From: Odontesthes bonariensis
Lineage: Eukaryota > Chordata > Actinopteri > Atheriniformes > Atherinopsidae
Direction of reading: 5' to 3'
Assembly (NCBI RefSeq): GCF_027942865.1
Contig: NC_134516.1
Span: 25,875,322 to 25,939,321, forward strand
Length of the DNA stretch: 64,000 nt
The notes under the pieces are model-generated. The model was not told the origin of the DNA. It ran no database searches and saw nothing but the letters and a program-made list of their open reading frames with translations. Positions within the stretch are counted from its first letter, which is position 1; every line of letters starts with the position of its first letter. Position numbers and translations under genes: made by a program. Positions 1 through 64,000 of the stretch are shown one piece after another.

Positions 1-55
1 CAAAACAAAACGGTAAAAGTAAGGAGAGTAGAAAAAACACCACCAAGAAGCTAAT

Positions 56-193
56 ATGGAGAGCGGGGAGGCCACCGTGTTCATGGTCTGCATGATGGTG
101 ATATTATTCATGGACAATCACATCAGGCGTCTAATATCGAGGCTGGAAGAGCTCACAGAGAGAGTCAGGAGACGATACTTTTTCATTTCATGA
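56..193 (+). CDS. Small unrecognised ORF (45 aa), possibly a transposon leader
   Basis: An ATG-to-TGA frame of 45 codons. It encodes a hydrophobic Met/Val/Ile-rich start followed by an Arg-rich helix (MDNHIRRLISRLEELTERV). A hydrophobic start followed by an Arg-rich helix also opens the Harbinger transposase fragment at 36088, so this may be the first exon of a similar element, but I cannot show it. The downstream stretch to about 650 holds no recognisable gene. Confidence 0.2.
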   Translation: MESGEATVFMVCMMVILFMDNHIRRLISRLEELTERVRRRYFFIS

Positions 194-666
194 AGGAAGA
201 AAGGAGAGCAGAGCGCTGCAGACAAATGAGACCAGTGTAAGTTTAACTTATTAAACACCCGCCGGTTGTGTGTGTGTCTATGAGGAAACATTTCAGCCGT
301 GATAGCATGACATGGGGCGTAGCTACCGACCACCACACACCTCCGTTAGATTCGTTCTATAGAACTATGAAAAGACCCGACCTTGGAGAAGAAGCTAAAT
401 AGTTATAGGAACTAAGGGAGATGGCCCCGAGTTCCTGTATGTCCGAACACGGGAGAAAACGGCCCCGCGGATTAAAAGGTTATTAGAACTGCCAAAGGTT
501 CCTACAGTCCGAAAGCGGCTAATGTCTCCATTACTTGTCATTCTCTGGTGTTTGTCTGTCTGTCTCTGGGTTGTTCCGGTCCGTCTCTCTGTCTGTTGGC
601 GTGGATATATGACAGGGCCAGAGCTGAGGTGCGCAGTGTGGGAGCTGCTGCGTGAGTGTGTGTGTG

Positions 667-727
667 TGAGTGAGTGAGTGAGTGAGTGAGTGAGTGAGTG
701 AGTGAGTGAGTGAGTGAGTGAGTGAGT
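667..727. repeat. (GTGA)n tetranucleotide microsatellite
   Basis: About fifteen uninterrupted GAGT/GTGA repeats, preceded by a short (TG)n run. Apparent Ser/Leu/Thr/His-rich reading frames across it on the minus strand are translations of the repeat and are not annotated. Confidence 0.95.
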
Positions 728-939
728 ATGTGTGTGAGGGTGCCAAAAGTTCTGTTCTGTTCGGTTCTGTTTCAGTGAGACAGGAGGGACGGGCATGTAC
801 ATACTTTAATGCACTCCTGACCTCCTGAACGATATGTATATAGTGTATGTTAAATTAAAGTTAATAATTTTTGCCAAAAACAGCCTTCATGTTTTTATTT
901 AATTTCCTCTTGAATAACAGGACAGTGAGTCTTTCAAAA

Positions 940-1078
940 AAGACTAGGGTCCGACGCGGGTCGAAAGGCGAGTCGAGTTGACGCGGCAGCCCAGGTCGGC
1001 AGTGTGAACGCAACAGCGGACACGCTAAATTTGCGGATTAAACGCGGGTTATTCCTCAGTGTGAAAGGGGCTTGCAAG
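940..1078. repeat. GC-rich transposon-terminus-like sequence
   Basis: This stretch is rich in CG and GTGAACGC / GTGTGAA motifs, of a kind often seen at the ends of non-autonomous DNA transposons in fish. No partner inverted repeat was identified in the window, so the family is unknown. Confidence 0.25.
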
Positions 1079-1261
1079 TATCCCACAAGAGACATGACAA
1101 TTAAAGTGATGATAAACCTTGCAACAAGTGCAGAACTGTGTGTAAACAATGTTGAGAAGATAGAAGAGTAGATAAAAAATATATAGTTTTTTTTCCTCCT
1201 CTTCTTTCTCTCTCTTTCCCCCCTTTTTTCTTTCCCCTTGCCATGTAGTCCCTTTTGCCCC

Positions 1262-1344
1262 ATTTTTGGCCAAGAGGTTAAGGCGATGGACTGCTAATCC
1301 ATTGTGCTTTGCACGCATGGGTTCCAATCCCATTCTCGTCGGCT
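1262..1344 (+). tRNA. Degenerate tRNA-Ser(GCT)
   Basis: The sequence shows a D arm (GGCCAAGAGGTTAAGGC), an anticodon stem-loop with GCT between ATGGA and TCCAT, a long variable arm as in class II tRNAs, and a T arm with a B box GGTTCCAATCC. The 3' acceptor strand CTCGTCG has no complementary 5' strand: the bases before GGCC are CCCCATTTTT. The acceptor stem therefore cannot form and this is probably a tRNA pseudogene. Confidence 0.65.
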
Positions 1345-1356
1345 TTGCATGTCAAG

Positions 1357-1562
1357 TTGTGTGCTGTGTTAGATTCGGTTCTTTTGATTGGAAGCTCAAG
1401 AACGGACCGGAGTAATTCAAGTGAAAATGAAGTCTTTATTGATGGCAACAAGTGAAGTATTTCAGCGCTGGTCTCGGTATGACAGAACTCTCGCAGGAAT
1501 CCGTCAGACAGAGCCTCGATTTCCGGTTTATCATTTGCATTTATAGCCTCATAGGTTGGACT
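1357..1562 (-). mobile_element. LTR-like relic (minus strand)
   Basis: Read on the minus strand, the segment contains a TATAAA motif, then an AATAAA signal (plus-strand TTTATT near 1436), and ends in AACACA. That order fits a solo LTR. Its first ~75 bases resemble 42755-42838 closely, both ending at plus-strand TATAGGTTGGACTCA, so it is a dispersed element. No coding region is left. Confidence 0.4.
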
Positions 1563-1862
1563 CAGGTGCGTCACTAGGTTTTAAGGACAGGGGGTTCTAA
1601 GCCCCCAGGAGATGCACAGGATGTGAGCGAACGTTTAATTTCACAAACAGCTAACAACATCTTTAGTACAGTACAACAACAAACACAGGAAGTACTGTAT
1701 GTTTACAGCATTAACAACAACAACAAAAAGAAAAAACCCACATAGTTACAGTGCCGTATTTAACCAATGCTTCTTATTCATGTATTATACAAAACTATGC
1801 AAAAAAAGCACTGTGTTCTCACTAAGTACACCATTTTAAAATAAAATGGCTACAATTGGCAG

Positions 1863-4047
1863 TTACTTGGTGGGTGGAAGCATCAAAGAATGTCGTCTGT
1901 TTTTAAGGGTGGCAAAGGCGTCTATCACTCTATTGTGATTTAGGTGCTGAAGTGCCTCTTTTTCAATCGACATGACTGCAAGACTGTGAAGTATTTTCTG
2001 ACCCATTGTTTGGCGTAGCCAGGAGTGCAGCCGGCGCAGTACACTAAAGGACCTTTCACACGAGCAGCTGCTTACAGGCACTGTTAAAGCAACTTGGATG
2101 GTTGCCTTCAGAGAGGGAAACATGTCTGAATAAAGGAGGTTGTGCACAGTCAACATATCTTTGGATGAACATCCAGCCTCTGTTTTCCGGGCAAGAAAGT
2201 TTCTGGCCACCAGAACCTCCTCTGTTTTCAGGTCAATGCTGTAGTGTTTTGCAAGTTCATTCAAGTGTGATTCACTCAAGAAGTTCTCAGATTTCGGACT
2301 GCATGCCTGGATGCCTTTTAGTAGCCCTGCATCTACACTGCAAAATCTTTGCTCAAGCTCGCCAACCATCCTATCCACACACGGGAAAAGTAACTCTCTT
2401 TTCAATGTGTCTGAGCTGTTCAATTCATTGCGTGCACAAAATCACCCATTTTCCTCTGTTTATGCCTTGTCCTGGCACCTTCTTCAGGGATACTGAGTGT
2501 GTGGCATAGGGCTTTGGTTCTGTCATAAAGCTCTGTGGCAAATGCATCTGTGCGTTTTCCCTTAAGTGTGTCACGCACTGCTTGTTTGCAGATCAAAGCT
2601 TCTGCCAGGTCTAAAGTCTCTTTCTGAAGGAGCTTGTGGAGTCCTTCGGTTACAGACAGAAGGGCCTGAAACATCAGTATTGCATAGACTGCTGAGAACT
2701 TATAGAGCTTTGCTCTGAGACCAACAGCCATGGGGGATCTAATAGCAGAAAGGCACTCCAAAATGGCAGACATTGTGTCAAGCACTGCACTGATTGACGG
2801 CAACTGACAAGCCCAGCGAGTGTTTGAAAGTTGGACAAGCTCAACTGTTCTCAATCCAAGCCTTGTCTGAGCCTCCATGAACTTATGATGAATCACTAGG
2901 GAGGTGCTGAAAAAGAGTAAACACACTCCAACAAGCTGAAAAGCTCCACAGCCTCTGGGATGACCTTGCAAGTATGGCACAACACCAGGTTGAGTTTGTG
3001 AGCGTAACAATGCACATAGATAGCATCAGGGGGGAGCCTTCTTAAATGTGCTTGTACACCTCCAGTGGTCCCACTCATGACAGCTGCACCATCATAAGTT
3101 TGTGCTACACACTTAAGCTCTGCAAGACCACTTTTTTGAATCTGCTGCTGCAGCTCCTTTGCAATGGACTGGGCATCAAATGACTTCATCTCCGCGAGCG
3201 CTACGAAACGTTCCTTCACTGCCCCATCTGACACATACCTGACGCAAACAGCTAACTGCTCTGATTTGACATCTCTTGCTTCATCTGCCATGATGGCATA
3301 GATTTTGGACCTTGTCATTTCAGATACAATGACACTCGTGACTTCCTGGGCACAGCAGTCAATCATCTCATTCTGGGAGGTTGCTGAGGTATACTGAGCA
3401 TTTGATGGGGGGTTATGTTTTTGCAGAAAAGGATCAAATTCCTTCAAAAGCTCCATGCACGCAAGAAAGTTCCCTCTGTTTGTGCTGTCTTTTCCTTCAT
3501 CATGGCCACGAAAAGGGAGTCCCTGTCTCCCTAACATAGAAGTGACTGCAACAATTCGCCTGAGATATTCTCTTCTCTCTTCTATCTCACTCACATTTGC
3601 TGATGCTATCATCTGTGCAACATTTCCCTATTTTCTAGTTGCCTGATAGCTCTTCCATGCAACAACACTGTCTTTATGTGTTTGTGCAACCTCATGTTTG
3701 CCAAAGATGACTAAAGCTTTCTTCCAGTTCTTGCAACCACTACTGACCAAACTATCATGTTTGATGTTTTTGCCAAACACTTTACATGGGAAGCAGAAAG
3801 CTGTATTGTGATTGACTGAATATTCTAACCAGTTGTGCTTTTCAAACCATGCTGCTAGGTGTATTATCCTGGTTTGCATTTCCGGTGCGAGAGAACTACA
3901 AACATCTTCTCTTTCCGGGTTCGGTGGCGGAGTAATATCAACGAACATCCAGTCTTCAATACAACATTTACATTTACAAAATGTCAAATAAAACACGACA
4001 GAAGCAACATTTCGCAACAAAATTTGATATGGATTACCAGTGCACAC
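1863..4047 (-). pseudogene. hAT transposase-like gene (TTF-type zinc finger, DUF4371-like, hAT dimerisation), broken
   Basis: The gene reads right to left. A zinc-finger segment (FCFPCKVFG and HKDSVVAW near 3650-3800) is followed by an in-frame TAG at 3628-3630. A DUF4371-like catalytic segment (MADEARDVKSEQLAVCVRY, VHCYAHKLNLVL) runs to about 2900, where the frame shifts. A middle segment (LVQLSNTRWACQ) follows to about 2420, with a second frameshift. The C-terminal hAT dimerisation domain (SCERSFSVLRRLHSWLR) ends at 1863. All main landmarks of a ZMYM1/ZNF862-like hAT protein are present in order, but at least one stop and two frameshifts mean it cannot be translated as it stands. Confidence 0.8.
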
Positions 4048-4416
4048 CAGTAACCACTCCGGTGAGTTGATGATTTTGAAAACGGACGTTTATGGTGCTT
4101 TTACGGACCTTTTAGGACATGCACCATGCTTGCCATTCTGAAGCAGGTTGAGATGAATCAAAATTAGGCAAATACAGCAGTAAAATAAAAAAAAAAGGTG
4201 AGGGGGTTCTAAAACATTGCAGACGACTCATAAATGAGGCTTAATGTTGAAAATACCGCAGTTCTCCTTTAATTACATGGTACTTTCTGTTGTTAGCTGG
4301 GGGGCTGGATACGGTGGCCGACACGTGCAAACGCGCTGCAAACGGCGACACAAATCCAACAGTAAAATGCTGCAAGAGAAAAATGTGGCTATCACAAAAA
4401 CGACCGGAGCACACGC

Positions 4417-4642
4417 GCTGCAAACATCAAAACACATGCAAGAGAGAAACGCGCTGCAAACATCAAAACACATGCAAGAGAGAAACGCGGTGCAAACATC
4501 AAAACACATGCAAGAGAGAGACGCTGCAAACTTCAAAACACATGCAAGAGAGAAACGCGCTGCAAACATCAAAACACATGCAAGAGAGAAACGCTGCAAA
4601 CATCAAAACACATGCAAGACAGAAACGCTGCAAACTTCAAAA
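4417..4642. repeat. Minisatellite of about 30-36 bp units
   Basis: Six to seven copies of a unit containing CTGCAAACATCAAAACACAT then GCAAGAGAGAAACG. Units alternate between a 36-bp form with GCGCTGC and shorter forms with GCTGC, and some carry CTTC for CATC. It lies inside the hAT element near its right end. Cys/Met-rich and Thr/Lys-rich frames over it are repeat translations. Confidence 0.85.
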
Positions 4643-4880
4643 CACAACGGAAGTTCGCCAGGCCACTAGGCGGTCTCGACCTGTGGGATAGGGGATCGAC
4701 TATGGGAGCTCTACCATATTAATGAAAGAGAAGAAAGTCAAAAGGTACGCTGTCATTTATGTCTTTTTTAAACACTTGGCCGTAATCTTTTACATTATTA
4801 TAGCGACATAACTCCGCTGCTCTTCTATGGCATAGAAGGGGCGCTGAAGCCCCCCTAAAATAGGCCTAATGACGCCACTG

Positions 4881-5324
4881 CTGCCACTCTTCTGTCTTTT
4901 TCTCCTGTCAGAAAGAAATGTTTCTTCAGCAGCTTTGTCCTGAGAATATCCATCCCATGGTATAAATAGCTGATCTTGTCATTCTTCTGTCGGTAAGAGT
5001 TCTGTCATTTCTCTGATCCATAATCTCGGTCGGCAGCAGAGGCGTTAGAGGGAATCCCCTCGGTTTGTGAAACTGGAAACTTCCACTTGACGCGAGGAAC
5101 TACGGAGGCCTGGAGATGATCCTGCAGGAGCTGGACATCCTCTGAGTGAGGAGTCCCAGCTGCAGCAGAGACCTGGGATTGTTCTTTTTCCAACAGTTGG
5201 TGGGTTCCTCATAACTTTCCTTATTGCCAAAAGTAATGGGACACGTGTAGAAACCCTCGGCCAAATCGTCGTCTGCCATGTCACACCACTGAAGTGGAGG
5301 AGATGATTTCTTGGTTTGACTCAT
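4881..5324 (-). pseudogene. Unrecognised coding-like fragments, truncated by the hAT end
   Basis: Two minus-strand frames are kept in both blocks. One starts MSQTKKSSPPLQW near 5324. The other runs 5193-5005 with a glutamine-rich heptad-like stretch (SEDVQLLQDHLQ) and ends GSEK-stop. A third, starting MDILRTKLLKKHFF, is cut off at 4880, whereas in block 2 it continues to 43556. I do not recognise the protein. Overlapping frames joined by no obvious splice site suggest a decayed gene or missing exons. Confidence 0.35.
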
Positions 5325-6284
5325 TTTGCTTGTTGTTTATGAGTACTTAACATCACATTTTTTTAAGATAGTAAGTAAGCATTGTTTCTAAGTGCTTGTT
5401 AAAATGACTATTTAAGATAGTAATTACTGTTTTAGGCGATGTGAAAACCGTTTGCTGTGACTTTCAAATCTGCTTCAAAAACTGGACGTGTTTCTTCAGA
5501 TAAACTCCTGACCAGCTGTGAAAAAGCATTGAAAATGTCTGGCCTGTATAAACTTTGTGATGTCAAACAAGATCAGAGATGACATCGATTGTGATGTCAC
5601 TACAGTGATGACATCACAACTTTGTGAAGGCTTCTGTTCTGTCTCTTCTGGTCTGTGGTTCCAACCACAGATTCTGGATGGAAGTGAAGTCCGGATTCCA
5701 GAATGTTGATTTGTGTTCTCTGTTAATCTCTGGACGACTTCAGCTGATTAATTCCTGTCACTGTCACGTTGGAAGGTCCACTTCTGCCAGTTTTTCAGCA
5801 GCCAGTATCATGTTTTCCACCAGCAGTGTTTCCCAAGACAGAATAATGTCAGTTTTTTTTAAATGTTGCCAAAATAAACTATTACAATTACAACAAATGT
5901 CATCTCAGGGCACTTCAGTAATAAAGTCTAATTCAAGCCAATTGGAGTTCAATTCATTGTAATTATAATACTGTTCAGAATGAATCCAATTCATTCATAC
6001 AGAGCAATTCAAAAACTATTTCCTAGCTAACCAACAGATGGCACCGAACTCGCACTATTTTAATTAGATAGAACTTTTTAATAGTTCTAAGATCATATCT
6101 TTCTGGCTTTATTTGCATTTTGCAAAGAGTCCCGAGTAATTATGAAAGTGGGGTTTTAATTTGAAGAAAAAGCCTCAAAATAAAGTTGTTTTTAGGAGTA
6201 TGCAGGGATTCATTTCCATCTAATGAACAGGTCAGTTATATTAAACAGTGGGCCGTGTGAGCAGCAATCAGGGGAGTAAGGAGT

Positions 6285-6542
6285 TCACAGATCATAGACA
6301 GAGGCAACCGTCCAACTATTCAAAGCTTTTAAAATGAGTAATAAAATCTGACAGGTAACCAGGGAAGGAAGTCCTTTAATCCTGGAAATATTCTCCAGGT
6401 AATAGTCGGCTGACTTCCTAACTGACCTGATCTGGCTGCTGAAGCTCAGCTCTGAGTCCATAATAACACCCAGATTCCTGCTTGGTTTGTGCTTTTTAAC
6501 ATCACAGCCTGAAGCTGAGCTCAGATTTTTAACAGCTGACAA
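6285..6542 (-). mobile_element. LINE reverse-transcriptase fragment
   Basis: The minus-strand translation contains RNLGVIMDSELSFSSQI and SADYYLENISRIKGL. This is the thumb-side segment found after the catalytic motif in L2/Rex1/CR1-type fish LINEs. There are no upstream or downstream parts of the element, so it is a short 5'- and 3'-truncated relic. Confidence 0.7.
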
Positions 6543-7405
6543 TGACCTCTGTTTTCTCTTTGTTTAGCTGCAGGAAGTTCTGGATCATCCGGTTGGTTAT
6601 TTGTTGGAGGCTCTTTGCTGGGCCAGTTATTCCTCTGTGCCAGCAGCTGAGCACCAGTTCTGCCAAAACTAACAGGAAACATCATCCTGCACCGCTGGAT
6701 TATCAACAAGTAATACTGACCAAGTCAGGAGATTAAAAAGGATGCAGAGGACAGTCAACCATCTCCTAAACACGGGACTTGTGTTTGACACCAGTCTTTG
6801 AACTGCTGTGAGACCGTTGTTTCCTTCATTCGTTTTTCACCTTTTTTTCCAAAACTACTTGGTCGAAAGGTGTAAAACATTAAAAGTACTGGGTTAAAGT
6901 TAGAAAAGCATCATGTTTAGGAAATAAAATACACTTTTGGGGGAAAAACTTGGCCAATAAGACCAGGAGCTCCTGACCTGTCTCATACATTTCAGTAAGA
7001 CCTCGGGAAATTGTACCAAAAAGGGCAAAACATGTCTCCTTTAAAGGACCAATAAGAGCTACATCTCAGACTCTACAGGCCTCAGTTAACTTGTTAAATG
7101 TGTGAGTGGGTCGGTGTGAAAACTCAACATCTAGGATGTTATTTCCAGCTTCTACGTTTAACTGAAATAGAAAATCTGAGAATTACGACAATTTGGGTAG
7201 AGCTATTTTACGACAGTAAAATATTTGGCAGTGACTAAGTGCCTTTAGCACAGACAGGAGGGTGGAGGCGAGAGGAGACAATGAGGCTGATACCAGACCA
7301 ACCAGATGAGCCTCCAGCGTCCACCTGTCCTGATAGTCCCTCACAAGCAGCTGTCTGTTGTTAGCACGTTAAGCTTTGATTGGTCTGGGCTGGTCTGTGG
7401 CATTA

Positions 7406-7413
7406 TTTATAAA
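7406..7413 (+). promoter_or_regulatory. TATA box of secreted gene A
   Basis: TTTATAAA lies 41 bases before the gene A start codon, which allows a transcription start near 7438 and a 5' UTR of about 15-20 nt. The motif and spacing are conserved at 47237-47244 in block 2. Confidence 0.7.
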
Positions 7414-7453
7414 CCTTCACCCTTGCTGTTTCCTCTCATAGCTTGTTTTCACC

Positions 7454-8804
7454 ATGACAGCTGCTGGGTTCTTCCTGAGGTATAAGCACAAGCTGTCTTT
7501 ACAGTTTTTGTTAGATTGATTGGAAACATTAGTTAATATTGCATTCTTACTCTTTGCTGTACATAATTTCAGGGTTTCCCTCTTTGCCTTGTTGACTGCT
7601 GCTACATGGGGTTTTCCCACTAAAGGTGTGCTATCATCTGTTGTGGTAAAACATTACATGCTTGCTTGAATCAGCTTCTGCTAAACTTGTTCTCATGCAC
7701 CCAGGTTCAAAATCAGCAGGCCAGAGCAGCAGCGGCACAAGAGCTGCAGGTAATTTTGGCTCTTACCAGGGAGCAGCCGCTGGCCGCCCGGTGACCGTGC
7801 CCTACACTGCTTCCAGTGACGTTTATATGGCGACACCTGTGCAAGCCTCTGGTCTAAGTCAACCTGTTCTTCAGGCAGACCCAAGATTTAGTGGCTATGG
7901 CTCACTTGTGCCAACGCAACTAGTTGTCCAAGCTCCCGGTTTTGTCCAAGCTCCTGGCCTTGTCCAAGGTGCTCTTCAGGCAGACCCAAGATTCAGCAGC
8001 TCTGGCTCCGTTGTGCCCGTGCAAATGGCTTTGCAAGCTTCTGGTGTCCCACAGGCTGTTCAGACGGGTCCAGCATTGAGCAGCTTGAGCTCTGGCCTGC
8101 CTGCAACAGGATACTCTACTGTCACTTATGTGCCTGTTGACGTAGGATCTGACGCTGGCGCTCTGCAACCTGGAGCTGCCCAATCTGGACCACAAGGTAA
8201 ATCTTCTGCTTGGAGAGTAGATGGCCCAAAATATGTTTGGAAGCCTAAAGGTGTCTGTGTTTTCATGTAGTCACTAGCAAATCTTGCTTAGTTAAGAATA
8301 TGTTAAGACTCTGTGGCTTCAGAACTTCTGCTGTGAAAAGGACTAATTGTGAAATGTCTCCACACAGAAACCCAGTGGGCTATTGCTCCCTCAGTCTTTG
8401 AGGATGCGTCAGCCCAAGCCCTCAGCCTCACTGACGGTCTCCCTGCAGCCCCTCTGTCACCACCTGGCCCTGTCCTCCAGTCAGGGGAGACCTCCAGTGT
8501 CACCAAGGAAGCTGAACTCGGGAATTACCAGCAGCAGACGGAGGAATTCGGCTACCCAGATGACCGCCAAGGGTCTGGACCGGGATCTGCAACTGTACTG
8601 GTGCCACGCTTTGGTGTGGGTGGATCTCCTAACTTTGACTACAGGCTTTTGTACGGCTTGTACCCCTCTGGAACCTACAGCACCTTCAGCCAGCAGCATG
8701 AGAAGGGCAAAGACTACTTTCAGGATGTCCACTACTTGAAGGAGCATATTACTGACAGCCATGGTTCTGGGCAGCAGAAAAAGTTCTTCCCAAGTGCCCG
8801 CTAG
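7454..8804 (+). CDS. Secreted cysteine-free low-complexity protein A (block 1), spliced
   Basis: Coding exons are 7454-7479, 7573-7625, 7705-8250 and 8368-8804. All junctions are GT-AG, and together they give 353 codons plus TAG with no break. Exon 1 ends in phase 2; later coding introns are phase 1. Exons 1-2 encode a signal peptide (MTAAGFFLRVSLFALLTAA...). The mature chain has no cysteine and is rich in Ser, Gly, Gln, Pro and Val, with two imperfect ~45-residue repeats around LQADPRFS and QAPGFVQ. The C-terminal part is Tyr/Phe rich (FDYRLLYGLYPSGTYS) and ends in basic residues. A further intron (8827-8891) lies 22 nt after the stop, followed by AATAAA at 8937-8942. Function is unknown. 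The signal peptide implies secretion; a role as a cross-linkable matrix or coat component is only a guess from composition. Genes B and C share the same exon design. Confidence 0.85.
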
Positions 8805-9865
8805 AGCTGAACATGATGTGCAGAGGGTATGTTGAGTGGTACCTGCAAATGTCTTTATCTCAATGCTTGAACTAATCTGGTTCTGTTTCAGATTGGAAAG
8901 CTGAATCCAACGGCACAAGATTCTTTTTAGTCTTTGAATAAAATCTTGTCAAATGATCTTGCTTCAGAATGATTGAGGGAAACAATGGCCTGTGTACACC
9001 ATCTGGGTTCAAGGCAAATGGCAGGCATCGCCTGTCATATGTGACTTGGGCGTTCTGCTTTTGGTTTCAAACATGGCTTCTCAAAGCTCTGTATCTTGAG
9101 AGGAATTGCTATGGAAGTGTTAGTTGCTCAATTGACTACAGCGATCAGCTACAGCATCCTTTACAGCCATTTCTCTACACCTGTACATGGCAGCCAGACA
9201 CAACCCCTTCTATAGGTTGCTGAGTGCACGTAGCCAACCTGAAGGCTTGCCAAACAAAGGTTGTGCTTGAAATACTTGGCTGGATACTCCTTAAATATTC
9301 TTCTACAGTTGAGCCAGTGCTGTCTTCAGCAGTCTTGTCAAATGATGACCTTGCCTGGGTTTTTTTTTTTTTTTGGCTAAAGTTAACAGACTTCACTACT
9401 TGTATAGGTGGTTTATTCAAGTTGAAACATTTTTGTTTCATGTAATGCCAAGTCTATTTTCAAGATGTAACCTCATGTTGCTGGTGGTCGAATGATACAC
9501 TAACTGTAGCTCGTATACAACTGTCAAGGCTTCTAAATTTTTCCATCAACTGACCAAAATCTGAAATATTTCCAGGTGGGCCTTTATATATTATTGGGGG
9601 TTAAAATCACTTTCTTTGTGCCTGCAGTCAAGTTGGGCTCTGAACTTTCTGCCATCTTCATGTGAATCAACTTTCAGCAGTGATGCTTTACCAGACAGTG
9701 TGACTCCTGTGACCTGACCCCGTCATGCAGTGTGCCGACTCAAGGCAGATGGCGGCTGCGCAGATGTTTTTCAACATTCGAATATTAATTTTCACTTTTT
9801 TTTTTTTTTTTTTAAAAACCTATTCAAATGTAGAATATTCTTTGACCACCCTACCCTGTACCACT

Positions 9866-10141
9866 CTATTGTGCTTTAATAGCCTTTCCAATCTGTAATG
9901 GCAGGTTTTGCCAGAACATGCCTATTGATGTTGCATCCTCTGAATGCAATAAAGAATTACAAAAGTCAAATGCATGGAGCAGTTTTACTGCATCACTAAG
10001 GACGTTCCTGATTTTAACAATATTACAAAGGTGAAAGAAGGCTGTCCTAGAAACCTGTTTTATGTGCATTGAACGATAAATTCTGGTAAAATAACTGTGC
10101 TGATATATTGGAATCCCATTAACCATTGTTGATTTAAACAA
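9866..10141 (-). mobile_element. LINE reverse-transcriptase fragment
   Basis: The minus-strand frame includes VSRTAFFHLCNIVKIRNVLS and a degenerate HAFDFCNSLL, matching the post-catalytic region of L2/Rex1-like LINE reverse transcriptases. Block 2 has only the edges of this relic, having lost about 150 bp of it. Confidence 0.6.
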
Positions 10142-10988
10142 AGTTTAAGGCATAATCTTAAAGGTAGAGAGGGTGTCAGCTTCCAGCTCCAAATTGATCA
10201 TGTAGATTTGCACCCAAGGGCATTTGAGTGCATCTTCCACATGCGTGCACTTCAGGTGGTAGTCAGGAAAACAAAAGCACAGGGAGAGATTTAAGTCTTG
10301 TGTAGGATGAAAATCCCAACATGGGACCATGCCATGTTTAGGACCGAGTCTGTATGAAGCAGTGTCATAGCCCTCTAGCTGTTGTCCCAGGTGAGATGAA
10401 CAAGGCCGCACACACACAGGGGGCAAGTTGAGACAGTTGGTTTAGAGGGATGTGTGGCTCTGATGAAGCACACAGAAGACACCAAGTGGTGCCAAGCAGA
10501 GGGGCAAGGCTACGTAGCATAGGCTAATGAGTCATTTGCAATTAAAGCTTGGAAAAGGCCAGCGAGTGCAGATTTAACTGAAACACCTACATGGTGCAAG
10601 GTCAAGCACGGCCACTGTATTGAGCTTCATCAAGTTATTTTGGTCTGGGTTTGTGTAATGCAAGTCAACCATGAGGAGAAGGAAACATGTAGTGGTGGAA
10701 TTTAAAGCAGAAGTATTCAGTTTGCCCTTCAAAAGCAGAGTCAGCCTCAGTGGGTGTGGTGAAGACTCAAATCCTCTCTGAAGTGAAAACAAACCTTGAG
10801 TTAAAGTATACTGATGTCAGCGCTCGATACACAGACAACCACATTTTATTGGTAAAGTTTATTTTGCCAGAGTTCAGCCACATGTTGAAATCTCCATGGA
10901 AGTGTCCATGAGAGTCACCTGCAGAAAACAGAAGGGGTCAGTATTGATACAGGAGTCTCAATACTTCAGACACAAGTCCAGCTTTACC

Positions 10989-11938
10989 TTAGTACAACTT
11001 CTGCCCTTTAGACCCAGTCTTGGCATCAACGTGGTCAAAAGCATCCTGGGAGTATTTGGCGTACGAACTGGAGTCGCGGGCTCGTTGGTAGCCATTGCTG
11101 GACTGGACGATGTGGGACGAAGGGTATACAGTGCGCATCTCAGATGTGTCCTTAGGGACCTGGTCGGAGGTCCAGGCAGACTGTGGGAAAGAACTGTCGA
11201 TCTTCAAGTTCATTAGGGCAGCAAGGAAACGAGCAAAGTCTGCGTCCTGCGCAGTAAAGCCAGCATTAGACCCAGAGGAGCCGCTGCCGTAGCCAGACCC
11301 AGAGGAGCCGCTGCCGTAGCCAGACCCAGACCCAGAGGAGCCGCTGCCAGACCCAGAGGAGCCGCTGCCGTAGCCAGACCCAGAGGAGCCGCTGCCGTAG
11401 CCAGACCCAGAGGAGCCGCTGCCGGAGCCAGAGGTGCTACTACCAGAGCCAGAGGACCCACTATTTTGACCTGAGCCCAGAAATTAGTTGAAGCAAAGTA
11501 TGACAGCATGGTTAGTCATGCTGTCAGTAGCCTCTGTATCACTGCCAATATGTTTAGTAACAAAAAACAAAGCTAAAGGACTATTTGAATTTCAAGTGGG
11601 TCATTAAACCTGAAGTCTAATATATTGTAAGAATTGGTGCTGCATGATTAATATAGTTGCAGACCCTCTTCCCTCTCATTCCTACCAACATCATGGGTTG
11701 AGCATGTCCAGACTAAACAACTTCCCATGTTGGCTGCCTTTATATAAACTGCACCTAAATGTTGATATACTTGCTTTTCTGGGGGGGGATAACATGTTCC
11801 AATGCTGAAGAGCAGGACACAAAGCCAGGAAATCCTGTTTGGATTTCAAAAGAAAAGAAAGAAACTTTAGTATATAGGAGAACAAAAACCTAAACCATTA
11901 AACATGAAGACTCACCTGAAGAAAACCTTAAACAACAT
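10989..11938 (-). CDS. Secreted Gly-Ser-Tyr repeat protein B (block 1), spliced
   Basis: Coding exons on the minus strand are 11938-11916 (23 nt), 11834-11755 (80 nt) and 11470-10989 (482 nt). They total 585 nt, or 194 codons plus TAA, in frame. The signal peptide is MLFKVFFRISWLCVLLFSIG... A C8 tract in exon 2 codes Pro-Pro-Pro. The mature chain starts with a run of 9-residue GSGYGSGSS-type repeats (27-bp units, 11279-11440). It continues into a conserved region (DADFARFLAALMNLKIDSSF, then a Tyr/Ser-rich tail ending GQKLY). No cysteine occurs after the signal peptide. The last intron begins one base after the stop codon; the terminal exon (10918 downward) has AATAAA at 10863-10858. Intron phases (2, then 1) and the intron next to the stop match genes A and C, suggesting one gene family. 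Function is unknown. Confidence 0.85.
11279..11440 (-). repeat. 27-bp coding minisatellite of gene B, about 6 units
   Basis: The plus-strand unit CCGTAGCCAGACCCAGAGGA + GCCGCTG encodes Gly-Ser-Tyr-rich nonapeptides on the minus strand. Some units are shortened or lack the TAC codon. The block 2 copy has exactly 12 more units. Confidence 0.9.
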
Positions 11939-12055
11939 GTTGAACAAGACAAAACAGAAGCAACACAACTCAGATAAAACTGGTCAAAAACAGCAATCTA
12001 GTGACTGCTGTTGAGAGAAGATTTGTGCTGTAACTCATCTGAGGCTGCAGCTGAC

Positions 12056-12061
12056 TTTATA
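12056..12061 (-). promoter_or_regulatory. TATA box of secreted gene B
   Basis: TATAAA on the minus strand (plus-strand TTTATA), 118 bases upstream of the gene B start codon. It implies a 5' UTR of about 90 nt. The motif is conserved at 53317-53322 in block 2. Confidence 0.55.
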
Positions 12062-14720
12062 TTGGTGCTCTACCTGCTCTAATTACACTCATAAACCTCA
12101 CCTGGGACCCAGTCAGATCGTGCTGCATTCAATTCAGCTCTGAAAATGAACACGTCTGACATTTAAAAAGGTTTGTTGCAACATGTGAGGAATGAACATG
12201 GGATGACTCTAAAATAATGTTGACTCCTTGGCAGGAATAAGGAGCTCTGCAGCTCTCTCATCCAGAGGATCTAGAAGCATGGATGTGTTTGGAACATAGC
12301 AGAGGGTGTATTCTTACTAAAGTCACGCTAACTGCCTTCTGCGCACTCTGAGATGTTTAAAGCTCAGATTAATATCTGAGCTGAGATGTAGAAACGTGAG
12401 ACAACATGATGCAGAGCTGCTCTTTTATTAAGTGATATGGAGGAGATCTTAGATTTATTTCAGATGAACTTGATTAAACAGGACATAACGGAGGTTAAAT
12501 GTTTAAAGCACCTTGTGCCATCATTTTGTTCATATCTGGAAGTGTTTCTCAAATTTGTCTTGATGATTTCTGTGGATTTCCATCATTCCTGCTGAAAACT
12601 TGTTGCCTTGTGAGAACAACCAAAGACTCCCACAGACTCCCTGTGACACAGCAAACTTCCAACATGGGAAATGTGACATTTGAGCACTTTATAGTCTGTA
12701 GGCGACTGTTTTCTGTTCTTTGTACTGTGGAGGCTTTACCAGCCATCAGTGAGGTGGAACTGTACTGAAAATACACTGAAGTTAAAGTTACATTTTTAAC
12801 TCATTTAAAAGGGAAAATGTGTCTATTTGAATAATGCTCTTTTTTAATATGGGTCTAAGTTTCTGAGAAAGTTTTTTTTTTACTGTAAAATGTTGACTGT
12901 CACACCTGAACTTCATATTTATTTATGAAAATGAGAATATTTATATCCGCAGGTTGTTTTAATTCTGAAAACTAACATTTGTTACAGTAGTTCACATCAT
13001 CTGTCCTCATAATTACTTTCATAAAATCCAACAAAGACCAGACTTTATCATGTTCATATTTAAACTGCAACCTGCAGGTTAACAATGTGAGTGACTTAAA
13101 GTGTGGAAACAAGTCCACAGAAGTTTTTCTTTTAATTATGTCAGTATATGTCGACTATGTGCAAGTAGTCCCCACAGGCAGCGTCCTTGCTGTAGGGACG
13201 ACCAGGTAAGACATCTGATTCTCACATATAGATGGAACATTTGATGTTGCATTATGCCCAGTATTAATCACACATGTTTGTTCATGTTCCAGACAGGATA
13301 GTGAATGCTTTTGTGCACAGTCCACTGTGTGGTTGTACAGCTCACGACTTAACTGAATATATTCCAACACCTGGCTCGCCTTCCTGCATCCAAATGTAGA
13401 ACAAAATAGATGTTTGATCTGTAAAATCTGATGTAATGAACAGAATCCATGAGAGTTGTTTGATTTATTAATTTATTTAATACATTTATTCTAACCCTCC
13501 CCGGGCTCTGGGGAGGATTCATCCCTCCATCAGACCTGTTGCCACTGATTTTCAGTCCACTTCTTGTGTCATTTGGCACAGCTCAGCCTTTTCTCCCCGT
13601 TTCCCCTCCTTATGAACGGCTTCTTGACAGCCACCCTTCCATGGAGACCATTTCTGATGAGGCTTCATTGAACAGCTGAAGGTCCAGATGCATCTCAGGG
13701 AATCACCCATTTTCTGCAGAAATGCCATTTCATGCATGTTAAACTGTTATTTTATAGATGCAACCAAAGAAATGGGAACAGATGACAAATACTTCCCATC
13801 CCTGAATTTTAGCTTGAGCAGCTACTGATGATGCAGCCCTTTTGGCCACCTGGTACCTGCTTCAGGTCAACCTCCTGAACAACCCAACACAAAAGGCCTT
13901 TTCTTCAGCTTTAATTTTTCCCTACATGCTAATATTCACAAGCAGGTCCTATGCTGCTGTCCTGATAGGCAATGATGACCTTCTGGCCACACCTCTGCTG
14001 TTGAGGCTGAGAGGCTCCTTTCAGTTTCCATGACCAACCTCAATGGTAATGTATAGATTTAAAAAAAATACTCAGCTTTGTGTTTAAGATGTCATGAACA
14101 GGGTCCTCCACTCGATGTTTGGCCCACCACCTGATCCAACTTACTTCCAGGTAGTGAGTAAGTGAGCCTATAAATTTTGTTCCCAAGCCACTTCACTAAA
14201 AGTAGCTGCCACATCTTGATTTGTGTAGCACAAGCTTCATTACAAGTATTCAGAGTACAAGACCTTTGCAACCCCAGAAAATAGTTATGAAGCCATCCTT
14301 GGTCATGGACTTGCAGAAACTACTGTCCAGGTTTCACATGGCCCCAGCATCTGATGGGTCTGCCCTTACCCAGAGCTGTAGGGTGAGGATTGCTACAGAG
14401 TGGAAAGGTTTCCCCCTCAGCACAATATGCAGCAGTGGAATCTTCTGATAGAGCTCAAGGCCACACCTTTACCCACTGCAGTCAGAGAGCTGCAGTTGGC
14501 TTTTCAGCCATTTTTAGTTGGGAATGCATTCCAAGATGATGCCGTCAAGACCTTGACAAGCTCACCTTTGAGCAGATACTGTCCTTAAGTTAATGCCAAC
14601 AGCTTATTTATAGGATTAAGTCATGTCAACCTGTCAGACCCTCAACTACCCCCTCCAACCCACAACTGGATGACCCAGAGACAGCTAGGAGCCATTTGAT
14701 GGAGCAACAAGGTATTCAAG
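12062..14720. other. Intergenic region without a recognisable gene
   Basis: The region is collinear with block 2 (53330-56300). Short frames on both strands are not preserved as a single open frame between the blocks, and none has a recognisable domain. I see nothing assignable here. Confidence 0.5.
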
Positions 14721-14859
14721 TTAAAAGCCATTTATTCAAGCGGCAGCAGCAGCGATGCCTCTAGAATATGCAGATCTGCAAGACAAAGAAAGTCAGTCAC
14801 CTACCAGCAGCTACAGAGAGCACACATGCAGAGTAAAATGAGCCTCACCAGAAAGATCC

Positions 14860-15541
14860 TCAGAAGCCGCTCTGAACTGGAACCTTGTGCTGAGATGCTT
14901 TGCCGTGGTCTGGCTCAGATTCTGTTGGGCTGTAGCGGAACTGGCTGAACAGCACACGCTTCTTGTTGTAGCGGGACCGAGATTTGTAAGCGTAGACTTG
15001 ATCCTCGTCGGCCACAGGAGCGAAGACTGGCTCGTCCTCGCCGCTGGTGTCAGATGAAAGGCTCCAGCTCCCATCTTCAAACTGGTAATTGCTGCCAGGA
15101 GCTCCAGACTGACCTCCCTGAGCGCCATGCTGCTGTACTGCAGAACCACTGGTTCCAGCTGGTTTCTGATACGTTGGCTTAGATAGAGCTTGCCCATAAA
15201 CTGAATACATGGGTGAGGAAATGGAGAATTAAGATCAGCCTTCCATTTACACCCCGAGTCAATTTAAACTGCTTTTAGTTGCTGAGCTTTGATTGGGATC
15301 AGCTTACTGCTTTGTGCAGGAATGCAGGTGATGCTTCCAATCAGCACACAAGAAATCCACAAAACCCTGCAGAAACAGGGACATCTCATATGAAGTTCTG
15401 AGTACATTTAGAGACCAGTGGGGTCCAACCCCCACCTCCCCTTAACATGCCCAGTCCTGTTGAGCTTAAAAGCATATTCATAGTGTAATGCTGCGACCAA
15501 ACTTAGAAGCACTGGGATAGACTAGCAGTTACTCACCTCAT
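14860..15541 (-). CDS. Small secreted protein C (block 1), spliced
   Basis: Coding exons on the minus strand are 15541-15537 (only ATG AG), 15366-15308 (59 nt) and 15200-14860 (341 nt). They total 405 nt, or 134 codons plus TGA. The signal peptide is MRVLWISCVLIGSITC followed by IPAQS. The mature chain is cysteine-free. It has a Gln/Gly-rich start, an acidic Ser-rich middle (WSLSSDTSGEDEPVF), a basic Tyr patch (YAYKSRSRYNKKR) and the tail QHKVPVQSGF. An intron begins about 14 nt after the stop, and the terminal exon (14775 downward) has AATAAA at 14736-14731. The five-base start exon was chosen because it is the only one that keeps phase 2 with exon 2 and yields a signal peptide; an upstream ATG at about 15651 is out of frame. 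Function is unknown; same exon plan as A and B. Confidence 0.85.
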
Positions 15542-15689
15542 TCTGCTGCAATATAATTAAAGCTTGCCTGGGACCTGCTCCTGCCAAACTGCACTAACAC
15601 AAAGTTCAGAGCCCTGTGACACTAACCTGAAGCTGCAGGAGCTGCTTTCATATGATCCTCAGTGCAGAGGGAACTGATTGCTCAGCGGT

Positions 15690-15800
15690 AACAGGTATCT
15701 GTAATCCTCAACCACCTCTTCACCGAGGATGGAGACGCTGTTCAGCTGACTGCTGCTCCTCCTAAAATCCACAATCATCTCTTTTATTTGTATCCAGATG
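15690..15800 (-). mobile_element. LINE reverse-transcriptase remnant
   Basis: This is the shortened block 1 counterpart of 58688-58879. The minus strand retains only the part encoding the ..QLNSVSILGEEVVEDYRYL-like segment. Its left edge is a deletion junction relative to block 2. Confidence 0.5.
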
Positions 15801-16226
15801 AGGTGATAGTTTATTTTCCTATAGATGTGATAGTTTCATGTAGATGTGCTGAGGTGTGGCAGGGAAGCTGTTGGTACATGGAGGATGTGAGGTCTGTAGC
15901 AGGAGGCAGCAGCATGCTGAGTTTGTCTGAACTCTTCCATCTCTCTGATCCCACATTATCCCAAAGCCTGTGAGCTTTTCCATTCCTGACCACACATCCC
16001 TCACACTGTTCTGCTGCAGATAGTTTCCCACCGACTTGCTCTCTTCCTTTTTTCTTCACACTCCTCCTTAACTCCCTGTTTCCCTCCATGAAGGCCTTCT
16101 TCTTTATGCTCAGTGGCTGCAACACAAGTTCACATCAACCAGGCGTTTGTTCAGAAAACAGCGTCACAGCTTTGGACTCAGGAAGTGTTTCAGATGTCAG
16201 CTGTCACTCAGACACACTCTCATAGG

Positions 16227-16299
16227 GCCTGGATAGCTCAGTTGGTAGAGCATCAGACTTTTAATCTGAGGGTCCAGGGTTCAAGTCCCTGTTCAGGTG
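16227..16299 (+). tRNA. tRNA-Lys(TTT), block 1
   Basis: A full 73-nt cloverleaf. It has acceptor GCCTGGA/TTCAGGT with a G1:U72 wobble, D arm AGCTCAGTTGGTAGAGC, anticodon stem TCAGA/TCTGA closed around CTTTTAA, and T arm with B box GGTTCAAGTCC. The anticodon is TTT. No intron is present. Confidence 0.93.
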
Positions 16300-17312
16300 T
16301 AGAAATGTAATCTACCACTTAACCTGTACTTCCCTCTATGCCTGCACTCTGTTTCTACACTGTCACCTCTGACAGAGCCTGGCTGATGCTTTTCCTTCTA
16401 TGTAGCTTATTGTTAGCTTTGCTGTTAGCTGCATCGTTATATCCTCATTTGTAACTTATATAAACTATAGAATAATTCTATATAAACTATAGAAATCACC
16501 TTAAATACACCAGTTGCAGAGTGTTGATCACATTCACTGAAACTACAACAGGTTAAGAGCATTTATCATGAATAGTTCTGCTTTATATCAGGGCTTCTTT
16601 TCACTTAGATTTCACTATTTGGACAATCTGTAATGAATGAACACCCAGAACAGAACACAAGACATTACAGAGATAAATCAACGCTGGTGCAGTTTAAACA
16701 ACAAGGGCATTGTTTGCTTCATTTAAGTGGCAATAAAACGAAGCACTTCATCAGAAAAATCAGCGTCAGAAATATATTTTGTAAAGGCCTCAAGAGACAT
16801 AGATGTTGGAGGAAGTTGCGTAAACTGTGATGATGTCACAAGTTCAGTCGCAGTGGTGCTTCCAGCTTCTCTGGAGTTTGGTTTGTTCCACATAAGGAGC
16901 AGTATTCTTTAGTATTTCAGCTTTAGACTGACAACATTTGCTGCTCAGTTTTCCTCTGAGCCACAGAGATGCTCAGCTTTCATTGTGTCCAATAACTGCA
17001 GCTTCTAAAGTGGATTTCATAGCACTGCTGCATCTCTGACAGTTATCAGATCATTTGGGTGGAAACACATACATCACAACCCTCTGAATCTGCTTTCAGT
17101 CCCACTTGAACAGTCTCTCACAGTTTCAGACACAAAATGTGTCTTTTAGTTTGAATCTCAGCTGATATCTCCAACAACTGTAGAGGGACTCATATCATTT
17201 CACCAGCTGGTGTGATAAACTTACAGAAACACCTCAGGAGCAGCACCTGGGATCTTTTGGGAGAAAAGGGGATTCTCTCCATGCTGATAGAGCTGGTGAT
17301 AAATGAGTTTAT

Positions 17313-17935
17313 GGATCCTACAAATTACAGAGTAAAACAATAATAAAGGTGCTTTCTGACCCTTGACATCTTTTTCTTTTATTAGAAAAATGTTCCAAAT
17401 TTGAATCCCATGGAGGGAGCCAATGAAGTAAAGATTGATGCATAAAAGCATTAAAAACCTCTCCTGTAAGTTCTCTGTTCAAGTTTTATTTAGGTTCAGC
17501 TGCATGTTTCTTTTTATTGAATCTTTAAGCCCTCATAGATCAGTCTGATCCCAACAGAAGTCTGGCAGGTTTACTTGGTTGCTGTAGTTCACTAAAGCAG
17601 GACTCTGAGCAGGGCCCTCCGCTAACAGGCTCCTCTCCTTTAGAGCCAGTGGCAGGGTTGGGTTTGGGAGGTGACGTTGCTCTAAACAGCAGGCTTTAAT
17701 CCACCAAACTTCAGTTGCTTTATGATCTACTTTTCAGAGGATTTGTAAATGAATAAATAAATAACACCACTGACTAAACCTTCAACTTAACCTGAACTAA
17801 GCAGAAGTTTGACTGGTTTGGATACGGTCAGGATCACACTCATTGGACACATACAGGATCTGATTTACTTCCTTTACTTCTTCATTTGCTGTTCTTAGTG
17901 ACACAGAAGACACAGAAGATGGTGAATGAAGAATC
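17313..17935. other. Sequence between block 1 and the finTRIM fragment
   Basis: No gene, repeat or RNA is recognised here. The last ~50 bases resemble the intron-exon junction before a TRIM coiled-coil exon. Confidence 0.4.
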
Positions 17936-18927
17936 CAGGACAGAGAGAAAGATGTGAAGCTGCTTCAGCAGCAGGTGGAGGCCATCCATCAGTCTGCTGA
18001 TGAAACAGTGGAGCACAGTGAGAACATCTTCACTGAGCTGATCCGTCTCCTCCACAAAAGAAGCTCTGATGGGAAGCAGCAGATCAGATCCCAGCAGCAA
18101 AGTGAAGTGAGTCGAGTCAAAGAGCTTCAGGAGAAGCTGGAGCAGGAGATCACTGAGCTGAAGAGGAAAGATGCTGAGCTGCAGCAGCTCTCACACACAG
18201 AGGATCACAGCCACTTTCTGCACAGCTGCCCCTCAGTGTCAGCACTCAGGTGGTCTACACACTCATCCAGCATCAACATCCGTCCTCTGAGGCACTTTGA
18301 GGATGTGACAGCAGCTGTGTCAGAGCTCAGAGATAAACTACAGGACATCCTGAGAGAGGAATGGACCAACATCTCACTGACAGTCACTGAAGTGGATGTT
18401 TTACTGCCAGAACCAGAACCAGAGCCAAAGAGCAGAGCTGACTTCTTCAAATATTCATGTGACATCACACTGGATCCAAACACAGCAAACACATATCTGT
18501 TACTGTCAGAGGGGAACAGAAAGGTGACAGTAATGAAACAGCCTCAGTCTTATTCTGCTCATCCAGACAGACTGACAGAATGGTGTCAGGTCCTGAGCAG
18601 AGAGAGTCTGACTGGACGTTGTTACTGGGAGGTGGAGAGGAGAGGGGGAGGAGCTGATGTAGCAGCCGCATACAAGAACATCAGCAGAGCAGGGGATGGA
18701 TGTGGGTTTGTATTTAATGACAAATCTTGGGCATTAAAATGTTACCAAAACGGTTCTGAATTTTGGTCCAACAAGGTGAAAGCCTCCATCTCAGGGCCTC
18801 AGTCCTCCAGAGTGGGAGTGTACCTGGATCAGAGCAGGTGTTCTGTCCTTCTACAGCGGCTCTGAAACCATGACTCTCCTCCACAGAGTCCAGACCACAT
18901 TCACTCAGCCGCTCTGTGCTGGAGTTA

Positions 18928-19605
18928 AGGCGCTAGCATGGTTGCCGCGTCTGTCACGGCGGTGTCGCACCGTGACATCAAAATGACGTTTCAGGCCTGG
19001 CGCTTCCCTTGAACAGACGGTGCAGCGCATTGTCGTGCACCAGTCGATTTTTGTAACTTGGCGGCGCCGAGCACAACGAACCGGATGGACCGATGTGAGA
19101 CCAGGCTCAGTGAGGAGGTGCGTTTGTACAGACAGCTGTACGAAACTGCAGGGAAACAGCACAGGGAGCTCGTAAACTCCCCAAACCGGTGCACAGAGAT
19201 GGGCAGAACTTTTGGGAAAGAGGGAGAGTTCTGTAAGAATGTGTGGAAGAAGCTACGGGACAGATACGTGAAGGCAAAGAAGAGGGCAGAGACTCTGTTT
19301 ATGCCGGGGGCTTCAAACCTTCACCTCTATTAACTGAATTAAAAAATTAAAATTATCCGAATACTGCAGCAGTATCATTAATTACAGTATTCTTGCTCTT
19401 GACAGCGGCATTGTTTTCTTCTCCACTTTCGTGGTTGTGGAGTAGAGGTAACCTTCACGAAGCAGCGCCACCTCTGTGACGGAGAAAATTGCAACTACTG
19501 GCGCGCAACGACTTGCGCCACTATATAGGGTCCTATGGCGGGCACGAACTCGTGACGTCATCAACACCGCTCGCGCGAGCAGATGCGGCAACCATGCTAG
19601 AGCCT
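18928..19605 (+). mobile_element. Non-autonomous PIF/Harbinger-type element, 678 bp
   Basis: The ends are AGGCGCTAGCATGGTTGCCG and, reverse-complemented, AGGCTCTAGCATGGTTGCCG, with one mismatch. It is flanked by TTA on both sides. The paralogous finTRIM copy (63130-63145, minus strand) shows the empty site GAGTTAGGATTGG. A 3-bp TTA/TAA target duplication is typical of PIF/Harbinger. It carries one MADF-type ORF and no transposase. Confidence 0.9.
19085..19333 (+). CDS. MADF/Myb-like protein of the Harbinger element (82 aa)
   Basis: The ORF from ATG 19085 to TAA 19333 encodes MDRCETRLSEEVRLYRQLYE..., with FGKEGEFCKNVWKKLRDRYV, the signature of the MADF DNA-binding fold. Harbinger elements carry such a second ORF whose product partners the transposase. 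Here it is short, ending soon after KAKKRAE, so it is probably truncated. It may act in trans only if expressed, which the sequence cannot tell. Confidence 0.7.
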   Translation: MDRCETRLSEEVRLYRQLYETAGKQHRELVNSPNRCTEMGRTFGKEGEFCKNVWKKLRDRYVKAKKRAETLFMPGASNLHLY

Positions 19606-19666
19606 TTAGGATTGGATGGACTGGAGCCACAGCTGAGCTGTGTGAAGTGAAAAAAAGGTCAGTTTT

Positions 19667-20105
19667 TGTCATGTTTTTAGTCCTTGTTTAGTTTTTAGTT
19701 TTGCCATATTTTAGGTTTCTCTAAAAAAAAAACTAACTCTGTGTTAGTTTTCAAGTTCAGGTCCAGTCTTTAGTTTTTCCAGGTAATAGTTTATTTTGCC
19801 CTGTCATCACCTTCACTCACAACACCTGTTTTTCCCCACAGCTGCACTCACTCACCAATCACTCCCTCAGTATTTAGTTTCCAGGTTTAGTTGCCAGATC
19901 CTCAAAGTCACGTCCCTCATGATTGTCACCGTTTGGCTTGTTTAAGTTTCTCAAAGTCCATGGTTTTTGCCAAGTTTTTTCAGTTTATTTTTTGTATTCC
20001 GGCTCAGACTTTTGTTCTTGAAAATAAATCAAGTTTTATTTTGGAATATCTGCATCCGTGTCCCAACTTCTCCAAGCCACCCATCACACCCGAACGTGAC
20101 AGTTG
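19667..20105 (+). mobile_element. Probable solo LTR relic
   Basis: The segment starts TGTCATG and ends GAACGTGACA (TG...CA). It contains an AATAAA motif near 20025, followed by a CTGCATCCGTGTCC stretch like the R/U5 part of fish Gypsy-type LTRs. No matching target duplication or coding sequence was found. Confidence 0.4.
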
Positions 20106-20269
20106 CTGTTTTGAAAACTCTCAGTAATGATCTACCTGGTAACCCAGAAACTAAATGTCCTCACTTTACTCTCTTTTTCCCCCCGTTTAATTTCTTATAT
20201 GACATTATGTACATGTGACATTATTGTGGTCATTAGCTTGTGTTTCCCTGTTCCAACAGGTATCCTTTG

Positions 20270-20545
20270 AATGGTGTTACAGTGTTAGTTGTCCCCTCTT
20301 TTCTGTCTTCTCAAACCCCAGCTGCTAGTGGATGGCCACCCTTCCTGAGTCTGGTTCTGCCAGAGGTTTCTTCCTGTTAAAAGGGAGTCGTTCCTCTCCA
20401 GTCGCCTCAAGCACGCTCAGGACGGGAGATTGGACTGAAGACAAGTTTCGGTGCAATCTGGTCTAGCAGGCCCAGAGATTTTCACTTCTGCTGCATGTCC
20501 CCTCCCCTCTTCAAAAATGATGTGTTCCTCTCAAGGTGCTAACTG
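20270..20545. repeat. Dispersed repeat next to the array
   Basis: The segment with TTCTTCCTGTTAAAAGGGAG and GATTGGACTGAAGACAAG resembles a widely dispersed fish repeat that often accompanies LINE 3' ends. It directly abuts the first miR-430 unit and marks the 3' side of the array in transcription direction. Confidence 0.4.
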
Positions 20546-20555
20546 TCTCCATTGT

Positions 20556-22222
20556 ATTGGAAAGATTTAAGAGTCTGGATTCATCATACAGTGAGGGAAG
20601 AATCCCACCCCAACCTCATGCACTTTCCACCATTTTCTCCAAAGAATGTGCATAAAGTTGAAGTGCATGTCCTACTGAGGAATCCACATGAATTTTCAAG
20701 AGTTTCCTACTATTTGGTTGACAGTCCTGGAATCTTGTCCAATCACTGAAGCAGTCAGTTAAGAATCACACCCAAACTTCAAAGCACTTTCCACCATTTT
20801 CCCCAAAGAATGTGCATAAAGTTGAAGTGCATGTCCTACTGAGGTATCCACACCACTATTTGAGATCATTTCTTATTCTTTGGAAGACAGTCCAGGAAAT
20901 ATCTGTTCAGAATCACACCCAAACTTAACAGGACTTTCCACCATGTTCTCAAAAAAAGTGGATAACGGTGAGCTTGCCGTTCAGCTCACACGAGGAAGAT
21001 CTGCAGGTCATGAAACTACCCCAACAAGAAGCACTTACTATAATGAAGAACAGCTCAGTGTTTCTATTAGGGCACTTATCATGACAAAGTCTTGCTTCTG
21101 ATAGAAAATAAGTGTCATTCTAATCGTGACCACAATATTGATCTTCTACTTGACTTGAAAAATCACATGTCATCCCTAGATGTAATACACAGTTTGTTTC
21201 AAAGGTTCAGATCTTGTACATTTTCACTACCAAGACAACCCCAAAGAGAAGCACTTTTGAGCACAAGAATCAGGAGTTACTCCTTTGAGGTGATCTGAGA
21301 GTGATTTGCCCTCAAAAATGAGGCTTCACATTTAGGCAGTGAATGTGGTCTGTCCCAGAGTGTCGCACTCTTTCACTTCAAAGCCATGTAAATGCTCAAA
21401 TTAGGTAGAAATTAAATAGAAATTCCTTGCAAATACATTTTTATCTATAGTTCATATTTTGTAGGAGGATCTTTGAATGAGAGCCGTCTGCAAGATTACC
21501 CCAACAAGTAGCACTTACTTTATGAAGAAATGTAGTCAGTGCCTGTGTTAAGGTAATGTTGGGGACAAATTCAGGAAAGAACAGTCATGTCTTATTGAAG
21601 AAAATCTCACAAGAGAAACAACCCCAAAAGAGAAGCACTTATGAAATCAAGAACCATCAGTGTGTCTGTTTGAGGTGGTCTCCATGTGATACACTCATCT
21701 GCTAGCTTCAGTTACAGTCAATAGCATTTGTCGTGTACAATCGCCCCAACCAGAAGCACTTCCTGAACTCAAACACAAGTCAGCACAGACAATGAATCCG
21801 ATTTTTTTCTTACATGAATTTCTCCTCACTCCAGTTGATGCTTTCTTGTGTCCTCCACGTTGCGTTTCCAACTGGGTGAGTGTGTTGAACAGAGTTGCCC
21901 ATTTTATATGCTCAGTGCTTGTGGTTAAAAAAAACTCCACCTTCCTTTTCCACAAGGTTTCTATGGTCCAGGCAATGGGCCATTAAACAACCATTCAAAG
22001 AAGAATCGTTTTGGAATGAATGCAGACATGAGGGCAGTTAGGTGTTGATGAGTGATCAATCAGCTTTCTGCAGGTTTGCTTCATGAAACTTGTTTGACAA
22101 AGGAAGCCTCCAGTTGGAGTTCCATCACACGTACTTCAAAACAAGACAAACCCAAATGTATAGTCTGGTATCAAGTGTAAGAGACAGAAAAAGTGTGTGG
22201 ATTGTAAATTGGCTCCCCACAC
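20556..22222 (-). ncRNA. mir430: miR-430 array unit 1
   Basis: Leftmost unit, last in transcription order. Mature-arm positions: F 20607-20628, G 20770-20792 (variant CCCAAAC), H 20917-20939, A 21018-21037, B 21238-21257, C 21498-21517, D 21621-21642, E 21743-21762. The minus-strand TATAAAA-type motif is at 21903-21908. Confidence 0.93.
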
Positions 22223-23905
22223 TGTGGAAAGATTTAAGAGTCTGGATTCATCATACAGTGAGGCAAGAATCCCACCCCAACCTCATGCACTTTCCACCAT
22301 TTTCTCCAAAGAATGTGCATAAAGTTGAAGTGCATGTCCTACTGAGGAATTCACATGAATTTTCAAGAGTTTCCTACTATTTAGAAGACAGTCCTGGAAA
22401 TGTCTTCAATCACTGAAGCAGTCAGTTAAGAATCACACCCCAACTTCAAAGCACTTTCCACCATTTTCACCAAAGAATGTGCATAAAGTTGAAGTGCATG
22501 TCCTACTGAGGTATCCACACCACTATTTGAGATCATTTCTTATTCTTTGGAAGACAGTCCAGGAAATGTCTTCAATCGCTGAAGGAGTCTGTTCAGAATC
22601 TCACCCAAACTTAACAGGACTTTCCACCACGTTCTCAAAAAAAAGTGGATAACGATGAGCTTGCCGTTCAGCTCACACGAGGAAGATCTGCAGGTCATGA
22701 AACTACCCCAACAAGAAGCACTTACTATAATGAGGAACAGCTCAGTGTTTCTATTAGGGCACTTGTCATGACAAAGTCTTGCTTCTGATAGAAAACAAGT
22801 GTCATTCTAATCGTGACCACAATATTGATCTTCTATTTGACTTGGAAAATCACATGTCATCCCTAGAAGTAATAGTTTTTTTAAAAGGTTCAGATCTTGT
22901 ACATTTTCACTACCAAGACAACCCCAAAGAGAAGCACTTTTGAGCACAAGAATCAGGAGTGACTCCTTTGAGCTGATCTGAGAGTGATTTGCCCTCAAAA
23001 ATGAGGCTTCACATTTAGGCAGTGAATGTGGTCTGTCCCAGAGTGTCGCACTCTTTCACTTCAAAGCCATGTAAATGCTCAAATTAGTTAGAAATTAAAT
23101 AGAAATTCCTTGCAAATACATTTTTATCTATAGTTCATATTTTGTAGGAGGATCTTTGAATGAGAGCCGTCTGCAAGATTACCCCAACAAGTAGCACTTA
23201 CTTTTTGAAGAAATGTAGTCAGTGCCTGTGTTAAGGTAATGTTGGGGACAAATTCAGGAAAGAACAGTCATGTCTTATTGAAGAAAATCTCACAAGCGAA
23301 ACAACCCCAAAAGAGAAGCACTTATGAAATCAAGAACCACCAGTGTGTCTGTTTGAGGTGGTCTCCATGTGATACACTCATCTGCTAGCTTCAGTTACAG
23401 TCAATAGCATTTGTCGTGTACAATCGCCCCAACCAGAAGCACTTCCTGAACTCAAACACAAGTCAGCACAGACAATGAATCCGATTTTTTTCTTACATGA
23501 ATTTCTCCTCACTCCAGTTGATGCTTTCTTGTGTCCTCCACGTTGCGTTTCCAACTGGGTGAGTGTGTTGAACAGAGTTGCCCATTTTATATGCTCAGTG
23601 CTTGTGGTTAAAAAAAACTCCACCTTCCTTTTCCACAAGGTTTCTATGGTCCAGGCAATGGGCCATTAAACAACCATTCAAAGAAGAATCGTTTTGGAAT
23701 GAATGCAGACATGAGGGCAGTTAGGTGTTGATGAGTGATCAATCAGCTTTCTGCAGGTTTGCTTCATGACACTTGTTTGACAAAGGAAGCCTCCAGTTGG
23801 AGTTCCATCACACGTACTTCAAAACAAGACAAACCCAAATGTATAGTCTGGTATCAAGTGTAAGAGACAGAAAAAGTGTGTGGATTGTAAATTGGCTCCC
23901 CACAC
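22223..23905 (-). ncRNA. mir430: miR-430 array unit 2
   Basis: Mature arms: F 22274-22295, G 22437-22459, H 22603-22625, A 22705-22724, B 22921-22940, C 23181-23200, D 23304-23325, E 23426-23445. TATA motif 23586-23591. Closely similar to unit 1 across the spacer. Confidence 0.93.
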
Positions 23906-25740
23906 TGTGGAAAGATTTAAGAGTCTGGATTCATCATACAGTGAGGCAAGAATCCCACCCCAACCTCATGCACTTTCCACCATTGTCTCCAAAGAATGTG
24001 CATAAAGTTGAAGTGCATGTCCTACTGAGGAATTCACATGAATTTTCAAGAGTTTCCTACTATTTGGTTGACAGTCCTGGAAACTTGTCCTAAAATTGAA
24101 GCAGTCAGTTAAGAATCACACCCCAACTTCAAAGCACTTTCCACCATTTTCCCCAAAGAATGTGCATAAAGTTGAAGTGCATGTCCTACTGAGGAATCCA
24201 CATGAATTTTCAAGAGTTTCCTACTATTTGGTTGACAGTCCTGGAAACTTGTCCAATAATTGAAGCAGTCAGTTAAGAATCACACCCCAACTTCAAAGCA
24301 CTTTCCACCATTTTCCCCAAAGAATGTGCATAAAGTTGAAGTGCATGTCCTACTGAGGTATCCACACGACTATTTGAGATAATTTTTTATTCTTTGGAAG
24401 ACACTCCAGGAAATGTCTTCAATCGCTGAAGGAGTCTGTTCAGAATCGCATCCAAACTTAACAGGACTTTCCACCATGTTCTCAAAAAAAAGTGGATAAC
24501 GGTGAGCTTGCCGTTCAGCTCACACGAGGAAGATCTGCAGGTCATGAAACTACCCCAACAAGAAGCACTTACTATAATGAGGAACAGCTCAGTGTTTCTA
24601 TTAGGGCACTTATCATGACAAAGTCTAGCTTCCGATTGAAAATAAGTGTCATTTTAATCGTGACCACAATATTGGTCTTCTATTTGTCTTGGAAAATCAC
24701 ATGTCATCCCTGGAAGTAATCCACAGTTTGTTTCAAAGGTTCAGATCTTGTACATTTTCACTACCAAGACAACCCCAAAGAGAAGCACTTTTGAGCACAA
24801 GAATCAGGAGTGACTCCTTTGAGGTGATCTGAGAGTGATTTGCCCTCAAAAATGAGGCTTCACATTTACGCAGTGATTGTGGTCTGTCCCAGAGTGTCGC
24901 ACTCTTTCACTTCAAAGCCATGTAAATGCTCAAATTAGGTAGAAATGAAATAGAAATTCCTTGCAAATACATTTTTATCTATAGTTCATATTTTGTAGTA
25001 GGATTTTTTAATGAGAGCCGTCTGCAAGATTACCCCAACAAGTAGCACTTACTTTTTGAAGAAATGTAGTCAGTGCCTGTGTTAAGGTAATGTTGGGGAC
25101 AAATTTAATAAAGAACAGTCATGTCTTATTGAAGAAAATCTCACAAGCGAAACAACCCCAAAAGAGAAGCACTTATGAAATCAAGAACCATCAGTGTGTC
25201 TGTTTGAGGTGGTCTCCATGTGATATACTCATCCTCTAGCATCAGTTACAGTCAATAGCATTTGTCGTGTACAATCGCCCCAACCAGAAGCACTTCCTGA
25301 ACTCAAACACGAGTCAGCACAGACAGTGAATCAGATTTTTTTCTTACATGAATTTCTCCTGAGTCCAGTCGATGCTTTCTTGTGTCCCACTGGGTGAGTG
25401 TGTTGAACAGTGTTGCCCAGTTTATATGCTCAGTGTTTGTGGTTCCAACAAACTCCACCTTCCTTTTTCACAAGGTTTCTATGGTCCAGGCAATGGGCCA
25501 TTAAACAACCATTCAAAGAAGAATCGTTTTGGAATGAATGCAGACATGAGGGCAGTTAGGTGTTGATGAGTGATCAATCAGCTTTCTGCAGGTTTGCTCC
25601 ATGAAACTTGTTTGACAAAGGAAGCCTCCAGTTGGAGTTCCATCACACGTACTTCAAAACAAGACAAACCCAAATGTATAGTCTGGTATCAAGTGTAAGA
25701 GACAGAAAAAGTGGGTGGATTGTAAATTGGCTCCCCACAC
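23906..25740 (-). ncRNA. mir430: miR-430 array unit 3
   Basis: Mature arms: F 23957-23978, G 24120-24142 and 24284-24306, H 24450-24472 (GCATCCAAAC variant), A 24552-24571, B 24772-24791, C 25032-25051, D 25155-25176, E 25277-25296. TATA 25421-25426. It shares private variants with unit 7 (CCTAAAATTGAAG, GATTTTTTAATGAG, AATTTAATAAAG). Confidence 0.93.
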
Positions 25741-27573
25741 TGTGGAAAGATTTAAGAGTCTGGATTCATCAAACAGTGAGGCAAGAATCCCACCCCAACC
25801 TCATGCACTTTCCACCATTTTCTCCAAAGAATGTGCATAAAGTTGAAGTGCATGTCCTACTGAGGAATCCACGTGAATTTTCAAGAGTTTCCTACTATTT
25901 GGTTGACAGTCCTGGAAACTTGTCCAATAATTGAAGCAGTCAGTTAAGAATCACACCCCAACTTCAAAGCACTTTCCACCATTTTCCCCAAAGAATGTGC
26001 ATAAAGTTGAAGTGCATGTCCTACTGAGGAATCCACATGAATTTTCAAGAGATTCCTACTATTTGGTTGACAGTCCTGGAAACTTGTCCAATAATTGAAG
26101 CAGTCAGTTAAGAATCACACCCCAACTTCAAAGCACTTTCCACCATTTTCCCCAAAGAATGTGCATAAAGTTGAAGTGCATGTCCTACTGAGGTATCCAC
26201 ACGACTATTTGAGATAATTTCTCATTCTTTGGAAGACAGTCCAGGAAATGTCTTCAATTGCTGAAGGAGTCTGTTCAGAAACACACCAAACTTAACAGGA
26301 CTTTCCTCCATGTTCTCAAAAAAAGTGGATAACGGTGAGCTTGCCGTTCAGCTCACACGAGGAAGATCTGCAGGTCATGAAACTACCCCAACAAGAAGCA
26401 CTTACTATAATGAGGAACAGCTCAGTGTTTCTGTTAGGGCACTTATCATGACAAAGTCTCGCTTCTGATAGAAAATAAGTGTCATTCTAATCGTGGCCAC
26501 AATATTGATCTTGTACTTGACTTGAAAAATCACATGTCATCCCTAGATGTAATACACAGTTTGTTTCAAAGGTTCAGATCTTGTACATTTTCACTACCAA
26601 GACAACCCCAAAGAGAAGCACTTTTGAGCACAAGAATCAGGAGTGACTCCTTTGAGGTGATCTGAGAGTGATTTGCCCACAAAAACGAGGCTTCACATTT
26701 ACCCAGTGGATGTGGTCTGTCCCAGAGTGTCGCACCCTTTCACTTCAAAGCCATGTAAATGCTCAAATTAGGTAGAAATTAAATAGAAATTCCTTGCAAA
26801 TACATTTTTATCTATAGTTCATATTTTGTAGGAGGATCTTTGAATGAGAGCCGTCTGCAAGATTACCCCAACAAGTAGCACTTACTTTTAGAAGAAATGT
26901 AGTCAGTGCCTGTGTTAAGGTAATGTTGGGGACAAATTCAGGAAAGAACAGTCATGTCTTATTGAAGAAAATCTCACAAGCGAAACAACCCCAAAAGAGA
27001 AGCACTTATGAAATCAATAACCATCAGTGTGTCTGTTTGAGGTGGTCTCCATGTGATATACTCATCCTCTAGCATCAGTTACAGTCAATAGCATTTGTCG
27101 TGTACAATCGCCCCAACCAGAAGCACTTCCTGAACTCAAACACGAGTCAGCACAGACAGTGAATCAGATTTTTTTCTTACATGAATTTCTCCTCACTCCA
27201 GTTGATGCTTTTTTGTGTCCTCCACGTTGCGTTTCCCACTGGGTGAGTGTGTTGAACAGAGTTGCCCAGTTTATATGCTCAGTGTTTGTGGTTCCAACAA
27301 ACTCCACCCTCCTTTTCCACAAGGTTTCTGAGGTCCAGGCAATGGGCCATTAAACAACCATTCAAAGAAGAATCGTTTTGGAATGAATGCAGACATGAGG
27401 GCAGTTAGGTGTTGATGAGTGATCAATCAGCTTTTTGCAGGTTTGCTCCATGAAACTTGTTTGACAAAGGAAGCCTCCAGTTGGAGTTCCATCACACGTA
27501 CTTCAAAACAAGATAAAACCAAATGTACAGTCTGGAATCAAGTGTAAGAGACAGAAAAAGTGGCTCCCCACAC
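25741..27573 (-). ncRNA. mir430: miR-430 array unit 4
   Basis: Mature arms: F 25792-25813, G 25955-25977 and 26119-26141, H 26285-26305, A 26385-26404, B 26605-26624, C 26865-26884, D 26988-27009, E 27110-27129. TATA 27270-27275. Nearly identical to unit 8, which lacks both G arms. Confidence 0.93.
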
Positions 27574-29078
27574 TGTGGAAAGATTTAAGAGTCTGGATTC
27601 ATCATACAGTGAGGCAAGAATCCCACCCCAACCTCATGCACTTTCCAGCATTTTCTCCAAAGAATGTGCATAAAGTTGAAGTGCATGTCCTACTGAGGAA
27701 TCCACATGAATCTTCAAGAGTTTCCTACTATTTAGAAGACTACTATTTAAATGTCTTCAATCGCTGAAGCAGTCAGTTAAGAATCACACCCCAACTTCAA
27801 AGCACTTTCCACCATGTTCTCAAAAAAAAGTGGATAACAGTGAGCTTGCCGTTCAGCTCACACGAGGAAGATCTGCAGGTCATGAAACTACCCCAACAAG
27901 AAGCACTTACTATAATGAGGAACAGCTCAGTGTTTCTATTAGGGCACTTGTCATTACAAAGTCTTGCTTCCGATTGAAAATAAGTGTCATTTTAATCGTG
28001 ACCACAATATTGGTCTTCTATTTGTCTTGGAAAATCACATGTCATCCCTGGAAGTAATCCACAGTTTGTTTCAAAGGTTCAGATCTTGTACATTTTCACT
28101 ACCAAGACAACCCCAAAGAGAAGCACTTTTGATCACAAGAATAAGGAGTGACTCCTTTGAGGTGATCTGAGAGTGATTTGCCCTCAAAAATGAGGCTTCA
28201 CATTTACGCAGTGATTGTGGTCTGTCCCAGAGTGTCGCACTCTTTCACTTCAAAGCCATGTAAATGCTCAAATTAGGTAGAAATGAAATAGAAATTCCTT
28301 GCAAATACATTTTTATCTATAGTTCATATTTTGTAGTAGGATTTTTGAATGAGAGCCGTCTGCAAGATTACCCCAACGAGTAGCACTTACTTTATGAAGA
28401 AATGTAGTCAGTGCCTGTGTTACGTTAATCTTGGGAACAAATTCAGGAAAGAACAGTCATGTCTTATTGAAGAAAATCTCACAAGCGAAACAACCCCAAA
28501 AGAGAAGCACTTATGAAATCAAGAACCATCAGTGTGTCTGTTTGAGGTGGTCTCCATGTGATATACTCATCCTCTAGCATCAGTTACAGTCAATAGCATT
28601 TGTCGTGTACAATCGCCCCAACCAGAAGCACTTCCTGAACTCAAACACGAGTCAGCACAGACAGTGAATCAGATTTTTTTCTTACATGAATTTCTCCTGG
28701 GTCCAGTCGATGCTTTCTTGTGTCCCACTGGGTGAGTGTGTTGAACAGAGTTGCCCAGTTTATATGCTCAGTGTTTGTGGTTCCAACAAACTCCACCTTC
28801 CTTTTTCACAAGGTTTCTATGGTCCAGGCAATGGGCCATTAAACAACCATTCAAAGAAGAATCGTTTTGGAATGAATGCAGACATGAGGGCAGTTAGGTG
28901 TTGATGAGTGATCAATCAGCTTTCTGCAGGTTTGCTCCATGAAACTTGTTTGACAAAGGAAGCCTCCAGTTGGAGTTCCATCACACGTACTTCAAAACAA
29001 GACAAAACCAAATGTATAGTCTTGTATCAAGTGTAAGAGACAGAAAAAGTGGGAGGATTGTAAATTGGCTCCCCACAC
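27574..29078 (-). ncRNA. mir430: miR-430 array unit 5
   Basis: Mature arms: F 27625-27646, G 27788-27810 (a G mature strand joined to H flanking sequence), A 27890-27909, B 28110-28129, C 28370-28389 (CAACGAG variant), D 28493-28514, E 28615-28634. TATA 28759-28764. No separate H arm: the G-H interval was lost by unequal exchange. Confidence 0.92.
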
Positions 29079-30764
29079 TGTGGAAAGATTTAAGAGTCTG
29101 GATTCATCATACAGTGAGGCAAGAATCCCACCCCAACCTCATGCACTTTCCACCATTTTCTCCAAAGAATGTGCATAAAGTTGAAGTGCATGTCCTACTG
29201 AGGAATCCACGTGAATTTTCAAGAGTTTCCTACTATTTGGTTGACAGTCCTGGAAACTTGTCCAATAATTGAAGCAGTCAGTTAAGAATCACACCCCAAC
29301 TTCAAAGCACTTTCCACCATTTTCCCCAAAGAATGTGCATAAAGTTGAAGTGCATGTCCTACTGAGGTATCCACACGACTATTTGAGATAATTTCTTATT
29401 CTTTGGAAGACAGTCCAGGAAATGTCTTCAATTGCTGAAGGAGTCTGTTCAGAAACACACCAAACTTAACAGGACTTTCCTCCATGTTCTCAAAAAAAGT
29501 GGATAACGGTGAGCTTGCCGTTCAGCTCACACGAGGAAGATCTGCAGGTCATGAAACTACCCCAACAAGAAGCACTTACTATAATGAGGAACAGCTCAGT
29601 GTTTCTGTTAGGGCACTTATCATGACAAAGTCTCGCTTCTGATAGAAAATAAGTGTCATTCTAATCGTGGCCACAATATTGATCTTGTACTTGACTTGAA
29701 AAATCACATGTCATCCCTAGATGTAATACACAGTTTGTTTCAAAGGTTCAGATCTTGTACATTTTCACTACCAAGACAACCCCAAAGAGAAGCACTTTTG
29801 AGCACAAGAATCAGGAGTGACTCCTTTGAGGTGATCTGAGAGTGATTTGCCCACAAAAACGAGGCTTCACATTTACCCAGTGGATGTGGTCTGTCCCAGA
29901 GTGTCGCACCCTTTCACTTCAAAGCCATGTAAATGCTCAAATTAGGTAGAAATTAAATAGAAATTCCTTGCAAATACATTTTTATCTATAGTTCATATTT
30001 TGTAGTAGGATCTTTGAATGAGAGCCGTCTGCAAGATTACCCCAACAAGTAGCACTTACTTTTTGAAGAAATGTAGTCAGTGCCTGTGTTAAGGTAATGT
30101 TGGGGACAAATTCAGGAAAGAACAGTCATGTCTTATTGAAGAAAATCTGACGAGCGAAACAACCCCAAAAGAGAAGCACTTATGAAATCAAGAACCATCA
30201 GTGTGTCTGTTTGAGGTGGTCTCCATGTGATACACTCATCTGCTAGCTTCAGTTACAGTCAATAGCATTTGTCATGTACAATCGCCCCAACCAGAAGCAC
30301 TTTCCTGAACTCAAACACAAGTCAGCACAGACAGTGAATCCGATTTTTTTCTTACATGAATTTCTCCTCGCTCCAGTTGATGCTTTCTTGTGTCCTCCAC
30401 GTTGCGAATCCAACTGGGTGAGTGTGTTGAACAGAGTTGCCCAGTTTATATGCTCAGTGTTTGTGGTTCCAACAAACTCCACCTTCCTTTTTCACAAGGT
30501 TTCTATGGTCCAGGCAATGGGCCATTAAACAACCATTCAAAGAAGAATCGTTTTGGAATGAATGCAGACATGAGGGCAGTTAGGTGTTGATGAGTGATCA
30601 ATCAGCTTTCTGCAGGTTTGCTCCATGAAACTTGTTTGACAAAGGAAGCCTCCAGTTGGAGTTCCATCACACGTACTTCAAAACAAGACAAAACCAAATG
30701 TATAGTCTTGTATCAAGTGTAAGAGACAGAAAAAGTGGGAGGATTGTAAATTGGCTCCCCACAC
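29079..30764 (-). ncRNA. mir430: miR-430 array unit 6
   Basis: Mature arms: F 29130-29151, G 29293-29315, H about 29459-29480, A 29559-29578, B 29779-29798, C 30039-30058, D 30162-30183, E 30284-30304 (one extra T after GCACTT). TATA 30445-30450. Confidence 0.93.
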
Positions 30765-30814
30765 TGTGGAAAGATTTAAGAGTCTGGATTCATCATACAG
30801 TGAGGCAAGAATCC

Positions 30815-30874
30815 CACCCCAACCTCATGCACTTTCCACCATTTTCTCCAAAGAATGTGCATAAAGTTGAAGTG
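30815..30874 (-). ncRNA. mir430: miR-430 type F hairpin (example, unit 7)
   Basis: The 3' arm GAAAGUGCAUGAGGUUGGGG pairs with the 5' arm CACUUCAACUUUAUGCACAU+UC: I count 21 of 22 positions paired (including G:U), with one A:A mismatch opposite the seed side. The loop is about 16 nt. The extended perfect stem is the best structural evidence in the array that these are pre-miRNAs. Confidence 0.95.
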
Positions 30875-31141
30875 CATGTCCTACTGAGGAATCCACATGA
30901 ATTTTCAAGAGTTTCCTACTATTTGGTTGACAGTCCTGGAAACTTGTCCTAAAATTGAAGCAGTCAGTTAAGAATCACACCCCAACTTCAAAGCACTTTC
31001 CACCATTTTCCCCAAAGAATGTGCATAAAGTTGAAGTGCATGTCCTACTGAGGAATCCACATGAATTTTCAAGAGTTTCCTACTATTTGGTTGACAGTCC
31101 TGGAAACTTGTCCAATAATTGAAGCAGTCAGTTAAGAATCA

Positions 31142-31202
31142 CACCCCAACTTCAAAGCACTTTCCACCATTTTCCCCAAAGAATGTGCATAAAGTTGAAG
31201 TG
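31142..31202 (-). ncRNA. mir430: miR-430 type G hairpin (example, unit 7)
   Basis: The mature arm GAAAGUGCUUUGAAGUUGGGG faces the same 5' arm as type F, with one bulge. G and F are sister subtypes that differ at mature positions 10-15. G sits in a 164-bp subrepeat whose number varies from 0 to 4 per unit. Confidence 0.93.
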
Positions 31203-31308
31203 CATGTCCTACTGAGGTATCCACACGACTATTTGAGATAATTTTTTATTCTTTGGAAGACACTCCAGGAAATGTCTTCAATCGCTGAAGGAGTCTGTTC
31301 AGAATCGC

Positions 31309-31385
31309 ATCCAAACTTAACAGGACTTTCCACCATGTTCTCAAAAAAAAGTGGATAACGGTGAGCTTGCCGTTCAGCTCACACG
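31309..31385 (-). ncRNA. Type H: degenerate miR-430-like arm (example, unit 7)
   Basis: The arm reads GAAAGUCCUGUUAAGUUUGG: the AAGUGC seed is AAGUCC. The sequence on its 5' side (minus strand) folds on itself (AACGG...CCGUU) rather than pairing with the arm. It occurs in 10 of 12 units and always keeps the altered seed. It is probably a dead hairpin carried along with the unit, though a new-seed miRNA is possible. Confidence 0.5.
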
Positions 31386-31399
31386 AGGAAGATCTGCAG

Positions 31400-31478
31400 G
31401 TCATGAAACTACCCCAACAAGAAGCACTTACTATAATGAGGAACAGCTCAGTGTTTCTATTAGGGCACTTATCATGAC
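31400..31478 (-). ncRNA. mir430: miR-430 type A hairpin (example, unit 7)
   Basis: The stem is closed by GUCAUGA/UCAUGAC. The 5' arm is AAGUGCCCUAAUAGAAACAC and the 3' mature arm UAAGUGCUUCUUGUUGGGGU. All 12 copies in the array keep the mature 20 nt. Confidence 0.95.
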
Positions 31479-31624
31479 AAAGTCTAGCTTCCGATTGAAA
31501 ATAAGTGTCATTTTAATCGTGACCACAATATTGGTCTTCTATTTGTCTTGGAAAATCACATGTCATCCCTGGAAGTAATCCACAGTTTGTTTCAAAGGTT
31601 CAGATCTTGTACATTTTCACTACC

Positions 31625-31688
31625 AAGACAACCCCAAAGAGAAGCACTTTTGAGCACAAGAATCAGGAGTGACTCCTTTGAGGTGATC
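31625..31688 (-). ncRNA. mir430: miR-430 type B hairpin (miR-430c-like; example, unit 7)
   Basis: The 5' arm CACCUCAAAGGAGUCACUCC pairs with the mature arm AAAGUGCUUCUCUUUGGGGU. Apart from the first base, this is the zebrafish miR-430c sequence as I know it. Twelve copies, all with the same core. Confidence 0.96.
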
Positions 31689-31887
31689 TGAGAGTGATTT
31701 GCCCTCAAAAATGAGGCTTCACATTTACGCAGTGATTGTGGTCTGTCCCAGAGTGTCGCACTCTTTCACTTCAAAGCCATGTAAATGCTCAAATTAGGTA
31801 GAAATGAAATAGAAATTCCTTGCAAATACATTTTTATCTATAGTTCATATTTTGTAGTAGGATTTTTTAATGAGAGCCGTCTGCAAG

Positions 31888-31950
31888 ATTACCCCAACAA
31901 GTAGCACTTACTTTTTGAAGAAATGTAGTCAGTGCCTGTGTTAAGGTAAT
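31888..31950 (-). ncRNA. mir430: miR-430 type C hairpin (example, unit 7)
   Basis: The stem is AUUACC...GGGGUAAU; the 5' arm continues UUAACACAGGCACUGACU and the mature arm is UAAGUGCUACUUGUUGGGGU. Eleven copies; units 5 and 9 carry single-base changes outside the seed. Confidence 0.94.
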
Positions 31951-32007
31951 GTTGGGGACAAATTTAATAAAGAACAGTCATGTCTTATTGAAGAAAATCT
32001 CACAAGC

Positions 32008-32076
32008 GAAACAACCCCAAAAGAGAAGCACTTATGAAATCAAGAACCATCAGTGTGTCTGTTTGAGGTGGTCTCC
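32008..32076 (-). ncRNA. mir430: miR-430 type D hairpin (miR-430c-like; example, unit 7)
   Basis: The mature arm UAAGUGCUUCUCUUUUGGGG matches miR-430c with one extra U in the U run. The 5' arm is ACCACCUCAAACAGACACAC. Eleven copies, all seed-intact. Confidence 0.95.
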
Positions 32077-32130
32077 ATGTGATATACTCATCCTCTAGCA
32101 TCAGTTACAGTCAATAGCATTTGTCGTGTA

Positions 32131-32195
32131 CAATCGCCCCAACCAGAAGCACTTCCTGAACTCAAACACGAGTCAGCACAGACAGTGAATCAGAT
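32131..32195 (-). ncRNA. mir430: miR-430 type E hairpin (example, unit 7)
   Basis: The mature arm is GGAAGUGCUUCUGGUUGGGG, with AAUC/GAUU at the base of the stem. The 5' arm (UUCACUGUCUGUGCUGAC) pairs less well than in the other types, so processing may be weaker. E is the first hairpin after the spacer TATA motif. Eleven copies, ten with an intact seed. Confidence 0.8.
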
Positions 32196-32279
32196 TTTTT
32201 TCTTACATGAATTTCTCCTGGGTCCAGTCGATGCTTTCTTGTGTCCCACTGGGTGAGTGTGTTGAACAGTGTTGCCCAG

Positions 32280-32285
32280 TTTATA
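32280..32285 (-). promoter_or_regulatory. Recurrent minus-strand TATA motif of the miR-430 units
   Basis: TATAAA (context GAGCATATAAACTGGG) lies in the ~500-bp hairpin-free spacer of each complete unit, about 125-145 nt upstream of hairpin E. It is present in all 11 spacers; positions are given under each unit. In units 1 and 2 the context is CATATAAAATGGG. The same spacer holds CCTTTGTC (Sox-like) and GCTGATTGATC (Nanog-like) sites on the minus strand. This fits one promoter per unit. The zebrafish miR-430 locus is reported to have very many promoters; here the function is inferred. Confidence 0.5.
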
Positions 32286-32599
32286 TGCTCAGTGTTTGTG
32301 GTTCCAACAAACTCCACCTTCCTTTTTCACAAGGTTTCTATGGTCCAGGCAATGGGCCATTAAACAACCATTCAAAGAAGAATCGTTTTGGAATGAATGC
32401 AGACATGAGGGCAGTTAGGTGTTGATGAGTGATCAATCAGCTTTCTGCAGGTTTGCTCCATGAAACTTGTTTGACAAAGGAAGCCTCCAGTTGGAGTTCC
32501 ATCACACGTACTTCAAAACAAGACAAACCCAAATGTATAGTCTGGTATCAAGTGTAAGAGACAGAAAAAGTGGGTGGATTGTAAATTGGCTCCCCACAC

Positions 32600-34104
32600 T
32601 GTGGAAAGATTTAAGAGTCTGGATTCATCAAACAGTGAGGCAAGAATCCCACCCCAACCTCATGCACTTTCCACCATTTTCTCCAAAGAATGTGCATAAA
32701 GTTGAAGTGCATGTCCTACTGAGGTATCCACACGACTATTTGAGATAATTTCTTATTCTTTGGAAGACAGTCCAGGAAATGTCTTCAATTGCTGAAGGAG
32801 TCTGTTCAGAAACACACCAAACTTAACAGGACTTTCCTCCATGTTCTCAAAAAAAGTGGATAACGGTGAGCTTGCCGTTCAGCTCACACGAGGAAGATCT
32901 GCAGGTCATGAAACTACCCCAACAAGAAGCACTTACTATAATGAGGAACAGCTCAGTGTTTCTGTTAGGGCACTTATCATGACAAAGTCTCGCTTCTGAT
33001 AGAAAATAAGTGTCATTCTAATCGTGGCCACAATATTGATCTTGTACTTGACTTGAAAAATCACATGTCATCCCTAGATGTAATACACAGTTTGTTTCAA
33101 AGGTTCAGATCTTGTACATTTTCACTACCAAGACAACCCCAAAGAGAAGCACTTTTGAGCACAAGAATCAGGAGTGACTCCTTTGAGGTGATCTGAGAGT
33201 GATTTGCCCACAAAAACGAGGCTTCACATTTACCCAGTGGATGTGGTCTGTCCCAGAGTGTCGCACCCTTTCACTTCAAAGCCATGTAAATGCTCAAATT
33301 AGGTAGAAATTAAATAGAAATTCCTTGCAAATACATTTTTATCTATAGTTCATATTTTGTAGGAGGATCTTTGAATGAGAGCCGTCTGCAAGATTACCCC
33401 AACAAGTAGCACTTACTTTTAGAAGAAATGTAGTCAGTGCCTGTGTTAAGGTAATGTTGGGGACAAATTCAGGAAAGAACAGTCATGTCTTATTGAAGAA
33501 AATCTCACAAGCGAAACAACCCCAAAAGAGAAGCACTTATGAAATCAATAACCATCAGTGTGTCTGTTTGAGGTGGTCTCCATGTGATATACTCATCCTC
33601 TAGCATCAGTTACAGTCAATAGCATTTGTCGTGTACAATCGCCCCAACCAGAAGCACTTCCTGAACTCAAACACGAGTCAGCACAGACAGTGAATCAGAT
33701 TTTTTTCTTACATGAATTTCTCCTCACTCCAGTTGATGCTTTTTTGTGTCCTCCACGTTGCGTTTCCCACTGGGTGAGTGTGTTGAACAGAGTTGCCCAG
33801 TTTATATGCTCAGTGTTTGTGGTTCCAACAAACTCCACCCTCCTTTTCCACAAGGTTTCTGAGGTCCAGGCAATGGGCCATTAAACAACCATTCAAAGAA
33901 GAATCGTTTTGGAATGAATGCAGACATGAGGGCAGTTAGGTGTTGATGAGTGATCAATCAGCTTTTTGCAGGTTTGCTCCATGAAACTTGTTTGACAAAG
34001 GAAGCCTCCAGTTGGAGTTCCATCACACGTACTTCAAAACAAGATAAAACCAAATGTACAGTCTGGAATCAAGTGTAAGAGACAGAAAAAGTGGCTCCCC
34101 ACAC
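32600..34104 (-). ncRNA. mir430: miR-430 array unit 8 (no G hairpin)
   Basis: Mature arms: F 32651-32672, H about 32817-32838, A 32916-32935, B 33136-33155, C 33396-33415, D 33519-33540, E 33641-33660. TATA 33801-33806. It is shorter than unit 4 by exactly two 164-bp G subrepeats. Confidence 0.93.
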
Positions 34105-35589
34105 TGTGGAAAGATTTAAGAGTCTGGATTCATCATACAGTGAGGCAAGAATCCCACCCCAACCTCATGCACTTTCCAGCATTTTCTCCAAAGAATGTGC
34201 ATAAAGTTGAAGTGCATGTCCTACTGAGGAATCCACATGAATCTTCAAGAGTTTCCTACTATTTAGAAGACTACTATTTAAATGTCTTCAATCGCTGAAG
34301 CAGTCAGTTAAGAATCACACCCCAACTTCAAAGCACTTTCCACCATGTTCTCAAAAAAAAGTGGATAACAGTGAGCTTGCCGTTCAGCTCACACGAGGAA
34401 GATCTGCAGGTCATGAAACTACCCCAACAAGAAGCACTTACTATAATGAGGAACAGCTCAGTGTTTCTATTAGGGCACTTATCATGACAAAGTCTTGCTT
34501 CTGATAGAAAATAAGTGTCATTCTAATCGTGACCACAATATTGGTCTTCTATTTGTCTTGGAAAATCACATGTCATCCCTGGAAGTAATCCACAGTTTGT
34601 TTCAAAGGTTCAGATCTTGTACATTTTCACTACCAAGACAACCCCAAAGAGAAGCACTTTTGATCACAAGAATAAGGAGTGACTCCTTTGAGGTGATCTG
34701 AGAGTGATTTGCCCTCAAAAATGAGGCTTCACATTTACGCAGTGATTGTGGTCTGTCCCAGAGTGTCGCACTCTTTCACTTCAAAGCCATGTAAATGCTC
34801 AAATTAGGTAGAAATGAAATAGAAATTCCTTGCAAATACATTTTTATCTATAGTTCATATTTTGTAGTAGGATTTTTGAATGAGAGCCGTCTGCAAGATT
34901 ACCCCAACAAGTTGCACTTACTTTTTGAAGAAATGTAGTCAGTGCCTGTGTTACGTTAATGTTGGGAACAAATTCAGGAAAGAACAGTCATGTCTTATTG
35001 AAGAAAATCTCACAAGCGAAACAACCCCAAAAGAGAAGCACTTATGAAATCAAGAACCATCAGTGTGTCTGTTTGAGGTGGTCTCCATGTGATATACTCA
35101 TCCTCTAGCATCAGTTACAGTCAATAGCATTTGTCGTGTACAATCGCCCCAACCAGAAGCACTTCCTGAACTCAAACACGAGTCAGCACAGACAGTGAAT
35201 CAGATTTTTTTCTTACATGAATTTCTCCTGGGTCCAGTCGATGCTTTCTTGTGTCCCACTGGGTGAGTGTGTTGAACAGAGTTGCCCAGTTTATATGCTC
35301 AGTGTTTGTGGTTCCAACAAACTCCACCTTCCTTTTTCACAAGGTTTCTATGGTCCAGGCAATGGGCCATTAAACAACCAAAGAAGAATCGTTTTGGAAT
35401 GAATGCAGACATGAGGGCAGTTAGGTGTTGATGAGTGATCAATCAGCTTTCTGCAGGTTTGCTCCATGAAACTTGTTTGACAAAGGAAGCCTCCAGTTGG
35501 AGTTCCATCACACGTACTTCAAAACAAGACAAAACCAAATGTACAGTCTGGAATCAAGTGTAAGAGACAGAAAAAGTGGCTCCCCACAC
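34105..35589 (-). ncRNA. mir430: miR-430 array unit 9
   Basis: Mature arms: F 34156-34177, G 34319-34341 (G/H hybrid as in unit 5), A 34421-34440, B 34641-34660, C 34901-34920 (GTTGCACTT, seed kept), D 35024-35045, E 35146-35165. TATA 35290-35295. Unit 5 duplicate at offset 6531. Confidence 0.92.
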
Positions 35590-35796
35590 TGTGGAAAGAT
35601 TTAAGAGTCTGGATTCATCATACAGTGAGGCAAGAATCCCACCCCAACCTCATGCACTTTCCACCATTTTCTCCAAAGAATGTGCATAAAGTTGAAGTGC
35701 ATGTCCTACTGAGGAATCCACGTGAATTTTCAAGAGTTTCCTACTATTTGGTTGACAGTCCTGGAAACTTGTCCAATAATTGAAGCAGTCAGTTAA

Positions 35797-36686
35797 GGTG
35801 CCGTTTACACATACCCGGGTATTTTGAAAAACGAAGACCTTTCCCTTCGTTTGTGCCTTTCGTTTACACACAAAACGGAGTTTTTTCCTCCGAAAACGAA
35901 GCTAAAAAAAAACTCCGGCAAAAGTGGAGATTTTTTAAAAACTCCGTTTAGCGTTTGTGTGTAAACTGGTTGAAAGACGAAAACGGAGTTTTCAGAATGG
36001 AATGCGGACTTGTCGTCATAGTACAGAGCCCCGCCCCTATCCACCATAGTGGCAGGATAACGCCATTCATTGTTTATCTGGCAAGCATGGAGGTACTAGC
36101 AGCATTTATTTTGTTGAGAGCTATACTCGCTTGTGTGATTTTGAAAATTACACTCCTACAAAGTATTGAACAACAAAGGCGCATTACGGCGCGGAGGGCA
36201 ACAATTGCGGAGCTTCTGTTGGCAGACAGAGCCCGGCCATACCACCGCCAGCGACGGCGATTCTGGATTAGACCCGGACGGACTGCTTTATGGTGGGAAA
36301 ATTTTGAAAATGGCTTTGTTGTCCCGGAGGAATGGAGGGAAAATTTCAGGATGTCACGATTTTCACTCCTTTCCCTAGCAGAACTGCTACGCCCGCACAT
36401 CCAGGGTGAGAGTACTCACATGCGCGCTTCTGTTGATGTTGTGAAGAAAGTTGCCTGTCAGCGGTTCTCTATTAGGCTTCTGATTGGCTTGTGTGGAATT
36501 CTCATTGTTCTAACATTGCCACCGTCAGGCTTGGCGTAATTTAACAGCTCCTGATAGCGTATTTCTCCGGATCAATGTAGACGGGGTTTTTTTAAAAAAC
36601 GGGGCTGTGTGCACGGGTTTTTTTTTTAAAACGAAGGTTAGAAAATATGCGTTTTTCAAAATACCCAGGTATGTGTAAACGGCGCC
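35797..36686 (+). mobile_element. PIF/Harbinger element inserted in miR-430 unit 10 (890 bp)
   Basis: Terminal inverted repeats read GGTGCCGTTTACACATACCC (left) and GGCGCCGTTTACACATACCT (right, reverse-complemented). TAA flanks both ends (35794-35796 and 36687-36689). The uninterrupted array sequence CAGTCAGTTAAGAATCACACC in other units is the empty site. The element encodes only the N-terminal part of a Harbinger transposase and is therefore non-autonomous. Confidence 0.95.
36088..36539 (+). pseudogene. Truncated Harbinger transposase N-terminus
   Basis: From ATG 36088 the frame runs 150 codons. It contains FWIRPGRTALWWENFENGFV and VPEEWRENFRMSRFSL, then LLRPHIQGESTHMR, a hallmark N-terminal region of Harbinger nucleases. 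The frame then leaves the family (...VKKVACQRFSIRLLIG) and the whole DDE catalytic domain is absent, consistent with an internal deletion. Confidence 0.8.
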
Positions 36687-38624
36687 TAAGAATCACACCC
36701 CAACTTCATGCACTTTCCACCATTTTCCCCAAAGAATGTGCATAAAGTTGAAGTGCATGTCCTACTGAGGAATCCACATGAATTATCAAGAGTTTCCTAC
36801 TATTTGTTGACAGTCCTGGAAACTTGTCCAATAATTGAAGCAGTCAGATAAGAATCACACCCTAACTTCAAAGCACTTTCCACCATTTTCCCCAAAGAAT
36901 GTGCATAAAGTTGAAGTGCATGTCCTACTGAGGTATCCACATGAATTTTCAAGAGTTTCCTACTATTTGGTTGACAGTCCTGGAAACTTGTCCAATAATT
37001 GAAGCAGTCAGTTAAGAATCACACCCCAACTTCAAAGCACTTTCCACCATTTCCCCAAAGAATGTGCATAAAGTTGAAGTGCATGTCCTACTGAGGAATC
37101 CACATGAATTTTCAAGAGTTTCCTACTATTTGGTTGACAGTCCTGGAAACTTGTCCAATAATTGAAGCAGTCAGTTAAGAATCACACCCCAACTTCAAAG
37201 CACTTTCCACCATTTTCCCCAAAGAATGTGCATAAAGTTGAAGTGCATGTCCTACTGAGGTATCCACACGACTATTTGAGATCATTTCTTAGTCTTTGGA
37301 AGACAGTCCAGGAAATGTCTTCAATTGCTGAAGGAGTCTGTTCAGAAACACACCAAACTTAACAGGACTTTCCACCATGTTCTCAAAAAAAGTGGATAAC
37401 GGTGAGCTTGCCGTTCAGCTCACACGAGGAAGATCTGCAGGTCATGAAACTACCCCAACAAGAAGCACTTACTATAATGAGGAACAGCTCAGTGTTTCTG
37501 TTAGGGCACTTATCATGACAAAGTCTCGCTTCTGATAGAAAATAAGTGTCATTCTAATTGTGGCCACAATATTGATCTTCTACTTGACTTGAAAAATCAC
37601 ATGTCATCCCTAGATGTAATACACAGTTTGTTTCAAAGGTTCAGATCTTGTACATTTTCACTACCAAGACAACCCCAAAGAGAAGCACTTTTGAGCACAA
37701 GAATCAGGAGTGACTCCTTTGAGGTGATCTGAGAGTGATTTGCCCACAAAAACGAGGCTTCACATTTACCCAGTGGATGTGGTCTGTCCCAGAGTGTCGC
37801 ACCCTTTCACTTCAAAGCCATGTAAATGCTCAAATTAGGTAGAAATTAAATAGAAATTCCTTGCAAATACATTTTTATCTATAGTTCATATTTTGTAGTA
37901 GGATCTTTGAATGAGAGCCGTCTGCAAGATTACCCCAACAAGTAGCACTTACTTTTTGAAGAAATGTAGTCAGTGCCTGTGTTAAGGTAATGTTGGGGAC
38001 AAATTCAGGAAAGAACAGCCATGTCTTATTGAAGAAAATCTCACAAGCGAAACAACCCCAAAAGAGAAGCACTTATGAAATCAAGAACCATCAGTGTGTC
38101 TGTTTGAGGTGGTCTCCATGTGATATACTCATCCTCTAGCATCAGTTACAGTCAATAGCATTTGTCGTGTACAATCGCCCCAACCAGAAGCACTTCCTGA
38201 ACTCAAACACGAGTCAGCACAGACAGTGAATCAGATTTTTTTCTTACATGAATTTCTCCTGGGTCCAGTCGATGCTTTCTTGTGTCCCACTGGGTGAGTG
38301 TGTTGAACAGAGTTGCCCAGTTTATATGCTCAGTGTTTGTGGTTCCAACAAACTCCACCCTCCTTTTCCACAAGGTTTCTGAGGTCCAGGCAATGGGCCA
38401 TTAAACAACCATTCAAAGAAGAATCGTTTTGGAATGAATGCAGACATGAGGGCAGTTAGGTGTTGATGAGTGATCAATCAGCTTTTTGCAGGTTTGCTCC
38501 ATGAAACTTGTTTGACAAAGGAAGCCTCCAGTTGGAGTTCCATCACACGTACTTCAAAACAAGACAAAACCAAATGTACAGTCTGGAATCAAGTGTAAGA
38601 GACAGAAAAAGTGGCTCCCCACAC

Positions 38625-40293
38625 TGTGGAAAGATTTAAGAGTCTGGATTCATCATACAGTGAGGCAAGAATCCCACCCCAACCTCATGCACTTTCCAGC
38701 ATTTTCTCCAAAGAATGTGCATAAAGTTGAAGTGCATGTCCTACTGAGGAATCCACATGAATCTTCAAGAGTTTCCTACTATTTAGAAGACTACTATTTA
38801 AATGTCTTCAATCGCTGAAGCAGTCAGTTAAGAATCACACCCCAACTTCAAAGCACTTTCCACCATTTTCCCCAAAGAATGTGCATAAAGTTGAAGTGCA
38901 TGTCCTACTGAGGTATCCACACCACTATTTGAGATAATTTCTTATTCTTTGGAAGACAGTCCAGGAAATGTCTTCAATTGCTGAAGGAGTCTGTTCAGAA
39001 ACACACCAAACTTAACAGGACTTTCCACCATGTTCTCAAAAAAAGTGGATAACGGTGAGCTTGCCGTTCAGCTCACACGAGGAAGATCTGCAGGTCATGA
39101 AACTACCCCAACAAGAAGCACTTACTATAATGAGGAACAGCTCAGTGTTTCTATTAGGGCACTTATCATGACAAAGTCTCGCTTCTGATAGAAAATAAGT
39201 GTCATTCTAATCGTGACCACAATATTGATCTTCTATTTGACTTGGAAAATCACATGTCATCCCTAGATGTAATACACAGTTTGTTTCAAAGGTTCAGATC
39301 TTGTACATTTTCACTACCAAGACAACCCCAAAGAGAAGCACTTTTGAGCACAAGAATCAGGAGTGACTCCTTTGAGGTGATCTGAGAGTGATTTGCCCTC
39401 AAAAATGAGGCTTCACATTTACGTAGTGGATGTGGTCTGTCCCAGAGTGTCGCACTCTTTCACTTCAAAGCCATGTAAATGCTCAAATTAGGTAGAAATT
39501 AAATAGAAATTCCTCTCAAATACATTTTTATCTATAGTTCATATTTTGTAGTAGGATCTTTGAATGAGAGCCGTCTGCAAGATTACCCCAACAAGTAGCA
39601 CTTACTTTTTGAAGAAATGTAGTCAGTGCCTGTGTTAAGGTAATGTTGGGAACAAATTCAGGAAAGAACAGTCATGTCTTATTGAAGAAAATCTCACGAG
39701 CGAAACAACCCCAAAAGAGAAGCACTTATGTAATCAAGAACCACCAGTGTGTCTGTTTGAGGTGGTCTCCATGTGATACACTCATCTGCTAGCTTCAGTT
39801 ACAGTCAATAGCATTTGTCGTGTACAATCGCCCCAACCAGAAAGACTTCCTGAACTCAAACACAAGTCAGCACAGACAGTGAATCAGATTTTTTTCTTAC
39901 ATGAATTTCTCCTCGCTCCAGTTGATGCTTTCTTGTGTCCTCCACGTTGCGTTTCCCACTGGGTGAGTGTGTTGAACAGAGTTGCCCAGTTTATATGCTC
40001 AGTGTTTGTGGTTCCAACAAACTCCACCTTCCTTTTTCACAAGGTTTCTATGGTCCAGGCAATGGGCCATTAAACAACCATTCAAAGAAGAATCGTTTTG
40101 GAATGAATGCAGACATGAGGGCAGTTAGGTGTTGATGAGTGATCAATCAGCTTTCTGCAGGTTTGCTCCATGAAACTTGTTTGACAAAGGAAGCCTCCAG
40201 TTGGAGTTCCATCACACGTACTTCAAAACAAGACAAAACCAAATGTATAGTCTGGAATCAAGTGTAAGAGACAGAAAAAGTGGCTCCCCACAC
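38625..40293 (-). ncRNA. mir430: miR-430 array unit 11 (E seed lost)
   Basis: Mature arms: F 38676-38697, G 38839-38861, H 39005-39025, A 39105-39124, B 39325-39344, C 39585-39604, D 39708-39729, E 39830-39850. In E, AGAAGCACTT has become AGAAAGACTT, so the AAGUGC seed is gone. TATA 39990-39995. Confidence 0.92.
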
Positions 40294-41204
40294 TGTGGAA
40301 AGATTTAAGAGTCTGGATTCATCATACAGTGAGGCAAGAATCCCACCCCAACCTCATGCACTTTCCACCATTTTCTCCAAAGAATGTGCATAAAGTTGAA
40401 GTGCATGTCCTACTGAGGAATCCACATGAATTTTCAAGAGTTTCCTACTATTTGGTTGACAGTCCTGGAAACTTGTCCAATAATTGAAACAGTCAGTTAA
40501 GAATCACACCCCAACTTCAAAGCACTTTCCACCATTTTCGCCAAAGAATGTGCATAAAGTTGAAGTGCATGTCCTACTGAGGTATCCACACGACTATTTG
40601 AGATCATTTCTTATTCTTTGGAAGACAGTCCAGGAAATGTCTTCAATCACTGAAGGAGTCTGTTCAGAAACACACCAAACTTAACAGGACTTTCCACCAT
40701 GTTCTCAAAAAAAGTGGATAACGGTGAGCTTGCCGTTCAGCTCACACGAGGAAGATCTGCAGGTCATGAAACTACCCCAACAAGAAGCACTTACTATAAT
40801 GAGGAACAGCTCAGTGTTTCTATTAGGGCACTTATCATGACAAAGTCTCGCTTCTGATAGAAAATAAGTGTCATTCTAATTGTGGCCACAATATTGATCT
40901 TCTATTTGACTTGGAAAATCACATGTCATCCCTGGAAGTAATCCAGTTTGTCTCAAAGGTTCAGATCTTGTACATTTTCACTACCAACACAACCCCAAAG
41001 AGAAGCACTTTTGAGCACAAGAATCAGGAGTGACTCCTTTGAGGTGATCTGAGAGTGATTTGCCCTCAAAAATGAGGCTTCACATTTACGCAGTGGATGT
41101 GGTCTGTCCCAGAGTGTCACACCCTTTCACTTCAAAGCCATGTAAATGCTCAAATTAGGTAGAAATTAAATAGAAATTCCTTGAAAATTCATTTTTTATC
41201 TATT
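40294..41204 (-). ncRNA. mir430: miR-430 array unit 12 (truncated at right)
   Basis: Mature arms: F 40345-40366, G 40508-40530, H about 40674-40695, A 40774-40793, B 40992-41011. Homology stops at about 41204 in the B-C spacer, where a LINE 3' end begins, so C, D, E and the TATA-bearing spacer of this unit are missing. Confidence 0.92.
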
Positions 41205-41640
41205 GTTAGATTGTACAAATGTACAAACAGTTCAAAGTGCTTTATATAAAATAAAAGCATTGCAGCAGGGAGTGCAAGAAGCATTAAAAATACATAAAAG
41301 AATATAAAGAGAAACAAATAAAATCATTTAAATTAATTTAAAAACAGGCAACAGTCTAGATAAGTTAAAAGATATTTCATGCATAGACACATGAGAAAAG
41401 AAATGTCTTTAACCTGGATTTAAAAATGTCTACATTTGGTGAAAGTTTAATCTCCACTGGCAGTTTGTTCCACTTGTTTGCAGCATAACAGCTAAATGCT
41501 GCTTCTCCATGTTTAGTCTGGACTCTGGACTGGACCAGCTGACCTGAGTCCTTGGATCTAAGAGCTCTGCTGGGTTTATATTCTCTGAACATATCACAGA
41601 TGTATTTTGGGCCTAAACCGTTCTGGGATTTGTAAACCAT
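41205..41640 (-). mobile_element. 5'-truncated LINE (L2/Rex1-like) ending the array
   Basis: The minus-strand ORF 41640-41377 carries the C-terminal end of a LINE reverse transcriptase (SKDSGQLVQSRVQTKHGEA, WNKLPVEIKLSPNVDIFKSR, LKTFLF). An A/T-rich 3' UTR follows and reaches the point where miR-430 homology stops. It cut off or replaced the start of the array. Confidence 0.75.
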
Positions 41641-41650
41641 CAGCAGGCTT

Positions 41651-41929
41651 TTAAAATCTAATCTGTAACGGACTGGAAGCCAGAGTATAATAGTTGTATG
41701 CCTCCAAACTTTTGTGGGCCTTCATCTGTTGCCTGGTGTAGTAAGAAGTCTGAAGAACCAGGTAGCTCGTTATGTCCACAGCCTGTATATTCGGCAAATC
41801 GTTCCGGTCTTGCGAAAATTCGGACATTTTCATTAAGTATGGGTCACGCCCAATGTATTTCTCAACTAACGCCAAATACCTTTCCCTATATGCCGGCTCC
41901 AAACCACTACAATATTCATTCATCTCCAT
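41651..41929 (-). pseudogene. Fragment of a transposon-associated (YqaJ-recombinase-type) protein
   Basis: The minus-strand frame begins MEMNEYCSGLEPAYRERYLA and includes SYYTRQQMKAHKSLEAYNYY, the N-terminal pattern I associate with repetitive fish proteins that carry a SWIM finger and a YqaJ nuclease domain further on. Only this first segment is present. Family assignment rests on memory of this motif and is tentative. Confidence 0.4.
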
Positions 41930-42619
41930 GTTGGTGCTGCTGTAGCAATTACAGCAGCAAGCAAGTCTTCATTGCACAGGCATGTGGAAATAGTAGAAAA
42001 CAATTCTAATGCGTTAGCAAAAAACCTTCTATATCAGGAGTATTGATCAAGATTCCAGAAATAGAGACTCTTTTCTAGTAAGTTTAAAACCTTCCTCACT
42101 CAACTGATAATAACTCCGCAAATGAGCACATTTCTTAATAGATTATATGTAGAAAATAATATTTTGCTATATGTATTGTGTGTATGTGGCCCCGAACCCA
42201 TCCTCTGTTTGGACTCTTTGTTCATAATGGCCTAAAACTCTATGTGGTTCACAAGGCCTTGCTCCCCCATAAGCACCATCACAACACACAACACTGATTT
42301 ATCAAAAATTATCACATAATTTCAAACCTAATGACACTCAAACATTGCATGAGGCAATTACATTACCAGCAGGCTCGTCCACCGTTTGCAGCGAATAGGA
42401 GCGAGAACCCGATGGCTGAACCGGGAAAAATTCTCCTATGGCCCCAGTTCCACTTGGCGACCGACCAACTCATTACCTTTCAAAGTCTAAGGTCCCGCTC
42501 CAAACAGCCGAGTCACCCCACTGGCAATGATCATACTAATGATTGGTTGATTTATACCCACAAAATGATTAATCAGCTTAATGATTACATGAAATACAAC
42601 AGATGAACAAATACAATTT

Positions 42620-42873
42620 TTTATGATGTCGTGTAGTATCTTCTGGTCCAATCCTGTCACTGCTTGGTGCTCGGTTCTCCTCTTGGCTGAACATCAGTTC
42701 AGCATTCTGATCCGGAACTAATCTTGGAAGGAGAGGTCACCAGTACGTCAAAGCATATCATATCCCGCAGGAAGTCCGTCAGACTGCACCTCGACTTCCG
42801 GTTATCATTTGTATTTATAGCCTTATAGGTTGGACTCACACTCGACCGAGTATGATTGGACATGAGTAGGTCC
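42620..42873 (-). mobile_element. LTR-like relic related to 1357-1562
   Basis: On the minus strand it starts TGTTGGACC near 42873 and then contains GAGTCCAACCTATAAGGCTATAAA and GGAAGTCGAGG, shared with the relic at 1357-1562. It has no coding content. Confidence 0.4.
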
Positions 42874-43043
42874 AACATGCTTCGTCATATTCTCTGGATC
42901 AGCCCAAAACAATGTGTACGTGTGAATCTGCCCTTGCTTTCCCAATTGTTTTGTTTCCGTACTCCTGGATCACTTTAGGTCATCATGGAAAAGTACTGAG
43001 ACTATTTCATTCATAATGTCTAAGAACAAAGCCAATTTTTACA

Positions 43044-43080
43044 CTAGACAGGCACTTTGACCAACTAAGCCACAGGGCCA
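43044..43080 (-). pseudogene. tRNA-Thr fragment from a local duplication
   Basis: Contains the 5' half of the tRNA-Thr at 43341-43413 (reverse complement TGGCCCTGTGGCTTAGTTGG...), with G for C in the acceptor stem. It is followed by the same ~40-bp flank (ACATGGTTCATAAAACTGAT). The anticodon loop is incomplete and the T arm is missing. Confidence 0.85.
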
Positions 43081-43340
43081 CATGGTTCATAAAACTGATG
43101 AAAGAATAAAGAGCAGGAACTGGATCCATTTCAGGAAACAAGGTCCTGAGACTCTCCCAAAACTAACTGACTTCAAAAAATTTTTTTTATCAAGTCTGAC
43201 CAAAGAACACACTCAAAATAACCATGATGCTCATTTAAAGGTCCATCATTTGATCAAGACCAACAATGCAAAGCATTCAGTAGAACCCTGCTAACAACCA
43301 GTTTCTCATGCTAAGTCGTAGCTAGCTCTGATGGACAACA

Positions 43341-43413
43341 GGCACTGCTGGGATTTGAACCCAGGATCTCCTGTTTACTAGACAGGCACTTTGACCAACT
43401 AAGCCACAGCGCC
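43341..43413 (-). tRNA. tRNA-Thr(AGT)
   Basis: A 73-nt cloverleaf on the minus strand. Acceptor GGCGCTG/CAGTGCC (one G:U), D arm GGCTTAGTTGGTCAAAGTGCC, anticodon loop CTAGTAA with AGT, and T arm GGGTTCAAATCCC. All stems pair, so it is a plausible functional gene. Confidence 0.92.
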
Positions 43414-43555
43414 ACATGGTTCATAAAACTGATGAAGGAATAAAGAGCAGGAACTGAAACCCAGTTCGGAAGTCTGGAAGTTTTGGAAGTCCTGAAGGGT
43501 GTTCCACGGAGCTGGATTCGCAGAAAGCCTGGCTTTTCTCGATAGTTCTGGCTAA

Positions 43556-44262
43556 TCAAAGAGAGAGTTCCGCTCCACCAATGTGGCTCTTTTCTTTCAG
43601 TTGCTCTTTCCAGCTCTCTGCCTCTTTCAGAACTGACTGATATTCAGTTTCTGCTGCAGCTGCTTTCAGAGTTTCACACAATCCTGCAGGGACTCGGTTG
43701 CACTGCTTGAGCTCCTGCTCACACTTTTGACGGAGATGACGCTCACACGTCAAACAGTTTTCCACCTTCTTTAGTTTTTCCTCAGTCATGGAGCAGCCGC
43801 TCTCTGCTGCCACTCTTCTGTCTTTTTCTCCTGTCAGAAAGAAATGTTTCTTCAGCAGCTTTGTCCTGAGAATATCCATCCCATGCTATAAATAGCTGAT
43901 CTTGTCATTCTTCTGTCGGTAAGAGTTCTGTCATTTCTCTGATCCATAATCTCCGTCGGCAGCAGAGGCGTTAGAGGGAATCCCCTCGCTTTGTGAAACT
44001 GGAAACTTCCACTTGACTGGAGGAACTACGGAGGCCTGGAGATGATCCTGCAGGAGCTGGACATCCTCTGAGTGAGGAGTCCCAGCTGCAGCAGAGACCT
44101 GGGGTTGTTCTTTTTCCAACAGTTGCTGGGTTCCTCATAACTTTCCTTAGTGCCAAAAGTAATGGGACACGTGTAGAAACCCTCGAGCAACCACTGAAGT
44201 GGAGGAGATGGTTTCTTAGTTTGACTCATTTTGCTTGTTGTTTTTAAGAACTTAAAATCCAA
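43556..44262 (-). pseudogene. Unrecognised coiled-coil-like coding fragments (block 2)
   Basis: Three minus-strand frames follow each other: 44262 onward (MSQTKKPSPPLQW), 44119-43931 (...SEDVQLLQDHLQ...GSEK), and 43879-43556, a 107-codon frame rich in Glu/Lys/Cys (MTEEKLKKVENCLTCERHLR, ESWKEQLKEK) with helical, coiled-coil character. Block 1 has the first two and only the start of the third. No family is recognised; these may be exons of one gene or a relic. Confidence 0.35.
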
Positions 44263-45193
44263 ATGACTTTTTAAGATAGTAAGTAAGTGTTGTTTCTAAG
44301 TGCTTGTTAAAATGATTATTTAAGATAGTAATTAAGTGTTTTGTAGGCGATGTGAAAACCGTTTGCTGTGACTTTCAAATATGCTTCAAAAACTGGACGT
44401 GTTTCTTCAGATAAACTCCTGACCAACTGTGAAAAAGCAGTGAAAATGTCTGGCCTGTATAAACTTTGTGATGTCAAACAAGATCAGAGATGACATCGAT
44501 TGTGATGTCACTACAGTGATGACATCACAGCTTTGTGAAGGCTTCTGTTCTGTCTCTTCTGGTCTGTGGTTCCAACCACAGATTCTGGATGGAAGTGAAG
44601 TCCGGATTCCAGAATGTTGATTTGTGTTCTCTGTTAATCTCTGGACGACTTCAGCTGATTACTTCCTGTCACTGTCACGTTGGAAGGTCCACTTCTGCCA
44701 GTTTTTCAGCAGCCAGTATCATGTTTTCCACCAGCAGTGTTTTCCAAGACAGAATAATGTCAGTTTGTTTAAAATGTTGCCAAAATAAACTATTACAATT
44801 ACAACAAATGTCATCTCAGGGCACTTCAATAATAAAGTTCAATTCAGGCCAATTAGAGTTTAATTCATTGTAATTATAATCTAATTCATTCATACAGAGC
44901 AATTCAAAAACTATTTCCTTGCTAAGGAAACCAACAGATGGCACCGAACTTGCACTATTTCTAATTAGATAGAACTTTTTAATAGTTCTAAGATCATATC
45001 TTTCTGGTTTTATTTGCATTTTACAAAGAGTCCTGAGTAATTATGAAAGTGGGGTTTTAGTTTGAAGAAAAAGCCTCAAAATAAAGTGAATTTTAGGAGT
45101 ACCCCTAGGGGTACGCAGAGGTACTGTAGGGGCTGCGCGGCACACAGGGATTTATTTATTTATTTAAAGACGTCACACAAAAGTGTTTAGTCC

Positions 45194-45365
45194 CGGGGCG
45201 GTCGGTGGCGTAGTGGGTTGAGCAGCCGCCCCATGAACAGAGGCTACAGTCCTCGCTGCAGCTGGCCCCGGTTCGACCCTGTGATGCATGTCTTCCCCCT
45301 CTCTCTGCCCCCTGCTTCCTGTGTGTCTCGAACTGTCCTAGCATTAAAGGCATAAAAAGCCCCAA
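45194..45365 (+). mobile_element. tRNA-derived SINE with intact target duplication
   Basis: The head is tRNA-like, with an A box (GGTGGCGTAGTGGGTTGAGC) and a B box (GGTTCGACCC), followed by a C/T-rich body and a tail AAAAAGCCCCAA. Both sides carry the perfect 15-bp duplication AAAAGTGTTTAGTCC (45179-45193 and 45366-45380). The intact duplication indicates a fairly recent insertion; block 1 has no SINE here. Confidence 0.92.
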
Positions 45366-45611
45366 AAAAGTGTTTAGTCCTAAGCTCTTAATATGTGGAC
45401 AAAATAATGTCCGCTGTGGAATTTAGTAATATGCTATTTATTTAATACAATTTTAAAGAAGATAAATCTTCTCAGCATGGGTCAATGTCAAGCTCATCAA
45501 TAGGGATAACGGTATGAAGGAGACTCCTGTTTTGTGATGAATGTTACATGAGTTAGGCCTGTTAATGTATTCTTAAAGCAGAACTGCTAGTTCATGCTCA
45601 AACTCTTTTCT

Positions 45612-45938
45612 TAGCGGTGGAGGAGTAATATCAACGAACATCCAGTACAAAATGTCAAATAAAACACGACAGAGGCAACTTTTCGCAACGAAATTTGATA
45701 TGGATTACCAGTGCACACCAGTAACCACTCCGGTGAGTTGATGATTTTGAAAACGGACGTTTATGGTGCTTTTACGGACCTTTTTGTACATGCACATGAC
45801 TTGCCATTCTGAGGCAGGTTGAGAAGAATCAAAATTAGGCAAATAAAGCAGTAAAATTCAAAAAAGCGGTGCAGACACTAAAACATTGCAGACGACTCAG
45901 AAAAGAGGCTTAATGTTGAAAATACCGCAGTTCTCCTT
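45612..45938 (-). mobile_element. hAT fragment homologous to 3924-4265
   Basis: Matches the 5' end of the hAT element on the left, including GATATGGATTACCAGTGCAC and ATGATTTTGAAAACGGACGT, with small indels. It contains no transposase domain and lies in a segment present only in block 2. Confidence 0.8.
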
Positions 45939-46274
45939 AAAAAGAGAGAGAAATTAGTTATGTTCATGTATTCTTAAAAAAAAGAGAAATGTTACTTGTT
46001 TAAGTTAGATAACAAAGGAAGATTATTTTGATTTAGTATTTATGCTATTTTGGTTAATTATTTATATTTCAAGAAAATGTTTTTTATTTTTATGTTGAAT
46101 TCAACTGAGGTTAAAAAAAGAGAGAGAAAGCCTGAGAATTTTATGTTCAAGTTAAGGATATTAAATAAAATGATTTTCATGTAATAACCACTGTGTTGCT
46201 CTACTTTTGAAGAATCATCGCACGCTTTGTATGTGTGAGGGGTACTCGGGCCAAAAAAGGTTGGGAAACACTGT

Positions 46275-46400
46275 CCTAACTGAGCTGATCTGGCTGCTGA
46301 AGCTCAGCTCTGAGTCCATAATAACACCCAGATTCCTGCTTGGTTTGTGCTTTTTAACATCACAGCCTGAAGCTGGGCTCAGATTTTTAACAGCTGACAA
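46275..46400 (-). mobile_element. LINE reverse-transcriptase fragment (block 2 copy)
   Basis: Contains RNLGVIMDSELSFSSQIS, matching 6285-6542 but cut off at about 46275, where the block 2-specific insertion ends. Confidence 0.65.
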
Positions 46401-47236
46401 TGACCTCTGTTTTCTCTTTGTTTAGCTGCAGGAAGTTCTGGATCATCCGGTTGGTTATTTGTTGGAGGCTCTTTGCTGGGCCAGTTATTCCTCTGTGCCA
46501 GCAGCTGAGCACCAGTTCTGCCAAAACTAACAGGAAACATCATCCTGCACCGCTGGATTATCAACAAGTAATACTGACCAAGTCAGGAGATTAAAAAGGA
46601 TGCAGAGGATAGTCAGCCATCTCCTAAACACGGGACTTGTGTTTGACACCAGTCTTTGAACTGCTGTGAGACCGTTGTTTCCTTCATTCGTTTTTCACCT
46701 TTTTTTCCAGAACTACTTGGTCGAAAGGTGTAAAACATTAAAAGTACTGGGTTAAAGTTAGAAAAGCATCATGTAGGAAATAAAATACACTTTTGGGGGA
46801 AAAACTTGGCCAATAAGACATTTCAGTAAGACCTCGGGAAATTGTACCAAAAAGGGCAAAACATGTCTCCTTTAAAGGACCAATAAGAGCTACATCTCAG
46901 ACTCTACAGGCCTCAGTTAACTTGTTAAATGTGTCAGTGGGTCGGTGTGAAAACTCAACATCTAGGATGTTATTTCCAGCTTCTACGTTTAACTGAAATA
47001 GAAAATCTGAGAATTACGACAATTTGGGTAGAGCTATTTTACGACAGTAAAATATTTGGCAGTGACTAAGTGCCTTTAGCACAGACAGGAGGGTGGAGGC
47101 GAGAGGAGACAATGAGGCTGATACCAGAGCAACCAGATGAGCCTCCAGCGTCCACCTGTCCTGATAGTCCCTCACAAGCAGCTGTCTGTTGTTAGCACGT
47201 TAAGCTTTGATTGGTCTGGGCTGGTCTGTGGCATTA

Positions 47237-47244
47237 TTTATAAA
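47237..47244 (+). promoter_or_regulatory. TATA box of secreted gene A'
   Basis: TTTATAAA, 41 bases upstream of the A' start codon, at the same spacing as in block 1. Confidence 0.7.
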
Positions 47245-47284
47245 CCTTCACCCTTGCTGTTTCCTCTCATAGCTTGTTTTCACC

Positions 47285-48892
47285 ATGACAGCTGCTGGGT
47301 TCTTCCTGAGGTATAAGCACAAGCTGCCTTTTACAGTTTTTGATTGATTGGAAACATTAATTAATTTTGCATTCTTACTCTTTGTTGTACATAATTTCAG
47401 GGTTTCCCTCTTTGCCTTGTTGACTGCTGCTACATGGGGTTTTCCCACTAAAGGTGTGCTATCATCTGTTGTGGTAAAACATTACATGCTTGCTTCAATT
47501 AGCTTCTGCTAAACTTGTTCTCATGCACCCAGGTTCAAAATCAGCAGGCCAGAGCAGCAGCGGCACAAGAGCTGCAGGTAATTTTGGCTCTTACCAGGGA
47601 GCAGCCGCTGGCCGCCCGGTGACCGTGCCCTACACTGCTTCCAGTGGCGTTTATATGGCAACACCTGTGCTGGTCTCTGGTCAAAGTCAACCTGTTCTTC
47701 AGGCAGACCCAAGACTCAGTGGCTATGGCTCATTTGTGCCAACGCAGCTGGTTGTCCAAGCTCCCGGTTTTGTCCAAGCTCCCGGTTTTGTCCAAGCTCC
47801 TGGCCTTGTCCAAGGTGCTCTTCAGGCAGACCCAAGATTCAGCAGCTCTGGCTCCGTTGTGCCCGTGCAAATGGCTGTGCAAGCTTCTGGTGTCCCACAG
47901 GCTGTTCAGACGGGTCCAGCATTGAGCAGCTTGAGCTCTGGCCTGCCTGCAACAGGATACTCTACTGTCACTTATGTGCCTGTTGACGTAGGATCTGACG
48001 CTGGCGCTCTGCAACCTGGAGCTGCCCAATCTGGACCACAAGGTAAATCTTCTGCTTGGAGTGTAGATGGCCCAAAATATGTTTGGAAGCCTAAAGGTGT
48101 CTGTGCGTTTTCATGTAGCCACTAGCAAATCTTGCCTAGCTCTATTCTGAAGCAGAAACCTGCCGTGTTTAGTTTGAATTAAAAAAAATTAAGAAGTGTA
48201 TTAAAACACAAAATGATGCTCAGGTGTGTAATAATGGCTACTTTCTACTTGGAGGAAAGGCCCTTCACTTTAAGCGGCCTTACTGGGTCACCAAAGGGAA
48301 ACCTGTGCATTGCACCTGTACTTTTCATTAAAAGCTCAAAGTCTCTAGAGGGGGTTGGGGCTTTTAACTTTACATCCTAAGAAACTGATGTTAAGACTCT
48401 GTGCTTTCAGAACTTCTGCTGTGAAAAGGACTAATTGTGAAATGTCTCCACACAGAAACCCAGTGGGCTATTGCTCCCTCAGTCTTTGAGGATGCGTCAG
48501 CCCAAGCCCTCAGCCTCACTGACGTTCTCCCTGCAGCCCCTCTGTCACCACCTGGCCCTGTCCTCCAGTCAGGGGAGACCTCCAGTGTCACCAAGGAAGC
48601 TGAACTCGGGAATTACCAGCAGCAGACGGAGGAATTCGGCTACCCGGATGACCGCCAAGGGTCTGGACCGGGATCCGCAACCGTACTGGTGCCACGCTTT
48701 GGTGTGGGTGGATCTCCTAACTTTGACTACAGGCTTTTGTACGGCTTGTACCCCTCTGGAACCTACAGCACCTTCAGCCAGCAGCATGAGAAGGGCAAAG
48801 ACTACTTTCAGGACGTCCACTACTTGAAGGAGCATATTACTGACAGCCATGGTTCTGGGCAGCAGAAAAAGTTCTTCCCAAGTGCCCGCTAG
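47285..48892 (+). CDS. Secreted cysteine-free protein A' (block 2), spliced
   Basis: Coding exons 47285-47310, 47401-47453, 47533-48096 and 48456-48892 give 359 codons plus stop in frame. Exon 3 is 18 bp longer than in block 1 through one more copy of the hexapeptide QAPGFV. The third intron is 359 bp versus 117 bp in block 1. All splice sites and the post-stop intron are kept; AATAAA is at 49025-49030. Few amino-acid changes separate A' from A (for example VQASGLSQP versus LVSGQSQP). Function unknown, as for A. Confidence 0.85.
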
Positions 48893-50410
48893 AGCTGACC
48901 ATGATGTGCAGAGGGTATGTTGAGTGGTACCTGCAAATGTCTTTATCTCAATGCTCTAACTAATCTGGTTCTGTTTCAGATTGGAAAGCTGAATCCAATG
49001 GCATAAGATTCTTTTTAGCCTTTGAATAAAATCTTGTCAAATGATCTTGCTTCAGAATGATTGACTAAGGGAAACAATGGCATGTGAACACCATCTGGGT
49101 TCAAGGTCAATGGCAGGCATCACCTGTCATATTTGACTCGGACGTTCTGCTTTTGGTTTCAAACATGGCTTCTCAAAGCTCTGCATCTTGAGAGGAATTG
49201 CTATGGAAGTGTTAAATAGTTGCTCAATTGAATATAGCGATCAGCTACAGCATCCTTTACAGCCATTTCTCTACACCTGTACATGGCAGCCAGACACAAC
49301 CCCTTCTATAGGTTGCTGAGTGCACGGTAGCCAACCTGAAGGCTTGCCATGCCAACATTGTGCTTGAAATACTTGGCTGGATACTCCTTAAATATTCTTC
49401 TGCAGTTAAGCCACAGCCAGTGCTGTCTTTGGCAGTCTTGTCATATGATGACCTTGTCTGGGTTTTTTTTTTTTTTTTTTTTTTCCCCCCCAAATCCTGC
49501 CAATGGCATGCTAAAGTAATGGCAAGCCAGTGGATAATGAACACAATTTCTATTTTTGTCGCTGGGTATCCATATACTAGGGCTGTTAAAAATGATTGAA
49601 TACTCGTTCTAAAACCAATTTTTCAGACATCTGTATTGCACATGTCAATGAGACGCATGCGCATCTGGGGGCTTTCAATCAGCCAAACTGCCAGGCAACG
49701 GCAGCTTTACATCAATAACGGGACAAACTGACTTCTTGTATAGGTAGTTTATTAAAGTTTAAACATTTAACAATTTGTTTCATGTTATGCCAAGTCCATT
49801 TGGGTAAACATTTTAAAGAATTAACCTCATGTTGCTGGTGGTCAACTGATAAGCTAACTGTAGCTCGTGTGCAACTTTGTCTCAAGGCTCCAAAATTTTT
49901 CCCTCAAATGACCAAAATCTGAAGTATTTTCAGGTGGGGCTTTATATATTTTTGGGGGTTAAAATCACTTTCGTTGTGTCTGCGGCAGAGTTGTGTTCTG
50001 AACTTTCTGCCATCTTCATGTGATCAACATTCAGCAGTGATGCTTTACCAGACAGTGCGACTCCTGTGACCTGACCCTGACCCCGTCATGCAGTGTGCCG
50101 ACTCAAGGCAGACGGCGGCTGCGCAGATGTTTTTCCACATTTGATAATCATTTTACCTTTGTCTGTTTTTAAAACCTATTCAAATTTAGAATATTATTTG
50201 ACAACCCTATCCTGTACCTACTATTGTGCTTTAAAAGGCAACTTGTTGGTGAAAGAAGGCAGTCCTAGAAACCTGTTTTATATGTGCATTGAATGATAAA
50301 TTCTGGTCAAAAATAACTCCAAGGTTCCTCACTGTAGAAGTATAGAACTATCTTACCATCCATTTACTTTACTCGATGTATCCAGTTTAGGGTAGTGGAA
50401 GCCTTTAGCC

Positions 50411-50903
50411 CAGTGATACTATTTTTTTCACAAGAGCCACATTGGCAGAGCAAAATCAAGGGAAGAGCCACTTTTATGAACACATACTAAGTCCCCTTTT
50501 GCAAATATGCATTTCTACATATAAAACATCCCACAAAAAAGGAAACAACACAGCCAATACATTTTGCATGTCCTTGACTTTCATGTTGTATTAGTAGTTT
50601 GTTGTAATCATAGTGAGACATTCAAGATGAGCATGGTTTTTGTCCTTTTTTTAATTTAAAACCGACCCATTGTGCCTGCATCTCACTAATGGAGCTAGCG
50701 TGCACTGCGGTCAAGTGTGACGGTGGTTTAAGCGGGCTGCGTTGCCAGGTTTAACAGAGCCCCCTTTAGGAAACACCATTAAGCCTTAATAAATACTGTG
50801 CAGTATTCGCTGTATGTTATTTGAAAAAATGTATTGTTATACGCTACTATGCGAGTGCGAGCCACCAATTAACGCTTGAGGAGCCGCATAATGAGTATCT
50901 CTG
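50411..50903. mobile_element. hAT-type MITE, 493 bp
   Basis: Termini CAGTGATACTATT and, reverse-complemented, CAGAGATACTCATT. Flanking 8-mers CTTTAGCC (50403-50410) and CTGTAGCC (50904-50911) match at 7 of 8 positions, as expected for an aged hAT target duplication. No coding capacity. Confidence 0.7.
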
Positions 50904-51926
50904 CTGTAGCCTATCCCTGCTGCCAATTGAAAGAGTCAGGGTACACCCTGGACAGCTCTCCAGTCCAGTCAGCAAAAGGTCTAATAATTTCCACACTTCC
51001 ATTCACTGAGACTCTGCTAGAACTGTTTGGAGACCTTTTCTAGAGGGCCGTATTGGAGAGCCTGTGGGAGAGTACTTTGAAAGTTTCATTGTGCCAACTA
51101 TTGCTAGTTTAATAGCAAGTGATCTGAATCGAAGGAGTTAAAAAATATTTTGCAAATTGATCATGTAGCTTTGCACTCGAGGTAATTTGAAAAGGCATCT
51201 TCCACATGTGGTAGAATCAGGAAAACAAAAGCAGGAGATATTTAAGTCTTGTGTAGGATGAAAACCAACATGGGAAGATGTGATGCCATGTTAAGGACCG
51301 AGTCTGTATGAAGCACAGTGTCATAGCCCTCCAGCTGGTGTCCCAGGTGAGATGAACAAAGGCCGCACACACAGAGGGCAAGTCGAGACAGTTGGTTAAG
51401 AGGGATGTATGGCTCTGATGAGGCACACAGAAGACACCAAGTGGTGCCAAGCAGAGGAGGGGCAAGGCTACGTAGCATAGGCTAACGAGTCACATGCAAA
51501 AGCTTGGAAAAGGCCAGCGAGTGCAGATTTAACTGAGGCACCCTCATGGTGCAAGGTCAAGCAGGGCCACTGTATTGAGCTTCATCAAGTTATTTTGATC
51601 TGGGTTTGTGTAATGCAATTCAACCATGAGGAGAAGGAAACATGTAGTGGTGGAATTTAAAGCAGAAGTATTCAGTTTGCGCTTCAAAAGCAGAGTCAGC
51701 CTCAGTGGGTGTGGTGAAGACTCAAAGCCTCTCTGAAGTGAAAACAAACCTTGAGATCAAGTATTCAATACACAGACCTCATTTTATTGGTCAAGTTTAT
51801 TTTGCCAGAGTTCAGCCACATGTTGGAATCTCCATGGAAGTATCCATGAGAGTCACCTGCAGAAAACAGAAGGGGTCAGTATTGATACAGGAGTCTCAAT
51901 ACTTCAGACACTAGTCCAGCTTTACC

Positions 51927-53199
51927 TTAGTACAACTTCTGCCCTTTAGACCCAGTCTTGGCATCAGCGTGGTCAAAAGCATCCTGGGAGTATTTGGCGT
52001 ACGAACTGGAGTCGCGGGCTCGTTGGTAGCCATTGCTGGACTGGACGATGTGGGATGAAGGGTATACAGTGCGCATCTCAGATGTGTCCTTAGGGATCTG
52101 GTCGGAGGTCCAGACAGACTGTGGGAAAGAACTGTCGATCTTCAAGTTCATTAGGGCAGCAAGGAAACGAGCAAAGTCTGCGTCCTGCGCAGTAAAGCCA
52201 GCATTAGACCCAGAGGAGCCGCTGCCATAGCCAGAGGAGCCGCTGCCGTAGCCAGACCCAGAGGAGACGCTGCCGTATCCAGACCCAGAGGAGACGCTGC
52301 CGTAGCCAGACCCAGAGGAGACGCTGCCGTAGCCAGACCCAGAGGAGACGCTGCCGTAGCCAGACCCAGAGGAGACGCTGCCGTAGCCAGACCCAGAGGA
52401 GACGCTGCCGTAGCCAGACCCAGAGGAGACGCTGCCGTAGCCAGACCCAGAGGAGACGCTGCCGTAGCCAGAGACAGAGGAGCCGCTGCCGTAGCCAGAG
52501 ACAGAGGAGCCGCTGCCGTAGCCAGAGACAGAGGAGCCGCTGCCGTAGCCAGACCCAGAGGAGCTGCTGCCGTAGCCAGACCCAGAGGAGCCGCCGCCGT
52601 AGCCAGACCCAGAGGAGCCGCCGCCGTAGCCAGACCCAGAGGAGCCGCCGCCGTAGCCAGACCCAGAGGAGCCGCTGCCGTAGCCAGACCCAGACGTGCT
52701 ACTACCAGAGCCAGAGGACCCACTGTTTTGACCTGAGCCCAGAAATTAGTTGAAGCAAAGTATGACAGCATGGTTAGTCATGTTGTCAGTAGCCTCTGTA
52801 TCACTGCCAATATGTTTAGTAACAATAAACAAAGCTAAAGGAGTATTTGCAGTTCAAGTGGGTCATTAAACCTGAAGTCTAATATATTGTAAGATTTGGT
52901 GCTGCATGATTAATATAGTTGCAGACCCTCTTCCCTCTCATTCCTACCAACATCATGGGTTGAGCATATCCAGACTAAACAACTTCCCATGTTGGCTGCC
53001 TTTATATAAACTGCACCTAAATGTTGATATACTTGCTTTTCTGGGGGGGATAACATGTTCCAATGCTGAAGAGCAGGACACAAAGCCAGGAAATCCTGTT
53101 TGGATTTCAAAAGAAAAGAAAGAAACTTTAGTATATAGGAGAACAAAAACCTAAACCATTAAACATGAAGACTCACCTGAAGAAAACCTTAAACATCAT
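51927..53199 (-). pseudogene. Secreted Gly-Ser-Tyr repeat protein B' (block 2), frameshifted
   Basis: The exon layout matches B: 53199-53177 (23 nt), 53095-53017 (79 nt, one less than in B) and 52732-51927 (806 nt). The missing base is in a C tract of exon 2 (C7 versus C8 in B). It moves the frame onto a TAG that forms the last codon of exon 2, so the mature protein is not made from this splice form. Exon 3 is intact in itself, with the expanded 27-bp array and the conserved C-terminal part ending GQKLY. TATA at 53317-53322 and AATAAA at 51801-51796 are kept. Because the change is in a homopolymer, a sequencing or assembly error cannot be excluded. Confidence 0.7.
52222..52705 (-). repeat. 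27-bp coding minisatellite of gene B', about 18 units
   Basis: Exon 3 of B' is 324 bp longer than that of B, exactly 12 x 27. Variants form runs. Next to the conserved C-terminal end are eight adjacent units with GAGACG (giving Gly-Ser-Val-Ser-Ser), then units with GAGACA, then units with GCCGCCG (Gly-Gly-Gly). This clustering shows local slippage or unequal exchange. In another frame it reads as Ala/Leu/Pro-rich repeats, which is not the coding frame. Confidence 0.92.
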
Positions 53200-53329
53200 G
53201 TTGAACAAGACAAAACAGAAGCAACACAACTCAGATAAAACTGGTCAAAAACAGCAATCTAGTGACTGCTGTTGAGAGAAGATTTGTGCTGTAACTCACC
53301 TGAGGCTGCAGCTGACTTTATATTGGTGC

Positions 53330-56300
53330 TCTACCTGCTCTAATTACACTCATAAACCTCACCTGGGACCCAGTCAGATCGTGCTGCATTCAATTCAGCT
53401 CTGAAAATGAACACTTCTGACATTTAAAAAGGTTTGTTGCAACATGTGAGGAATGAACATGGGATGTTTTAAAGAAGGTGAATTACGCTTGGTCAGATAC
53501 GGTGTTAAACATCTGGACCAAAGTCCTGCAGATCACTGTGGGCCCCTAATCTCTGGCTGGGGAGTGTGAGGGGAGTGACAGAGATTTGGTCTGAAGGACT
53601 CCAGGTCATAACCTCGGTTCTAATACGTCACAAAGACGTCACAGTCATGAAATTGGGGTCCAACACATCACTTGTCCACTTCACTAGTGGGAGCTGCTAG
53701 TTGGGTTTAAAGGGGAAAAAACTGAGCTCAGTGTGACATAAGACTGGAGTCTTAGTAAGTTAACCTGCTGAGTTCTGGAAATAACTCTAAAATAATGTTG
53801 ACTCCTTGGCAGGAATAAGGAGCTCTGCAGCTCTCTCATCCAGAGGATCTAGAAGCATGGATGTGTTTGGAACATAGCAGAGGGTGTATTCTTCCTAAAG
53901 TCACGCTAACTGCCTTCTGCGCACTCTGAGATGTTTAAAGCTCAGATTAATATCTGAGCTGAGATGTAGAAACGTGAGACAACATGATGCAGAGCTGCTC
54001 TTTTATTAAGTGATATGGAGGAGATCTTAGATTTATTTCAGATGAACTTGATTAAACAGGACATAACGGAGGTTAAATGTTTAAAGCACCTTGTGCCATC
54101 ATTTTGTTCATATCTGGAAGTGTTTCTCAAATTTGTCTTGACGATTTCTGTGGATTTCCATCATTCCTCCTGAAAACTTGTTGCCTTGTGAGAACAACCA
54201 AAGACTCCCACAGACTCCCTGTGACACAGCAAACTTCCAACATGGGAAATGTGACATTTGAGCACTTTATAGTCTGTAGGCGACTGTTTTCTGTTCTTTG
54301 TACTGTGGAGGCTTTACCAGCCATCAGTGAGGTGGAACTGTACTGAAAATACACTGAAGTTAAAGTTACATTTTTAACTCATTTAAAAGGGAAAATGTGT
54401 CTATTTGAATAATGCTCTTTTTTAATATGGGTCTAAGTTTCTGAGAAAGTCTTTTTTTACTGTAAAATGTTGACTGTCACACCTGAACTTCATATTTATT
54501 TATGAAAATGAGAATATTTATATCCCCAGGTTGTTTTAATTCTGAAAACTAACATTTGTTACAGTAGTTCACATCATCTGTCCTCATAATTACTTTCATA
54601 AAATCCAACAAAGACCAGACTTTATCATGTTCATATTAAACTGCAACCTGCAGGTTAACAATGTGAGTGACTTAAAGTGTGGAAACAAGTCCACAGAAGT
54701 TTTTCTTTTAATTATGTCAGTATATATCGACGATGTGCAAGTAGTCCCCACAGGCAGTGTCCTTGCTGTAGGGACGACCAGGTAAGACATCTGATTCTCA
54801 CATATAGATGGAACATTTGATGTTGCATTATGCCCAGTATTAATCAGACATGTTTGTTCATGTTCCAGACAGGATAGTGAATGCTTTTGTGCACAGTCCA
54901 CTGTGTGGTTGTACAGCTCACGACTTAACTGAATATATTCCAACACCTGGCTCGTCTTCTTGCATCCAAATGTAGAACAAAACAGATGTTTGATCTGTAA
55001 AATCTGATGTAATGAACAGAATCCATGAGACTGGTTTGATTTATTTAATATATTTATTCTAACCCTCCCCGGGCTCTGGGGAGGATTCATCCCTCCATCA
55101 GACCTGTTGCCACTGATTTTCAGTCCACTTCTTGTGTCCTTTGGCACAGCTCAGCCTTTTCTCCCCGTTTCCCCTCCTTAAGAACGGCTTCTTGACAGCC
55201 ACCCTTCCATGGAGACCATTTCTGATGAGGCTTCATTGAACAGCTGAAGGTCCAGATGCATCTCAGGGAATCACCTGTTTTCTGCAGAAATGCCATTTCA
55301 TGCATGTCAAACTGTTATTTTATAGATGCAACCAAAGAAATGGGAACAGATGACAAATACTTCCCATCCCTGAATTTTAGCTTGAGCAGCTACTGATGAT
55401 GCAGCCCTTTTGGCCACCTGGTACCTGCTTCAGGTCAACCTCCTGAACAACCCAACACAAAAGGCCTTTTTCTTCAGCTTTAATTTTTCCCCTACATGCT
55501 AACATTCACAAGCAGGTCCTATGCTACTGTCCTGATAGGCAATGATGGCCTTCTGGCCACAGCTCTGCTATTGAGGCCGAGAGGCTCCTTTCAGTTTCCA
55601 TGACCCAACCTCAATGGTAATGTATAGATTTAATAAAAATACTCAGCTTTGGGTTTCAGATGTCACAAACGGGGTCCTCCACTAGATGTTTGCTCCCAGC
55701 ACCTGATCCAGCTTACTTCCAGGTAGTGAGTAAGTGACAACATTGAGCCTATAAATTTAGTTCCCAAGCCACTTAAAGTAGCTGCCACATCTTTTGATTT
55801 GTGCAGCACAAGCTTCATTACAAGTATTCAGAGTACAAGACCTTTGCAGCCACAGAAGATAGTTATGAAGCCATCCTCGGTCATGGACTTGCAGAAAATA
55901 CTGTCCAGGTTTCACATGGCCCCAGCATCTGATGGGTCTGCCCTTACCCAGAGCTGTAGGGTGAGGACTGCTACAGAGTGGAAAGGTTTCCCCCTCAGCA
56001 CACTATGCAGCAGTGGAATATTCTGATAGAGCTCAAGGCCACACCTTTACCCACTGCTGTCAGAGCTGCAGTTGGCTTTTCAGCCAGTTTTAGTTGGGAA
56101 TACATTCCAAGCTGAAGCCGTCAAGACCCTCACAAGCTCACCTTTGAGCAGAAACTGTCCTTAAGTTAATGCCAACACCTTATTTATAGGATTAAGTCAT
56201 GTCAACCTGTCAGGCCCTCAACTATCCCCTCCAACCCACAACTGGATGACCCAGAGACAGCTAGGAGCCATTTGATGGAGCAACAAGGTATTCAAGTTAA
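53330..56300. other. Intergenic region of block 2 without a recognisable gene
   Basis: Collinear with 12062-14720, apart from about 325 bp at 53466-53790 that block 1 lacks. A 183-codon minus-strand frame (54596-55147) exists only here and is split in block 1, so I do not call it. Confidence 0.5.
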
Positions 56301-56434
56301 AGCCATTTATTCAAGCGGCAGCAGCAGCGATGCCTCTAGAATATGCAGATCTGCAAGACAAAGAAAGTCAGTCACCTAGCAGCAGCTACAGAGAGCACAC
56401 ATGCAGAGTAAAATGAGCCTCACCAGAAAGATCC

Positions 56435-57168
56435 TCAGAAGCCGCTCTGAACTGGAACCTTGTGCTGAGATGTTTTGCCGTGGTCTGGCTCAGATTCTGT
56501 TGGGCTGTAGCGGAACTGGCTGAACAGCACACGCTTCTTGTTGTAGCGGGACCGAGATTTGTAAGCGTAGACTTGATCCTCGTCGGTCACAGGAGTGAAG
56601 ACTGGCTCGTCCTCGCCGCTGGTGTCAGATGAAAGGCTCCAGCTCCCATCTTCAAACTGGTAATTGCTGCCAGGAGCTCCAGACTGACCTCCCTGAGCGC
56701 CATGCTGCTGTGCTGCAGAACCACTGGTTCCAGCTGCTTTCTGATACGTTGGCTTAGATAGAGCTTGTCCATAAACTGAATACATGGGTGAGGAAACGGA
56801 GAATAAAGATCAGCCTTCCATTTACACCCAGAGTCAATTTAAACTGCTTTTAGTTGCTGAGCTTTGATTGGGATCAGCTTACCGCTTTGTGCAGGAATGC
56901 AGGTGATGCTTCCAATCAGCACACAAGAAATCCACAAAACCCTGCAGAAACAGGGACATCTCATATGAAGTTCTGAGTACATTTAGAGACCAGTGGGGTC
57001 CAACCACCACCTCCCCTTAACATGCCCAGTCCTGTTGAGCTTAACTGCATATTCATAGTGTAATGCTGCCACCAAATGAGGTTCTGCTTGCCTCAGACAT
57101 TTAAGGCAGCAGAGGTTCAGTGCCACCACTTAGAAGCACTGGGATAGACTAGCAGTTACTCACCTCAT
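56435..57168 (-). CDS. Small secreted protein C' (block 2), spliced
   Basis: Coding exons 57168-57164, 56941-56883 and 56775-56435 (5 + 59 + 341 nt) give 134 codons plus stop. Signal peptide and exon phases are as in C. Differences from C include Ile-to-Val at the exon 2/3 junction codon, Pro-to-Ala in the YQK(P/A)AG segment and Ala-to-Thr changes near EDEPVF. The intron after the stop is kept, and AATAAA is at 56311-56306. Confidence 0.85.
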
Positions 57169-57321
57169 TCTGCTGCAATATAATTAAAGCTTGCCTGGGA
57201 CCTGCTCCTGCCAAACTGCACTAACACAAAGTTCAGAGCCCTGTGACACTAACCTGAAGCTGCAGGAGCTGCTTTCATATGATCCTCAGTGCAGAGGGAA
57301 CTGATTGCTCAGCGGTAACAG

Positions 57322-58796
57322 CTGCTGCTGAAAGCTGCAAGGCTGCAGTTAACTGGCAACAATGCACTAACATATGGAGCATCTCAGTGTTATGTCCATA
57401 AATAGATAATAATCAGGAACTCTTGTGAGTATTATGTATTTTATTTACATATATAAATATTAAATTATAAATATAAATGATCAAATATTCTGAATATTCT
57501 GCTCTCAATACGTGAAATCTCTCTCATAGTTCATTATTAGTAGGCTAATTGATGAATAAACATCCTGCTGCTGAATAAGTGTTTAAAAAATAAATAAATC
57601 AGAAGGAAACCTGCAGAAGAAAGTCTTCTAACAGCTGCCTCTCTGTGTTTATTGGCATACAGCACGGTTAGTGAGATCCAGATCCATGTGGGCACTCAGG
57701 ACGGATTTAAATAGCGACTCTGAATGGACGGTAAACCCGCACTGAAGGCCCAGTGAGCCAAAGCACGGCCGCCACTGAAACATATATTTGAAACCTATCA
57801 ATATGCTAACTTTGCGTGTTTACCTCTATAACTGATGTTTTATGTAAAACAGAGCACATGGTCAATTAGCTTTTTAAAAATCTTTATTTTAAAGAAAACG
57901 ATCAAAACAAGAGTTTTTCTGGAAGAGATTTAAATAAGTTCTGAATATGCATTGAAGAGAGGTTACATTTGAGTCTATTTTCTTTGTTCAAAACTTAAAA
58001 CAAAAAGCTGAAGTCTGCACACTGAGGAAAACTGGTTTTGAGGATATTTATGAAATTTCCTCCTAATAACCAACTTGGGTCGGTGTCCCCAGTGGAACAT
58101 TTTATTTGTAGTCTGCAGGTTTCATGTTTTCAGCTGGAGATGGATGCTTTTTGTTCTGTATGTTACATATTTTTATCTTGATCAGGACATTCAGAACGCT
58201 TGCATGCACAGGTAAGTCCAGCTTCAGTTCCAGGTGTACTCGTCCATTTAACTGGACCACCATGTTGTCCCAGCGTACATGCACGGGATAGACTGTGTAG
58301 GAAACCTTCATGGCATTCTGCTGCCTCTAACTTTCTCTGTGGGACATCACGCTGCATGTAAGTGCAGCTGAAATCGCTGCCAACATGTTGTCTTTAAGTC
58401 ACCTGAAGGGGGATTTTCTCACATGAGGCTGCGGTTACAAAATCAGGATTTTATTAGAGCAGAGCGACAGTCTGGACATGCTTTAAGTGACCACGAGTTG
58501 ACACGTAGTCTTAATGGGCTGATTTTCAGTTTAGCCGTCTGACCAAAGAAACAGAAAAATATGTGGATGAGAGCAGCTTTATTGGGAATTTGGCTGGAAA
58601 TATACACTCATTCTTTCCTGTTTTTACTAAAAGATGCAGAAATATTAAACTCTGTAACATGTGTTTAGTGCACCAACCCATGCCAACTCAGTTAGCATAT
58701 ATACAGTTATAGGAATAGTTTACTGAAGGTCCCATCTTGTAGACAGCCTCAGTGTTGCATTTCCAGTCCAGTCTGCTGTCCAGGTGAACCCTCAGG
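57322..58796. other. Block 2 segment missing from block 1
   Basis: About 1.47 kb between GGTAACAG and GGTATCTGTAATCC, which are directly joined in block 1 (near 15692). The junction shares CAG. It contains A/T-rich sequence and a LINE fragment; no gene is recognised. Confidence 0.75.
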
Positions 58797-58879
58797 TATC
58801 TGTAATCCTCAACCACCTCTTCACCGAGGATGGAGACGCTGTTCAGCTGACTGCTGCTCCTCCTAAAATCCACATTCAT
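58688..58879 (-). mobile_element. LINE reverse-transcriptase fragment
   Basis: The minus-strand frame VDFRRSSSQLNSVSILGEEV, then YLRVHLDSRLDWKCNTEAVY, corresponds to the segment just after the FADD catalytic motif in a common fish non-LTR retrotransposon. It is truncated on both sides. Confidence 0.75.
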
Positions 58880-59327
58880 CTCTTTTGTTTGTATCCAGAT
58901 GAGGCCATAGTTTATTTTCCTATAGATGTGATAGTTTCATATAGATGTGCTGAGGTGTGGCAGGGAAGCTGTTGGTACATGGAGGATGTGAGGTCTGTAG
59001 CAGGAGGCAGCAGCATGCTGAGTTTGTCTGAACTCTTCCATCTGTCTGATCCCACATTATCCCAAAGCCTGTGAGCTTTTCCATTCCTGACCACACATCC
59101 CTCACACTGTTCTGCTGCAGATGGTTTCCCACCGACTTGCTCTCTTCCTTTTTTCTTCACACTCCTCCTTAACTCCCTGTTTCCCTCCATGAAGGCCTTC
59201 TTCTTTATGCTCAGTGGCTGCAACACAAGTTCACATCAACCAGGCGTTTGTTCAGAAAACAGCGTCACAGCTTTGGACTCAGGAAGTGTTTCAGATGTCA
59301 GCTGTCACTCAGACACACTTTCATAGG

Positions 59328-59400
59328 GCCTGGATAGCTCAGTTGGTAGAGCATCAGACTTTTAATCTCAGGGTCCAGGGTTCAAGTCCCTGTTCAGGTG
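59328..59400 (+). tRNA. tRNA-Lys(TTT), block 2, with an anticodon-stem mismatch
   Basis: Identical to the block 1 gene except G42 to C: TCAGA now faces TCTCA, giving a C28:C42 mismatch. A and B boxes are unchanged, so transcription should be possible. Folding and aminoacylation may be reduced. Confidence 0.88.
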
Positions 59401-60413
59401 TAGAAATGTAATCTACCATTTAACCTGTACTTCCCTCTATGCCTGCACTCTGTTTCTACACTGTCACCTCTGACAGAGCCTGGCTGATGCTTTTCCTTCT
59501 ATGTAGCTTATTGTTAGCTTTGCTGTTAGCCGCATCGTTATATCCTCATTTGTAACTTATATAAACTATAGAATAATTCTATAGAAACTATAGAAATCAC
59601 CTTAAATACACCAGCTGCAGAGTGTTGATCACATTCACTGAAACTACAACAGGTTAAGAGCATTTATCATGAATAGTTCTGCTTTATATCAGGGCTTCTT
59701 TTCACTTAGATTTCACTATTTGGACAATCTGTAATGAATGAACACCCAGAACAGAACACAAGACATTACAGAGATAAATCAACGCTGGTGCAGTTTAAAC
59801 AACAAGGGCATTGTTTGCTTCATTTAAGTGGCAATAAAACAAAGCACTTCATCAGAAAAATCAGTGTCAGAAATATATTTTGTAAAGGCCTCAAGAGACA
59901 TAGATGTTGGAGGAAGTTGCGTAAACTGTGATGATGTCACAAGTTCAGTCGCAGTGGTGCTTCCAGCTTCTCTGGAGTTTGCTTTGTTCCACATAAGGAG
60001 CAGTATTCTTTAGTATTTCAGCTTTAGACTGACAACATTTGTTGCTCAGTTTTCCTCTGAGCCACAGAGATGCTCAGCTTTCATTGTGTCCAATAACTGC
60101 AGCTTCTAAAGTGGGTTTCATAGCACTGCTGCATCTCTGACAGTTATCAGATCATTTGGGTGGAAACACAGACATCACAACCCTCTGAATCTGCTTTCAG
60201 TCCCACTGGAACAGTCTCTCACAGTTTCAGACACAAAATGTGTCTATTAGTTTGAATCTCAGCTGATATCTCCAACAACTGTAGAGGGACTCATATCATT
60301 TCACCAGCTGGTGTGATAAACTTACAGAAACACCTCAGGAGCAGCACCGGGGATCTTTTGGGAGAAAAGGGGATTCTCTCCATGCTGATAGAGCTGGTGA
60401 TAAATGAGTTTAT

Positions 60414-61052
60414 AACTCTCGTTTCAGGTCACTTGCCCTTCCTCGTGTGTCTCGGTCTGATTGTCGGATGAATGTTTCCACCTGTTCCCTGTTAACCCAG
60501 TGTATAAGAGTCTGCGCCCCCCCTTGTCTTGTGCCAGTGGGTCGTATCCGTCAGTATCTACGTGCGTTCACTCCGGCCTTCCCAAGTCTGGTCACAGCCT
60601 TGTTCCAAGCAACCTTTGTGCTTTGTTCTGTTTCTCTGAGAGAGTTTTTGGTTTTGGTCATTTTTATATCACAGATTGGTTAAACCATAGTATATGTTTC
60701 ATAGTTCTTTTGTTTCCTCCGAGTGGAGTGATTCTTTGTTTTCTTCATTATTTTTCTGTTTTTCAGTTGATTACTAACCATAGTCTTCTCAGTCTTTCCT
60801 CCGTAGTGGGAGGGATTTAGCGTTACTTATAACTTTTGATAGTCTTTTTGTTTTTCCTCCTTATAGTGGAGCGAGTATTATTTTGATCATTTTTATAGTT
60901 ATACTTCTTCCATTTTTGGGAGAAGCATATTTAGATAATTCCATAGCCTGTATTTTCTTCTCTCTCGGATAATTGATCCTCTGCTTTTCAATAAAGCTTG
61001 TTATTGGAAAACCTTCTCCCTGCATCTGCGTCCTGAGTTCCTGGGCCTGACA
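60414..61052 (+). mobile_element. Probable LTR at the block 2 boundary
   Basis: Contains a GTATAAGAG promoter-like motif (near 60503), AATAAAGCTTG near 60991, and the end GGGCCTGACA, in the order of a U3-R-U5 LTR. It starts exactly where block homology ends, so the exact 5' edge is unclear. No internal coding region. Confidence 0.45.
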
Positions 61053-61214
61053 ACACTTTCCATATAGCTTATTGCGGACAGACGCTTTTAAAGTATCTAT
61101 CTGTTGAGTTGTAAATACATTTTATGATAGTTATCCCATATATACTCTGTTTTCTTATAAGAGTTTTGAGCAAAGTTGTGCCTTGCTTATTTGTGTGAAG
61201 GTGGTAAATTCCAC

Positions 61215-61442
61215 TGTTAGGAATGTGGTCTGGTCCGGCCTGAAACTGAATCCCCCTTCCCTTCTTTTGAGAGCTTTTTGTACACACCCATTTCCGAATA
61301 AAATGGAGGAGGCGTGATGGAGAAGCTTCAGAGTGGTTAGGAGATTGTAAGGAGCTGTCTCCTCACTAGCTCTCTTCAGGAGTAAAAACCCTTGACGTCT
61401 CTCTCTCTATCTTTATGAATTTCTAGGTATTTGAACCTGACA
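61215..61442 (+). mobile_element. Second LTR-like relic
   Basis: Starts TGTTAGGAATG and ends ACCTGACA. It contains AATAAA near 61288 and a C/T-rich stretch. No flanking duplication was seen. Confidence 0.35.
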
Positions 61443-61800
61443 CTATCCATAGATTATGACATTAAAAACCGAACAAGTTTAACAATACTGTACATCCATG
61501 TAGGCCTATTCATTAAACATTAATGTACCTGTAACCTGTAATGAATCATTCATAATACACAAACAACGGTATGCACTAGCCTATCAACTGACTAAGAACG
61601 TACACTCATGCAACTTTCATGAGACAACTAAAGGCAAAAAAGAATATGGACAGAAATAATGACAGAAATAACAAACCATATTCATAACAGGATTTTGAAC
61701 TTAAATGGGAAAATATAAGTTTGATCCAGCTTAAATAGGTAGCCCATATGGACAGTATTGGTCGGTTAGAGAAGTTTATTTGATGTTATATCTAATATTG

Positions 61801-62190
61801 CAGAACATCAAAGCCTGTGGAAGAGAGAAGTGTTTGAGGCCCTGGACCTGGTGCGCTCAGAGGTGGAGCGGCGTTTTGATCAGGAGGGACTCCGCGGAGC
61901 TGCAGGGCGAGAGCAGGCAGTTCAGGGGAAACGAGTGGATGTGGGGTCCCCGGAACTGACCCCCTTTCCTGCAAACCTTGCAGCACCAACCCCGCTCCAT
62001 GCTGTCAGAGGTGGAGAAGCTCATTAGGCTTTCTCTGGCCCCGCCCATATCTGTGGCGGCATCCGAGCGCTCTTTCTCAGCCTGAAAACCTGGCTGCGCA
62101 ACACCATGACGCAGGAGAGACTAACACATTTGGCCATTATGAACGCTCACAGCGACCTTATGGATGAAAGCCATGTCTCAACCCTGCTTA
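61801..62190 (+). pseudogene. hAT transposase C-terminal fragment
   Basis: The translation includes SEVEKLIRLSLAPPISVAAS, ERSFS, then (after a short deletion and frame change) KTWLRNTMTQERLTHLAIMN, the hAT dimerisation domain. The codons between ERSFS and KTWLR are partly missing. It is related to, but distinct from, the hAT at 1563-4880. Confidence 0.75.
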
Positions 62191-62199
62191 GAATTTTCA

Positions 62200-63095
62200 T
62201 TAGTAGGTCAACTGAGAGAAGGTCCACTTTTGGAAATGTATGAAAGCCCTGAGTCATGAGCGCAGACTTTTCTTTTCTCATTTGTGGTGTATTTTATGCT
62301 GTTATGTTCCTTAAATGGCTTGATTTGGTTATCAATTTTTATTTTCTGAACAATAAAGATGCCGTGTTCATCCATTCTATTTCTCTTATAACTGCATGTT
62401 ATTATAAAATAACTTCAAATCAAATCCTCAATCATTGATAAGTGTGCGTGCTTCCGCCGCCCCTCCCAACAAAAACCCCGCCACCCCAAACAGAACAGTT
62501 CCAACATCTATGGTGTCAACTGTTTGCTCTCTCCCAACGTCTCAGCTGATGGAAACATCCCTCACACACATAGTAAACTCACTCAGTTACTCGTATAAGA
62601 AACACACAGAAAAACATGTTGCCCTGAACTCGGTGCCCTGCACTTGCTCGCTTGCTTGGGTGAGGAGGTGCTACGGTGGCCCTGAAGTGCAAATCACAAC
62701 GGCAAAAGAGAAAGCGACAATGGCAAATCAAAAATTCATTAAACTTCATATGGAGGAACAAAAACCACTATATTAAAAAAATCTGTAGTAATGAACTGAT
62801 ACGATAATGATGGCCTTAACTTTTTAGACTTTTACACTTTAAATAATACTTTCAAAATAAATTGGATTAAACAATTTATCAAGAGCACATCTTCAATTTG
62901 GAACTTCATACCGAATTTAATTTTCTCTAAATTAGGAGGCCTAAATTTCTTTTTACTTTGTAATTATAAAAACTCAGCATCAGCAGTGATATCCTCCATG
63001 GCTGCACAAACACAGGAAAAAGCAGCAAATAAACAACAGAACAGCAGCGCAGAGACATCACAGCAATGAACTGTCAGCAACAAACTGACTAAATC
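62200..63095. other. No recognisable feature
   Basis: A/T-rich sequence with short frames only. No RNA, domain or repeat could be supported. Confidence 0.5.
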
Positions 63096-63098
63096 CCT

Positions 63099-64000
63099 TT
63101 ATTTCACTTCACACAGCTCAGCTGTGGCTCCAGTCCATCCAATCCTAACTCCAGCACAGAGCGGCTGAGTGAATGTGGTCTGGACTCTGTGGAGGAGAGT
63201 CATGGTTTCAGAGCCGCTGTAGAAGGACAGAACACCTGCTCTGTGATCCAGGTACACTCCCACTCTGGAGGACTGAGGCCCTGAGATGGAGGCTTTCACC
63301 TTGTTGGACCAAAATTCAGAACTGTTTTGGTAACATTTTAATGCCCAAGATTTGTCATTAAATCCAAACCCACATGCATTCCCTGTTCTGCTGGTGTTCT
63401 TGTATGCGGCTGCTACATCAGCTCCTCCCCCTCTCCTCTCCACCTCCCAGTAACAACGTCCAGTCAGACTCTCTCTGCTCAGGACCTGACACCATTCTGT
63501 CAGTCTGTCTGGATGAGCAGAATAAGACTGAGGCTGTTTCATTCCTGTCACCTTTCTGTTCCCCTCTGACAGTAACAGATATGTGTTTGCTGTGTTTGGA
63601 TCCAGTGTGATGTCACAGGAATATTTGAAGAAGTCAGCTCTGCTCTTTGGCTCCGGTTCTGGTTCTGGCAGTAAAACATCCACTTCAGTGACTGTCAGTC
63701 CATTCCTCTCTCAGGATGTCCTGTAGTTTGTCTCTGAGCTCTGACACAGCTGCTGTCACATCCTCAAAGTGCCTCAGAGGACGGATGCTGATGCTGGATG
63801 AGTGTGTAGACTCCCTGAGTGCTGACACTGAGGGGCAGCTGTGCAGAAAGTGGCTGTGATCCTCTGTGTGTGAGAGCTGCTGCATCTCAGCATCTCTCCT
63901 CTGCAGCTCAGTGATCTCCTGCTCCAGCTTCTCCTGAAGCTCTTTGACTCGACTCCCTTCACTTTGCTGCTGGGATCTGATCTGCTGCTTCCCATCAGAG
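63099..64000 (-). pseudogene. finTRIM-like coiled-coil/B30.2 fragment (copy 2), frameshifted, runs off the window
   Basis: On the minus strand it enters from the window edge in the coiled coil (QEKLEQEITELQRRDAEMQQ) and reaches LQDILREEWT. There, 11 bases present in copy 1 are missing (between 63699 and 63700, flanked by GT), giving a stop after Asp-Ser-His. The rest is open in another frame: DITLDPNTANTYLLLSEGN, then CYWEVERRGG, GVYLDHRAGVLSFYSG and the C-terminus ELCEVK at 63099. It retains the full SPRY C-terminus that copy 1 has lost and shows the empty site of the Harbinger insertion. Confidence 0.85.

Follow-up and report, generated by a model that had tools for sequence, protein, structure and literature searches.

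Is the tandem array of about 20.6 kb that lies in the window (the whole 64,000-nucleotide stretch of DNA analysed here) a plain satellite or a miR-430 cluster, and how is it built? Fish miR-430 clusters belong to the earliest zygotic genes, and they form long repeats that are hard to assemble; in other fish, miR-430 helps to remove maternal messages from the early embryo. A sequence-only reading had placed such a cluster on the minus strand, and this is supported by Rfam matches, by folds and by the likeness of the arms to mature killifish miR-430. We consider it very likely that the array is a miR-430 cluster that would be transcribed from the minus strand, with a TATA promoter in each complete unit, that would act in maternal mRNA decay and that would be kept uniform by unequal exchange.

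The array limits, the minus strand and the CCCCAA..GCACTT-type motif of that reading were borne out by 25-mer recurrence and seed counting. Together with unit alignment and Rfam, recurrence places the entire array, which contains no N, at 20556..41204 on the minus strand (approximate ends, good to a few bases) and divides it into 12 units, one truncated (U12) and one enlarged by a transposon (U10). With U2 as query, there was no match outside the array within the 64-kb window at E<=1e-3. The minus strand of the array contains 97 copies of AAGTGC. Of these, 85 are on 3' arms, clustered in tandem on one strand, and 12 on type A 5' arms, for which a second seed was rejected because the fold puts the 5' AAGUGC at the base of the stem. 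Exact seed counting reproduced the earlier figure of 85 AAGUGC-bearing arms out of 86 (the arm set of that reading, T relics excluded), the single loss being a type E arm at 39848 (AAGTCT). Ten of the 12 units carry an extra degenerate T-type arm (AAGTCC), a seedless relic, so that the seed is kept in 85 of 96 arm-like copies once these are included. The motif does recur from unit to unit, but not at a constant eight or so copies, since the units hold from 4 to 10 seeded arms (7, 7, 8, 8, 7, 7, 8, 6, 7, 10, 6 and 4 for U1 to U12). A fuzzy search with seven arm models recovered no more than 80 copies inside the array, probably owing to its restriction to non-overlapping best matches, and was replaced by exact counting; its matches outside the array at 18070 and 19852, with 6 edits each, were treated as chance.

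Within each complete unit the arms follow the order E-D-C-B-A-T2(0-3)-T1, and the T-type arms form a sub-array with a 164-bp period. All units lie on the minus strand, and arm positions are given as the first base of AAGTGC. U1 (20590..22256) holds E21761, D21640, C21516, B21256, A21036, T2 20789 and T1 20625, with a T relic at 20936, and U2 (22257..23939) holds E23444, D23323, C23199, B22939, A22723, T2 22456 and T1 22292, with its relic at 22622. Two T2 arms each are found in U3 (23940..25774; E25295, D25174, C25050, B24790, A24570, T2 24303 and 24139, T1 23975), U4 (25775..27607; E27128, D27007, C26883, B26623, A26403, T2 26138 and 25974, T1 25810) and U7 (30799..32633; E32154, D32033, C31909, B31649, A31429, T2 31162 and 30998, T1 30834), and one in U6 (29113..30798; E30302, D30181, C30057, B29797, A29577, T2 29312, T1 29148), while U8 (32634..34138) has E33659, D33538, C33414, B33154, A32934 and T1 32669; each of these five also has a T relic. 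The two units without a separate relic are U5 (27608..29112; E28633, D28512, C28388, B28128, A27908, T2 27807, T1 27643) and U9 (34139..35623; E35164, D35043, C34919 with seed AAGUGCA, B34659, A34439, T2 34338, T1 34174), in both of which the T2 arm is fused to the 5' side of a T relic, giving a recombinant without a canonical hairpin. U10 (35624..38658) comprises E38195, D38074, C37950, B37690, A37470, T2 at 37205, 37042 and 36878, a T1/T2 hybrid at 36715 and T1 35659, together with a T relic and the transposon; U11 (38659..40327) comprises E39848 (the lost seed), D39727, C39603, B39343, A39123, T2 38858, T1 38694 and a T relic. U12 (40328..41204), truncated at its upstream end, retains B41010, A40792, T2 40527, T1 40363 and a T relic, and its remainder has no promoter block.

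The Rfam miR-430 model RF01413 matched the minus strand 73 times at E<=1, and 22 of these matches, all inside the array, exceed the curated cut-off of 47.3 bits (best E 1.7e-11). The cut-off is reached by 22 of the 23 type A and C arms (12/12 A, 10/11 C), as represented by the C hairpin at 23174..23243 (69.6 bits) and the A hairpin at 22698..22766 (48.4 bits). All 23 type B and D arms match at E<=1 with scores below it, from 27.3 to 46.3 bits (representatives: D, 23297..23365, 41.4 bits; B, 24765..24831, 36.3 bits, with a miR-430c-like mature arm), and 27 of the 29 T1 and T2 arms likewise score below it, at 25.9-34.9 bits (E 0.0037-0.65 over all Rfam families; T2, 22430..22501, 34.9 bits; T1, 22267..22337, 33.5 bits, seed AAGUGCA). 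None of the 11 type E arms (representative 23420..23492, with a weak 5' partner in pairing tests) matches RF01413 at E<=1. Nine plus-strand miR-430 matches, which coincide with minus-strand type C hairpins and score about half as much, were discarded, as were four mir-1420 matches, which score lower than the type C hairpins that they overlap. Types A-D are nearest to the family model. T1 and T2, the divergent types, fold into strong hairpins and have the seed, and were therefore counted as divergent relatives, not as certain members.

Hairpins with the mature sequence on the 3' arm, which the sequence-only reading had assumed throughout, hold for the 73 of 86 arms that match the Rfam model (all A, B, C, D and T1 and 14 of the 16 T2, tested in 57-77-nt windows), but not for the 11 E arms or for the recombinant T2 arms at 27807 and 34338, whose formal pass in the pairing test was overruled on inspection of the folds. 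Two of the 10 seeded E arms passed that test; the own-arm duplex of type E is at -11.4 kcal/mol, and type E is probably a decaying hairpin. Folding, suggested at the outset as a check, was carried out with a single representative of each type and 300 shuffles for comparison, and gave z-scores of -7.24 for T1, -5.72 for T2, -4.63 for C, -4.37 for A, -2.54 for D and -2.00 for E, but of only -0.55 for B in a wider window, where 84 of 300 shuffles were equally low. When arms were swapped between types, C and B paired best with their own 5' arm and T1 and T2 with their common 5' arm; A tied with the 5' arm of C, and D and E paired better with that of another type. The stability of D and E was reached by 10.8% and 14.3%, respectively, of 1500 windows of 66 nt drawn at random from outside the array and by 3.8% and 5.6% of 1000 array-spacer windows.

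For comparison of the mature sequences we used killifish (N. furzeri) miR-430, whose isoform UAAGUGCUUCUCUUUGGGGUUG we take to be of type 'c'. Mature B lies 1 edit and mature D 2 edits from this isoform, as given in the excerpted text of PMC12268015, and none of 2000 tail shuffles came as near. A and C resemble the killifish set in lying 3 edits from other isoforms in the excerpts of PMC12268015 and PMC6127099, whereas E, T1 and T2 approach them no more closely than do 5-28% of shuffled tails. Among the excerpts of open-licence literature, a search for atherin- together with miR-430 returned killifish papers only, including PMC5401559.

Upstream of the hairpins, all 11 complete units share a 103-bp block followed by TATAAA, a TATA box repeated through the array as in zebrafish; the array's minus strand has only 11 copies of TATAAA, one per complete unit and at the same position in each. 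Within the block, CTTTGAA may be HMG-box-like and TTTAATGG homeobox-like. In U1 the promoter-like block spans 21903..22067 on the minus strand, with the invariant 103 bp at 21965-22067, TATAAA from 21908 down and a predicted transcription start near 21877. Its minus-strand counterparts are at 23586..23750 (U2), 25421..25585 (U3), 27270..27434 (U4), 28759..28923 (U5), 30445..30609 (U6), 32280..32444 (U7), 33801..33965 (U8), 35290..35450 (U9, with an internal 4-bp deletion), 38321..38485 (U10) and 39990..40154 (U11). Judging from this arrangement, there is probably one promoter for every 6-10 seeded arms.

When the units are aligned, 5 of 154 columns in the mature arms are variable (2 in C, 2 in E and 1 in T2), against 114 of 1113 spacer columns. 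Since the units are not independent copies, both the rotation test of this difference (2.0% of 1684 rotations equally low) and the run test on the 103-column stretch (P about 0.008), the longest without variation in the unit alignment, are only indicative. The three-unit blocks U3-U4-U5 and U7-U8-U9 correspond unit by unit, with identities over aligned bases of 99.8% for U3/U7, 99.9% for U4/U8 and 99.2% for U5/U9; BLAST on larger pieces gave 98.0 and 98.6%, lower because T copies have been lost, and U8 is 328 bp shorter than U4. The DNA transposon in U10 (35797..36686, strand unassigned), defined by sequence, unit alignment and ORF, lies between T1 and the T hybrid; its terminal inverted repeats, which agree at 35 of 37 bases, and a TAA target duplication were read by eye, and it is presumably PIF/Harbinger-like. 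Pfam gave no match for its ORF, for a LINE-like ORF or for four flank ORFs. The array is flanked by duplicated segments, and a search of 1-20500 for long inverted repeats found none. The literature search for DUF1373 or PF07117 found no paper.

In the mechanism that we propose, each complete unit would be transcribed on the minus strand from its own TATA promoter. The resulting primary transcript would contain 6-10 seeded arms in the unit order, and Drosha and Dicer would free from it the 3' arms with the AAGUGC seed. In the blastula, these arms would pair with GCACUU sites in maternal mRNAs and lead to their deadenylation and decay, a role predicted here from that of the family. Unequal exchange would keep the array uniform at the scales of the 164-bp T repeat, the single unit and the three-unit block.

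Three other accounts were weighed against this one. That the array is a plain satellite, its hairpins mere by-products of short inverted repeats with no microRNA function, is scarcely credible: it is high-copy tandem DNA and part of its hairpins are weak, but it matches an Rfam family, one mature arm is 21/22 identical to a killifish isoform, and the mature arms vary less than the spacers. A single promoter upstream of 41204 could instead produce one transcript, with the 103-bp block a conserved spacer or processing element. The per-unit promoter call does rest on sequence only, the first unit (U12) would need an outside promoter, and recent gene conversion may account for the invariance of the block; its pairing with the sole TATAAA at a constant spacing in all 11 complete units, and the repeated TATA-box promoters of zebrafish in the excerpts of PMC6370886, make this account unlikely.

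It is also improbable that this is a true but partly decayed secondary copy, with the main cluster elsewhere in the genome. Intact seeds in 85 of 86 arms, mature arms that form the least variable class, the presence of a promoter-like block in all 11 complete units, a transposon that sits between hairpins and recent homogenisation all argue against it, as does the single miR-430 locus of most species studied in the excerpts of PMC10417697. The same source describes more than one locus in some species, and the weak 5' partner and one lost seed of type E, the 10 relic T arms, the truncated first unit without its block, the transposon itself and the duplicated segments on both sides of the array would fit a secondary copy. 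We prefer a minus-strand cluster with one promoter per complete unit, and the array is the putative functional miR-430 cluster of the species.

With an N-free array that carries promoter-like blocks and variants specific to single units, one can test which units are the first to fire and what number of hairpins each start site serves. The array also displays hairpin multiplication (the T repeats) and decay (E and the T relics) side by side. Tandem miR-430 clusters are already known as a locus type (excerpts of PMC10417697); distinctive here are the many-hairpin repeat unit and the promoter-like block in every complete unit. We suggest only tentatively that the unit design is new, with its six or seven hairpin types, divergent T1 and T2 arms in a 164-bp sub-array, a T1 seed AAGUGCA reported only from cichlids and a single conserved promoter for each unit. 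In that case, selection would preserve how many hairpins each promoter serves (6-10 here and 6-9 in zebrafish) and not how the unit is laid out.

In the excerpts of PMC10417697, the seed AAGUGCA is confined to cichlids, and among open-licence excerpts that paper alone mentions it with miR-430. The present array shares it in T1 (13 arms) and in the C arm at 34919, although T1 is likened to cichlids by seed alone, most arms here have AAGUGCU, and the neighbouring genes indicate a non-cichlid host, an atherinomorph fish and probably a silverside, which places this seed in a non-cichlid fish. Other fishes in the same excerpts resemble it in usually having one tandem locus, with units that often contain a putative promoter and evolve in concert; their consensus units, however, have one to four miR-430 sequences and, except in cichlids, measure 251-1443 bp, whereas the complete units here have 6-10 seeded arms and at least 1485 bp. 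In that study, the Danio miR-430 promoter was not detected beyond Danio itself. The zebrafish cluster on chromosome 4, as described in the excerpts of PMC6370886 and PMC11075544 and by Hadzhiev 2023 as cited in PMC10417697, likewise has tandem miR-430 hairpins and repeated TATA promoters, with at least 8 start sites, each with a canonically placed TATA box and 6-9 miR430 genes (PMC6370886). It is built, however, of a-c-b triplets with a promoter for every two or three triplets and is neighboured by znf genes, whereas the unit described here combines five non-T arms, 1-5 T-type arms and its own promoter-like block, in an array neighboured by TRIM16-like and DUF1373 genes.

The 20.6-kb tandem repeat at about 20556-41204 is, as the sequence-only reading had claimed, a minus-strand miR-430 cluster: the 22 matches to the Rfam miR-430 model (RF01413) that exceed the curated score all lie on that strand, within 21011-40835, and a permissive search of 20400-41400 returned 73 minus-strand miR-430 matches at E≤1. 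Beyond the array, within the window, unit U2 used as query had no match at E≤1e-3, and a fuzzy arm search yielded two matches only, at 6 edits each.

Cutting the array at T1, its last miR-430-like 3' arm along the transcript, delimits 12 units (U1-U12, by rising coordinate). Ten measure 1485-1835 bp; U10 reaches 3035 bp through a transposon plus additional T copies, and U12, cut off near 41204, has 877 bp. Any two units are 93.8-99.9% identical, counting aligned bases only. The order along the transcript is a promoter-like block followed by minus-strand arms E (AAGUGCUUCUGG; 10 seeded, that is, keeping AAGUGC, and one seedless), D (AAGUGCUUCUCUUUUGGGG; 11 seeded), C (AAGUGCUACUUG; 11), B (AAGUGCUUCUCUUUGGGG; 12) and A (AAGUGCUUCUUG; 12), a degenerate T relic (with AAGUCC in 10 units), T2 (AAGUGCUUUGAAG; 16, in a 164-bp repeat with 0-3 copies per unit) and T1 (AAGUGCAUGAGG; 13, one a hybrid). 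In U5 and U9 the T2 3' arm is fused to the 5' side of the T relic. Seeded arms total 85, which reproduces the earlier count of 85 in 86, the other being the E arm at 39848, its seed lost.

Among the 1685 columns of the unit alignment, each covered by at least six units, 5/154 mature, 13/175 star, 12/145 loop, 4/98 base and 114/1113 spacer columns vary. Mature columns were equally invariant in 2.0% of 1684 rotations, and the longest invariant run, 103 columns upstream of the hairpins, had a permutation P of 0.008, both tests being indicative only because the units are non-independent lineages. The block is identical in ten copies; U9's is missing 4 bp, a deletion not scored by the column test. 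The motif GAGCATATAAA[A/C]TGGGCAAC[T/A]CTGTTCAACACACTCACCC starts 57 bp past the block in 11/11 complete units, and TATAAA on the array's minus strand is confined to these sites. Judged from sequence, block and TATAAA would together constitute a TATA promoter with its start ~31 nt downstream.

Folding one representative per arm type against 300 shuffles gave z-scores of -7.24 (T1), -5.72 (T2), -4.63 (C), -4.37 (A), -2.54 (D), -2.00 (E) and -0.55 (B). The low B value reflects a longer competing fold that prevails; within 57-77-nt windows, 12/12 B arms form the expected hairpin (-19.0 to -23.1 kcal/mol). When fixed 66-nt windows were compared with 1500 windows beyond the array, equally low values occurred in 0.1% (T1), 0.3% (A), 0.5% (T2), 1.8% (B) and 3.1% (C), and D and E were not unusual (10.8% and 14.3%). 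With arms swapped, C and B preferred their own arm, T1 and T2 the shared arm, A tied, and neither D nor E preferred its own. Only 2/10 seeded E arms passed the pairing test and none matched the miR-430 model at E≤1 in the permissive search; the E duplex with its own arm reaches -11.4 kcal/mol, and E's 3' arm with A's 5' arm would give -23.3. E has thus kept a good guide arm with a poor 5' partner. In all, 73/86 arms have model support; the remaining 13 include every E arm.

U3-U4-U5 are 99.8, 99.9 and 99.2% identical to U7-U8-U9 over aligned bases (98.0 and 98.6% in the larger BLAST pieces of the same blocks), which reveals the recent copying of a three-unit block; U4 exceeds U8 by 328 bp, the length of two 164-bp T repeats. 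The U10 transposon (890 bp, TAA duplication) sits between hairpins. U12, truncated near a LINE-like stretch, lacks the promoter block, so its four arms would be silent or served by a promoter outside the array. Directly upstream of it lies an ORF (41377-41721, minus) with no Pfam match, which resembles the terminal part of a LINE reverse transcriptase and may mark what cut the array.

The array is flanked by a direct segmental duplication (4878-17312 and 43804-60413; main pieces 83-98.6% identical) that contains rapidly evolving ORFs, of which one carries DUF1373 (PF07117). In a Gly/Ser-rich frame, a 27-bp tandem repeat differs in copy number between the duplicated genes (~6 at 11268-11432, left; ~18 at 52206-52694, right). 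A protein search with 8337-8804 matched a relative (P0151) filed under a Salmonella enterica assembly, a record that looks contaminated with fish sequence. TRIM16-like coiled-coil/PRY-SPRY exons at 18064-18927 (plus) and 63146-64000 (minus) form an inverted pair, 96.5% identical; among the best 120 of 2874 relatives, the array-adjoining exon is nearest to Leuresthes tenuis (86%), an atheriniform within Ovalentaria, and to Odontesthes bonariensis (80%). For a second neighbouring gene the nearest relative is an ENA sequence (90%), followed by Menidia menidia (71%); Xenentodon cancila stands at 66%. These neighbours place the window in an atherinomorph, probably a silverside. Rfam tRNA models match at 16227-16299 (plus), 43340-43413 (minus), 59328-59400 (plus) and, partially (38.5 bits), 1267-1333 (plus); hAT transposase-like fragments span 1863-4089 (minus), with a Pfam dimerisation domain in 1863-2441 and the rest recognised by eye.

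Against the six N. furzeri 3p isoforms in the available text of PMC12268015, with 2000 tail shuffles as controls, B and D lie one and two edits from UAAGUGCUUCUCUUUGGGGUUG (0/2000 controls equally near), and A and C three edits from other isoforms (4/2000 and 3/2000). T1, E and T2 showed chance-like nearness to these isoforms (100, 103 and 554 of 2000), which makes T1 and T2 divergent types; 27/29 T1/T2 arms match the model at 25.9-34.9 bits, below the 47.3 cut-off (E-values 0.0037-0.65 over all Rfam families).

By analogy with the miR-430 family, as portrayed in the available portions of PMC10417697 and PMC11075544, the array would act at zygotic activation. As far as the accessible text of PMC10417697 goes, tandem miR-430 organisation spans cartilaginous to bony fishes, consensus units hold 1-4 miR-430 sequences and measure 251-1443 bp outside cichlids, and putative promoters occur in most species, that of Danio not being found outside Danio. 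The same text confines the seed AAGUGCA to cichlids, whereas here it occurs in T1 (13 arms) and in the C arm at 34919. In zebrafish, according to the portion of PMC6370886 available, CAGE defines at least 8 start sites, each with 6-9 miR430 genes, and the TATA box stands in its canonical position; here, complete units carry 6-10 seeded arms per promoter-like block.
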